Source: Gautieria morchelliformis (Eukaryota > Basidiomycota > Agaricomycetes > Gomphales > Gomphaceae). Taken from it: 64,000 bases of DNA. Positions within the stretch are counted from its first letter, which is position 1. Every line of letters begins with the position of its first letter. The position numbers and the translations under genes are program-made. Below are positions 1 to 64,000 of the stretch, piece after piece. The notes beneath the pieces were generated by a model. The model made no database searches. It saw nothing but the letters and a program-made list of their open reading frames with translations, and was not told where the DNA came from. The stretch spans positions 1-64,000 of the forward strand of contig WHVA01000319.1 in NCBI GenBank assembly GCA_015179125.1, read 5' to 3'.

Positions 1-1110
1 TCTTCGCGGTTCTTTTCCCTGAACAAAGTTCATCAGCCGTGGCCACCTAACAGTGGGTCCAACATACCGAAGTTCTTGTCCATGCCATAGTCGATGATGA
101 AGTGAGCACACTCTAACGTTTGTTGCGCCAAGGATAGGATAATTGGCTATTGCGATTCAACTTTCTTCAACGGCTCTGCCCAGCCGACGAACGCATAGGC
201 GTCTCCCATAGCTTTCACCAGCTCAACGATGCTATTGTCCCGGTCCCTCTGAGCAATGACCGTCTGGCCAGACGTCAGATATGTCTAATCAGCTGGTGCA
301 TGAGATAGATCAACCTTTGGCACACTAGATAGGATAGACCATGCCATTTTCACATAAGGATGGACCTAGAATCAAGCCAACCGTGTACATGAGATGACCT
401 GGGAGATCGCCGGCATTGAACCATACCTCGGCGATCCCATCCACGATCTCGGTAAACCGCTTGATCTTGTCCAAGAGTGGATCCCAATCCGCCATTATCG
501 GGATGACAGTATTATTGGTGGCGGAAACGATGCCGTCGATCACATTCCCTGCTTCAATCATTCGGGACGGCGCGAGGTTCATACTATCGGCGACCTCTTT
601 CGCTTCGCTGAGTGCTTCCTTCAATTGGCCTTCCGGCGCCTCGTCGGACGTCCCGAGAGAAGTGATGGTGAATTCTAGGTCAGTGTGAGCATAGTGCATG
701 TTCCCTTTATTATCGCATTTAAGCAGTTTGCGAGAAACGACCGCTGTGTTCGATGATTACGCATGCATTCCGTCGATGAGCGAAAACGACTGACCTCCTG
801 TTGCTCCTTCTGCAAGCAGTAACTCAACCGTTTCCTTTACACCCCCAATGTACTCTTCTCTACGAATTGTATGATGCATGTAGACCTCGATTCCTAATAC
901 GGAACCCCCGTGCAAGTCTTTGCTGGGCATGGATTTAAGATTGCGTGAGGATGATAACCCTGCAATTAAACGAACAAACAGAATGTCTTATTCCACGAGG
1001 GATCATTGCCTCTCGCAGCTACGGGAGTCTTCTTGACATCCTCATCGACAAAGAGTTTCACGTAGTATTTGCCAGGACGTTTGTCGAACAGTCCGATATG
1101 GGGATGGTGA
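1..1110 (-). pseudogene. C2-domain plus STAND (NWD/NACHT-type) protein, N-terminal part, runs off the left edge
   Basis: Reading the minus strand gives successive exons of a family common in Agaricomycetes: a C2 domain followed by the linker that precedes a NACHT/STAND NTPase. Seen: a C2 exon around 1105-980 with FDKRPGKYYVKLFVDED and NDPSWNKTF; a second C2 exon around 910-785 with GSVLGIEVYMHHTIRREEYI; then 686-445 ending LLDKIKRFTEIVDGIAEV; then HPYVKMAWSIL; then VIAQRDRDNSIVELV. Introns of about 50-65 nt with GT-AG ends restore the family motif at each join, and a third intron (GTATGT...CAG) near the left edge leads into KNFGKRTAK. The NTPase itself would lie outside the window. Reading is interrupted by one in-frame TAG at 147-149, and the donor of the first C2 intron is unclear, so I call it a pseudogene or a decaying allele. 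Well-kept splice sites suggest recent decay. Fungal STAND proteins are thought to act in self/non-self or immune-like signalling (family knowledge). Confidence 0.72.
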
Positions 1111-1414
1111 TGGCATTTCAAGTCTGTTGTCGATCGTCAAGAGTCAGTATACGAAGAAAGCGCAAACGAAAGAGTCTTTCCTCCAACTTTGACCGCGCTT
1201 ATTGCTGCCGGAATACTTCGGGGTGGAGAGTCAACGATTGGCTAACTAGAGAAGTTATCGTGGACTTACGGGACTGCACCCTCATCGTTGCTATTACCGC
1301 TGGTCATCGTTCGCAGTGTTCGAGGTGGGTGGTAGAGGGGAAAAGACGACCTTCAGACCTCTCACGATGCAGCGCCTCTGTGGCACGTGTTCCCGGGGTC
1401 CATCGCATGGCTCC

Positions 1415-1572
1415 GTATCGTATTCGTAAGTACTGCTGGTCTGTGTCTGAAAGGCAACGCGGCTACATATCATGTCGTGCCTTGCAGTGAGTGAGGTCCG
1501 TGCACCCTGGCAAGTTTCGTGAATCCCGTTGTCGCGAATGTGCATCACGTGATTCGGTTTCCTTTTTTAGCA
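1415..1572. repeat. Gene-flank repeat, copy 1 (partner at 8415-8577)
   Basis: About 155 bases closely match 8415-8577 in the same orientation; both hold the blocks ggcaacgcgg, catgtcg, gcaagtttcgtg and catcacgtgattc. Copy 1 lies upstream of the minus-strand C2-STAND gene and copy 2 upstream of the minus-strand FunK1 pseudogene. The CACGTG core is a palindromic E-box-like site. It could be a shared promoter or the edge of an older duplication. Confidence 0.7.
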
Positions 1573-2181
1573 GCATTAGCAGTACAAGGACCTTAGTCAG
1601 CGGCTGCACAGCACGCCCATTTCTCGGTATGCCAGTTTTGGCAACTTTACCGCCGATTCCTACGAAAGTCGTTGACTTCTGTGGTTAATTGAGTGGAACC
1701 CCACAAATTATCGGCTCTCCTGTTAGTTATTATCAGCAACCTGGGCACTGATTTTTCGGTGCGTGTACTTGCAATAAATGCCCGCTGTTGGGTGTCCAGC
1801 CTTCGAACAGTTTTTCTCGTTGCTTGCGGCCGGCGTCCCTTTAATCGCTCGTGCTCTAGGCTGGCACCTCACCCGGGCGTGAGGAGCTCAATATAGTAGT
1901 AGTCGGTGCCAGAGGAGCGTGCGTTTCAGAGAAAGATGCTGCGAGCGGAGGGGCATCTCGATCCAGCAGCGGCCACATCGATAAATGGACGAATTGAGAG
2001 CAGCCATCATCAGTTGAGCTCCCAACGACACTGGTCTTGTGCCCCAGCAACAGCCCCCGGAGAGTCCTGATCCCGAACCTAGAACGCGCGCAGCTTATGA
2101 TTTGTAGCGTTCATCTATCATCGCTACTGTAGTACTGGATTTCCCCATGCGTATTTAAACGACAATGCGAGAAAGTGGAAG
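1573..2181. other. No recognisable gene
   Basis: Short reading frames only, with no motif or repeat that I recognise. Confidence 0.5.
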
Positions 2182-3220
2182 GTGGATCGACCTCCATTCC
2201 GACGTCGACTTGGTACTATGGCGTCTCCACTGACACCCGTTGACGCCTGTATATCTGTGCTGCGGCTCCTGGGCTTTGTATCGCTATCTGCGTTGCTGTT
2301 CACCATCGTTCTTTCGGACGCTGAGAACATGCGCCGCCACGCTGTTTTCTTTAATTTCGTGTCGACGTATCTCATGTATACGTCAGTCGGGCTCTTCACG
2401 TGCGTCCTTCAAGTGACCCTCACGATCCACAATTAGCTGCTGAGGCGACTGGGGAAAAGTGATGTGGTGCAGTTCATGGCTTTCACTGAAACCGATCAAA
2501 CCTTGGGTGTGGCCATCATACTCAATACTGTGATCGATTGTATGAGGTTGATGTGAACATCGAGTTAATCAATAACGCCGCTCACTGGCGTCCTCCTCCT
2601 GATGGTAATATTGAATTAACAGCGCGCTGACGGCCACCCTCAACCTTGTCATCCATGTACGCGTCGTCTGCAGATGAAAGTGTCCCGCTAATGTCTTGTC
2701 CAGCTGTGGTTTGAAATGCGAGCTGCTTTCAGTTATGCAAAGGCATGGACAACGAAGCTACGGACCTTTGCGGTGAGATATCACACCTTCTATCGAGAAT
2801 TGAGGTCGATTGAATCACGAAAAAAGCTTCTAGTCACGCCTTATTTGATTGGACTCGTCCCCCTTGTAAGTGCTGGGAGCTTTCTTTCGGCACCCTTCCT
2901 GACAATCCCGTATGTGTCAGTGCGAGCTTTTTGACTTCACCCCAACGGGCACCGTTTTGCTTTTCACAGCCATGGACTACGTGGATCTTTCGCTTGTCGT
3001 TTTTCGTGCTAGGCTGCGATTAATGGTTTCTTATTCAGTCCTTTTGGTGGTCACGTTTGCTAGCTATCGTCGTATATTTCGACAAGTCAATATGGGTAGC
3101 ATCATGAGTCTCTCTCTGCTGGTGCGCCTCTCTGTTTTCTGCTCGTTTCGACTCCTCTTTGCCGTGTATGTTTTTCTTCCGATCTCTCGAAGAATAAGAC
3201 TGACTGCACGGTGATATTTC
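2182..3220 (+). pseudogene. Degenerate multi-helix membrane protein gene (possible)
   Basis: The first block (from about 2218) reads MASPLTPVDACISVLRLLG and continues into one hydrophobic helix and a second one ending in YLMYTSVGLF. A later block near 2800-2900 reads KKLLVTPYLIGLVPLV, another membrane-helix-like stretch, and a third hydrophobic stretch follows around 2940-3000. The order and character resemble seven-helix proteins abundant in Agaricomycetes, but the blocks are in different frames and no continuous exon chain could be built. It may be a pseudogene or a gene with introns I could not place. No function is assigned. Confidence 0.3.
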
Positions 3221-4767
3221 TCTAAGCATTCTCGTGACGTGGCTTGGCCTGCTTGATACGAACCCAGATTCGAATGCGACAATGATCATGGAAGACGTAA
3301 TAACCATTGGAGAGTCGCTTTGTGAGCGTCACGTAAGCTTTCCAGTGTCTTTCGCACACCACTGACGTATGTCCTTGGCCAAGACCCGCTCCTCGCGTTC
3401 TTGCTACTTGGTCTGCAGCGAGTAAGTGCTCTTCGGTTGCTGTCCTGCTCATGAGGCGAAAAGGATTATTGATTGTGCCTAGGACATATTGCAAGTTTGG
3501 TTTCCTTGCATCCATTTCGGTGCAAAACAGACACACTCCACTCAGAGTGACCGAGCTGTATCGAATTGGGTTCTCGATACAGAGGTCCTTGCCATTCACT
3601 AAGATGTGGCTCCCCCAGAATCATTGCGCGACGTGCAGGACATTCGCTGATAATGTAGTATGACATTCATTTTCGTGACAGTTTACCTATCCCAGACTGG
3701 GACATGCTGTGGCTATGGCTATACCCAACGTTCGTTGCAACGTTTCTAATCTTTGCATAAAAGAATACTTTAACATCTGTTACCTCGTGAGTCGTTTGGT
3801 TGGCGGCATCCGAGTCATCAGAAGCTCATTGTGTATATTAGAGGAAGTGAGTGATTTGCACCAACTGTCATGCATGCTGCTTGATCTATAGTGAGGGAAA
3901 TGTCACTAGTAATGACCGTAAAGCTCGCGGGCGCAGCCCGGTGCCACCAGCCTGTGCGCTGTGCTGCCCAGGCTACAGCTGTCAGTCCAGGCCCATACCG
4001 TAACAAGAGATCTGTAATCAGGCAATCAGTGCCAGTGCTACTCAGCGCTCGTCGCACCACCGCACATACGAGAGGCCGGGCGCTGAACTCGGCGGGCCAT
4101 CTACAGTGAGTCCGAGTCGCTGACAGGCACTTAGCGCGCACGTCCGCTTAGCCCCACCGGGGTACGAGCTATATGCTCTTGCGCAACCTGCGTGCCTGGG
4201 CATATAAATCATGCTATGTACTGTATCCAACATGCACGCGAGGAAAGATTGGCACGCGAGCGGCTTATGTAATGGGTGGCCTTGGTTTCTCGTGATCGCG
4301 TGCGCTGCAGGGAAAACGTTTCTAGTCACCATAGAAATAGGTGGATTGCCCAGAACAGGCGTATTGATGCACTTGGAGGAGCGGGGAGCTAGGATGCATG
4401 ATCCGAGGGAATGCTTGGTAGCACATTCACGTCATGTATTTTGATTGTAGTTCGTAGCACACAAAAACGACTCGGAGCCCATCTTGAAGCCGCTTTTCCC
4501 CCTCCCAATCCAACGACAGAATTCGAATACAACCCCCCCGCCTCAGAAGTTCACCGGCGCAGGAAGCGTCTGCAGCGTGTCCCTTTTCGCGTCCAAAATG
4601 AGGTGCGCAGCCTCAACAAGCCAGCAGTTTCGCGAGGAACGCGAGCACAGACGTGTCCGTGTACACGCCGCGCTATTCTGGCCCTCGTGCTAAATCGTGC
4701 CCTTCGCGACCCACGGCGAGATGAGCACCAGGACCGGTAGAGCGACGAGAACCGCAAGTGCACGAAA
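3221..4767. other. No convincing gene
   Basis: Contains only short overlapping frames. A minus-strand frame at 4690-4887 ends with a hydrophobic stretch (FRALAVLVALPVLVLIS) that could be a membrane helix, but no flanking exons support it. The duplication shared with the 24-34 kb region begins at about 4768. Confidence 0.4.
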
Positions 4768-5053
4768 AACCACGGCGACAGCTTCTTGCGGGGGAAAGAC
4801 ATGGCCTGCGCGCAACTTATACGCCAGATACATGTGCGTGAGGAGGTCCCGTACCGCCTCGGAGTCGGGTGTTCTTGCGCCAGACAAACGTGATAGTCCT
4901 ACTCATTTTGCAGATCCAGGATGGGCGGCGGCTGAAGAAAGTCAAGCAACCCCATTATGGCCAGTACTTGCAGTATCTATTCCTGCCGAGGGGTATATAC
5001 ACGTCCACACACTTTCCACCCAGAAATAATAACCCCGGAGGCCATCGCGTAGA

Positions 5054-6558
5054 TCATGCTGCGCCATCGTTAGCGTGCCCTCTGACAGTCTCTGTCTGAC
5101 TGCCGTCGCTGTTCGTCGTCTCGTGTCTAGGACCAGCCTCTGGATCTCGAAGCCATGTTCCACGTCCTATCATGTCGGTAGGAAATTCGGTGTGTCGTGA
5201 GATCCGGAACATGGTGGTCAGTTGCGGTGAAGATACGGCTCTCCGGTCCCGTATTGCTGCCATCCTAAGGTGAAGCAGTATACGCCCCGGTAATATGGCG
5301 TGAAAAACCCGTTGCATTCTGCATCAGATAGAGGTGGTAAGTGATTAAATAACTTGGGCACTTCTGCGGGGAACAACTGACAGAACCAATGTCGCCCCGG
5401 ATGTTTTCTTAAACGCAAGAGGGCTAAGTGAGAACAATTGAGAGTAGATGATATGCCTCTAACCTCAACAAACGCAATAACCAAAACATTCGCAATCGAC
5501 AGCATGAGAAGATAAACATAATATAGTATACCTGGCCACTGTCAGCTCCGCGAACGCTGGAGTAGAGAATATAGAATACCATCCGCATACAGTGTTGAGA
5601 CTAAACTTGACGTAGTATGCCGATCTGAAACGTGGCTCAGGGTTCAATTGCTGGAAACCGCCATGAACTACCTACAATGTTGGACACCTTTAATAAGAGT
5701 GAGAACTAGGATAACTATAATGGAACCCGAAGTTATGATGTTAGCAAGCTCCAGCACATGCCAGGCTTATCGCGCACCAGTCTCGAAGCCCAGTATGATA
5801 ACATAATCCCACAAAATGGTGATATCGTCGTTCCTGGTAATAAAACAGCTTTGGGGGTTTGGTATTGGGAGTTTCGTAACATCTGCGACTATGACACTAT
5901 GAGCTGGGACACAATCTTTGAGAGAAACAAACCAGGACAAACATGAGACGGAAGTAAGTCCAATTCTGGTCAGGTATGCGAGTGGGACCACAACAATAAC
6001 CATTAGGATCGGAAGTCCGAAGGCAACTTTGCGTTTCTGGCCCCAGATAGCCCATGTCCTGAATATCAGAACAACTAAAGAATGATATTAGTACCCGCCC
6101 AATAAAGGCCAGTCAATTCCTACTTTCTGCCAGACATCCACCCCAGAATATAAACCCTGCAGACTGGTTTAAAGTTAATTTCGCACAAGATTTTAGAGAC
6201 TTACAGCCTGAAATTTGATACACGAGGGAGCACTGTAAGATCGAGCGTTCAGCACTCGCTACGAAAAAAAAGGTCATTCGAATCTATTCACCGTCCTTGG
6301 CGACACAGATTGCCCCCTCGCGAAGTGGACTTGGATAGTATGTCAGTCTAAAGCGATTAGGCCAATTGAAGACGGCGCACAATACGCCAACATCAACGAG
6401 TCGACAAACACACTATAGCGGGTTAACATGTAGAGGATCTTCCCGACATTCCATGGTGTTCCCCAGACAAGTTCCAGCTCCAATTTGAAAGTCAGGAGGT
6501 AGTCATAAATCTGGTTCGCAAAGTCATATTTGGACGACATGCGCATTGGCGGCACCAT
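5054..6558 (-). CDS. DUF6533-type seven-helix membrane protein, multi-exon (copy 1)
   Basis: Minus-strand exons match the Agaricomycete DUF6533 membrane family. The first exon (start ATG at 6558-6556) holds the hallmark YDYLLTFKLELELVW followed by GKILYMLTRY. Further on come FRTWAIWGQKRKV (around 6070), a helix ILMVIVVVPLAYL, ITILWDYVIILGFET (around 5800), VILVLTLIKGVQH (around 5690), LYADGILYSLL (around 5585), LMLSIANVLVIAFVE (around 5500) and RVFHAILPGRILLHLR (around 5310-5260), then a hydrophilic tail ending at a stop at 5054. These are family-typical blocks in the right order, separated by probable short introns. I could not resolve every splice site, so intactness is unproven. The function of the family is unknown; it is presumed to be an integral membrane, receptor-like protein. 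A second, split copy lies at 24.1-33.9 kb. Confidence 0.68.
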
Positions 6559-6567
6559 GCTCACCAG

Positions 6568-7681
6568 AATGACAATGCTAGCAACTTGAGATAAGGATTC
6601 GTTAAAGGGCGCTGGGACGGTACTAGGTTCGACGTACGGTCAAAGCTCTAGAGGATTCTGGTCAGTAGAAAAACCTTCAGCACTCAGCAAATACCCACCG
6701 CAGCCATTCGATTTTCAAAAATGGCCAGACCCAAGGCTTCAAGCTCTGCGAGACTCGACATCAAGGGCAATTCGAAGTATTCGAGCACTTCTTATAGCTC
6801 GTGACTGTAATTTAAACCAACGAGCCGTCACAAAGGCATTGCCTTTCTCTTTTCAGGCTTCATGACGCTATAGATAGTCCTCATTCACCAACAACCTGAA
6901 GAGGCACACTGTGGCTGAGGCCACAGAAGCCAAAGTTAGGCAAACACAGGCCCAGACCTTGTTGCGAACTTGGCAGGAATCCGCAAAGGGCTCTGTGGCG
7001 TGATGGAAGAAGGCGCGCAAAACCGTATCTAGCATGCCGTGGATCATTTCAGTACACAGAAGTTCCACCTGGCTTCAGGGGAACATGCCGAGGTAAATCA
7101 ATCAAAAGGAAGCCTCATGTTCGCGCGGAGAGGACGTGTGTCTGGTTGAAGCCTGGTAAAGAGACCTTAGTCATCAAGGGGACCCGGACCATGCATGGAC
7201 CGTAACTTAGCCACCGGGACGTAGGCCGAAAAGATGTCGATGAGTACTAACTAAGCAGTGTACTACTTGCATCTTGATTAGAATTCCATGAAATTTGGCC
7301 GCCGATGCCAAGTATATATACGAAAAGTTGGGAACATTTCTACTGCGGTTTTCAAAATAGAGGAGATACGCATGAGTTGACAGGAAGGATCACAATCTGT
7401 TACGGTGATGTGGGTTATATAGATATCATGACAGATGTCGCTCACAAGTCCACGATGATTAATTAATCTACTCGTGAAGAATTTGTCATAGATCGAGAGG
7501 GCCAGCAGCTTGAGGACAAAGGTCGTAATATTGTAACATCACAAGGTAGGCGGCACATGACTCTTGTGACATCGTAAAGGCGGCGTCTGTCCACGAAGAG
7601 CTGCGCACAAAATGATTCAGTTCCGTCGAAAATGAAGAAAAACCTGCCGCATTTCGCGTTGAGAGACCAAGAAGAATGCAT
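6568..7681. other. Flank of the DUF6533 gene and 3' flank of the kinase pseudogene
   Basis: The part up to about 6800 is shared with the second DUF6533 locus (to 33893). A minus-strand frame at 6868-7068 has a hydrophobic stretch but no recognisable family. Bases 7480-7690 resemble 30870-31040, that is the 3' flank of the other kinase copy, so the duplicated kinase unit includes its downstream sequence. Confidence 0.5.
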
Positions 7682-8452
7682 CTAGTCCCAAGGCTCGACG
7701 ACGTATCCTTCTACCAATCCGTTCAGTATGGTCTCAAGCCATGTGCCCGAAGCCATTTCGATATGAGAGTGCGGAAAGTTTGACTTTCTCGAACGATCGA
7801 AGTCAACCACGTGTCACTGATGTTTGTGTCCGTGATAAGGGCAGACAATACTCTGGTCTGTCGCAGGTGCCGCTGCGATATTGCTCGATCGGATCTCCAC
7901 GTGTTCGATACCGAATCGACCCATGTCGCTGTATATTTCATGAATATCAGGGCTGCATAACAAAGGAAGTTCAGAAACATGAAGCACGCATAGTTAGAGC
8001 TGGCCAGACGAAGTTGACTGCTTCCAGCGGAACACCTAGTATGAGTATCAGGTCCCCGAGTCGGGGACCTGATACCCATAGGTGCTAGAAAGACTCGGAG
8101 TCTTTCTAGCACCAAAACTGAAAGAAAGGTCTTCTCGTTGCCGTTGGGCATCTTGACGTTCTTGTCTTAACTGCTCCCTCTTCTCGCATTCCTCACTGCG
8201 CTTGTTAAAAAGTCCCCAGCCTGAGGTGGCTTCTGTCATCACCAGATCATCAGGAGAGTCATCTGTCAATGCATAGGGGTTCCATGGATCGTCCGAGTCG
8301 TCATCCTCACTGTGGTTATCCTCTCTCCCAACATCTACCTCTTCCTCGTCGTAAAATACGGTTTCCTCGAAAACGACGTCAGTGGATACTACTATTTTGT
8401 GTGTAGATGGACGTATCGTCTTCGCAAGTACAGGCCGTGTCTGATAAGGCAA
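7682..8452 (-). pseudogene. FunK1-like protein kinase pseudogene (copy 1)
   Basis: The minus strand encodes the C-terminal half of a fungal FunK1-type kinase, very similar to the copy at 29480-30874. Seen: an acidic linker (EEEVDVGREDNHSEDDDSDD), KTFLSVLVLERL, EIYSDMGRFGIEH, VVDFDRSRKSN and the C-terminal EGYVVEPWD followed by TAG at 7684-7682. The N-lobe (the VIKVAARRR block in the other copy) is missing. The catalytic loop, HTDIRWRN in the other copy, is HVEIRSSN here, losing the catalytic Asp, and a TGA sits where the partner has Trp just before VVDFD. An inverted duplication at 8045-8113 also breaks the frame. Together these mean no active kinase. Confidence 0.75.
8045..8113. repeat. Two adjacent perfect palindromes
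   Basis: 8045-8075 is a perfect inverted repeat with 15-base arms around one base; 8081-8113 is another with 16-base arms around one base. The sister kinase copy (30490-30535) has only one arm of each. See findings for the template-switch interpretation. Confidence 0.95.
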
Positions 8453-8577
8453 CGCGGCACATACATATCATGTCGCGCCTTGCAATGAGTGATCTCCGTG
8501 CACGGCCTGGGCAAGTTTCGTGGATCCGTTGTCGCGCATGTGCATCACGTGATTCTGTTTCCTTTTTGAGAGACATA
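8415..8577. repeat. Gene-flank repeat, copy 2 (partner at 1415-1572)
   Basis: Matches 1415-1572 in the same orientation, including the catcacgtgattc block. It lies just upstream of the minus-strand kinase pseudogene and about 80 bases before the P450 start on the other strand, so it could contain promoter elements for either gene. Confidence 0.7.
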
Positions 8578-8657
8578 CAAAAATAGCAATTAGCGCCAGA
8601 ACCTTACCGCGGAGTTTGAAATAGCCAGACGCGTCTTACTCTGGATCTGCATCCAGC

Positions 8658-10774
8658 ATGCTACTCTACTCTCTTTGGGCGGCTAACTGGCTCGTTCTTC
8701 TTGCTGTCGGGATCAGCGGCGTCGTGATGCTGCGATGGAGCCGGTCCAAAACGCCTTTGGCCCCAGGGCCGCGTCCTTTGCCCATGGTGGGAAACCTTTT
8801 TCAGATGCCGCGGGAGCAGGAGTGGCATACCTACCAGGCGTGGGCGAGGAAATACGGTGGGTGGCGCCGTGCGTGTTCAGCGCTCCTTCGTTGTGCTTAA
8901 TCGGGTTGGGGTAGGCGATATCACGTATCTGACGCTGCTGGGGACTCCCATGATTATACTCAACACGCTGAAGGCCACAAGGGACTTGATGAACGAGCGG
9001 TCGGCGAATTACTCTAACAGGCCGTACTCGGCGATGAAAGAGCTGTGCGTTGCATTGCGGTCCTTTTTGTGCTTTTTCTCGGGCTCAGGACGTGTTGTTG
9101 GCAGGTGCGGAGTGGATTGGACACTGACGAATTCGAACGGCGTAGCCCACCGCATGCGCCGCTCCATCGTGCTGCGATACTTCTCCGGTCCGGCTGCGGT
9201 GAAGCATCGTTCGCATCAGCAGGACGAGGCGCGCATTCTGTTGGCGAACCTGCTGAAGAGCCCGGATCTGCTGGAGCTGCATCTGAAAGGGTAGGCCATT
9301 CTTGTTGGTGCTCAGCGGTTGTGGTGCGTGCGCTGAGCCGGGGAACCTTGAAGGCACGCGGCGAGTTCGATCCTCTTGGGTGCGTATGGCTTTCGTGTGG
9401 ATGGCGCGACGGACGGGCTGGTGCAGCAGATGGATGAGACGTTCCAGTACGGGCACAAGATCTCGGGAATGACGTCCTTTCTACTTGAAAAATTCCCCGC
9501 GTGTGAGTGGTTCGATGTCAGATCGGGGTTGGAGAGCGGCGACTGAAACCAATCCTCCTCACGCGCAGTGAAGAGGTATCCCCGATGGATGCCCTTTTCT
9601 TCGTTCCGGGCGTACGGTGATCTGGTCAAGCGGGTTTTTGCGGACATTCGGGCTGAGCCGTATGATCGAGCCGTGAAGACGATCGTGTGTAGCGATGCAT
9701 CCGCACTTTTAGTGTGGTATCTGACCGGACATTGTAGGAGAGCGGGACTGCGGCGCCTTCGTTTGTCTCCACGTCCTTGGATGATCTCGCAGCCGAGCCC
9801 TCGTTGTCCCCCGAGACACAGTCGGAAAAGGTGGAGTTGATCAAGGATTGCGCGGCAGTCATGTATGGTGCGGGGACGGATTCGGTAGGTGTATGTTTTG
9901 CACGGCGCTGTGGAAGATGGGTTGAATTTGCGCAGTCCATGGCTACGATGGGCACCTTTTGCATGGTTCTTGCGCTTCGCCCCGAGGTCATGAGGCGTGC
10001 ACAGGCGGAGGTGGACAATGTGACCGGAGAGGAGCGCCTCCCGACCTTTGACGATCAGGGTAGCTTGGCTTATATCAATGCGCTATTCTGGGAGACGCTC
10101 CGGTACAATACCGTAACGCCCCTGGGTAAATGATATTGACGATTCCTTGCGGGTGCTTATGGACAGCTGCTATCAGGACTGCCTCACAAAGTAGTAAACG
10201 ACGATGTCTACGAAGGGACATTTATCCCCGGTGGTGCCACTATTGTTGGGAACATGTGGTATGATCCTACCATGCACGGGCTTTGGACGGGTAAATGCTA
10301 AGCTTTCTGAAGGTGCATCTTCCGCGACCCGGCGGTATTCGCGGAGCCCGAGAAATTTAAGCCGGAGCGGTTCTTGGGCGACAAGGGGAGAGAATGTCGT
10401 GATATTTTGACGACGGTGTGGGGCATGGGCCGCAGGCGTGTCGTTGTCTCACGTCTTTTGATCGTCGGTTCCTCACCGTAGGCTGCAGAGCTTGCCCCGG
10501 GCGTCAGCTCGCCGAGTCCTCGCTCTTCATCGCCATGGCGTCGGTCGTCGCGTGTTTCGACATCGCGCCAAAGCCGGGGGACACGCCGCGCGAGCTTACG
10601 TTCACCTCGGGGTTTATCAGGTAGGAACGTTGCATACAACGCCCGTTTCTCCACGTGATACTCATGATTGGGTGTGGGGCGCGCAGGAGGCCGAATCTGT
10701 TTCCGGTGGATATTAAGCCGCGGTCGGCGAAATGGAGGGACATCATCGAAAAGGAGGTTTTACCTACAGCGTGA
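8658..10774 (+). CDS. Cytochrome P450 monooxygenase, about 11 exons
   Basis: A haem-thiolate monooxygenase expected at the endoplasmic reticulum membrane. The ATG at 8658 opens an N-terminal anchor (LYSLWAANWLVLLAVGISG), a basic stop-transfer and the proline hinge PLAPGPRPLPMVGNL. Later exons give the I-helix GAGTDSSMATMGTF (around 9870-9965), the K-helix ETLR in WETLRYNTVTPLG (around 10095), the PERF motif in EKFKPERFLGD (around 10360) and the haem loop WGMGRRACPGR (10420-10510), whose Cys is the haem ligand. The last exon ends at TGA 10772-10774. Introns of about 50-70 nt join in frame throughout, and the product is about 520 residues, normal for the family. Oddities: the first aromatic of the haem motif (usually Phe) is Trp; the intron inside that motif has a GC donor (10435-10485); and the exon after NMW seems to lack the usual short LHD-type segment, so that junction (around 10257-10313) is uncertain. 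Substrate unknown. I see no frame break, so it is probably functional. Confidence 0.88.
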
Positions 10775-11047
10775 GAATACTGATCCCCCTCATTCCCGAA
10801 ATATGCATTGCATTCTGCATGTACTTTTCCGAATAACATTAGCTGGTGCAGCGGCAGCTACGGGCCGCGACAAACTTTGCACGGAACGCAGTCGTGCTGA
10901 CGTCTTTGATGCCTAACAGGTATGGACGATTGTATTTACAGTGATCACGCTGATTGACATCATGGGGTGGTGTATTCGATACACAGCACAGCCTACTTTA
11001 TACAACAGAACCGAAAAATGGAAATCTACTGCAAAGTCCAGGGATGA

Positions 11048-12299
11048 TCATGCGCTGTCTGCAAAAGACGTTTCTGGCTTGTGCCCCTCGAGGGAGGTTG
11101 CGGGCCCCAGTTTGGTCGTGGACCCTGCGCCGCGGGAGGCGAGGATGTCGTTGTGGCTGCCGAATGCGGTGGACTCTTCGTCGCTGACGGCGGAGGGCGG
11201 GGCGAAGTTCATGTCAGGGGAGGTGATGCTGGACATGTCGCGCGTCCATGCTCGGCCCTGGGACACGCGGAACGCGATGAGGTGCGGGGCGAGGGCCTGG
11301 TTGGGGAAGCGTTCGTAAGTGTGTGTGTGAGATGGGCAGGACGGGCATGGGCGTTACCGTCATCACGCCATAGATGCCCGTGACGCCCGTGGCAATGAGG
11401 TTGTCGAGGCGGAGGGAGACGACCTGGGCAATGCCAACGCAGGTGTAGAGGGCGGCGGACTCGATGACAATAGCCGTGATGGTGACGTAGGGGCGAGTGT
11501 GCTGGAGGCCGAGGGAGCGGTCGAGGAGGCGGCGGTGGGCGAGGAGGCGGCCGACGATGAGGGAGGTGAGGATGACGTTGAGGGCGACGGAGAGGGAGAA
11601 GAAGATGACCGGGACGGGGATTGCGTTGGCCTTGGAGAGGAGGCCGGCGGTCTGGCCGGTTTGGACCAGGAGGATCAACGAGAAGGCTGGGGAGGTTTGG
11701 GGTGGGTGAGGGGCGGGGAATGTTGGGGAGGGGCGGGCGGCTTACCGATAGACGTCAAGAAGATCATGAAAGGAAAGACAAATAGGAGGTAGTACCCGTT
11801 CCATATGACGAGGAATCGGTAGAGCTTTGGCGGGTTGAGGACAGAGATTCGGGGCAGTCAAAGAGAGCGTACCAGCAAGACATCCTGGAGCCAGGTTGAG
11901 ACGGTGAAGCCGGCGAGGGCAGCAAAGGCAAATGGACGATTGCTGAATTGGCTCTGATATGCAATGGGACCGCCGGGAATGTTGCGGTTGTCGATGAAGG
12001 CGAGCATGGCGAGATTGATGTTTCCGGCGACGCCGAGGAGGACGGCGATCTGCTGGACGGAGAGGAAGGCGACGAGCTTCCAGGAGGCACGGAGACCCTC
12101 CTTCTTGACGAGGTTGTTGACGGTCATGATGTAGAGACATAGCGTGAATCCTGGACGAGGGTTAGCCGGGAGATCATGCGGGGGAGAGGGTGTGCTCGCC
12201 GTAGAGGACAGCCTCGAAGGACATTTCAACAAAGATGGCGTGCTCGAGGCGCACGAGTGCTGGGGGCTCCTGCGGTGCATATTCTGGGGACACCGACAT
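11048..12299 (-). CDS. Seven-helix integral membrane protein, 5 exons, unknown function
   Basis: The start ATG is at 12299-12297 (MSVSPEYAPQEPPAL), followed by FVEMSFEAVLYG, then FTLCLYIMTVNNLVKKEG, a helix AFLSVQQIAVLLGVAGNI, AALAGFTVSTWLQDVLLV, LYRFLVIWNGYYLLFVF, VPVIFFSLSVALNVILTSLIVGR cut into family-typical blocks, VTITAIVIESAALYT and ALAPHLIAFRVSQGRAW, and a hydrophilic Ser/Asp-rich tail ending at TGA 11050-11048. This pattern (VLYG near the N-terminus, WRLYR-like before a helix, ESAALY, IAFRVSQGRAW near the C-terminus) is a large uncharacterised Agaricomycete membrane family. The four introns are all short and in phase; intron 1 (about 12147-12195) has a GC donor and a perfect CTAAC branch site. 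About 340 residues with no frame break, so it looks functional. Codon use is strongly GC-rich at third positions, unlike the AT-rich surroundings to the right. Confidence 0.85.
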
Positions 12300-12818
12300 G
12301 AGAGTTGCGATGAGCTCCCGTCACAGGAGTATACCATAACTTATTAGGGCCTGCCCGCGAATTTTATGCACATGGATAGTTAAATTGGAAGCCATTTTGT
12401 ACCGTACCGTCTTTATTAATTGAAGCCAGCTTGATCGAGGTCTCAACTCGATCATGCTGTGTTACTAAGGCACATTAAATACGGGCAGGTGTAAGCCCCG
12501 AGAGGCCGCGCGGTCTGTGTCCATCGAAAACCCTCTGCGCTCTACTAGGACATAAGGCATCCAAGCATGCCTACTAAATTCAGCCTGCTCTCCAATGTCT
12601 ATGACTCGGTGCAGTACTAGAGCATTACAAAGCGGCGCGTGGGCTACATTTTGAGGTAGACATCAAAATATAATATATCCGGACAAGCGATATATCACTA
12701 ACCTGTTTACATAACCTGTACAGAGAATATTTGTTACCAATTTATATTTTCTTAAGAGCCAGTTAAGATAATTATAGATCGGGGACAAATATTCTATACT
12801 TAGCATCATCTTGGTCAT

Positions 12819-12867
12819 TTGAACGTGATCGGATTCGGCTCACGGCGCTGAATCCGATCACGTTCAA
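12819..12867. repeat. Perfect 18-bp inverted repeat with 13-base loop
   Basis: Arms 12819-12836 and 12850-12867 are exact reverse complements (ttgaacgtgatcggattc). It lies between the divergently transcribed seven-helix gene and the small secreted-protein candidate, about 520 and 350 bases from their starts. It could be an operator-like site, a replication-error palindrome or the remains of a small element. Confidence 0.9.
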
Positions 12868-13143
12868 GTCTCATGTCCGGTGAAATTCATGTACAGAAGC
12901 ACTTCGAATAGCGCTGTTGGCATCGCTGCTGCGATGCGTATAGACTTCCATACTGACCGCGCATACTTGTTGCATGTGCACCAGACCCACGGCGCTACCA
13001 AACACTGCTCGCCGCCTACGGCTTCGTTCCCGTTTTGTATGTTCGTCCTAGAATCCCGTGCGCCACATTTGATTACGATAATGTCGAGCTCTCATTCGGA
13101 GACCAGGGTTCCGTTACCGTAACCGATAACGTTCAAAGTACAG

Positions 13144-13150
13144 TATAAGA
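13144..13150 (+). promoter_or_regulatory. TATA box of the small secreted-protein candidate
   Basis: A TATAAGA motif sits about 70 bases before the ATG at 13218, a usual distance for fungal TATA-containing promoters. Confidence 0.5.
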
Positions 13151-13217
13151 GGCGAAAGCGGCTCGTTTTCTTACTTCAAACATCGCGCACCCTTGCCAAA
13201 CCCCCTACAAAGAAACC

Positions 13218-13435
13218 ATGCGCTTCCTCAACGTTACTGTCGCCCTTGTCATCCAGCTGTTCTTCCTCGCTGCACACGCGGCCCCCACCGTTCCCGCGTC
13301 AGCAGGTAGCCACTTATTCCTCCACTGGCAGGGCCGATTGCTTTGCTTTACTGACGATTATGTCCCATCCAAACAGGCAATGAGTTCGTCGACCCGGACA
13401 GCGCCAAGCTCGGAGACGCCTCGAAGTGGTTTTAG
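13218..13435 (+). CDS. Small secreted protein candidate, possibly truncated
   Basis: The ATG at 13218 opens a clear signal peptide (MRFLNVTVALVIQLFFLAAHAAP) with a probable cleavage after AHA. A 71-nt GT-AG intron (13306-13376) joins in frame to NEFVDPDSAKLGDASKWF and a TAG at 13433-13435, giving a 48-residue product of about 29 mature residues. The frame stays open after the TAG and reads NTLPESPPPKFHAIV up to a GTACGT donor-like site, so the TAG could be a premature stop in what was once a longer small secreted protein. Expressed peptide or recent pseudogene cannot be decided from sequence. No family recognised. Confidence 0.45.
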
Positions 13436-13523
13436 AACACCCTCCCCGAGTCCCCCCCTCCCAAGTTCCATGCCATCGTTGTACGTGTTCAATCATACTC
13501 GCTCACGACACGTGATATGCTGA

Positions 13524-15488
13524 TGATAACACTAAGTCGACAATGCCCTGTTGTTATTCAGAAAGCCGTTGCCATCTTGAAGATATCTAAGTACGGGAAT
13601 CCATCATCATATGCACCGCACCTCGTTTCTCGGCCAATGATTCGCAGCTGCTCCTGATTGTGCTTATTACGATGATCCATATCCTACGCCATAAATTACA
13701 TAAACGCTCTCGTCACAGTCCGATTTGAATGGGTTACAGTTATTCCGTGTCTGCCTGCACGGACTCGCGTATTATGTATGTTACACTGTAAACCTATATG
13801 CCAATGTCTGATACCAGTCATGACTCATGATGCATGAGGCGCGGCTCCGTGGTATTTATGTCATATTACACTGATGCCAACGACCCTGGTTTGCTCGCGA
13901 AAAAAAGGTGCCGCGTGGTACGTCATGCCCAGTGAGAATCGCCCAGGGATACATCGGGATCTGTAGGTAAATATTGGAATGATCCGATTCACCGCTGCAG
14001 TCTGCTGTATCCCGTAAAACGAGAGTCTGACCGATTGTAAATCGGAATACTGCAGAACACTTCTGAATATATCAGTTATATTTCGGGACGCAGTGAAAAC
14101 GAGATAAGCCAGAAAAGGCTATTATAGCCTGGGCCCCATCGGTACTGTTCGGTAACCACTGGTCATTTTCGGTAGATCTCGACATACAACGGTATTTCTC
14201 AGAGCAAACCCCACTTGACCAGATATATACCCTATCCACCCGACGGTTCCCTGCACAACCTGACATCAACCGATAGTCCCCACCCTCACTCACCACACTC
14301 ACCCTCCTTACGCCGCTCCCTGAGGGCGGGGGAGCATTGGGGGATGCCCACTGCGGCGGGGCTACAGCGTGAATGGGGCGTGATGGGTATTCTCTCTCCG
14401 TGGCGGCCTGTCAGCGGCGGGGCTATGCCGATGGGGGAGGGGAGGAGCTGGATGATATGGAGGACGGGGAGGCAGTCGCAAAGCGGGCGGCGATGCATGC
14501 AGGTTCAGCACGAGCGGCGGGCGGCGGACAAGTGTCGTGAAGTCACGGTGGTTTGCAGGATGCGAGGCAAAGCCGAGAGGCAGGAGCAGGATGGGGGACC
14601 CTGAATGGTGCAGCATCAGCAGCGACGGGCCTGCATGCGGATGGGCGTGGGCACGGGCATACGCATCCAGCGGCCGCCCGTGGTACTGGTAGTGTGGGTA
14701 CAGGTGCAAGGACGAGGGGTTTCACTGGACAAAAGAAGAAGAAAACATTAGACGCACATATATGCTCGACTTGACAAAGAGCGAAGGACTGACTGAGGCT
14801 CAGGTAACACTACTCACCCTGGGATACAACATCATTATGTTGTGCTAGATCTTTCCTGATTGCGAGTGATAGTTTGTATTATCATGAAAACTGTACACAC
14901 CCTTACCCAGCGGAGCACCGGGTATGAGAGACGAGCGTTGCGACTGCGAGGCAAAGTGAGATAATTGGACGATATCAAGCAAGCTGTTTGGTGTGAAAGA
15001 ATCGTGGAACGAGTCAATGATGTGGGTTTGCCTCCTGTGAAGATGACAGTATGACATCGTGGTAGGAGGAAAGGTTAGTCGCGGCTTGTCACACTCGTTA
15101 TGTCACAGCATGTGATCTAACGCGCACAGTAGACAGCAGCTTATGGAGATGGACTCGGTTTACAGTAGTGAGTGAAAAGGAGATTGAATTACCATCTTGT
15201 AGACTCTGTGCATGCTGGTCAAGATACCCATGCTTACTTTTCAAGTTGACAATTGCTTTCTGATGCACAGGGAGCCAGGGATGCCAGCTCACGTTCACGC
15301 TCGCTCGGTGATTTGTATCCTTGTGTGGTAGGGTGTAACGTCGTGGATAGCACTGGAGGTCAAAACCAGAGCTAGGCGCGACGCATGGTCTCTGGGAGTG
15401 GGTGTTCCTTGAGAGAGATGCAAGAGCAATGCAAGTCAGGACTACAGCATTATGCTCAGCCTATGAGAAGACATAACGAAGAAGAAAA
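13524..15488. other. Intergenic, with a GC-rich island at 14280-14720
   Basis: No gene I can support. The island at 14280-14720 gives long overlapping frames on both strands rich in Pro, Arg and Gly, as expected of GC-rich DNA; the minus-strand His/Pro-rich frame is the longest but has no recognisable motif or splice pattern. Confidence 0.4.
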
Positions 15489-15489
15489 T

Positions 15490-15770
15490 TAGTATAGCCT
15501 ACACAAAAGTCCAACCTCGTATACACGTACAAGCATAAGTGTGCAAGATGCGACATCGTAGGTGGGGGTTCCACCTGTTTTGGAGAATGTCGAGGGAGTG
15601 GAGAATGTCGAGCCAGAGTTCACCATTGGCGTAGTATACATTTGGATGAAACAATCGTGAGGCGGCTTATTTGGATACGATTCGTCAAAGTTGAGGAGCA
15701 GCTTGAAAGTGCCATCCTCGAATGGAGTCTCTGCCACGCAGCATGTGAGTAGCACGAAAGAACAAGGCAA
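15490..15770 (-). pseudogene. Ubiquitin-conjugating enzyme E2 (RAD6/UBC2-like) pseudogene fragment
   Basis: The minus strand encodes AETPFEDGTFKLLLNFDESYPNKPP, shown here only as the blocks ETPFEDGTFKLLL and FDESYPNKPP, which are diagnostic of the RAD6/UBC2 E2 fold. In another frame it continues PNVYYANGELWLDIL, a duplicated SLDIL, then QNRWNP. In active E2s the third block is ELCLDILQNRW and its Cys forms the ubiquitin thioester. Here that position is Trp, with a small duplication straight after and at least one frame change before it. The N-terminal exon and the C-terminal helix are absent. It is therefore a dead partial copy, not the cell's working RAD6 gene. Confidence 0.75.
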
Positions 15771-16549
15771 AAACAGTATACTTCATGTAGTGGGATATGT
15801 ACATGGCTGTCCGGAGGCTGGCCTCCCATTCCCGTATCCCTGAGATCGTCCTCGTACTTGTGCGCGTCGATCTAAAGAACACACAGGCACTAGTTAGACC
15901 GTGAATATATAGATGAATCACCCTACATACACCAAAGCCCGGAGGCCAGCCGAGTCTCGTATCGTCAATTTCAGGGTCCTCGATGTATGGGACGAGATTG
16001 GCAGAACTAGACCCACTACCTTGCAGTTGCGCTCAACTACGCCATGGTCAACGTCATGCTTACCCTCGCCATGTGATGTGGGGGCCCTGTGGATACGCTG
16101 TTGTTTTCTGGGATGTTTTTGGGATGTACTCATGCCAACTTGCGAAATTTTGTGTGCTTGTACCAAGTAGACAGCCCGATGTATTTGCCACCGTGGCGGT
16201 GCTCTTCGCATGTGCACTTCCTTCGAGTCGGATCCCCAGACATCTGAATACATGGCTGAAAATTCTGAGCTGCTCAAAGTTAAATTTGTCAAATTCAGAT
16301 CAGCTGCACGAAAGAAAATCTACAAGTACTCCGAGTCGGCATAGAGGACGGAGTCAAATTTAGTTATGGCATCATCGGTTCATCCCGAAATACCCCACTC
16401 CCTCCCTAAAATACATTAATTACCCGCCAGATCCCAAAGGATCCCGGGTCGATTCTCACTGGGCGTCATGACTCACGCCGACGAGGGCTCAGCTCAGCCA
16501 CATCGAGCTCAGTTGCATATGCAGGCCCATGGCTGTCCGTTTTTCAATA
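15771..16549. other. Possible minus-strand exons of an unknown gene
   Basis: On the minus strand 16020-15950 reads SANLVPYIEDPEIDDTRLGW followed by PPGF, a GTGTATGT donor and, after an intron ending CTTTAG (15874), DRRAQVRGRSQGYGNGRP. This looks like real coding sequence but no start, end or family could be established. The E2 fragment lies directly downstream. Confidence 0.3.
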
Positions 16550-16874
16550 CTATCGGGTACTGTACCGGGAATTTGAAAATACCGGGAGTTTGAAACCCCT
16601 ACAGACTGACTCTTTATGTAACAAGATTATAAAACCAAAAAATCAGAAATTTTGCTTGTGTGGCAGAGAAGTAGGCTTGTCAATAACTAAGTATTTCTGA
16701 CACCTTGATGTATTTAAATTTCTGCAGAGCTCAAATATTGCTCAGTTTTCATAAAAAGTGATCTAAACCGCTGGATATGATGAGGGATTAAGCTGACAAG
16801 AGGTCACCTAATTCTGAGGTGCCGTATGTCACGGTCAGATGGGAGCGTATTTTCAAACTCCAGGTACCTGATAG
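16550..16874. mobile_element. MITE-like element with TA target duplication
   Basis: About 325 bases bounded by imperfect terminal inverted repeats beginning CTATC(G/A)GGTAC, both ends also containing GAGTTTGAAA, and flanked by TA on both sides (16548-16549 and 16875-16876). Short length, TIRs and TA flanks fit a Tc1/mariner-type non-autonomous element. No coding capacity. Confidence 0.6.
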
Positions 16875-16876
16875 TA

Positions 16877-17620
16877 CATCACAACATTTTTATTTTATTT
16901 TAATTTTTCATCCATTTTGTCTTTTGGGGCATTGCCCTATGTAAGATGATGCATACATAGTTCTGACTTGTCCCTTGTAATCTAACCGCCCTTGTCCTCT
17001 CTATCTCTGCATGCGCTCAGTGGGTGACACCCTGAGCTGGTCCATGCTTGCGTGAAGCAGGGTGGGTGTGTGTTCCTTCCCTCGATGTCTCACTCCTGAC
17101 TGACTCGCTCTGGTATTGCTACATCTCCTAATGTTGCTCTGAACCTCCCTGTAGCGTTAATGTACTGGAAGAGCGGTTTCATGGCTTTCGTGCTGGAAAG
17201 AAGGGTGCGTATCGACTTAGCATCTCTTTTGAGCTTCCACTCCAAGTGTCGCCTTTGCTCTCTGTACTCCAGGCACTGGAGAAGCTAATGGTAAACTCTC
17301 TCGTCGCTACTGAAGCACACTCTGCAGGTGGGGGAGTTGATCTTTCCTGTCCTGTATAGATGTTTGTTGAGCGGGATGTGACCTGCCCACAGTTGCACTA
17401 GCAACGAGCTGTGTCTGCGCGCCAGGCCCCTGCATAGTTTCCTGAAAGCCGGGGATGGTATTGACGGGTCAATTTTATGTGCATTGTGAGCCCTTGGTGA
17501 CTTTAGAAAAGCTTCACGTGCTCGCTGTTTAAGGGCCTTGTGGTGTCTCTGCAACTCTGTGGCTCTGCTGATCGGCAGCTTGCCTCGACATGCGATCGGT
17601 ACGTCGACGTCGCTGGTAGA
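16877..17620 (-). mobile_element. LINE (non-LTR retrotransposon) 3' end
   Basis: Minus-strand coding sequence from 17620 to a TGA at 17092-17090 matches the tail that follows the reverse transcriptase in basidiomycete LINEs: LCRGLARRHSSLLVQLW, GHIPLNKHLYRTGKINSPTC, then SIRTLLSSTKAMKPLFQYI and TGRFRATLGDV. SPTCRVC and the following His belong to a zinc-binding motif; one in-frame TAG (17290-17288) breaks it just after ERVYH. An A-rich tail (16888-16912 read on the minus strand) marks the 3' end next to the MITE. The 5' part is cut off exactly where the Gypsy-1 LTR begins, so the LINE was there first. Confidence 0.75.
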
Positions 17621-18894
17621 TGTCATGACGCGTTTATTCCTCATAACTCAGGTGCTCTGTCCTGCCATTTCTCACCCCATTTCCATGTTCGTTCTGATCG
17701 CCATTGTCATGTTCGGCAACCGATGTTCGCCGATTTGCGCCCGTTACCACCGCCACGCCGTTAAACGCACGACCAACGGCTTTGGACTGACTTGACAAGT
17801 CATCACTGGGTCTACTACCTCCTCTGTTCGACCCTCTTCTGATGGTGTTCTGATAGTTGGATTGTCATGACCAGTGTATTTCCTACACCTTGGTATCCCC
17901 ATTTTCCCTTTCGCTACTCCTCCTCAGTATTCGCTCGGCTTCGCCCTCTACCCGACCTCTCCTCCACTATGTCACCTCTGTTCGCCCTTCCTTGCATTTC
18001 GCCGAACGGCTAGTCGCTGCTCGCATCATTCGCCAGCAGGCACACCATCAAATATGATCGATACCATTCACCCGGCATGATGGTTCATCATTAACCCCAT
18101 CGTCTTCTTAATCCAACCCCATTGGGCGTTCGAATGGTCAAAGTGTGTTCGCAGGGCATCCCTTCCATAGGTGGTGCGGAATCAACCCAGTAGACCAAGA
18201 GTCCGTGCAGGGTAGCATGTATGTGGGTCCCAAGACATGGTTTTGTCCATAAGTGCCTTCGCCACCTTTACTCTCCGCCGTTTCATGTTCCCCCTCTTTT
18301 CACATTCTATTGTATGTTTATTTCATCTATGCTGTATCATGACTGCACACCCCTATCCAACCCTGACTTGTGACGGCCTCTTTCCTATTCGCCGATACCT
18401 TACGAGCATTCGATATAAGTAGTTTACATTCGCATGTATATTCCCCAGTTCAATTATCATACGTCGTCCATCTTGTGCAAACTTGACCTCGCTGTGATCA
18501 TCATCTTGAGCCTTTCCTTGAAGATTTCTATCTTCAAACAGCCAAGGACTTAGGCATCACTGGTGAGTTCTCATACTTCATCTTCGTTACCTTAGCCTTC
18601 GAACAATTTTCTGTGCTGTTGGCGAAGGGCTCTGAAGGAGCACCTTCGCCAGCGAAGGGACCGTCGAAACTTAGACAGCCCTTCTGCGATATCTTGTACG
18701 TTACGTCGTCAAGTGCTGCGAGCTATTTCGCTACGACTGTAGATAGGGTGAGCCCCGTTCGGGCAACCCTCTTGTTTCATGAACATTCATCGGTTCACCT
18801 ATTCGCTGAACGGCATACCTATTCGCACAAGTTATTCGGGCATTCCCTGTGTTCACTAATACACGATATTAACGCCTAAAAACCAATATTGACA
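17621..18894 (+). repeat. Gypsy-1 5' LTR
   Basis: Starts TGTCATGACG and ends TTGACA (TG...CA), about 1.27 kb. The same sequence recurs at 23764-24115 (partial), 62482-63481 (about 1.0 kb) and, inverted, at 63482-64000. Confidence 0.85.
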
Positions 18895-18940
18895 GTATAA
18901 TTGAACTAACAGCTACAGTCAAAGCATTACCCTATTTTTC

Positions 18941-21150
18941 ATGTCATCTACACAACAAGAAAACCCTGTTGTCCATAGAACCCGCTCGACAGGTCCAGTT
19001 CCTACCCCAGCACCACTCCAGAAGCCAGCAGCTTCCGCCTCGTTCCCTTCACAAAATCCCACAGAGGACATCATCCCTTTCTCCCGCCTCGTCGCCATGT
19101 CTGCATCTCAGCCTACACCACATCATCCGGTCCCCGAACACGCATCTCCACCTCATTTCGACGTTCAACGGCAGCTGACTCCAGGCAAACAACACTTCTC
19201 CCCTCCGTGACCACTCTCAGCCAACACCCCCACATCTAGTCATCGACCCAGTGCCGATTCTTTACGCCGCTTACTTGCTCCTAATTCGCCCAGCGGTCGC
19301 CTACAGGACCCTAGCACATTTCAAGGACCTTATCCTTCTAGGATTCCTCGGATTGTCGGTACTTCAGGACTCCGATTACAATCGGCCTTCGCACGACCCC
19401 ACTTGCCACCTGCTTCGCCTAGTCATACTCCGAACCCCTTTCTCGATGTGCACTACGCCCAGCGTCCTCTTAACCCCCAGCCTACATCTCCTCTCAATTC
19501 TAGGCAAACCACCCCTGTACACGTAGAATCTCGGGCTCACACACCCGCTTCGCACAATTCTTCATCTCATTCGCATCACTCACATGCTTCTTCGCACTCT
19601 TCGCAGGCTCTTCGCAGTCTTCACCATTCAATACATAGTGACCATACTCGAGCCAGCTCTCAACCTACTCCCCCTCACGAGGCACCTGTGGCGGACCAGG
19701 GACATCACGCTGACCCTGCACCCAAAATCTTGGCTATCCGGTTACTGGCCTACCCTATTATGACCTGAATGCTTTGCCTTTTGGTAGTGCCCCACCTCTA
19801 TTCGCAGGACAACCTCACCCGTTTGTGGGACAACCTCCCCTGTACCAACCTCCAGCCCAGATTCCTGCCCCACCTGACGGGCCTGTGCCTCTTCCATTCG
19901 CAGGACAACATCTCCCCTTCGCGGGACAACCTCCCCCGCAACAGCCTCCGGCACAGATTCCTGCCCCACCTGGCGGGCCTGCGCCTTTTCCATTCGCGGG
20001 ACAGCCTCTCCCCTTCGTGGGACGACCTCCCCCGCAGCAACCCCCGGCACAGATTCCTGCCCCACCTGGCGGGCCTGCACCGCCTCCTCCACCACCTCTC
20101 GGGCCACCATTTCCCCATTTTGGAGTGCCACCGATCGGGCCTCCCGGACCACCCGGGCCCCCCGGACCTCCTGGCCCACCTCCACCATTTGGTGGAGGGC
20201 CTTGGCCGCAACCAGGGTTCCCATGGAACCCCTATCATCCCTTTCCTTTCGCCTACCCTCAGGCTGCCCCTGATGGCGATTCCGATGCTGCGAAACCCGA
20301 GAAATTCACAGGGAAAGAACCTCGCCTCCTCCGAACATTCATCGCTAGTTGTATTATGGTCTTCGACAACAAGCCCCGAAAGTTCCAGCAGGAGCGACAG
20401 CGAGTCTCCTATGCAGCATCCTACCTCAGCGACATTGCCTTGATTTGGTGGCAGCCTTTCCTCATTCAGTTCCCAGAACCTCCCATTCGGAGCAACTGGC
20501 TTATCTTTGTCGATGAACTTAATCGTCTTTTTGGTCAGGCCGACATCATCCAAGTGTCCGAGCGAGCTATTCGCAGGCTCAAAATGCTCGACACCCATCG
20601 TGTCGATTGCCACATGACCACATTCGCTGAGTTGTCCTCTTACGTCGAGTGGAACGATGCCGCCCTTTACGACGCCTTCTACAACAGCCTCGCCGAGCGC
20701 ATCAAAGACCACATGCTCTCCTACGAACGTCCCGAAAGCCTCGACGATCTCAAACGTCAGGCTCTTCGCATCGACAATCGCTACTGGGAGCACCAAGGCG
20801 AAAAGCAGATTACAACCTCTATTCGTCCCCCTTCTTCTTCCGAACCTTCTGTTACACCACGTGCTAACGCTCGACCCAGACCCCCTGCTGCAGCCAAGCC
20901 TGACAAACAGAAAGATCTTTCCGGCATCCTCGATGCTACCGGACGTCTTACTGAAGCCGAGAAAGAGCGACGAAAAACCAAAGGCCTTTGCCCTTATTGC
21001 GGCGAACCCCCCACACATCACGCAAAGGGGTGCCACTTCCAAGAGCCTGCCCCAACTACTGGCAGAGCTATCTTCACTCTCGAAGGCGACCCCCAGGTTG
21101 CGATTCTCGAAGAGGTTCCCGAAGATGGCGAAAGCTCTCCCGCGGAATGA
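18941..21150 (+). other. Gypsy-1 gag region
   Basis: The best-kept part is an open frame at 19774-21150: a long Pro-rich N-terminus with repeated PAQIPAPP blocks, a capsid-like gag domain (RLLRTFIASCIMVF, SYLSDIALIWWQPF, YDAFYNSLAERIKDHML) and a C-terminal zinc knuckle with Cys and His (CPYCGEPPTHH...C) near 20991-21040. The N-terminal leader around 18941-19210 is in a separate frame. It is a structural fossil. Confidence 0.8.
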
Positions 21151-21409
21151 TAAGCTCGCGACCCCTCTATGGTGTTAAAAATAGCTCGTTTTAGCCCATC
21201 GAACAACGACCTTACCCACTTTTTCTCAAAATCCTCGCACAAATATCTCCATCTCCTCCTCCTTGTAAAAAGCACACTAGCCACTACTTGTCTCGTTCGC
21301 CGAACACGTACATATCTGTCTCATTCAGAACAAACTCTACTTCGATAGATAGTTTTTCCACATACCACTCTTCAAGTACCTTCGACTTACATTCCGAACG
21401 CTCGCCCCT

Positions 21410-21930
21410 GCTATCCTTGGGTTACGTCCCGAACACGGCGATTGGACAACTCTATTACACCTTGGATCTTCCTCCAGGTGTCGTTTCTTTGTTCGCTCTT
21501 TCCTATCCTGAATCTTCCTGTTTTCGCACAGACGTTCGACATGGACAGCAAACCATTCGCTACTTCCACAAAGGCCTATTGAGCATCACTCTACCGAGTC
21601 CTCCAGACCGCCGCTTTATACATGTCCCCGCTATCCTCGGGTTACGCCCTGAACACAGCGATTGGACAGATTCTATTACACCTTGGATCTTCCTCCAGGT
21701 GTCGTTTCTTTGTTCGCTCTTTCCTATCCCGAATCTTCCTGTTTTCGCACAGACGTTCTACATGGACAGCAAACTATTCGCTACTTCCACAAAGGCCTAT
21801 CAAGCATAACTCTACCGAGTCCTCCAGACTGCCGCTTTATACATATCCCCGCTATCCTCGGGTTACGCCCCGAACACAGCGGTTGGGCAAACTCTATTAC
21901 ACCTCGGCTCTTCCACCAGACGTCCGACAA
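21410..21930 (+). repeat. Tandem repeat of about 218 bases inside Gypsy-1
   Basis: The block beginning near gctatcctcgggttacg occurs at about 21412, 21630 and 21848, each followed by the same attggac...ttcctccag stretch. The units are nearly identical. Confidence 0.85.
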
Positions 21931-22258
21931 GGGTAGCGAACCATTCCTTCTCCCAAACAGCGTCCCGAATCACCCCCACGCATTTTACCCGTCGGGGCGA
22001 CGTGTACCATAAAGGGGGGAATGCCCCCTTCGCACAGCTTCGCCTACTTTTACACGAAGCCCCCGAAGGGACCCAAGGCTTAAAAGCACCCTCGAAAAGA
22101 AAAACAGAAATGAAAAATGCAAGAAAATATTCCTATGTTCAGATTGTTTATACAACAACCCCTACCCTACTTCGTTAATTTTCTGATCATCGCCTGGACC
22201 CCCTCTAGTTCTAAACCCTCTCCGCTCAAATCATTGAGCTTTCGAGACACACTCCTCA

Positions 22259-23583
22259 TCAACTCCTCCGACCTCTCCACCAGATCCTCCACCCTCTCCT
22301 TGCCGGCCAGCGTAGATGTTCGGGCGCCTTCGGGGGTATCTGGGAATCAGCCGAAGATATTCGGGAAGAGGACTCAACAGGCTTACCAAGGACGCCCTTC
22401 GACGAAATCGAGGACGAACCTATCGCCAATCCCTTATCCTTTGCTTTCCCCTTACTCTTCCCTTTCGATCCTCGCTCCTTTACCTCTGGCTCTCGACCAT
22501 CCTTCTCGTCCTTCGCCACGTACTCTAGAGGAGGGATAAGGACTCCATATGAGTTCGGATGGTGTAGGACGAATGGAGAAAGAGGAGACTTACCCTCTGC
22601 CGTGACACAGCCCTGGCGATCACGAATACATCGCCCACACATCTTCCCCGCCTCACCACTGCAGGTGTGACCATAGCGAAGACATCGCCCACACTTCGCA
22701 GGCCTCTTCAATACGTTGTGCTACGGAGAAGCATGCAGTCAGCGGGCGAAGTACTTCGATAAAAATCGATGCTGCTTACCCCTTGATAAATCAGCCACCC
22801 GAGCAAATATGCATGCTCGGGGTAGCCATGTTTCGCCACCGATTGCGGGACCTTGTCCGCTTCGGCAACCAGCGCATTTGCCCGACCCTTGTGACGTTGG
22901 GCAGGAGTTGGCTCGACTGCGACAATCTCGGGCGTAGGGCTCCGAACGCGTTCCTTGCACGGCTTCTTCGGTGTCGGAGCATCGTCGCCCTCGTCCTCGG
23001 ACGAAAGAAACATCGGTTGGCGTTTCGTGCCTATTGGCGGACCTACAGTCGAGGGTTGGAGCGATTCCGGTGGTGCAGCGATGGGCTCAACAACAGGAGC
23101 AGGATCTTTGACAGAGCTCCGAATTAGCCTGGCTAAACGAACAGATACGTGTAACGTACTTTCAAGCTCCTTCGCAGCATCCCCCACTACCTCGGCTTCC
23201 TTCGACAGGCCCCGCAAAGCTGTCGCCCCTTGCACCGCGTTCATCCCGGCATCAAGGAACTCTGGGCTAAGCAGGAAGCCTGCACCCCCGAGCCACTCCT
23301 TCGCTTCCTTCACCTCCTTCACCAAGTCGTCTACATCCGACGGACGTTTGAAGTCGGGATCCGCGATCGCTTCGACACGCAAGGTGGTCTGCAGCTCGGC
23401 CTACGATCGGGTGTTCAGCGAAAGACTTGATCTGAGAGCTACTCTTACCTGAAGCTCTTCAGCTTCGGCAACCCATTCCTCCACCTCTTCGCGCAAGTCC
23501 CCCCGAAAGTCAGGGTGAACCTTCAGCTTTACCCGCGTTCGCTCGATAAGTACGGAGAAAGGAGACGATTCGTTATCAGCCAT
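22259..23583 (-). CDS. Antisense accessory gene of Gypsy-1 with Zn(II)2Cys6-like cluster
   Basis: Lies between pol and the 3' LTR on the strand opposite to gag-pol. The ATG at 23583-23581 opens an acidic/coiled first exon (MADNESSPFSVLIERTR, EEVEEWVAEAEELQ). Three canonical GT-AG introns of 48-69 nt are visible at 23448-23401, 22779-22721 and 22593-22525. The second exon has RPSDVDDLVKEVKEAKEWL, acidic DEGDD and basic KKPCKERVR segments. The third exon holds six cysteines (22693-22607) spaced C-X2-C-X6-C-X7-C-X2-C-X6-C, which fits the fungal GAL4-type binuclear zinc cluster. The tail is rich in Lys, Gly and Ser. No break is visible along this path. A role in DNA or chromatin binding is inferred from the cluster only. 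Because the introns are antisense they would not be removed from the element's genomic RNA, so they can persist through transposition. Confidence 0.68.
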
Positions 23584-23763
23584 GAAGAATCGAGTGGTGG
23601 AATGGACCTGTCGCCTCACATCCCGACGCCTTTTAAAGCCCAGGGCTGAGCCGTGCATGGACCAGGTGGTGAGAGATCGTATCGGAGGCACTATTACGTC
23701 TTAAAGCTCATCCCCTGTCCTAGAGCACTACGTCGTTGGACTCCGAAGCTAGGAGGGGGGTGC

Positions 23764-24115
23764 TGTCATGGCGCGTTTATTCCTCATAACTCAGGTGCTC
23801 TGTCCTGCCATTTCTCACCCCATTTCCGTGTTCGTTCCAATCGCCATTGTCATGTTCGGCAACCGATGTTCGCCGATTCGCGCCCGTTACCACCGCCACG
23901 CCGTTAAACGCACGACCAATGGCTTTGGACTGACTTGACAAGTCATCACTGGGTCTACTACCTCCTCTGTTTGACCCTCTTCTGATGGTGTTCTGATAGT
24001 TGGATTGTCATGACCAGTGTATTTCCTACACCTTGGTATCCCCATTTTCCCTTTCGCTACTCCTCCTCAGTATTCTCTCGGCTTCGCCCTCTACCTCGAC
24101 CTCTCCTCCACTATG
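23764..24115 (+). repeat. Gypsy-1 3' LTR, truncated
   Basis: The first 350 or so bases of the LTR, preceded by a polypurine tract (aggagggggg). The rest is missing and DUF6533-locus sequence follows at once. Confidence 0.85.
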
Positions 24116-24408
24116 AAAAACCATGGCGACAGGTTCTTGCGGGGAACCCATTATGTCCAATACTTGCAGTGATTATTCCTGCCGATGGGTATATACACGT
24201 CCACACATTTTCCACGGAGAAATAATAACCCCGGAGGGTATCGTGTAGATCATGTCGCACCATCGTTAGCGTGTCCTGTGACAGTCTGGATACTGTCGCT
24301 GATCTTCGCCTCGGGTCTAGGACCAGCCTCTGGATCTACAAGCCATGTTCCATGTCCTATCATGTCTGTAGAAAATTCGGTAGGTAGTGAGATCCGGAAC
24401 ATGGTGGT

Positions 24409-26383
24409 TGATGCGAATTGTCCCCTTTTGACTAGCCTCGAAGGCCTCACCACTTGCAGTCTCGACCAATATAGTAGGAGTCGAGTGGATTTCATCAAAG
24501 AGTTCCAATCTGCCGCATATATGACTTGATGCTGCAGAGTCCACCAACCACATATGAGACCTGTCTTGTATGGCTGATAGAGCTGATGTTTTTGTGGATA
24601 GGACAATACTTTTGGATTGGTCTTCTTCTTGTTCAGAGATATATGCCATCATAACAATATTCTTTGTCGATGCATTGGCAAATCTTGATGATGGCACTGA
24701 GGAATTATTTGAAGAATTGTTGGCTCCTGTAGGCACAGTTTGATGCATCTGTGAGGCAGCTGTTGGAGAGTTCCAAACAGGAGCTGATCGATTGCCACTT
24801 CCTCCCGGCCAAATACCCCCTCTTCCACCTCTTGCAACACTTGCTCCTCGACCCCTGCCTCCCCATGGGTCTTGTCCTGCCAGCCCCCCTCCTGGTGCGA
24901 AACATCTTGAAGCTGAATGACCCTCCTTTCCACAATTATTGCAGTTGTAAAATGGTCTCTGATTGTTATTTGTTGGATAGGGGGTGTTCCATGGTTTTGT
25001 GGTGGGGTATGCAGAGTTATTAGATCGTCCTGCACCCTTTGATTGTACCACAAAAGCCGTAGCTGCTTGATTCGATATTTCCACCGCACTTAAATCCGCC
25101 TCATGAGCCTCTAGCTTCTCCTCAATGACATCTATGTCCCCAGTGATCATCCTGATGGTTTGAGCGATAGGCCTCCAGGATTCAGGTACATTCCTGAGGA
25201 CAGTGGCAGCATGGGTAGAATCAGCAATGATCTCACCCATTTTTGCCAATTGATTCCTGTACTCCTTCATTATAGTGAGGTAGGAGGAGACAGATTGTCC
25301 TTCGGTCATATGATAATTTTCATATCTTGTGCGAATGATGCTGATTTTGCTAGGGTCTGTAGACTCGAATTTCCTTGTCAGGACCTCCCATGCTATAGCT
25401 GAATATTCTGTAGAGTCGATGGCTGTTTGGAGTTCAGGGGTAATACACAGGAGTATTTGGCTATAAGCCACATTGTTCCTGTCGTGCCACTCGTCCTGGA
25501 GCTGAGTTAATGGAATATTACCAACAGTCTCAACCCCATTGAGGATTACTACAACCCTGTTGGTGACATCTGGATAGTCATCTGCTCCTGTGATCATTCT
25601 GTAAAGGCCTCTGTCTCGAGAAGTAGCCAACAACTCTCTCTTCCAAGACATCCAGTTATCCTTACTCAGCTTTGGTTTTATATCCCTAAACTTGTGGATA
25701 TCATGTTTAGGATGAGGGAGGGCGGTCATGATCTGTTGGGCCATGAAAAGTCGATGAGACTCTTAATCTAATATAAATCAGAATAAGGGGTTGGGGTCGA
25801 GTGAATAATGATGTGATAAAGATCTCAAGCAGTGTTCTGGTGAGAGATAAGAGCAATGTTCTAGAGTTCTAGATTTAAGCAATGTTCTTGGTGCAATAAG
25901 AGTTGAGGAGGAAACAATAATAGTCCAAAGAAGCTTATAACTCGAAGCTCTAGGGAAAAAGATTGTTAAGTCACTTGTTTATTCGTATCTAGAGTCCAAG
26001 TATTTAAGCAGTGTAGGATAGGGGGAAATAATCATGTGTAAGTGTAATAATCATGTGAAATATGATGCTACTTAGGGGATAGGAGCATAATGATGTCAAC
26101 AGTGATGCAACAGCTCCTATATGGCTAATCTCTTCATAAATGATGGAGATGATGCAATAAATGATGTCAGACCAGTGGAATGACGACTCGACTCGATAAT
26201 AGGCATGAAAATGAACTCTTAACTCAATGGTACGCATGTCTGCGCCTTGACTCGATGTTTGACTCATGGTACGCATGTATGCGCCTCGACTCGACTTGGA
26301 ATGATGGGAAAATAAGGTGAGTGATAAGAGAAATGAGAAGTGAGATTGTCCTGATTGAAACTGTCCTTCCTCCTCCAATAACA
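24409..26383 (-). mobile_element. Copia-1: short 5'-LTR/gag/protease element
   Basis: On the minus strand an LTR begins TGTTATTGGAGG at 26383, followed by gag from about 25744 (KLSKDNWMSWKRELL, TDPSKISIIRTRYENYHMTEG) with the zinc knuckle CNNCGKEGHSASRC and the start of the aspartic protease (MWLVDSAASSHICG). Integrase, RT, RNase H and the 3' LTR are absent. It is nevertheless flanked by a 5-bp duplication GTGGT (24404-24408 and 26384-26388) inside the DUF6533 copy. Gag is well preserved, suggesting a rather young insertion. Confidence 0.82.
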
Positions 26384-27639
26384 GTGGTCAGTTGCGGTGA
26401 AGATACGGATCTCCGGTCCTGTATTGCTGCCATCCTAAGATGAAGTAGTATACGCCCTGTTAATATGGCGTGAAAAACCCGTTGCATTCTGCATCAGATA
26501 GAGGTGGTAAGTGATCAATTAACTTAGGCACGTCTGCAGAGACCAACTGACAGAACCAATAGGGCTGATCACAGTAGAGGATTTGGAGGGGATTTGATGG
26601 GGATTTGAGAAATGGATTTGGAGGCCAAATCCATCCAAATCCTCAAATCACCTCCAGGAGGTCACCTGTAGTGCCCGGTTAGTCATACCTTCTTAGCTAG
26701 GGTAACCGGCCGGGTTGCAGAGGCTAAGTAGGTATGTTTTGCAGAGAGGACCAGTACTACGAATAATACTACGTATAATTCTTACTTGGCTACAAAATGT
26801 GACTGTGGGTGAGCTATGGACACCTGTCCTACCCGTTGGAACCACATCCAGTGTCTCGGGCCACGTCTCAACTGTTCACGTGACCGTCTCCAGCGACCGC
26901 CACGTCGCATCAACCACTGCCGCCATCGTCGCACGCAGCGAGCTCAACCGGTGAATTTCTATAACTCCAAAACTTCCGGCTTTTTTTAATATGCCTCCTG
27001 CTTGACCCAACTCAGCTTGTCCGTTTGTGGTACAGTAAGTAAACTCAAAAGTATGTATTTACATATCTACTTTCTCATGCCTTACTCACGAGGAACGACA
27101 GGTTCTCCCCGAGATTGAGCCCCATACTCAACCGCGATGCGCCCTCTCTTCTTCATGTTTGGGGTGGATGTGCCGGCCTCTGGGTGGGGGCGTATTGCAG
27201 CTCTTAGCCCTCGATGCATACCACCGTGGTGGGGGTTGGCTACCCGCCATACTTGATTGTCAGTGACTCCAACCCCGTATTCCTAGTTCCTCGTTAACAT
27301 GCCAATGCTACCACCCGCATGGGCGTTTTAGTATCAGGGATATTTATATTTGGGTACTTTGTTTCAATGACGGAACTTATCATCAGCCGTAGCCATGCTG
27401 ACTTTAGTGCGTAACACATTCCAAGGAACTGGGCGGTTTGCACTAGTAATCATCTTACAGGTCCCGCTACGAGGACTTTCGGACAGGTATGTACTGAATC
27501 AAGTTCCGGACGACAAGTCTCGTCTTATAATCGTCAGGTATCAGCATGGACCCTTGTGATACGTCCCTGTGCCGCGCTGTTGAGTGCTATCACGGAGAAA
27601 GGGTCCGACGATCAAGATATCTTCCCTTTGTCGTGCAGC

Positions 27640-29080
27640 TGTATGGGAACCGTTGCTAACGAAAAACCTCACGAAAAAAGGATTAAAATCGCTTTAAAAC
27701 CCTGTTTTGCCAGCTGATAGTAGCTAATACACGTGGCGATTGTTGGGAGAACTCTATTCAAATATCCCTTAAATTTCCTCTTATTTTCTTGCCATTTAAC
27801 TTGGCTTCCCTGGCTCAAAAACTCCTTATTCTGTCAAGCAGAGTTATGAACCCACGCACGTCCACAACTCTGCCACAGCCGCTCAGTTTCAAACTCCGAC
27901 CGGAGCTTCCCACGAACCGTAAACTCGGAGTTGCAGGCGCTCAAGCACCCACGACTCCGGTACCTTGGCTCACTCAAACTCAGCCACTGAGACTGAATGT
28001 GTCCTCTACCGCTTACACAAGCCTGTGCAATTCAAACCCAGCTGGCACATGACTTGCATCATAGCAACCATGGCTGTGCAAGGCTGCGTACAAAGTCACA
28101 CAAAGATGTACAAAGCCAAAACTAGGGTGCATGTTTGACAAAGCCTATTGGATGAATGGATCCTCCAAACGCAACGCTACGACACCAAATAGACCCTTGA
28201 TGTCATAGTGGCTGTGTAGGGCTGTGCAGGGCAGTGCAAGGCTGTGAAAGGCTGTGCAAACCAGGGAAGGTGATTGGCTATCTATTTCCAATTTCTTTGC
28301 ACAAACACGCCACAATAGTTACGAGGGTGTGTTTCAGCAGTGCAAATATTTACTTATGACATCACTCGCCTAATAGATAGAAGAAGCCCATTTTACATAA
28401 TCCTGTGTATTTTACAATATAAAAGGAGGCCATTCTGACCTCCTTAATCCATTCAAGCAATCTACCCATCTTCTATCCTACACGTGACCTCGTGTGACTT
28501 GCATCTTACTAAGCTGCTAATCCCAGCTAGGGTTATTCACTTACTTTAGTGTCTAATTCCTTGTTAAGTAGTTACTTTACTGCTTAGCCACTTGGACTAA
28601 TCCTCCGGGTGTAATTCTACAGAGTGAGTCTGTCAATTGAAAGTCTTGCCATTCGCACTCCAATACCCGAGACGATCTAGTCAGTCGATTTTCCTGATTA
28701 GAGACTTTCACAAGTCGCTTTGTTCACAAAACTCGTCCCTCGTTTTATTGCTGTGCGCTGGTAGATTATCAGGGCAGTCCATTTATAAACTCGCCTGCTA
28801 AGTACATTCCTTTATATTTTGGAATACGCTTGGACCCCGATAGTGTCCTTGAACCTACATTCTTTTAGTTTATTGTTCAGTGCTGCTAAGAAACGTATTG
28901 CCTTCCATCCGTATTAACTTGGACTAGTTTTTACGCGGATTGCAACCAAGGTACAAATATTAAATTATTTCCGGAGTTGTGCTGCAGCATTGTTTAATAT
29001 TCTTTGAGTCTCGTAAACGACACGTTCTGATAGATTGAAGTGTTAGCAATAACACCAAAGTCTTGAAGGGTTCCAAAACA
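27640..29080 (+). mobile_element. Solo LTR, family L1 (about 1.44 kb)
   Basis: Starts TGTATGGGAACC and ends GGTTCCAAAACA, flanked by GCAGC on both sides (27635-27639 and 29081-29085). It contains a TATAAAAGG box at about 28419 in the forward direction, as expected for an LTR promoter, and a degenerate run of GGCTGTGCAGG-like units at 28200-28260. An inverted copy lies at 35623-37122. Confidence 0.75.
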
Positions 29081-29479
29081 GCAGCCGAGTGCCAACCAAG
29101 TCGGGTTCGGCGATACAGATACCACAGAGCTCGGAACCAACGATGCCCAGTCTGTGAGAATCAACTCCCGATCACTGCAGGTGATTACCAGTATGTGAAA
29201 CCACCCTGTAGTTGAGCTGCTCACTGAATGAATCCTCGTCTTACTAGCTCATCACAGCCGTGGTCTTCATACCCGGTGTCCAAACATTCCCCCTCCACGC
29301 TAACCTGTGTTCAGCGGACATCCCACCGGTGCTTTGTGGGCCGGGCCTGACGCCACCGCCGCCGGCTGCGTTGTGCTCCCCATCGTCGGCCAGTCGGTCC
29401 TCATCGTGCGCGGAACTTCGACGCAGGCGGGAGTGCGGTGCAGGCCCTGCGCCTTGGTACTCATGGTGAGCCATGCCAT

Positions 29480-30874
29480 ACACGAGCCAGGCTCGCGTCG
29501 CGTGGTGGTTAAAATTTATAGAATCTTTGTAAACACTCTTCCATCCCTTGTAATAAAAGTCGCTGCTCGGCGCCGTTCTGACGACCTGGCTCGTGAGGCC
29601 TGGTTTTACGAAGAGATGGAGGATATTCAGGGAGTAGCCATCGCACACTGCTATGGATTCTTTACCGCTGAAATCGAGCAGAATAGCGAGGTATTGGATT
29701 GGGCAAAGTCTGATGCGGATTGCGATGAGGAAGTAGACGTTCGGGGCGAGGCCAGCCCAAGTGAGGATGACGGCGACACGGACGATACATGGGACCTCTA
29801 CGCATGGACAGATTCTGATGATCTGGTGATGGAAGAATTCAGCTGGGAAGCGGTATTTAAGCGCAATGATGAAAGGCGGAAGTTGTTGGGTGCATTTATG
29901 CTCCTGCACCAAAATCAAGCATAATATGTTCAATTTAGTGTGTGGTGTTTCCAATTGTTTCTCACATTGTTCTTGTACCATGCATCCATTTCTCTGCTTA
30001 TTTTCGAAAATTTCCAGTCACTCTCTACCTCTCCATTTCATTCTGTTATTTCTATTTTCACAGGCGGCTGCACCCAGCGGAGTTTGAAATGACTTCGACG
30101 CGCGAGCCCTTGGGCGCTAAAGGGCCGGGTGCATGTATATGCCTTCTGAGACCGGATTGTACTCCTCTCTCAGTGACAATAAATTCACTGAGAGAGGCGA
30201 GTAGTATTCTTTGTATTTTCATAACATGTTGACTGAAAATCATGTAGTACATTTGATTCTAGGTATTGTATTAATACATCAGTGACAATAAATTCACTGA
30301 GAGAGTGTATTTGATTCTAGCTTTCTAAGAACTCTACCGAACCTTCCCTGCCATAGCCCCTAGTTGCTAACAGAAGTTAAGGGAGAAGTTAAGACAAGAA
30401 CGTCGAGATAAACGTGCCCGAATCATCAAACCAACTCGTGCCGATCCGGCCTCAGTGTGCAACCGCAGCGACAAGACCTTTCTTTCAGTCTTGGTCTTAG
30501 AAAGACTCGGGGACGTGATGCCCATAGGTGTTCCATTGGATGCATTCAAGTTCGTCTGACCAGCTCTAACTATGCATGCTTCTGAACATCCTTTGTTATG
30601 CAGACCGGATGTTCGTGAAATATACAGCGACATGGGTCGATTCAGTATCGAACATACTGACATCCGATGGAGAAATATCTTGGCGGCACCTGCGACAGAC
30701 CAGAGTATTGTCTGCCCTTATCACGGCCACAAGCATCAATGGCATGTGGTTGACTTCGATCTCTCGAGAAAGTCAAACCATTTACATTCTGGTATCGAAA
30801 CCGCTGCGAACGGATGGCTTCAGACCATACTGGATGGATTGGAAGAAGGATACGTCGTCGAGCCTTGGGACTAG
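29480..30874 (+). pseudogene. FunK1-like protein kinase pseudogene (copy 2), interrupted by a solo LTR
   Basis: Before the insertion: LVIKVAARRRSDDLAREAWF (part of the N-lobe with the ATP-site Lys), FYEEMEDIQGVAIAHCYGFF and an acidic linker (DEEVDVRGEASPSEDDGD). After it: KLREKLRQERRDKRARIIKP, KTFLSVLVLERLGDVMPIG, EIYSDMGRFSIEHTDIRWRN with the catalytic loop H-T-D-x4-N, VVDFDLSRKSN (metal-binding DFD) and a C-terminal EGYVVEPWD followed by a stop. Catalytic motifs are kept, unlike copy 1, but a TGA (30557-30559) stands where copy 1 has Trp, and a 489-bp LTR (29884-30372) splits the linker. The whole unit sits inside the long-TIR element. Confidence 0.78.
29884..30372 (+). mobile_element. Solo LTR, family L2, copy A (489 bp)
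   Basis: Starts TGTTGGGTGC and ends GCTAACA, flanked by GAAGT (29879-29883 and 30373-30377). It contains a perfect stem-loop at about 30164-30198 whose loop includes AATAAA, repeated in a shorter form at about 30278-30306. Nearly identical copy B is at 46130-46618 and diverged copy C at 39383-39920. Confidence 0.82.
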
Positions 30875-33800
30875 ATGCATTGTTTGTCTCCCAACGCGAA
30901 ATGCATCGGAAAGATTTTATTCACATTTCACGCAAACTCGATCATTTGTGGGCAACTTGGTGTATTCATCATAGATAAGACCCACCTTTAGGATGTCACA
31001 AAAGTCGAAATATCCATGTGCCGCCTGCCAGATCGTGGTGTTGCAGCATCAATAAGTGATAATGGCTGAGAGGATATAAATTATCTCGAGCGCAAATGTC
31101 TTCAAAATGTGTAAGCTAGCGGAACAGCGATGGTGATACGCAATAGAAAACATACCTGCGTATTGTCACTGTAATAACCATGAAGCGTGCCAGTGATGTC
31201 AAATAATACGAGATCGAGCTTCCCCAGCACACGGTCCTGGGGCCCGCCATGCGGAAGTGCGGCGTTCTCTGTGATAAAAATGAGAAGGGCTGACATGGTG
31301 TGTTTGCGAATGATACCTACAGGTTGGTTAGTGTCGGTATGGACAATAGAGTTACACACAAACCTTCAGTGAGATCTTTCAAGAATTGCAAGATGTCGTT
31401 GCACGTTGCACGGGGGAAGACAGACGAAATATTGGCAGCATCAGGTGAAGCAAATGCATCAATGGAAGAGGGTTTGATACTGGAGGTTTAAGGAGGCATA
31501 ACTCACTAAAAAATCCGGAAATCTTGGAGCTGTGGAGAGTTTCCGGTTGAGCTCGCTGCGTGTGACGACAGCGGCAGTGGTTGATGCGACGTGGCGGTCG
31601 CTGGAGACGGTCACGTGAACAGTTGAGACGTGACCCGAGACGCTGGATGTGGTTCCGACGGGTAGGACAGGTGTCCATAGCTCACCCACAGTCACATTTT
31701 GTAGCCAAGTAAGAATTATACGTAGTATTATTCGTAGTACTGGTCCTCTCTGCAAACAATACCTACTTAGCCTCTGCAACCCGGCCGGTTACCCTAGCTA
31801 AGAAGGTATGACTAACCAGGCACTACAGGTGCAGGAGGTGATTTGAGATTTGTGCGCGATTTGGATTTGGATTTCGGCCGGCACCGTCGTGGGCCCTAAA
31901 CTAGTCCGTCGGGATCTCCCTTTGTGCCCGCAGAAAGTAACCCGGAAACTGAAGTACTCGCTAAAGTGACTCCATACCGCTACTACAGTCTAGTGGCCTG
32001 GTCCAAGGCCATGCCGCCAACCAGTTGTGACACCTGTGCAATCCTTTGAATCTGGTCAGTTGAGTAAAAACTCTAAGAAATACATAGTTCCATCTTTTTT
32101 TTTTATTCTTCAGTGTTTCTCTTCTATATTTTTATATAATTTTGAGTTTCTCTTGATCTATGTTATTTGTTATTTTAAGAGGACACATAAAGGTAAATTA
32201 ATGCTTTCACATATGTTACTTTGTATTTTTTAGGGATACATTATAGCACAGAACCTACCTTCGGCTGACAGACCGGTGAGAGAGCCACCCTGCCGTGTCC
32301 GGCACCAGCGTTCTCAAATCCTCTCAAATCCAGTTTCAAAACAGGCTAATCACAGTTAAATCGCTATTTCGGGGCATTGTCAGGTGTTCTAAAAAAATCG
32401 AAATCCTCTGTCAAATCCTCATCAAATCCTAGCGAAATCCTCTACTGTGATCAGCCCTAATGTCGCCCTGGTTTTCTTAAACGCAAGAGGGCTAAGTGAG
32501 ACCCATTGAGAGTAGATGATATGCCTCTAACCTCAACAAAAGCAATAAACAAAACATTCGCAATCGACAGTGTGAGAAGATAAACATAATATAGTATACC
32601 TGGCCACTGTCAGCGCCATGAACACTGGAGTGGAGGATATAACATACCATCCGCATACAGTGTTGAGACTAAACTTGACGTAGTATGCCGGTCTGAAATG
32701 TGGGTCAGGGTCAATTTCTGGGAACCGCCATGAACTACATACAATGTTGGACTCCTTTAATGAGAGTGAGAACTAGGATGATTATAATGGAACCGGAAGT
32801 TATGATGTTATCAGGCTGCAGTGCATGCCAGGCTTATCGCTCACCAGTCTCGAAGCTCACTATGATAACATAATCCCACAAAAAAGTGATATCGTCGTTC
32901 CTGGTAATAAAGCAGCTTTGGAGGTTTGGTATTGGGAGTGTCGTAACATCTGCGACTACGTATGACACTATGAGCTGGGACACAATCTTTGAGAGAAACA
33001 AACCAGGACAAACATGACACGGAAGTAAGTCTAATTCTGGCCAGGTATATGAGTGGAACCATAACAATAGCCAATAGAATAGGAAGTCCGAAGGCAACTT
33101 TGCGTGCCTGGTCCCAGATAGCCCATGTTCTGAATATCAGAACAACTAAAAGAATGATATTAGTACCCAGCTAATAAAAGCCTGCCAACTCCTGCTTTCG
33201 GCCAGACAGCCACCCCAGAATATAAACCCTGCAATGACTTTTTTAAAGTTAATTTCGCACTTGATCTCAGAGACTTACAGCCTGAAATTTGATACACGAG
33301 GGAGCACTGTAAGATTGAGAGTTCAGCACTCGCTACGAAAAAAAGGTCATTTGAATCTATTCACCATCCTTGCCGACACAGATTGCCCCCTCGCGAAGTG
33401 GACTTGGACAATATGTCAGTCTAAAGCGATTAGGCCAATCGAAGATGCGCACAATACGCCAACATCAACGAGTTGACAAATATACTATAGCGGGGGGGTT
33501 AACAGGTAGAGGATCTTCCTGACATTCCATGGTGTTCCCCAGACAAGTTCTACCTCCAATTTGATAGTCAGGAAATAGTCATAAATCTGGTTCACAATCT
33601 TGTCTTATTTGGACGACATGCGCATTGGCGGCGTCATGCTCACAAGAATGACAATGCTAGCAACTTGAAATAAGGATTTGTTACATAAGGGGGCGCTGGG
33701 ACGGTACTAGGGTCGACGTACGGCCGAAGCTCTAGAGAATTCTGGTCAGCGCAAAAGGCTTCAGCACTTGGCAAATTACTGTAATACCTACCGCAGCAAT

Positions 33801-35622
33801 TTGATTTTCAAAGATGGCCAGACCTAAGGCTTCAAGCTCTCCAAGACTTGACATCATGGGCGATTCGAAGTATTTGAACACTTCTTATAGCCCGTGATGC
33901 TACACCGACTCAACCACCACCGAAACACAATGCACGCAAGTTCTGATACATCAAACCGAAACTCAACAAGAACAATTGGATATCATGGAAGAGGGAGCTA
34001 CTGGCAATGGCGAGGGACAAAGGAATTTACAAAACAATCACTGGTACAGATACTTACCCTATGGACATTGATCCTTGTATCATAGTTGTTGCCGGAATGG
34101 ATATGATTGGCAACACACCACTCACACAGCTCCAAGACCAATGGAACAGAAACAACGCTGCATATAGTCAAATTTTATTATGCATATCACCAGAGCTACA
34201 AACAGCCATCGACAAAACGGACCAATGCGCTGAGGCATGGAACATATTAATTAGGAAATTCGAATTGACCGATCCAAGCAAAATTAGTATTATTAGGACA
34301 AGGTATGAAAACTACCATATGACAGAGGGGCATTGGTCTCGGAGTACATCACCATTATGAAGGAATTCAGGAATCAATTGGCAAAGATGGGTGATCCCAT
34401 TGCCGACTCTACTCACTGTGCTACACTTCTCAGAAATATACATGAATCATGGAGACCCATCACCCAAACCATATGAATGATCACAAGGGACCCTGACGAA
34501 ATCGAGGAGAAATTGGAGGCTCACGAGGCTGATTTAGGAGCTGTTGAGGTATCAACACAAGCCACCACAGCGTTTGTGGCATAAACCAGGCAACCGAGGC
34601 GTTTTAACAACGCAGGGATTCGACCACCCTTCAATAATTACAACACACAGCAGCACCGACCCCCAATACAACAACCAGGAGGACAGAATTATTTCTGTAA
34701 TAATTGCAGTAAACCAAACCACTCAGCATCAAGATGTCATGCACCAGGAGGAGGTTTAGCAACACACGAACCATGGAGGAGACAGAACAACCTGTATGGA
34801 GGGAACATACAGGGAGGAGGAAATACACAAGGGGGAGGACATAACACAACCCTAACAGATTTGATGCAAGCAGAACAACGTCACAACAACAACACCAGCC
34901 AAACCTGAACACCAACTCAGCACAATTTGCCAACATACCCAAGAAAGACATCATTATGATGGCAGATGAGGAAACGAGAGTGGACCCCAAGGCCAGTAAC
35001 ATTGTCTTATCAACAGATTCTATGTCATAAAAGACAACATTCATATCTGGTTAGTCAATTCCAGGGCCACCAGTTACCTCTGCGGCAACATCGATCTATT
35101 CGACAAAATGCATCCTACACCGTGAATCTCCATCGAGACAGCCAGTGGAGACTCTTTCAAGGCTGATCAAAGAGGAACCATCAGAATTACCCTCCAGAGA
35201 GACGCATATATGCACCTACCACCCTTAGCACTCACACTGATCGATGTCATATAGGTCCCAAAGCTCAACGCGACTCTCCTCTCCGTAGGAAAAATGACCA
35301 ACGCCAACATAGATGTCATGTTCAGCAAGGACAACACATCTTTACTGATGGGTGACAAAATAATAGCCCAGGGCACAAGGATCGATAACCTATACACATA
35401 TATGGCCCAGAAACCTGAATCAGAGAAGGCTCTCTACTCTGAGAAACCTAATCAATTGGCTCTATGGCACCACAGATTAGCACACACCACCACATCAACA
35501 ATTCAGAAGATGTGGAAACAACAGACGGGTGTCAGTTTACCAAAGATCAGTGGTGAGGAGGAGTTGGGTATATGCACCAACTGTCCCTTCAGAAAACAGA
35601 CACGCTCACCGTTCAAGAATAC

Positions 35623-37122
35623 TGTTTTGGAACCCTTCAAGACTTTGGTGTTATTGCTAACACTTCAATCTATCAGAACATGTCGTTTACGAGACTCAAA
35701 GAATATTAAACAATGCTGCAGCACAACTCCGGAAATAATTTAATATTTGTACCTTGGTTGCAATCCGCGTAAAAACTAGTCCAAGTTAATACGGATGGAA
35801 GGCAATGCGTTTCTTAGCAGCACTGAACAATAAACTAAAAGACTGTAGGTTCAAGGACACTATTGGGGTCCAAGCGTATTCCAAAATATAAAGGAATGTA
35901 CTTAGCAGGCGAGTTTATAAATGGACTGCCCTGATAATCTACCAGCGCACAGCAATAAAACGAGAGGCAAAGAATAGAATCTAAAGTGGCTTTTACAAGT
36001 AACAGGAATTGACTTGTGAAAGATATTAACCAGGAAAAGCAACTGATCAACTCTCTTGGGTATTGGAGTGCGAATGGCAAGACTATCAATTGACAGACTC
36101 ACTCTGTAGAATTACACCCGGAGGATTAGTCTAGGTGGCTAAGCAGAAAAGTATCTACTTAACAAGGAATTAGACACTAAAGTAAGTGAATAACCCTAGC
36201 TGGGATTAGCAGCTTAGTAAGATGCAAGTCACACGAGTCACGTGTAGGATAGAAGCAGTAGATTGCTAGATTGGATGATTATCCTAGGGGGTCAGAATGG
36301 CCTCCTTTTATATTGTAAATTACACAGGATTACGTAAAATGGGGAGCTTCTATCTATTAGGCGAGTGATGTCATAAGTAAATATTTGCGCAGCTAAAACA
36401 CACCCTCGTAACTATAGTGGTGTGTTTGTGCAAGGAAATTAAGAATAGATAGCCAATCACCTTCCCTGATTTGCACTGCCCAGCATAGCCTTACACAGCC
36501 CTGCATAGCCTTGCATAGCCCTGCATAGCCCTGCACAGCCCTATGATGTCAAGGGTCCTATTTCAGGGGTTGTGGCACTAAGCTTGGAGGCTCAGCATCC
36601 AATAAGATTGCTTGATTATGCACCCTAGTTTTGGCTCTGCATATCATTGGGCAGTCTTGCACACAGCCTTACACAGCCATGGTTGCTATGAGGCAAGTCA
36701 TGTGTCTGCTGGGTTTGAACTATATTTAAGTGTACAGGCTTGTGTAAGCTGCACCGGATATTCCCAATCTCACCAGCTGAGATTGAAAGAGCCAAAGTGT
36801 CGGAGTTGTGGGTGTTTGAGGACGTGCGGCTCTGAATAAGCGCGTTCGAGGATCGCTCCGGTCGGAGTTTGAAATTGAGCGCCGATGACAAAGTTATGGA
36901 CTCTCATGGGTTCATAGCCTTTGTCAAACACAATAAAGCAGTTTTGAGCCAAGGAGGTCAGGACAATTGGCAAAGAAATGCAAGAAAATTCAAGGAATAT
37001 TCTAAAAACATTTCCCCATCAAAGCTGCATGTATTGGCTGATGTTAAGATGGGAAAAAGGTTTTTACAGACTTTTTAATGCTTTTTTCGAGATTTTTAAA
37101 CTAGAAAGCTGGTTCCTACACA
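35623..37122 (-). mobile_element. Solo LTR, family L1, inverted copy in Copia-2 (about 1.5 kb)
   Basis: On the plus strand it runs from TGTTTTGGAACC to GGTTCCTACACA, flanked by AATAC (35618-35622 and 37123-37127). It is the reverse complement of the 27640-29080 LTR over its full length, including the TATA region and the short GGCTGTGCAGG-like repeats (here 36475-36540). Confidence 0.75.
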
Positions 37123-38779
37123 AATACTGAAGACACACCAGAGAAGATCAGGGACATAGTATCATCAGACCTATGTGGCCCATTCGAAACATCAATCGGT
37201 GGATACAGATCCTTCATCACATGGATCGATCATGCCACACAATACACATATGTCAAGTTCCTGAAGAACAAAGAGTGCACAACCATTACAAAATCATTCA
37301 CGGAATATATTGCATGGTTAAGGACACAAAGTAAAGCAGAAATGAAGAGGATAAGGATGGACAATGGGGGAGAATACACTGGGAGGGAATTCGAAAGTAT
37401 ATGCAGTGAGCTTGGAATCATTCACGAAACTACGACTCCTCACACACCAGAACACAACGGAATCACTGAGAGGTACAACAGGACTCTACAAGAAGGGAGT
37501 CTTCACATTACAGAATGACACAGGACTCAGCAAATGATTTTGGGTGTCAGGCATACACACAGTTAATTTTGTCAAAAACTGAATACTACACACAAAATCA
37601 ACAAGTCACCTTAAGAAGCCTTCTGGAAAACCAGGCCTAGACTTGATTGGCTATGCATATATGGATCAAAATGCTGGGCACTAGTCCCAAAAGCCACAAG
37701 GAAGAAAGGAGACTACAAAGCAGTAGAAGGAATTTTTGTGGGATATTTTGACAATTCCAAATATTACAAGGTGTGGATACCACGCACTCAGACACTAATG
37801 AAGTCTAGAGATGTTGTATTTGATGAACTAAAACATGTCGAACACACTACACTACACGTGGAAGAGGAGGATGATGGGGTGCTCGGCAGAAAATTACCCT
37901 CATTTTCTGAACCATCGCAATCCAGAAACGACACACCCAGAGACAATGACGATGATACTATCACACTACTCATAAATCTCAGCCCCGAAGAAGAGGAAGA
38001 GATCAAGGTGGAGGAGGTCGAGGAGATCATAGAGAACCAACAAGAGGAGGAGGAATGATCAAGCACAGGAGATAACAACAGAAGAGAGGAATTGACAGAA
38101 CAGTCAGAAGGAGACACAGAGAGAGAAGAAAGCAAGGAAACAGCACCGCAGGATTTCCTGAAGGGACTGTGGATGAATCCATCTAACACCGATTACGGGA
38201 GGGGCAAATGACACATGGCTTGATTCACAGAGGTAGCAGCGATGGCACGTGGAAGAAACAGAGATGGCATTTGTCATATTAGCAGAAGATGAACCAGTGA
38301 GTTACAAGGAGGCAATGAAATCAAAAGACACAGAAAAATGGAGGAAAACATGTCAGGACGAATACGACTTACTGATGGGATACAAAACATGGGAGCTAAC
38401 TGAAAGACCAGAGGGGATGAACATCGTTGGGAGTACATGGACATTTAGAGTGAAGAGAGACAACCTAGGAGAAGTGGATAAATGCAAAGCCAGGTTCGTT
38501 GCGCAGGGCTACTCACAAGTCCCAGGAGTCGATTTCCAAGAAACATACTCCCCCACAATTCGACTCACATCAATTTGACTCATACTCGCCCTCGCAAGCA
38601 AATATGACTTAGAACTATGGCACATCGATGTAAAAAGGGCATACCTGAATGGAAAACTCGATGACACCGTATATATGCGCCAACTGGAAGGATTTGTCAA
38701 ATGAGGAGAAGAACATTTGGTCTGCAAACTGAACAAGGGAATATATGGACTCAAGCAGTCAGGAAGGGTATGGCATGGG

Positions 38780-39333
38780 CGGATGCTCACAACTTTTTAT
38801 TACCTGTAGCTTCACCCATTTTATTCTCAGATTATAGCAAAGAAGAGGGTGAAAGTACATGCCAATCTTATTGTTGGTCTATAAATAAATTTTCTTTTGT
38901 CCTTCCCTGAGCGGCTGCTCCGCCGACGAGAATGCCTCTTTTGATTTTTATGCCTCTTCTTATTTTTTCTACCCACTTTTCATATACACTATATCATTAT
39001 AACTATTCATATATATTACAAATATCTACACAACTACTATTACTCCATATGGTAGTCTAATACTCTCTCATTATAACTAGTCATACTAATACTCCTACTC
39101 ATATCTGTTACAAGTATCTCTCCACGTATCTGTTACTCTATCTTGTAGTCTAATACTCTCTCATATGTATATATATCTTCGAGATGTTTAAATATATACA
39201 GAATCATCTAATAACATCTATTATTCTCCTTATAAATACTACTATATATTCCTATATGTTATTATTAATACTCTTATAATATATATTATATACTCATATA
39301 TACTGTACTACATAACGATTATGATTATCCTCC
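38780..39333. mobile_element. AT-rich interspersed repeat, copy 1 (554 bp)
   Basis: Starts CGGATGCTCACAAC and ends GATTATCCTCC, flanked by ATGGG (38775-38779 and 39334-39338), inserted in the RT region of Copia-2. No TG/CA ends and no clear TIR. The second copy is at 43389-43924. Class unknown. Confidence 0.75.
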
Positions 39334-39382
39334 ATGGGACACTGAGGAAGGAAATGGAAAAAATGGGATTTCAAGCAGGGGA

Positions 39383-39920
39383 GGTAGAGGACAGGAATTA
39401 TAGGCAGTAGGTTCGGACTTGGTGCTCAAAAGAAGACTAGAAATTAATTCACTCTCTCAGTGAATTTAGTTGTCACTGTTAATATTATACACTACCTAGA
39501 AATTAATTCACTACAGTATTTCTAGGTCAACAAATCGAAAAGAAACAAGCCTAATTTACTTGCCTCTCTCAGTGAATTTAGTTGTCACTGAGAGAGGGGG
39601 GAAATGTGTCTCATGCGCATGTACTACTAGCTGGCGCTTTAGCGCCCGTGATGCCACGGTGTGCCATGCTAAGCGCCCGTAGAACGTAGCACGGTAGTGA
39701 ACAGCCGCAGCTAAAAAAGGAAACTTGTCCACAACCACCCACAAAGGGTCGATTGGACAGAACATGAAAAGAAGTAGAAATACAGCTTCGAAAAATCAAA
39801 GAAAATTTGACAAATCATAGAATGAATGTCAGCATGGTTTCAAGTCAAAAATCAAAAGAAATCCGAATGGTGGAATCTATTTGGCTTGACTTTGGTGCAG
39901 GAGCATAAATGCACCCAACA
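39383..39920 (-). mobile_element. Solo LTR, family L2, copy C (538 bp, diverged)
   Basis: Shares the terminal blocks (GCATAAATGCACCCAACA at its right end) and the ctctctcagtgaattta stem-loop with copies A and B, but the central part differs. Flanked by GGGGA (39378-39382 and 39921-39925) within the RT of Copia-2. Confidence 0.72.
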
Positions 39921-41354
39921 GGGGAGGCAGACAAAACAATATTTTTCAGATTTGGGGAAGGGAATAACATCAAAATTGTGGGATGGTATGTGGATGATGG
40001 ACTCCTTGCATTGAATTTGTTAACTGCAATGGAGAGAATGGTCACAGACATGAGCGTCAGCCTTGACATACAGGATTTGGGGTACCCAACACAGTTGCTT
40101 GGCATACAAATCATTAGAAATCAAGAGTGAGTCACCATACACATTTACCAGCCGGCATTCATCAACACCATTGCCAAATGATTTGAAATCAAATCCGGAC
40201 ATACAGTCAATTCCCCAATGGACCCAAACATTGAACTTTGAGCCTCCACCCACACATCAGAAGTTGCCGACTATGCCTATGTGTCAATAATCGGGAGCCT
40301 GAACTATTGTGCTGTAGCAACCTCACTGGATATAGCCTATGCAGTCAACAGATGCACACAATTTTCATCTAAACCTAATATTACTCACTGGGAAGCAGCC
40401 AAAAGAATCCTACGATATCTGTTGAACACCAAAGAGTATGGAATAATGTATGTCAGAGAAGGGGACGGGGCCATGGGATTTGCTCACAACTTAGTGGGAT
40501 ACACGGGCACGGATTTTGTGGGAGATATATATGATAGGAGATCAACGATGGGATGGCTATTCACACTCAGCGGAGCACCTATATGCTGGGCATCAAAGAA
40601 ACAGGTCAGCGTCAGTCGATCGACCATGGAATTGGAAGTAGTGGCAGATTATTTGCTTCGGCTGAAGGGATATGGATCATCTGGCTAGGAAAGGACTTCA
40701 AACACGACTTTACCCCCATCTCAATATTCATTGACAACCAGTCCTCCATTGTGTTCTCAAACAACAGTGTCAACAACAGTAGGATGAAACATATAGATGT
40801 CCATTACCACTACACCAAGGAACAGATCATGGCTGGAAATATCAATCTCCGTTACATCAAAACACTTGAGAACCCAGCTGATGTCCTTGCCAAACCGCTG
40901 CCTGCTCGCAAGCATCTCCACATCCTCGGGATCCTCAGAATGCGTTGAGCTTGAGGGGGAGTGTCGAAAGTACCGAAGAAACATTATATCAAACCATTAT
41001 CTTCACTACTACAGTCCCTAACACGAAACAGAATCAACTACCCACATCCGAACATGCATATACTCACCCAACCCATCACTGAGATTGCCGAGCTCCAACA
41101 CACGCGTTCGAACCTACCCAATCCACACGTCCGATCACTCTGATATCATGGAGGCCCACACCATGTGCTGTTACAGTCCAGAACACCCCTATACACCCTG
41201 TGCAAGTACGCTGAGCCTGGTCCCAACAGCTACATGTTGTATGATCACATGACTCAATCAAGGGATGCAACATGACAAGTCGACCCTGCATATAACTCGA
41301 CTACATCTCCTATCCCTCTTGAAACCCATCTCTATTATCATACCGAATTCTGGT

Positions 41355-42626
41355 ATGCCCGACAAGTGGCTTGGATTAGAAGGAGAAGCTAGAAAGGAGG
41401 CCCTCTCTGGTTTGAAGAAAACAGTTCTGAATCTGCAGTCAGATGAGGATTTCAGTCCGAAAGTAAGCTCACATATATATCAGATTCCCTACGAATAACG
41501 CTATCAACTGCAGGGGAAAGCCGCAGCGACGACTAAAGGGAAATGGAAGAAGCTTCTGGCAGTTGCCAGAGCTACCAGTACAGATGACAGGTTTACCAGC
41601 ATCCGGATGATCATCTTCCTGCCTTACAGACTTAATGTAAGTTTCATTGCCTTCTCACTCACCTGTTTTCCTCACTTTCATTCCAGGAAGATGGTAGCTT
41701 GATAAGTACCGATGAGCCGACAGCACAACAGATTGATGAACTTGTGAAGCTTGGGTATGCTGCAATCGGAAGCCATAACCAGTACAAGTTCAGTGATCGC
41801 TGGGATGTCAATTGGATTGATCAATGGTTGCGTGAAACATTACCGCTTTCATTTGAACGACTGGATATTGCTGCTGCGGACCTACCTGACCACAAGCACC
41901 AGTGGAGACTCCTCAAGACTCGCTGGTCGCACCTAGAGCTCCACCGTGAGATGCCCGATGGATACGAAGTTAAAGCCTGAAAGGGTGTAAGAGCAAGGGC
42001 TGGCAGGATACCAAACTGTTCTTTGGTAAGTCTAATATCCATTAAGCCAGTTTATTAAGATTATTAACTACAACTACTTAGTGACGTGCATCCCCATTCC
42101 TGAAATTATTGAGGCAATGGAAGATATCGCCATGCAAGCTCAAAAAGGAAAGGGCAAGGCTGTACGCAAATGGAGGCCAGGTAAGCTCACTTGCATGTCC
42201 ACCTAAGCTGGTTACTGACCATTCATTCTTAAGCCGATGCTGACAGCGATGACGATGTTTTTGTGGAGTTGAGCACTCGTTCAAAGAAGCAGAAAGGCAC
42301 TCAAAAGAATTGTAAGTCATACGCACACTGGGTCTAATGTACGGAATCCAGCGAACTTACAAATCACAGGTTTAAGCAATTCTGATGATGACTATGTGAT
42401 GCCTGGCCCCTCTGGAAAAGGTAAGAAAAGGACTCGACACAACCACGACGATGACGATACAGCCTCAATTGATACTGCTACTCTTGAGGAATCGTTCGAC
42501 CGCTTTGAAGCCATTTTTAAACCCGCACCCAAGTCCAGAAAGATTCATGATTACGCCACCCCTCCCGCCACTACTCCTTGCTTTTGGAACCTGAACCAGG
42601 GAGAAGATCAGTCAGATCTGCATTGA
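41355..42626 (+). CDS. Multi-exon gene of unknown function, probably one frame disruption
   Basis: The ATG at 41355 opens MPDKWLGLEGEARKEALSGL. Clean GT-AG introns follow (41464-41513, about 41638-41687, and further ones of 50-60 nt near 42026-42080, 42181-42233 and 42312-42369) and each join continues in frame: GKWKKLLAVARATS, SIRMIIFLPYRLN, EDGSLISTDEPTAQQIDELV, WDVNWIDQWLRETLPLSFER and HQWRLLKTRWSHLELHREM. A TGA at 41978-41980 would end it there, but one base shift lets it continue KGCKSKGWQDTKLFF, then PEIIEAMEDIAMQAQKGKGK, an acidic DADSDDDVF, a basic GKGKKRTRHN and the end QGEDQSDLH at TGA 42624-42626. Codon pattern and splice sites look like a host gene. The basic/acidic C-terminus suggests a nuclear protein (inference). 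I do not recognise the family. Confidence 0.55.
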
Positions 42627-42882
42627 CCGTCACCTTCAAGCACCAATAATTCAACCGTTCCGCTCATTAATGATATTTTTTTAATAGCTTCATACCCTCC
42701 TAGTCCGCTCTACCTCCTGATCACACTGCTCTTTTAACACTACCACGTATACTACCAGGTACGCTACCTATGACGGTCGGTTTGCACAAAAAGTCTTGAC
42801 CCCATGCGCCGGAGAGTGAATATCGCACGCCATAGGGCACATACCGCGCGCCGCAAGGTACATGCTGCACCCAAAAAAACAG

Positions 42883-42912
42883 AGGTGCGCGCGAATAATG
42901 AGGCGCGCACCT
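42883..42912. repeat. GC-rich perfect hairpin, 10-bp arms
   Basis: AGGTGCGCGC at 42883-42892 pairs exactly with 42903-42912 across a 10-base AT-rich loop. It lies downstream of the unknown gene in a stretch with repeated gcgcgcc/cgcacgcc blocks (42800-42912). Confidence 0.85.
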
Positions 42913-43388
42913 GCTAAAATATGTAGTTTTACACTAGCACATTATAAAAAACATAACCCGTGCAAGCGGAATTGTCAGTGTCGCGCACGCACATCACCTA
43001 GTTGACTAAGCTACTAACACTTATTGATTGAGAGAGGATATTCTTTTAATTAAAATGTATATATTATTAGTTGGAAAGAGAGTATAATAATGTGGAGAGC
43101 AGACAAAGGAGGGTATTGAAGGCCTACCTCACCCCTCCTGTGCCCACCTGGACCCACATCCCTGATCCCTCTGCTCCATCACATACCTGAATTTATGTAC
43201 ACCAGTCAATTGGCATGACCCCGAAATCTAGTAGAGAGAATGTCCATTTCAGAAATAATTTACACTGATTTTCTGCCTTTTTTGTACTTGAAATTGCAGT
43301 TATAAAATACTGATAAATCACTGCATTATACTACTGAAATGTAGTTCTGAAATACATGAAAAAGTAACTGGGTTGGAATGTTAAAAGG
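42913..43388. other. No recognisable feature
   Basis: AT-rich sequence with no gene or repeat that I can identify. Confidence 0.4.
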
Positions 43389-43924
43389 CGGATGCTCACA
43401 ACTTTTTATTACCTGTAGCTTCACCCATTTTATTCTCAGATTATAGAAAAGAGGGGGGTAAAAGTACATGCCAATATTATTGTTGGGATATAAATAAATT
43501 TTCTTTTGTCCCTCCCCGAGCGGCCGCTCCGCCGATGAGAACGCCTCGTCTTATTTTAATGCCTCTTCTTATTTTTTCTACCCACTTTTAAACACCACAT
43601 CATTATAACTATTCATATATATTACAAACATTACTCCATATTGTAGTCTAATACTCTCTCATTATAACTATTCATACTAATACTCCTACTCATATCTGTT
43701 ACAAGTATCTCTCCAAGTATCTGTTACTCTATCTTGTACCCTAATACTCTCTCATATGTATATATATCTTCGAGATGTTTAAAGATATACAGAATCATCT
43801 AATAACATCTATTATTCTCCTCATAAATACTACTATATATTCCTATATGTTGTTATTAATACTCTTATAATGTATATTATATACTCATATATGCTGTATC
43901 ACATGACCATTATGATTATCCTCC
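43389..43924. mobile_element. AT-rich interspersed repeat, copy 2 (536 bp)
   Basis: Same termini as 38780-39333 (CGGATGCTCACAAC...GATTATCCTCC), flanked by AAAGG (43384-43388 and 43925-43929). The two copies are highly similar apart from small indels. Confidence 0.75.
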
Positions 43925-45079
43925 AAAGGGTTCAGTTGCAGGAATGCATACACAGCATAGGTTCGTGAAGTCGTAAAGGGAGATAGAGAGGATAGACAAG
44001 AAGGGACACAACTATGGCTGTGTATGCAAGCTCCATGCACAGTGACAGCAACTCATAACACTGACTGATATAACACCATCCAGTCAAAGGAAACACTAGC
44101 CTCAGTGGGCTCAAACAATAGTGCAGAAGTGGAGTTTGACTGCCTGGGGTTTCCTATGTGCATTACTAGCTATTTAGCTGGTATGATGTCATGATACTAA
44201 GCTAGGAATGGGATGTTGGTCACGGTGCAAGCAAGTGCCGTGTGTGCATAACATATGCACCAGTACTAGATCGGTCAGGGGCAACAAGGCCTGTTCCATG
44301 CCTCACCTGGGATCTTGGTGTCGGACACACCTGGGACTCGAATCAGGGTCAAAGGGAACGAGTATATGCTTGGGTGTAGGTCCCAGAATGCGCCGGAATT
44401 GTGTGTGGAGGTTAGTGTGATGTCGTAAATGAGTAGGAAATTGTTCTAGCTTGTTAGTAAAGCTTTGCAGGCTAAAAACTTGATTATCCTATTCATAACA
44501 TATATGACAATTGAGACAGTTGCCAGAACCTGTAAGGAATGCTTAATTCTCGCACTAAAGTTCTTTCTCACAGTCTGCAGCTCCTCCAGGAAAATGTGTA
44601 TACCCTATTGTTTAAACATCAATAGTTATATATCTTCCTACTATACATGCATATTATTTTAAACATGCCTTCTAATCATATCTGTCAACAATATATAATA
44701 ATATAGGAGAGTTATTGTCTATACTTGCTTCTACATTCTGTCATCATACATCTAACAAGCTCATATATACTTCATATGGTCCATACTTGCCTCTACATTC
44801 TATCATTGTACATATAACAAAATTCACACATACTTTTAACATATAGTCATCCAAATGCTATCTGAAATTGCTCTGTTATCTCAATGCGCATCATGCTTCA
44901 GCACATAAAAACATATTTTAAAATATCAGAACATTCAAAAGTTTTTAGGATATCCACAATATACAAATTGCTAATATGTCCTAGAAGAATGTACATTATT
45001 GTCAATCTGAACATCGTCCTTATTTCACCCCACACCACACCTTGCATATCTCGACTGGTTTAACCCTCTTCCACGTCCA
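43925..45079. other. No recognisable gene
   Basis: AT-rich, short frames only. The 44270-44420 part contains a gattcgagtccc block on the minus strand like a tRNA T-arm, but no cloverleaf. Confidence 0.4.
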
Positions 45080-45330
45080 TTGCCAGACAAGGTATTTTGG
45101 CATTCGCTGTGTCTGCACATATGTGATTTGCTAACACACAATACTAAAGACCCAAAATCCAATCTGGACAGTATAATTGAACCTATAGCTATAGTTGAAA
45201 GTGTCATTACTTTTCTACCTTTGTCTTCCACAGGTGAGCAGCAGTCAGCCGACAGTTCCCAGGACCTGCTCAATAGGTCCAGTTGTCACTCCAGCCCCTC
45301 TGCCTGTCTGATCTGCTTTCATGCCATTTG
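45080..45330 (+). mobile_element. Gypsy LTR-leader junction remnant
   Basis: The block gacagtataattgaacc...gctatagt and the following ataggtccagtt...ccagc stretch resemble 18890-19025, the LTR end and gag leader of Gypsy-1. It is a much older, ruined copy. Continuing homology to about 45700 could not be shown. Confidence 0.5.
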
Positions 45331-45933
45331 TAGTTCCCTTGTTCAGTATTCATTAATGACCCTGTACGTCTTAGCTACATTGACTGTCATCTGAACTCGC
45401 TTAGCACCTCCACCTTAGTTGTTATCTTGGCTCTTTATATAAAACACCTGCTCGTATGTGCTGTATTCTACAATCAGGTTACTGGTTTCAATATGTTCTA
45501 CCTTCACTTGAGGATCCTGTTCTTAGTGCATTGACCCCTTGCAAAATTGCTCTCTCTAAGCTTTCTGCTCCACCTTCCACCTTCTGACTCTGTCTCATGC
45601 TCCCAACCTCCAACTTCTAACAGTGACTTCACCTTTGAAACCTCAAGTCTTTGCCAACCTCAGTTGCAACTCTTCCAGCACTTCTGACGTCCGAAATACT
45701 TACCACCAGTAGTTCATTGGGGCATAATGCATACATGGAAGCCTCAGTCCATTCTAGACCCCACACAAGGTTTCATAATATGTAACAATACATCAGCATA
45801 CAGGTACTGAAACTCAGTCAATATATCATTACATATTAAAAATAGCTAGCTCAGTGTCCTGGGATACGGCTTACAAGGACCTCTTCCTTGCCTCCATGAC
45901 TCGAACCTCCAGCTCTTCAGCATCATTTCATCA

Positions 45934-47770
45934 GCCCTGATTCTGATAGGTCTCAGCAAAATTTCCCATGGCCTTCAGGGGGTCAGGATGCTCCTCACCA
46001 AGGATCCTCTTCCTTGCCTCCATAACTTGAAGCTCCAACTCTTCAGCATCCTTCCATCGGCCCCGATTCTTATAGGTCAAGGCAAGATTGCCCATGGCAA
46101 TCAGGGTGTGAGGATGCTCCTCTCCAAGGTGTTAGCAACTAGGGGCTATGGCAGGGAAGGTTCGGTAGAGTTCTTAGAAAGCTAGAATCAAATACACTCT
46201 CTCAGTGAATTTATTGTCACTGATATATTAATACAGTACCTAGAATCAAATACACTACATGATTTTCAGTCAACATGCTATGTAAATATGAATAATACTA
46301 CTCGCCTCTCTCAGTGAATTTATTGTCACTGAGAGAGGAGTACAATCCTGTCTCAGAAGGCATATACGTGCACCCGGCCCTTTAGCGCCCAAGGGCTCGC
46401 GCGTCGAAGTCATTTCAAACTCCGCTGGGTGCAGCCGCCTGTGAAAATAGAAATAACAAAGTGGAATGGAGAGATAGGGAGTGACTGGAAAATTTCGAAA
46501 ATAAGCAGAGAAATGGATGCATGGTACAAGAACAATGTGAGAAACAATTGGAAACACCACACACTAAATTGAACATATTATGCTTGATTTTGGTGCAGGA
46601 GCATAAATGCACCCAACACAAGGATCCTCTTCCTTGCCTCCATGACGTGAACCTCCAGCTCTTCAGCATACTTCCACTGGCCCAGACTGTGAGAGGTTGA
46701 GGCAAGGTTTCCCATGGCCATCAGGGTGTCAGGATGCTCCTCACCAAGGATCCTCTTCCTTTCCTCCATGACTTGAACCTCCAGCTCTTCAGCATCCTTC
46801 CACTGGCCCTGATTTCGATAGTTTGAGGCAAGGTTGCCCATGGCGATCAGGGTGTCAGGGTGCTCCTCACCAAGGATCCTCTTCCTTGCCTCCTTGACTT
46901 GAACCTCCAGCGCTTCAGCATCCTTCCACCGGCATTGATTCTGATAGGTTAAGGCAAGGTTGCTCATGGCTAACTGGGTGGCATGATGCTCCTCACCAAG
47001 GACCCTCTTCCTTGCTTCCATGACTCGAACCTCCAGCTCTTCAGCATCCTTCCACTGGCCCAGACTCTGATAGGTTACAGCAAGGTTGCCCATGGCCATC
47101 AGGGTGTCATGATGCTCCTCACCAAGGATCCTCTTCCTTGCCTCCATGACTTGAACCTCCAGCTCTTCAGCATCCTTCCACTGGCCCTGATTTTGATAGG
47201 TTGGGGAAAGGTTGCCCATGGCCATCAGGGTATCAGGATGCTCCTCACCAAGGATCCTCTTCCTTGCCTCCATGACTTGAACCTCCAGCTCTTCAGCATC
47301 CTTCCACTGGCCCAGACTCTGATAGGTTACAGCAAGGTTGCCCATGGCCAGCAGGGTGTCAGGATGCTCCTCACCAAGGATCCTCTTCCTTGCCTCCATG
47401 ACTTGAACCTCCCGCTCTTCAGCATCCTTCCACCGGCATTGGTTCCGATAGGTCAAGGCAAGGTTGCCCAAGGACATCAGGGTGTCATGATGCTCCTCAC
47501 CAAGGACCCTCTTCCTTGCCTCCATAACTTGAATCTCCAGCTCTTCAGCATCCTTCCACCGGCCCTGATCCTGATAGATTGAGGCAAGGTTGCCCATGGC
47601 CTTCAGGGTGTCAGGATGCTCCTCACCAAGGACCCTCTTCCTTGCCTCCATGACTTGAACCGCCAGCTCTCCAGCCTCCTTCCACCTGCCCTGATTCCAA
47701 TAAGTTTTGGAAGGTTACCCATGGTGATCAGGGTGGAAGGGTGCTCCTGACCAAGGACGCTCTTCCTTGT
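45934..47770 (-). repeat. Near-identical 126-bp TPR-coding tandem array
   Basis: About eleven to twelve units of 126 bases (42 codons), nine or so between 46619 and 47770 and the rest beyond the LTR (45934-46129). Adjacent units differ at only a few bases, at recurring positions such as the residues after MGNLA and before NQG/SLG. Confidence 0.85.
46130..46618 (-). mobile_element. Solo LTR, family L2, copy B (489 bp) inside the TPR array
   Basis: The exact same length as copy A and about 97% alike by eye, in the inverse orientation. Flanked by CAAGG (46125-46129 and 46619-46623), a duplication of the TPR unit sequence ccaaggatcc. Confidence 0.85.
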
Positions 47771-50610
47771 CTCCATGGCCTTAACCTCGAGCTCTTCAGC
47801 ATCCTTCCATCGTCCTGCTTCATGGAACACTTTCGCAAAATTTTCTGCCATGTTTGCATCTATAGTTTTTGTATGAAGCTCATTGATATGAGCCAGGAGA
47901 GATCTCCTAAAAGTATAATCCTCTGTACTGTCTTCATCTGGGATAGAAAGGGCTAGTATCTGCATTGTACACCTTTGCTTATTCTCCTGCTCTGCTGCCT
48001 CTAGGTTATCTCGAGCCCAGGCATGTACTAGTGGATGAAGGGAATATGTACTGTCTTCTTCATTAGTACTAATTAATGAGTATGAAGCTAATTCATTAAT
48101 GATCTCCTGAAATTGAAAGTCACTCCAGCCACCATCTGTCATTTGAAAGTTATGTAAAAGTCGTTTTGCATCATCAAATGTCCATCAGGATCCCTCAGAG
48201 AAGCCTTTCGAAAGGTGCTTTTGGAAATCCCCCTCCAGTGTAGAAATGCACTCAGATGTAGCAGGGTTGCTGCATTGTGACTTAGCCTTTTAAAGCTAAT
48301 TTCCCATGTTGCATATACTGCCCATGGATAATCATCCACCATTTGTACTGAGTGCTTGCTCATTAGTTGAGCACGATCCTTCTGGAAAATCTTCAGGTAG
48401 TCATTTAAGCTGCACCCCTTTGAGATATAGGCACCAGATTGTACAATGGCCAGGGCAAGATAACCAAGTTCTTTGACAATCAGAGAAGCCAGGCTACGAT
48501 TCTTTACAGAATATTTGACTCTAGAAAACACAAGGAGCAAATGAATCGCTTCCTCATCATTCATACTTGACACATGACAGTTGGAGCTGGGTGCGTGCAC
48601 ACAACACTCCACATTGCGACTTGTCACAATGATATTTCCATGCTTGCATGGTGGGAAGTACTTTCGAAGGTTTATGTCACGGTCATCAGCATTGTCCATG
48701 AAGAGCAACCATCCTTGGTGTCGTCCAGAAAGCCAGAGAAGAGCATCTTTGGCAGTCTGACCAATACACTCTTCCCGAGCAATATCTTCAAGGCCAGACT
48801 CCATAGTGGTCACACTACTTGCATCAACATAATAGACTCTCCAGAAACTAAACATAACACAAGTTAGTCCAAACATAACAGACCCAGGTAAACCACCCCA
48901 CTGTTGATAAAACTTTTCAATGAATCTCAATGCAATCTGTGTTTTTCCGGCCCCACCAAGTCCATATAAGACAAGGATGCACTGTTCCTCCTTAACAGTG
49001 GATGTCTGGTCTGGGAAGAAATATCCCTCAAGTTGCAAAAGGATATCTTCTCTCCCAGTAAATCTGCTTGTTGGTGGAGGACAAGCCTTATGTGGAGCTC
49101 CATGTTTACCTGACAGCTGGCCAATAGTTCCTGCACCTACAGTGTCTACCATAAAACATATGTCATCAGCTGTGAGGCATTGCAAGTTGTATGCACTAAG
49201 GTGTGTGGCAGCTATCACTTCCCGGCACTCCCTGAGAGCAATGACAGCAGCTGCTACCATCTCATCTACTTTTCCACGCTGAAGATGCTGCAATGTGTGT
49301 GTCTGCACCATGGGTAACTTTTCCCACTGTGCCAACATTACACTCTGCAATCCTTGCTCCACATTGAACCGAAAGTAAAAATTCGGTGCAGATCTGAAAC
49401 GCCGCTCAATTTCCTCTGCTGTTGTCTCACATTCCGTGGTGATCTTCTTCAATGCCTCAATGACACCTAATGGTATGACATTGTTATGCAGACTAGGTGC
49501 CGGCAGGCCAGCAGTGGTGACATGTCCAGTTCCGATACTGATGACGCAAGCAATATGTTGGTGTGGAAATATGTGTTCTGCCTCATTGAGGATTTGCTTG
49601 ATAGGATTGTTGCAGCCCAGGCCACCATCGACGATGGATTCACGCATAAGTGGAATTCCAATGAAAATCCGTTTGAAAAAGGTAGGAGCGGCAGACGTGG
49701 CACGAGCGGCCTCCCATATAGCGCAGTCGAATGATTCGTATTTGTCTACGGTGTACGTACGAAAGAGGCGGGGTGTGCTCATATTATTTGCGGGCATCGC
49801 GCAGACAAAACTGGGCTCCTGTCAGCTATGTACCAAGTCAAGAATGAGCGGCAACGTGAACATACGTTTTGCATACTTCGCTGCTTGGTCTTGGATCGAA
49901 CATGCGTGCGTTAGGGTCGCCAGTCGATTCCTGGATGATCGCCTTGATAGCTTTCTCCAAATTGCTAGCCTTGAACATTCCATCCTTCCAAAATGGTTTC
50001 TTCTCCGAGAACACTTTTGAGGCGAAATTGGCATAGGCTTCGATTGCTTTATCTACGGGGAGGCGGAGGCGGCCCAGAATAAGTGCTATGAGCCTGGATG
50101 GACCGTATTAGAGAGCGATGGTGATCTTTAAGCAAGTAACTTACCCGCCTGTACTCGTACCGCAGATTAAGTCGAAATATTCGCAAGGAAGGGCACCGTG
50201 GGTCGTCCTTCCTGGCGCTGGATTCTTTGCATGATTTCTTGCAGAATGATAAGTTCGGATAAGCCACGGATGCCGCCGCCATCTGCTGAGGGTGTCAGAA
50301 GGTGTCATATAACAAGCGTGAAAACCTTACCGAGTGAAAGCAACCTGAGCCCGGCACCTCTTTGCGTCGTGGGGTTAGATTCGATGCCCGTTCCCCTTGT
50401 AGAAAGAGCAGAAGTGGACATCGATACGACCTATTCACGAAGATTCGTCAGATAGTTGGTTCCGTTGATTCTTTAGCCTCCTGGATAAACCTTGCTTACC
50501 TTCGAGGGTAGCAAAGAGGGTTCTACGATCGGCGGCGTTTCGTCATGCGCGGATGAAGGAAAAGCGTCGGTGACCTGTTTATTGTGGTCCATTGAGGAGT
50601 TAGAGGTCAT

Positions 50611-51617
50611 GGTGGTATTGGGAAGGAGGCAGTGCGAGGGAACTGCGGTGAGAACGTGGGAATGAGAAGACTTGACAGGCACTACGAGCGCCTCTACCCT
50701 AACTCGTAGGCCTTTATTATTGTTAGCACGGCGTTCACACGTAGCATGACGTGTGGATAGATCCTCAACGTGATTTGCGATAACGCCAGCGCGAATGACA
50801 CTGGCACGGTGGACGAAATGGGCCATGGCGAAGCGGTTCCTCGAGTGCCAACCGACCGCTGAATCCTGATGTCCACAGGGCGTGGGGATTCGGATGGTTG
50901 TGGCGGTTAGGGTGCTTGTGTCGGCTATAGCGGCTGTAGTCATTGTTTTTGCATGCTGCGCGGGTTGGACGGTTGTGACGATCCCGACGATTGTGCGGGC
51001 GGTTGTCAATATCAGGCGATATATGGACCATCAGGCCACCTTGTAAGGGTACATAATCAGGACTTATAAGGGGAGGTAGCTGATCAGTTGTCATATGGTT
51101 TCCAAAGCCTGACATTGGGACCGACGCTTGGCCAGTTGAGATACTGACCGATAAGATTAAGATGTTCCTATAAGCTTCAATGACCCAAGTCAGGCCAGAT
51201 CAGGCCCGATAAGGTCTGGCCATAGATCGTACTAAACTGGGGTGCCTTAAGTCGGCCATATGAAGTTTAAGCCGGCCTGAGGACCTCACCGGTAAGGCAA
51301 GATTCATATCTCTCTCATGTCAGAAATACACTACTTTCTACTATGATTACAACCACTGGAATGTCTAATACATGCTCATGTAACATGGTACATTATAACT
51401 TTTTACAACTGCGGGGACTGAAATGCGCGCGCATACAATAAATAACAATAAAATCAGACAACGGAAAAATACTTATACCTCTAGGCCATGCATCACATTT
51501 TGCAAGGCAGACAGTTGAACCCTGATTACTGCAGGCAGTAGTAATGCTAGAACATTCTAATCAGCTGAGCTTCTATTTCTATTAATGGGGTAAAGTTCTG
51601 ACTGTTACCTCCATCAT
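50611..51617. other. Upstream region of the NLR-like gene
   Basis: Contains long minus-strand frames rich in His, Asn and Arg (50765-51115) without a recognisable motif. Probably promoter and spacer. Nothing else is seen to 51617. Confidence 0.4.
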
Positions 51618-52007
51618 TGTTACGTATCGAGATTTCCGCTAAGTCAGAACTGGAAAGGACAGCGGCTTCAACTTGTAGGTTGCGCCCCCAATGAACTATC
51701 GTCCTAGGTATTTCAGAAATGGGTCGGAAGTCGGAATGTACTGAACTGAAGGTTGGCCGGAACTTGAGGCGGAATTGAGGTGGGAGACGGAAGGCGGAGT
51801 GACTGAGGTCTTGCTAGACTCGCTGTGCTAAGAACAGGAGATGGAGCGAAGGAAATCAAGTATTGAAGGTGATTATCTGATTGCAGAATAAGAGACATAC
51901 ATGACAGGCTTTTATACAAAGAGCTGAGACAACAGGTAATGGGGTAGTACTAAGCAAATTCTGGGGGAAGCGGAAGTCGAGTAGACAATGCGTGGGAACT
52001 AACTAAT
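51618..52007. repeat. Partial LTR of the Gypsy-3 family
   Basis: Starts TGTTACGTATCGAG and runs parallel to 53799-54187 with small differences, after which the two diverge. No matching end or duplication could be placed, so it is a truncated copy. Confidence 0.7.
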
Positions 52008-52155
52008 CAGGAGCTAACAGCATACAACATCACCATTGTAATTGATGATAAAGAGACATTCTTCAGTACTGATAAGCTTCCTGAACCTCAGATTGCACCC
52101 GAAGTGCTGTTGAACACACAAGGTCACCAGATGTGTGAATGGTACAACAGAGACC

Positions 52156-52716
52156 TGTTACGATACGATACGTCGTAAGGTTGACCGAGGTCGGGAGCGA
52201 AGCCCGAGGTAAGGTCCGAGGTCACAGGGCGAGGTTTGGATGGGGAAGTCGGAGAGGACTTGGCTTCAGGTTATGTGCTGCGCCGACCCTACGCACGAGT
52301 CCCAACTTCGGAGGCAAATGAATAAGAGGCGAGGTTTGGCTTAAGAGGCGAGGCTTAGAACTAGCTAAGGATTGAAGGGATACGATAGTTGATTTTCAGA
52401 CTGAGGAGTAGGAAATGCATACAAGGGGGTTATATATGGGCGAGGATACGAGTCAGGGGCGAACATATTAGTGGAGGTCAGGGCGAGGTCAGGAGGCCGA
52501 GGTCAGGGCGAGGTAATATACGAATGATGCGTGATGGAGCGGAATCAGTAACTAAGGGGATACGGGCATGGGATCAAGGTCGGATATGAGCTCAAGCTCG
52601 GGCTCGGGCTCGGGCGCGGATAAGGATCATGTGTACTCGGGCACGAAATATCACAAGGCTCGGGCTCAGAAGAAGGTTTTACCGGTAAGTAACCGGCCAA
52701 AGGCCGGGTCCTTACA
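52156..52716. mobile_element. Solo LTR with AGACC duplication (561 bp)
   Basis: Starts TGTTACGATACG and ends GGGTCCTTACA, flanked by AGACC (52151-52155 and 52717-52721). Internal sequence is rich in gaggtc/gggcgagg repeats and a ctcgggctcgggctcggg run. Related at its first bases to the Gypsy-3 LTR but a distinct family. Confidence 0.75.
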
Positions 52717-52879
52717 AGACCTCATTACACTGCAGGCATATAAAAGTTTTCTTGCTCAACAAATTCTAACAAAAACACAAAACTTTTTTATAATTTTTTT
52801 ACATTAAAAACACCAAAAAAATTTGGAATATCTTTACAGTTCTTTGAACAGTTTTTCAGATCAGAAAATTTTTATATGC

Positions 52880-53175
52880 CTCCAGTGTTAATCTCCTTGA
52901 CCTTGCAATTGTTCGGGCCAGAACCAGAGATATTAATACGGAGAACCCTGTGGATGACTTCACTGCGCATTTATGTCATTCCTTGGGGTATACTTCCGAT
53001 GACTGTATCGCCTGTACAAAGTGGGATATACCACTGACAATATGTGGAAACCGGACACACACACAAACCGATGTCTGCATACACAATAAACAAAACCGAG
53101 GTGTGCTCCTCCTTGTTCAAGAGGACTGTAAAGATGTAGATCTTATGCCTTGTGTCACAAGGGCAGACAGAACTT
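52880..53175 (+). pseudogene. Fragment of an uncharacterised basidiomycete protein family
   Basis: Reads NLLDLAIVRARTRDINTENP, then VDDFTAHLCHSLGY, KWDIPLTICGNRTHTQTDVC and GVLLLVQEDCKD before a stop. The pattern of LGY, IPL-ICG, a TDVCI block and LLLVQED is shared by a large family of Agaricomycete hypothetical proteins, often found near transposons. The start and the usual DPEPQLIAEAIAAF region after VQED are missing. Further exon-like stretches (PRLPSFAFWSNCLTSIIGGH at about 53385-53455, and SFPPPRVAPHWVPYLR at about 53645-53695) follow but cannot be tied to it with confidence. Confidence 0.45.
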
Positions 53176-54574
53176 GACCAATGTGTGGTATTCTGGATGC
53201 TACATAGTGACAGTGTAAGGTAAGATGTGATTGGGAACTGCCAGACAGTTCCCATGCATCAACTGTACAGTGGGTCCCTAAGGGGCCCACGGAGCTGAGG
53301 CGGGAACAACAGCTTGGTCAGCAGCTGATCAATCCAGACTATCAGAAGCATTGGCAGTTTGGTCCAAATACCAAACCTCGCTTACCGTCGTTTGCCTTTT
53401 GGAGCAACTGTTTGACCTCCATCATTGGAGGGCATCGCTTCACATGGTGTATTGAGCAGGTAGGTATGTATGTGCTCATATGATGTGTATATGTCGCCTA
53501 CTAGGGACTTTTTTTTCCTAGCCATCCTTTTCATCATCTTGCCTCACTGCACGCTGCTCCTTTCTCTACTCATGTTTCTGGATCCCTCTGATGAAAACAT
53601 GCAGGAGCAGGTTTTGAATAATGCTGCAACTCCTTCACAGCTGTCTTTTCCCCCACCTCGTGTGGCACCTCATTGGGTGCCATATCTAAGGCAAGTCTCC
53701 AATCTCCTCGTTGCGTTCATCTCACATGCTAACATTCGCTGTTTATCTCTAGACCATGAATATCCCAGGCATTCCTAGCAAGCCGCTCATGCAGCGGGTG
53801 TTACGTATCGAGATTTCCGCTAAGTCGGAACTGGAAAGGACAGCGGCTTCAACTTATAGGTTGCGCCCCCAATGAACTATCATCCTAAGTATTTCGGAAT
53901 TGAGTCGGAAGGCGGGAAGTCCTGAACCAAAGGTTTGGTCGGAACTTGAGTCGGAACTAAGGCGGAAGGCGGAGGCGGAGAGACTGAGATCTCGCTAGAC
54001 TCGCTGTGCTAAGAACAGGAGATGGAGTGAAGGAAATCAAGTATCGAAGGCAATTATCTGATTGCAGAATAAGAGACATACATGACAGGCTTTTATACAA
54101 AGAGCTGGGGCAACAGGTAATGACATGGTACTAAGCAAATTCCAGAGGAAGTGGAAGTCGAGTAGACAATGCGTGGGAACTAACTATTGGGAACAATGGA
54201 CTACAAGGGGGGTTCAGGGTAAGGTAGAACAATGGCAAAGAACAAGGGGTCGGGAAAACATATCTGACAACGAACTACAAGGGTGACCGGATATGTGGTT
54301 TTGATGATCGATGAAACGGGTCCGGTGGGTCCGAGTAATAGAGTCGAAAGAACAAGGGAATAGAACAATGGGCGGAATGTCGGAAATATCAGAGGGGCGG
54401 AAGGTGTTGCGGAAATATCGGAGGGGCGGAAGGTGTGGCGGAAATGAGGGTCGGAAGTCGGAAATGAACGGGAGCCCCGCGAGACCACAGGTTGGATCAC
54501 GTGACCTGTGGACGGACGCGTCGGAGTTCTAAAAAATAGGCTGAGGAACAAACGCGTCTTCTTTCCATTCCATC

Positions 54575-55560
54575 ATGAGTGCTCCAGTAGACTTCTCTAA
54601 AATGTCCAGCGCCGAGATGAAACAGCATTTCGCTGATATGCTCGTGCAAAAGGAATTGGCCGAAAATGCGAGGCTGAGGAAGCTGCGCGGAAAGAGAAGG
54701 AACGTCGGGAGAAAGAGCGGAAGGAACAGGCGAGGAAGGAACGCAAGCGCCGCGAGGAGGAGGAGCGCGTCCGTGAAGAGAAATGGAAACGGAACGCGGC
54801 ACGGAAAGCTGCTGCGGACAAGGCGGCTGCAGAGAAAGCGGCTGCGGAGAAAGCTTCTGCGGAGAAGGTGGAAAAGGAACAGGTGAGTCGGGAATGTCCG
54901 GCGGAAAGGTTTGAATCAACTAAAAGCTCTTCCAGAATAATGTTCGGGATCAGTCAGAGTCAGACTCGGAAAGCTCGACGGAAGGTACACCATCTCCCGA
55001 AGGAAAAGGGAAGCAAAAGGAAATCGCTACTCCGGTGAACCTTGTGGTGGAACGGAAATGTCGGGCGGACGCATTCCAGAAGGCTTGAAAGGCAAAGTTG
55101 AATCGGATGTTGGAGCTGCGTGAACTAGGGCCGGAAAATCCCGCGACTAAGAAGCGGAAAACGTGGGACGGCGATGAGGAGGAAAAAGCTCCTTGCGACC
55201 CATGCGAGTCTAAGGGGGCGGATTGCACATGGTTGAGTAATCCACGGGAAACGTCGTGTGATCAGTGCCGTGACAGGAAGAGACGCTGCGTTGTGGACGG
55301 GTGTGCTTCGAGGCTGGAGCGAAAGAAACAGAAGGTTGAGGAGTCGAATCCAAAGTCGGAAACGGACCGAGTGGAGGGAGGGCCGAGGAATCGTTTCCGG
55401 TGACCGGAAAATCGGGACAGGCAGTTTTGAACCGATTCACCATGTCTTATCCCCTTCTCGATATTGCCGGGTCGCTGAGGCCATGCGGAAACAGCAACGT
55501 GAAATCCGGGATATCATGATCGAAATGGCCGAGGTTCAGCAGCATCAGGTTCTGTAAATT
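54575..55560 (+). other. Antisense accessory gene of Gypsy-3 with Zn(II)2Cys6-like cluster
   Basis: Same position and orientation relative to pol as in Gypsy-1. It begins MSAPVDFSKMSSAEMKQHFA, continues into a long Lys/Glu/Arg/Ala-rich coiled-coil-like region, then an acidic Ser/Asp-rich piece (QSESDSESS), a basic KKRKTW stretch and six cysteines at 55194-55289 spaced C-X2-C-X6-C-X10-C-X2-C-X6-C, the GAL4-type spacing, ending in the basic RDRKRRC. A second coiled-coil-like piece follows (AMRKQQREIRDIMIEM). Short introns are likely (a GTGAGT donor near 54882). The gene looks slightly broken, so I treat it as a fossil of a working one. Confidence 0.6.
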
Positions 55561-55946
55561 CAGAACCAGATGACTGTTATGTCTACCGTCCTGCAGCAGT
55601 TGACGCGGGAAATGCGGTGGCGGAACGATCTGGTCCAGGACTGAATGGATGCGCGGCTGCGGGAGCAGGGAATTGGGGCGGAAGCGGGTCCGAGCGGGGG
55701 GGCGGAAACGAGGGAAAGGGTGGAAACGGAGTTGGTGAGTGTCGAGGTAGGAGAGGCAGAAAAAGAGCTGGAAGTGGAAAAAGAGGTCAAGGGGGAGACA
55801 ATGAGGGAGGAGTAGGGGTGTCAAAAGACTTGTAATATAATTTCTTGAAGTGTCAGAAATAAGCGTATCGGAATAATAGTCGGATTTTAATAATGACTTG
55901 AGAACTGTAAGAAAGCAATGGATGTCGGAAACGAGGTCGGAAATGA

Positions 55947-57491
55947 CTAGGGCGCGGAAATGGGGCCAGGCTTATCAGGATAAGACTTGTGGAAATCAGA
56001 GACAAGGTCAGCGGCGTGGTCTAGTTCCGTGGCGGAAATCCACGAGGTCTCTTCGTCGGTGTTTTCATAGCCTGCCCACTTGACTAGGTACTGGAGTTGG
56101 CAGCGGTATCGTCTGTCGAGCTTGGAGTTGAGAATTTCCGAGCTCTCGTATTCCGGTTCTCCGTCAATGACGACTGGCGGAGGCGGAGGTTGTTCTCGAT
56201 TCGGAATTGTATTCGGAACTGCGGGCTCAAGCATGGAGACATGGAATACCGGGTGTACTGCGCGCATATTGTCAGGAAGTCTGAGAGTGAAAGAACGACT
56301 GCCGGCCTTAGCGATGATGTCGTAAGGGCCAAGGTATTTCTCAGAGAGCTTCTTCGAGGGGCGAGTGGTGCGGAAGTTTTCAGCTTTGACGAAGACTTTG
56401 TCGCCAATCTCGAATGCCGGTTGCGGAAGTCGTTTCCGATCGGCGGAAGTTTGGTATCTCTTTTGTGCAGCGGAAATGTTCTCTCGGAGGTGCTGATGAA
56501 GGTCGTCGAGTTCCACAACGAAATCTCGGGCTCTTGCAGAGGCGAGGTCGCGTTCAGGGTGGATGGCGAGATTCGGGTGGTAGCCATTGTTGCCATAAAA
56601 GGGTGAAATTCCGGTGGTAGCGGAAGGCGCATTGTTGTAGGCAAATTCCGCGAGCGGAAGAAGGTCGGACCAATTGCTGTGTTGGTAGTTGCAATAGATG
56701 CGGAGATACTGTTCAAGGGTCTGATTAGTACGTTCCGTTTGTCCGTCTCCTTCGGGATGATAACCGGAAGTGAAGTGGAGCTTCATGTCGAGAGCCTTGC
56801 CGAGTGTGCGCAAAAAGGAGGACACGAATTCTGATCCACGGTCGGAAGTGACATGGAAAGGGATTCCATGCTTGGAAAAGACGTGGAGCACGAAGAGCTG
56901 TGCGAGCTGGGCGGAAGTGATGGTGTCATAGGTCGGAATAAAGATGGACTGCTTTGTAAGGCGGTCAATGATTACTAGAATGGTATCATAGCCAGATGAC
57001 TTAGGAAGTTTCTCAATGAAATCCATGGATATCGAATTCCACGGTTGTTCCGGGATCGGAAGTTGCTTCAGGAGGCCGTAAGGTTTGTGACGTTGAGGCT
57101 TGGCTCGCATACAGGTGGTGCATGACTTGCAGTAGTCTTGGACCATTGTGCGGAGGAGGGGCCAAGTATAGGTACGTCGGATTATGTCGAGGGTTTTGTT
57201 CTGGCCTTGGTGTCCTGAGAGCGGATGATCGTGGCTTTGCTGGAGTACGCGAAGTTGTAGATCATTGGTATCCGGAACGTAAATCCGGGACTTGTACCGG
57301 AGAAATCCATCGGAATCAAGGGACCATCCAGGACTGGTGGGGTCATCGAGGTGGGCTGCAGAGGTGGGGTCAGAACGGATGTCGGAATGGAGAGACTCGG
57401 TGTCCATAATGATTGAGGCGTGGAGTAGCGGAAACTGCAATGCTGTGGCACGCCTCAAGACGTTGATCACAGCGAGGTCAAGTTTGCACAA
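55947..57491 (-). other. Gypsy-3 integrase with C-terminal chromodomain
   Basis: One open frame of 514 codons. It has the H2C2 zinc-binding motif (HDHPLSGHQG ... YCKSCTTCMRAKP), the DDE catalytic core (SMDFIEKLP, TSDRGSEFVS, GYHPEGDGQTERTNQ), the GPY/F module (KYLGPYDIIAKAG, HPVFHVSMLEP) and a chromodomain (LQYLVKWAGYENTDEETSW). The chromodomain places it among chromoviruses, which target chromatin marks (family knowledge). Confidence 0.9.
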
Positions 57492-58073
57492 GATGATGGT
57501 GAACCCTTACTTCTCTCAACCAAGCCGATCGAGAATCACTCCTCTGAGTCCTCTATATCGCTTCCTAACAATCTGATCCGTCCATTTTCAGTCACGAAAG
57601 AATGCATAATAGAAACCGAATCTATTCGACCAACAGCAGAGCCCGTTCCGAGTCATTCTCGCCCCTGTACACCATGTACAGAATCACTGACCGATGACCA
57701 TCTCCCATTCCATTCTTCGCCTCCTGACTCACCTCCGACAAAGAGGGCACACACCGCATATAAGCCTAATCAGTGCGTCCGCCTTCGAGCTAATCGTAAA
57801 ACTTGGCGAAGAAGACACCTTCATGTTAAACATGCACCCTACCATCCCTGAACCGACTTCGCTTCGTGCTGTAGGCAACGCCCCAGCCCCGACTACACTC
57901 CTCCACGAGAAACCCCTACCGAAAGACGAGTTAGAGATGTTCAGGGCTGTGGTACCATGACTTCTTCGATATCTTTTTGCATGCTAAAGCCAAAGACTTG
58001 CCCCCACATCGTCCCTATGACCACACCATCGAGATCGAGAACGATGGCACACCACCTCACGGTCCCATATACC

Positions 58074-58768
58074 TGTCACAAGTATCACATATTCACACAA
58101 TCCCCCCTCCTTTTCGTCTGCATCTTCGCAACAATCCACCGTCCTCCTGTTAGCGCCGCGCGCACACTCTTACGATCCTCACCTGATAATCCACCAGTCC
58201 ACACACGTCTACCCAAGCCCACACACGCACGTCCACATAGCCCACATCACACCATCAGACATCGATGCCCGCGGATCCATCCCTGAGCCCAAGAGCAGCC
58301 CGAGAGCGAGTGATCCATGGAGTGGCACAGTGGCTGAGCCACTACGCATGGACCTTTCCTTTTCCCATTTATCTTCCGCCACACATCACACATTTCTGAT
58401 ATTCCATTCCCATTCGATAGGTAGAATACACATGCGTAACAACAACCGGCACTCCAATCCCCATAGCACATGTCTCGCACATCCACCTACCGGCGCTGGT
58501 AACATCCCTTTCGACCTAGCACACCACACACAGGGGTTAAATAGCTGTCGCATGTATACTAGAACACCAGTCAATGGTACTCACTGTTTTCCAAAAAGAT
58601 TCTCTCATCTCGAAGTGCAGTTACATCTGCAACGACTCTATCAACAAGCATATACTTCTCATATACTCTCAGTCACTTGACTCTTGAACACAGCTCGATT
58701 CGGTTTCACTTGAAACTTGAGTTATATTTCTATCGAACCCAAAACATTCATATCCAAACATCTTATTA
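58074..58768. mobile_element. LTR-like insertion in Gypsy-2 (695 bp)
   Basis: Separates two halves of a continuous pol motif (PPHGPIY before, LSNSELEALCEYLDDM after). Flanked by ATACC (58069-58073 and 58769-58773). Starts TGTCACAAG and ends CATCTTATTA, so the right end is not a canonical CA. Probably a solo LTR of another family. Confidence 0.6.
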
Positions 58769-61700
58769 ATACCCACTCTCGAACAGCGAATTAGAAGCGC
58801 TCTGCGAATATCTCGATGACATGCTTGGCAAGGGATTTATCTGCTCCTCCCAATCACCTGGTGGTGCCCCTGTTGTGTTCACGCAGAAGAAGGATGGTAC
58901 ACTGTGAATGTGTGTGGACTATCAAGGGTTGAATCGTATCACGTGAAAGAACAAGTACCCTATCCCACTGATTCTGAGCCTTATTGACCAACTCAAAAGC
59001 GCGAACATCTATACCAAATTCAACCTTCGCGCCGGGTTCAATAATGTTCGGATCGCCTCTGGCCAAGAGTGGAAGACAGCCTTCTGAACTCGATATGGGT
59101 CCTTTGAATATCTCATCATGCCGTTCGGTTTAACGAACGCTCTGGCGACATTCCAGCACTTCATGAATGATATCTTCCAAGACATGGCTGACGTCTTCGT
59201 TGTAGTCTACCTCGACGACATCCTTATCTTCTCCAAGAACAGGAAGGATCACTTGGAACATGTCCGAATGGTCCTCGCCTGTCTTCGGAAGCACAACCTC
59301 TTCATAAAGCAAGAGAAGTGCCTTTTCCATTCGAACTGGGTCAAGTTTCTCGGATTCATCATTTCCCCTGCTGGGGTCTCCATGGACATCGAAAAGACAG
59401 CTGCAATCACAAAGTGGCCTGTACCGACGAACGTTCGCAAAGTCCAATCATTCCTAGGCTTTCTTCTACAGAATATTCATCATTTCGTTCTCAGACATTG
59501 TCCTGCCACTCACCCGCCTGACCAGAAAGGATATTCCATTCGCCTGGGACGTGAAGCAGCAGGAGGCTTTCGAAGCACTCAAACCCGCATTCTCACAGGC
59601 TCCAGTCCTCATCCACTCCGACCCAAGTAACCTGATTGTCATTGAAACAGACGCCTCCGACTACGCCATCGCCGCCATCATCTCCCAGATCACCCCCTCT
59701 GATGGTGGTATCCACCCGATCGCCTTCTATTCGTGAGGAATGGCACCTGCCGAAATGAACTATGAGATCTATGACAAGGAGCTGCTCACCATCTTTTGCG
59801 CCTTCAAGCAATGGCAAAACTACCTCGAAGGGGCATCCCACATCATCCTCGTCCTCTCTGACCACAAGAACCTTGAGTACTTAGCGACTACAAAACAGCT
59901 GACCTGACGACAGGTCCGTTGGTCCGAACACCTGTCAGGGTTCAACTACATCATTCGCTACCGAGCTGGGCGACTTGGCACAAAGCCGGATGCATTGACC
60001 CGTCGGGGCGATGTGTACCCTAAAGGGTAAAGGGGGGATGGTGCTTACGCATTGGCGAATCCCCACAACTTCCAGTCGATGTTTAAAACCGGGCAACTCA
60101 TTCGTGCCATCATCCTTGGCTCTGCATCACTGTTGACATCCATCCAACAGGGCCAGTTGACCGATCCCTTGTCCTCAGCCGACATCACCCGTCTTCAGTC
60201 TTAGTCGATGGTGGTCCCCCTTCCGAACGCGAAGCCAGACCCTTGGTCACTTGGAGAGGATGGCAAAACGCTGTTATACAAACAGCGAACATATGTCCCC
60301 GATCATAATGATATTCGCTTGGACATCCTTCGCTCGCTGCATGATCATCAGTTAGCAGGCCACCCAGGATCAGCAAAACGATGAAGAACATTCGGAGACA
60401 GCATCATTGGCCAAACATGTCCACCTTCGTCACCAACTATATCGGCTCCTGTTCCAAGTGTCACCACGCTAAATCCATTCATCACAAACCCTTCGGTCCG
60501 CTTCGCTTTCTCCCCATCAGCCAACGACCTTGGGATTCAATCTCCATGGACTTCATCGAGGGGCTCCCCCAGTCAGATGGACACGATATGATCCTCGTCA
60601 TTGTTGACAGGCTAACGAAGATGGCCCTGTTCATTCCGACATTCTCAGACATCGATTCAGGGGATGTCACCATGCTCTTCCTTCGCCATGTATTCGCTAA
60701 ACACGGTAGCCCCAGCGACATCATCTCCGATTGAGGGAAGCACTTCACATCCCGATTTTAGACCTCTCTCTGAGAAATCCTCGGCATCAAAGGCAATCTT
60801 TCTACAGCCTACCACCCCCAAACCGATGGACAGACCGAATGAGTAAACCAGATCCTCGAGCAGTATCTCCGAGTCTATATCAACTACCAGCAGGACGATT
60901 GGGTCGACCCTTTGCCTCTCGCCGAATTCGCCTACAACAACACAGCCCATTCGGCAACCCAGGTCACACCCTTCTTCGCCAACAAGGGGTTCCATCCAAA
61001 GCTCGAAGTATCGCTCACTTCGGTCGCTTCCGAGGACGTTTATCGCCAGTCGGCAGATCTCAAGGACCTTCACCAATACCTTTGAGATCAAATCAAGAAA
61101 TCAATTACCCAGTACACTTTGGCCACAACCAGTCACCGCATTCTGATGCCTGAGTTTCAGGTCGGCGACAGAGTATGGCTCGACTCGCGAAATATTCGCA
61201 CAAAACGGCCTTCGAAGAAACTCGACCACCGAAGACTTGGCCCATATCCTATCACGGCTAAAATATCTTCTCATGCGTTTCGCTTAGGCTTACCATTGGA
61301 CCTTCGCCAGATCCACCCTGTGTTTCATGTATCCCTTCTTGAACCCGCCACGACATCTACCATCCCAGGTCGACATGCAGACCCTCCACCTCCTATCAAA
61401 ATTGACTCCGCCGACGAGTACAAGATCACGAAAATCCTCGATAGTCATGACACTCTGTTCACATTCTACCTATATATCCAACTCCCTTGATCAATCTCCT
61501 CTCAATCCTCACCCAACTCCCTTCGACTCATTCTACTCCTGCAACCGACGCCTCGTCAGACGCTCTGAGCTCCCCATCAACCTCTTTGCTCCCCCCTCGA
61601 TGGCTAGTGAGAGTACCCACGGCTTGAGCGTCATACTTAGCCATCGTCTTGACCATACCCCTCGCTATCCGCGCCCTCTTGCCTTCCCGATCAGGAGCGA

Positions 61701-61804
61701 AGCAGATGCGCAGTCACCTCACAGTAACAGGCTCTGCAGCTTTTGCCGACCCAGGCGCACCCCCATCCGACTGCGAACCAGAAAGGGGGACTTCACCGAA
61801 TCCA

Positions 61805-62260
61805 TCACCAGGTTAACATAGTCGTCACAGGAATAATTGAGAAAACCATACCTTCCGGGTCCTTCCTAGTCACCTCCCTTTCTTCGCACACCTTCGATGT
61901 CAGCATAAAGATCGGAGCCGGAGTCGAATCAATATCCGCTTCTGCGGATACTGGTTCCAATGTCGATGCCGAACTCTCCAACCACACCCTCTCTTTCTGG
62001 ATCTCCTTCACCAGCTCGTCTACTTCGGACGGTCTTTCGAACGTTTGGTCGACCACCTCCTTGACCTGCAGCATTTTCCGAAGCTCCTCCTAGACCTCAT
62101 CGTTGAGGGAACAAAAGCTAATAAAAGAAAGAGCGGTACTCACTTGAACTCCTGCCGCATCGACCAACCACTGCTCCACATCCCCACGCGACTCTCCCCG
62201 AAGCTCTGGCCTAACCCTCTACACGGTCTGCGATCAATTGAGGAGAACTGAGTACCCAGG
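61805..62260 (-). other. Remnant of the antisense accessory gene in Gypsy-2
   Basis: The minus strand holds FERPSEVDELVKEIQKERVWL, matching FKRPSDVDDLVKEVKEAKEWL of the Gypsy-1 antisense gene at the same distance from the LTR. No six-cysteine cluster could be found, so only the N-terminal half remains. Confidence 0.65.
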
Positions 62261-62481
62261 TGTCATCATAGGGGCAGTACGCTTGGCTGGGGTGCTTAGA
62301 TGGGTCCCATAGCCCCGTTCCGCGCCGCGTTTTTAAACAGAAAAAGAAGTTGTGCACGGGCCACGCAGCTACACAGGGCCCAGACTTCAGAGATCCCATC
62401 GGGGGACCCATTACATCTTTAACGGTTCCGCCCCATCATAGGACGCAGCGTCGTTGGACTCCGAAGCTAGGAGGGGGGTAC

Positions 62482-63481
62482 TGTCATGACCTGTCTATTT
62501 CTCTTACCCCACTGTCTCTATGTTCCCCCTCGTCACTCCCTAGCATCTTCGCCAGAGTTCGCCTCACCCTCCGACCACTCCTCCTCTACGTCCACTCTAT
62601 CCGCTGTTCCCCCCATTCTCCAAACCGCTATTCGCTGCTCGCACATTTCGCCAGCAGGCACACCATCAAATACGATCGATATCATTTACCCGGCGCGATG
62701 GTTCATCACTAACCCCATCATCTTCTTAATCCAACCCCTTTGGGTGTTCATATGGCCAAAGTGTGTTTGTGGGACGTCCCTTCCGTAGGTCGTGTGGGAT
62801 CAACCCAGTAAACAAAGAGCCCGTGCAGGGTAGCACGTATGCGGGTCCCAAGACATGGTTTTGTCCATAAGTGCCTTCGCTCCCTTTACTCTCCATCGTT
62901 TCATGTTCGCACTCTTCCCTCACTCTATTGTATGTTTATTCCATCTACTTGGTATCATGACTGCGCACCCCTATCCAACCCTGACTCACGATGGCCTCTT
63001 TCCTATTCGCTGATACCTTACGAGCATTCGAATAAGTAGTTTACATTTGCATGTATATTCCCCAGTTCAATTATCATACGTCGTCCATCTTGTGCAAACT
63101 TGACCTTGGTGTGATCCACGTCTTGAGCCTTCTCCTGGAGATTTCTATCTTCGACCAGAAGAGGACTTAGGCATCACTGGTGAGTTCTCATACTTCATCT
63201 TTGTTACCTTAGCCTTTGAAATATTTTCTGTGCTGACGGCGAAGGGATTGTCGCTACTTAGACAACCCTTCCATGACACCTTGTACGTTACATCGTCAAG
63301 TGCCACGGGCGATTTCGCTATGCCTGTAGATAGGGCGAGCTCCGCTCGGGCAGCCCTCTTATCTTGTGAACATTTATTGGGTCACCTATTCGCCAAATGG
63401 CATACTTATTCGCACAAGTTATTCGGGCATTTGCTGTGTTCACTAATACATGATATTAACGCCTAAAAACCAATCTTGACA
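62482..63481 (+). repeat. Gypsy-2 3' LTR (1.0 kb)
   Basis: Starts TGTCATGACC after a polypurine tract and ends CTTGACA. Aligns with the Gypsy-1 5' LTR (17621-18894) with a net shortening of about 270 bases. Confidence 0.85.
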
Positions 63482-64000
63482 GCGCTCCTTTGGAGCCCTT
63501 CGCTGACAGCACAGAAAATAGTTCAAATGCTAAGGTAACAAAGATGAAGTATAAGAACTCACCAGTGATGCCTAAGTCCTCTTCTGGTCGAAGATAGAAA
63601 TCTCCAGGAGAAGGCTGAAGACGATGATCACAGCGAGGTCAAGTTTGCACAAGATGGACGACGTATGATAATTGAACTGAGGAATATACATGCGAATGTA
63701 AACTACTTATATCGAATGCTCGTAAGGTATCAGTGAATAGTAAAGAGGCCGTCATGAGTCAGGGTTGGATAGGGGTGCGCAGCCATGATACAACATAGAT
63801 GAAATAAACATACAATAGAGTGAAGGAAGAGTGTGAACTGAAATGACGGAGAGTAAAGGTGGCGAAGGCACTTACTTATGTATGAAACCATGTCTTGGGA
63901 CCTGCATACATGCCACCCTGCACGGACTCTTTGTCTACTAGGTTGATCCCACACGGCCTGCGGACGGTACGTCCCGCGAACACATCCTGGCCATATGAAC
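63482..64000 (-). mobile_element. Inverted partial LTR of the Gypsy-1/2 family, runs off the right edge
   Basis: Reading the minus strand from 64000 gives gttcatatggcca... to ...gcgaagggctc, matching the middle of the 17621-18894 LTR in reverse. It begins inside the LTR, not at its end, directly after the Gypsy-2 LTR, giving a tail-to-tail arrangement. Confidence 0.8.

What the first reader, a model, noticed from the sequence alone, without database searches (positions are those of the whole stretch)
22259..23583. Antisense, intron-bearing Zn(II)2Cys6-like gene inside Gypsy-1
Between pol and the 3' LTR, on the strand opposite to pol, lies a gene with an ATG, three canonical short introns and a six-cysteine cluster with GAL4-type spacing (C-X2-C-X6-C-X7-C-X2-C-X6-C). 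It is the best-preserved part of an otherwise wrecked element, which suggests selection or recent activity. Antisense introns would survive passage through the sense RNA, so the gene must be expressed from its own or the 3' LTR antisense promoter. A retroelement-borne regulator that might bind LTRs or chromatin would be novel.
Basis: partly seen in the sequence, partly recalled or inferred. Interest (0 to 1): 0.85.

Follow-up and report, generated by a model that had tools for sequence, protein, structure and literature searches.

The report
Antisense accessory gene in split retroelement
A jumping element in a probably fungal genome carries, on its opposite strand, a spliced gene for a cysteine-cluster protein that selection has kept across many copies, and the element family looks divided into two halves, one with the capsid gene plus this gene and one with the enzymes.

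Summary
Window 23583-22167 (-) encodes about 379 aa with five predicted introns, not three; the six-cysteine cluster is there.

It recurs at about 107 places in this genome. Across copies the antisense frame is kept (dN/dS 0.24; gag 0.28; sense frames 0.68-0.88), introns diverge like third codon positions, and a TATA-like block sits 54 nt before the ATG.

The host element has LTRs, gag and this gene, but no pol. Related loci suggest why: a few gag-pol copies exist, one of which I saw with the antisense gene, while two reduced forms dominate. A type has capsid plus the long antisense gene and no pol. B type has protease-RT-integrase-chromodomain, mostly no detectable capsid, and a shortened antisense gene. 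They share LTRs at 90-94% identity; both occur in this window. Another chromovirus here carries an unrelated-looking antisense six-cysteine gene.

Zn2Cys6 membership failed the Pfam test. Antisense genes before the 3' LTR are published (Grande, Retand, Boty). New to me are the five-intron cysteine-cluster gene and its place in an apparently split element. A nuclear regulator of the shared LTRs is my best guess; expression and binding are untested.

The parts
17621..18894 (+). 5' LTR of the A-type element (about 1274 bp)
   Evidence: blastn to the L020 LTR over 17621-18894; direct repeat with the 3' LTR
19714..21150 (+). gag (capsid) open frame, sense strand
   Evidence: PF03732 Retrotrans_gag E 2.9e-7
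21406..21919 (+). 221-bp tandem repeat between gag and the antisense gene; 21413-21605 resembles a pol stretch of L026
   Evidence: TRF; blastn 74% over 193 nt to L026 3577-3764
22167..23583 (-). antisense gene, six exons: 23583-23449, 23400-23160, 23105-22780, 22720-22594, 22524-22387, 22339-22167; introns 23448-23401, 23159-23106, 22779-22721, 22593-22525, 22386-22340
   Evidence: codon test
22607..22693 (-). six-cysteine cluster CX2CX6CX7CX2CX6C
   Evidence: translation; alignment of 19 copies
23631..23637 (-). TATA-like block TTTAAAA, 54 nt upstream of the ATG
   Evidence: 15 of 18 aligned copies by regular expression
23751..23760 (+). polypurine tract AGGAGGGGGG
   Evidence: sequence; exact G-run plus LTR start at the same distance from the cluster exon (1032-1078 nt) in 11 of 27 sequences tested
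23764..24115 (+). 3' LTR, truncated
   Evidence: (97.4% over 352 bp)
57495..63482 (+). B-type relative in the same window (truncated on the left, interrupted at about 58074-58768): RT, RH, integrase, SH3, 3' LTR
   Evidence: blastn 87-94% to L033, L034, L038, L039; RVT_1 and SH3_Tf2-1
61805..62089 (-). shortened antisense gene of the B-type copy (second exon)
   Evidence: ORF of 94 aa; place listed at 76% identity
55089..55403 (+). antisense six-cysteine open frame of another chromovirus
   Evidence: Zn_clus E 0.0029, 18.1 bits, cut-off 21; 150 places listed
55947..57506 (-). integrase with chromodomain of that other chromovirus
   Evidence: Integrase_H2C2, SH3_Tf2-1, Chromo above cut-off

Best explanation
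Window 23583-22167 (-) is an accessory gene of a Ty3/Gypsy chromovirus family, transcribed against gag from its own promoter between the 3' LTR and the ATG. Shown by sequence: the gene model, its codon-level conservation, its fixed place beside the polypurine tract and LTR, and its linkage to gag. Inferred: it makes a nuclear protein in which the six cysteines bind zinc, the flanking predicted helices pair molecules, and the protein acts in trans on the LTRs or chromatin of the family, tuning when genomic RNA is made. Its host copy belongs to the A half (capsid plus this gene) of a family whose enzymes sit on B elements with similar LTRs; a trans-acting product would serve both.
For: Gene: five introns with conserved ends (GT..AG in 16, 18, 18, 16 and 16 of 18 copies); codon positions .094/.073/.203, introns .186; dN/dS 0.24 against gag 0.28. 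Place: 47 of 92 gag places have the gene downstream on the opposite strand, 30 of the 47 pairs at 1476-2055 bp, against 7 other arrangements within 9 kb. Ancestral order: L026 has gag, protease-RT-integrase and the antisense gene between integrase and LTR. Enzyme half: chromodomain integrase in L033 and L034. Shared LTRs: each B LTR is 90.2-93.7% identical to its nearest A LTR, and B LTRs fall inside a clade with 13 A LTRs (support 97/98). Regulator: published antisense proteins of similar position are nuclear (Grande) or predicted to bind DNA (Retand) (PMC7264820, PMC11963269, passages).
Against: No expression data. Zn_clus below threshold; PSI_integrin scores better on the same exon (best E 0.004). 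AlphaFold model of the cluster is poor (pLDDT 62), so no fold search was run. No relative in the PDB by profile. 13 of 18 copies are broken under the model, though gag matches also often hold stops. A CTRAY branch-like motif is missing in intron 4 in 17 of 18 and in intron 1 in 12 of 18 copies. Helices and nuclear location were not tested. Most capped lists are lower bounds.
Confidence: 0.5

Rival explanations
1. The protein binds RNA rather than DNA: a nucleocapsid-like or RNA-export helper that works with Gag. Keeping it on the capsid half would follow naturally.
For: Linked to gag in 47 of 92 gag places but to L026-like integrase in 7 of 84; the cysteine cluster does not pass as Zn2Cys6.
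Against: It is made from a different transcript than the genomic RNA, so no cis preference is expected; gag has a zinc-knuckle-like CPYCGEPPTHHAKGC of its own (sequence; no zf-CCHC hit).
Confidence: 0.2
2. An anti-silencing factor: the protein counters host chromatin or RNA silencing of the family, as the transposon-encoded factor of an Arabidopsis DNA transposon does (title seen in a reference list of PMC8704663; details recalled).
For: Trans-acting benefit to all copies with the same LTR would explain retention in pol-less elements (inference).
Against: No sequence similarity tested to such factors; no methylation data.
Confidence: 0.12
3. Antisense transcription itself, or its double-stranded RNA, is the function; the protein is incidental.
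For: Such a role is discussed for plant elements (PMC7264820, passages); the promoter block is conserved.
Against: Codon positions and dN/dS show protein-level selection.
Confidence: 0.06
4. A captured host gene carried as passive cargo, or a host gene into which elements inserted.
For: Introns are typical of a host gene.
Against: Same place beside PPT and LTR in 11 of 27 sequences by exact pattern; of the six loci mapped, five show LTR sequence in order and one (L031) does not; selection matches gag.
Confidence: 0.07

Closest known systems
Antisense additional ORFs between pol and 3' LTR (aORF-3R): maize Grande gene23, rice RIRE2, Silene Retand, PvRetro13
   Same: Gypsy element, antisense gene next to the 3' LTR, multi-copy, own promoter reported for gene23 (PMC7264820, PMC11963269, passages)
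   Different: Here about five introns and a six-cysteine cluster; 'intron' does not occur in the main text of either paper; host element lacks pol
Boty brtn of Botrytis cinerea
   Same: Fungal Gypsy element with an antisense gene (PMC7264820 section 5; PMC8365987 passages)
   Different: The original paper was not held, so its protein and any introns could not be compared
RLG_Cereba / RLG_Quinta of wheat
   Same: Pair with similar LTRs, one partner coding only Gag plus an unknown domain (PMC11302176, passages)
   Different: Cereba is described as autonomous; the B type here mostly lacks a detectable capsid domain; no antisense gene mentioned (term absent)
TR-GAG elements
   Same: LTRs and Gag but no pol (PMC8704663, passages)
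   Different: Those have a single ORF; the A type carries a second, antisense gene
HTLV HBZ
   Same: Antisense regulator of a retroelement (mentioned in PMC11963269, passages)
   Different: No similarity tested; PMC7264820 places the HTLV antisense promoter inside the 3' LTR, here the TATA-like block lies outside it

Membership tests
Zn(II)2Cys6 (PF00172) | Six cysteines with CX2CX6C...CX2CX6C spacing (pattern recalled) | tested here: met
   CX2CX6CX7CX2CX6C; the six cysteines are all present in 15 of 19 aligned copies (L026, L029, L031, L032 each miss at least one)
Zn(II)2Cys6 (PF00172) | Passes the curated Pfam score | tested here: not met
   No hit for the whole protein; exon 13.6 bits against 21; 14 of 19 copies hit at E <= 10, best 0.03; the two halves alone give none
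Zn(II)2Cys6 (PF00172) | Basic residues between cysteines 2 and 3 (recalled) | tested here: not met
   LRYGHT in the window copy; the more basic run is between cysteines 5 and 6
Zn(II)2Cys6 (PF00172) | Two zinc ions per cluster | not testable with these tools
   needs purified protein
aORF-3R antisense accessory genes | Antisense, adjacent to the 3' LTR, in many copies of a family | tested here: met
   order integrase-gene-LTR seen in L026
aORF-3R antisense accessory genes | Lies between pol and the 3' LTR | tested here: inconclusive
   True in L026; the window element and A type lack pol
aORF-3R antisense accessory genes | Transcribed from its own antisense promoter | not testable with these tools
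   only a TATA-like block
Chromovirus | Integrase with chromodomain | tested here: met
   In B-type L033 and L034; the window A element has no integrase
TR-GAG | LTRs and Gag, no pol, no other gene | tested here: not met
   A second, antisense gene is present
Autonomous / non-autonomous pair (Cereba/Quinta kind) | One partner codes all proteins | tested here: inconclusive
   Two B copies inspected lack a capsid domain; 69 of 71 contiguous Pro-rich-to-protease places have no gag hit within 4 kb upstream, from capped lists; 8 of 93 gag places have protease downstream

The most novel reading that the evidence does not exclude
An obligately bipartite LTR retroelement: A elements supply capsid and a long antisense zinc-cluster regulator, B elements supply protease, reverse transcriptase and integrase plus a short antisense protein that shares the N-terminal part but lacks the cluster. 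The long and short forms could pair, so each half would control the other through the shared LTRs. The six-cysteine cluster would be a form of Zn2Cys6 with its halves in swapped order, arisen in more than one chromovirus lineage.
Probability: 0.15. Interest if true: 0.87.

Novelty: new variant of a known kind. Interest (0 to 1): 0.6.

Why it matters
If the gene makes a regulator, fungal Gypsy elements carry their own DNA- or chromatin-level control, encoded where introns survive retrotransposition. The codon test gives a firm case that a fungal antisense accessory gene is selected as a protein. The apparent split of capsid and enzymes onto two element types with similar LTRs would make cooperation between retroelements, usually framed as parasitism, open to direct test.

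Tried and rejected
Three-intron and four-intron models: rejected because copies with 52- and 53-nt versions of the second intron would shift frame. An intronless copy at C241, suggested: rejected, the contiguous match came from loss of half the cluster, introns kept. Sense-strand coding as the cause of conservation: rejected. AlphaFold of the cluster exon: pLDDT 62, not used further, no fold search run. PDB by sequence and by profile: nothing credible. IMG/VR scan: 8 pattern matches, none confirmed. Homology between the two antisense families: hhalign probability 0.4%, not supported, though the cysteines fall in register. Swapped halves: for the second family the Pfam alignment pairs the first protein half with profile 15-37, and AlcR (1f4s) pairs both halves in swapped order at E 8.5; suggestive only. 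Shortened gene in B copies as a selected protein: weak. Of 76 places at 63% identity or more, 67 have no stop, but codon positions are .086/.094/.155 in its second exon and .08/.105/.13 in its first, 4 of 12 homologous first exons hold stops, and L034 is out of frame in the second. L025-type integrases: only 2 of 37 rows entered (of 151 listed) lie near the second antisense family.

Rows dropped or lists cut: gene list of 108 rows picked by eye, clustered to 107; 84-86 of the 151 integrase rows used; 93 of 127 gag rows; 35 rows plus the window copy; one search scored 150 of 4056 candidates, 101 of 2231, 117 of 2650, 150 of 520. Results against the split: 8 of 93 gag places have protease downstream and 3 of 92 have L026-like integrase; two of these, C243 and C970, have gag 90-91% identical to L020, so gag-pol copies need not all be old, although each of the eight holds stops in its gag match. 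Papers: three searches aimed at antisense cysteine-cluster genes in fungal Gypsy elements and others listed none that I recognised; only listings were seen for most.

Full report
What is there. On the minus strand, 23583-22167 reads as a gene of 379 codons once five introns are taken out. The fifth intron (22386-22340) opens a C-terminal exon of 57 codons, and a further one (23159-23106) is hidden because it is 54 nt long and open in this copy. In the 18 copies aligned, that segment is 52 nt in 2, 53 in 13 and 54 in 3, so the conserved frames on either side join only if it is spliced. Splice ends are GT..AG in 16, 18, 18, 16 and 16 of 18 copies for introns 1 to 5; two copies have GC at intron 4, and the remaining exceptions include rows whose ends are not homologous. 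The six-cysteine cluster is at 22693-22607.

Is it selected? I aligned 18 copies and used the 13 that are homologous throughout. Pairwise divergence is .094.073 and .203 at codon positions 1, 2 and 3.186 in introns.112 in the stretch between LTR and ATG and .240 after the stop. dN/dS is 0.24 in the gene frame (78 pairs) and 0.88, 0.86 and 0.68 in the three sense frames over the same exons. Gag of 12 copies gives 0.28 over 66 pairs. Near pairs show higher ratios, 0.35 to 0.63 in the six tried, as expected if inserted copies decay. Under the model, 5 of 18 copies are open: the window, L017, L018, L021, L022. A TATA-like block sits 54 nt before the ATG in 15 of 18 copies, and L026 has TTATAAGG at the matching place. 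So the antisense frame is a protein gene with a likely promoter of its own; transcription was not observed.

What carries it. The window element has LTRs at 17621-18894 and 23764-24115 (97.4% identical over 352 bp), a polypurine tract at 23751-23760, gag at 19714-21150, and no pol. Between gag and the gene lies a 221-bp tandem repeat; part of it resembles pol of L026 (74% over 193 nt in the window, 74-78% over 205-223 nt in five other copies apart from one 71% match). The A type therefore probably arose from a gag-pol-gene ancestor by loss of pol. L026 has that ancestral order: gag, protease-RT-integrase, then the gene antisense, then polypurine tract and LTR. Fresh A insertions exist: LTR pairs are 99.8% (L027), 98.6% (L016), 98.4% (L017), 97.8% (L020), 96.0% (L022) and 93.7% (L019) identical.

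Genome-wide. From capped lists, the gene clusters to 107 places and gag to 92. In 47 gag places the gene lies downstream on the opposite strand, 30 of the 47 pairs at 1476-2055 bp; 7 other arrangements fall within 9 kb. Only 3 of 92 gag places have an L026-like integrase downstream, and 7 of 84 integrase places have the antisense gene; about 1.4 gene-integrase neighbours in any arrangement would be expected by chance.

The other half. Two pol-bearing copies, at C936 and C492, carry protease, RT, RNase H and integrase with a chromodomain. The antisense gene there is cut down to its first exons, without the cluster. Upstream of protease both lack the Gag capsid domain and keep only a proline-rich stretch similar to part of Gag. 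In the genome, 71 of 117 protease places run without a break from that proline-rich stretch into protease, and 2 of these 71 have a gag hit within 4 kb upstream; of the other 46, 6 have one. B LTRs are 90.2-93.7% identical to the nearest A LTR and lie inside a clade with 13 A LTRs at support 97/98. The two LTRs of L022 fall in different clades, which suggests template switching. A B-type copy lies in this window at 57495-63482. I read this as a family whose capsid and enzymes now sit mostly on different elements. The caveats are capped lists, only two B copies inspected in sequence, and 8 of 93 gag places with protease downstream, two of which have gag 90-91% identical to L020.

A second case. 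At 55089-55403 (+), opposite a chromodomain integrase at 55947-57506 (-), lies another antisense open frame with CX2CX6CX9CX2CX6C. It scores closer to Zn_clus (E 0.0029 for 104 aa, 0.00053 and 20.5 bits for 37 aa, cut-off 21). Of the 150 places listed, 140 have no stop in the match. Of 36 integrase places tried, 15 have it downstream on the opposite strand, 14 of these at 1443-1475 bp, with no other arrangement within 9 kb. It shows no significant similarity to the first family. Antisense cysteine-cluster genes thus occur in at least two chromovirus lineages of this genome.

What it does. Nothing here shows function. The cluster does not pass as Zn2Cys6 and the model of it is poor. By analogy with nuclear or DNA-binding antisense proteins of plant elements, I favour a nuclear regulator acting on the shared LTRs. 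That A elements keep both gag and this gene while dropping pol says that both products matter for their spread, but not how.

Known and new. Antisense genes next to the 3' LTR are a known kind, fungi included (Boty brtn). Gag-only partners are known, and so is a Gag-supplying partner in wheat. I found no paper, in the searches, on a multi-intron antisense cysteine-cluster gene or on a family with capsid and pol on separate elements; the library is partial and I saw mainly listings. Verdict: a new variant of a known kind.

Noticed in passing
window 54575-55970 (+) with 55947-57506 (-): Another chromovirus with an antisense six-cysteine gene; this copy looks broken, while most listed copies elsewhere are open in the matched part.
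   Followed up: partly
window 57495-64000: B-type element ending in an LTR at about 63482, followed at once by a second LTR-like sequence in inverted orientation running to the window end.
   Followed up: partly
window 24317-25762 (-): Copia-type gag (PF14223, E 4.2e-24) just beyond the truncated 3' LTR.
   Followed up: no
window 45874-47809: 126-bp tandem repeats (42 codons each), up to 9.5 copies; the function of the repeat was not looked at.
   Followed up: no
L035 (C241:157200-159200): A gene copy that lost the middle of its cysteine cluster, probably between the two CGRC repeats, with introns kept.
   Followed up: yes
L022 LTRs at 2626 and 9143 (oriented): The two LTRs of one element fall in different clades of the LTR tree, as template switching would give.
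   Followed up: no
L019 and L022, gag region: Gag holds long arrays of an 11-residue repeat on the opposite strand (RRACEEPAKSL), absent from the window copy.
   Followed up: no
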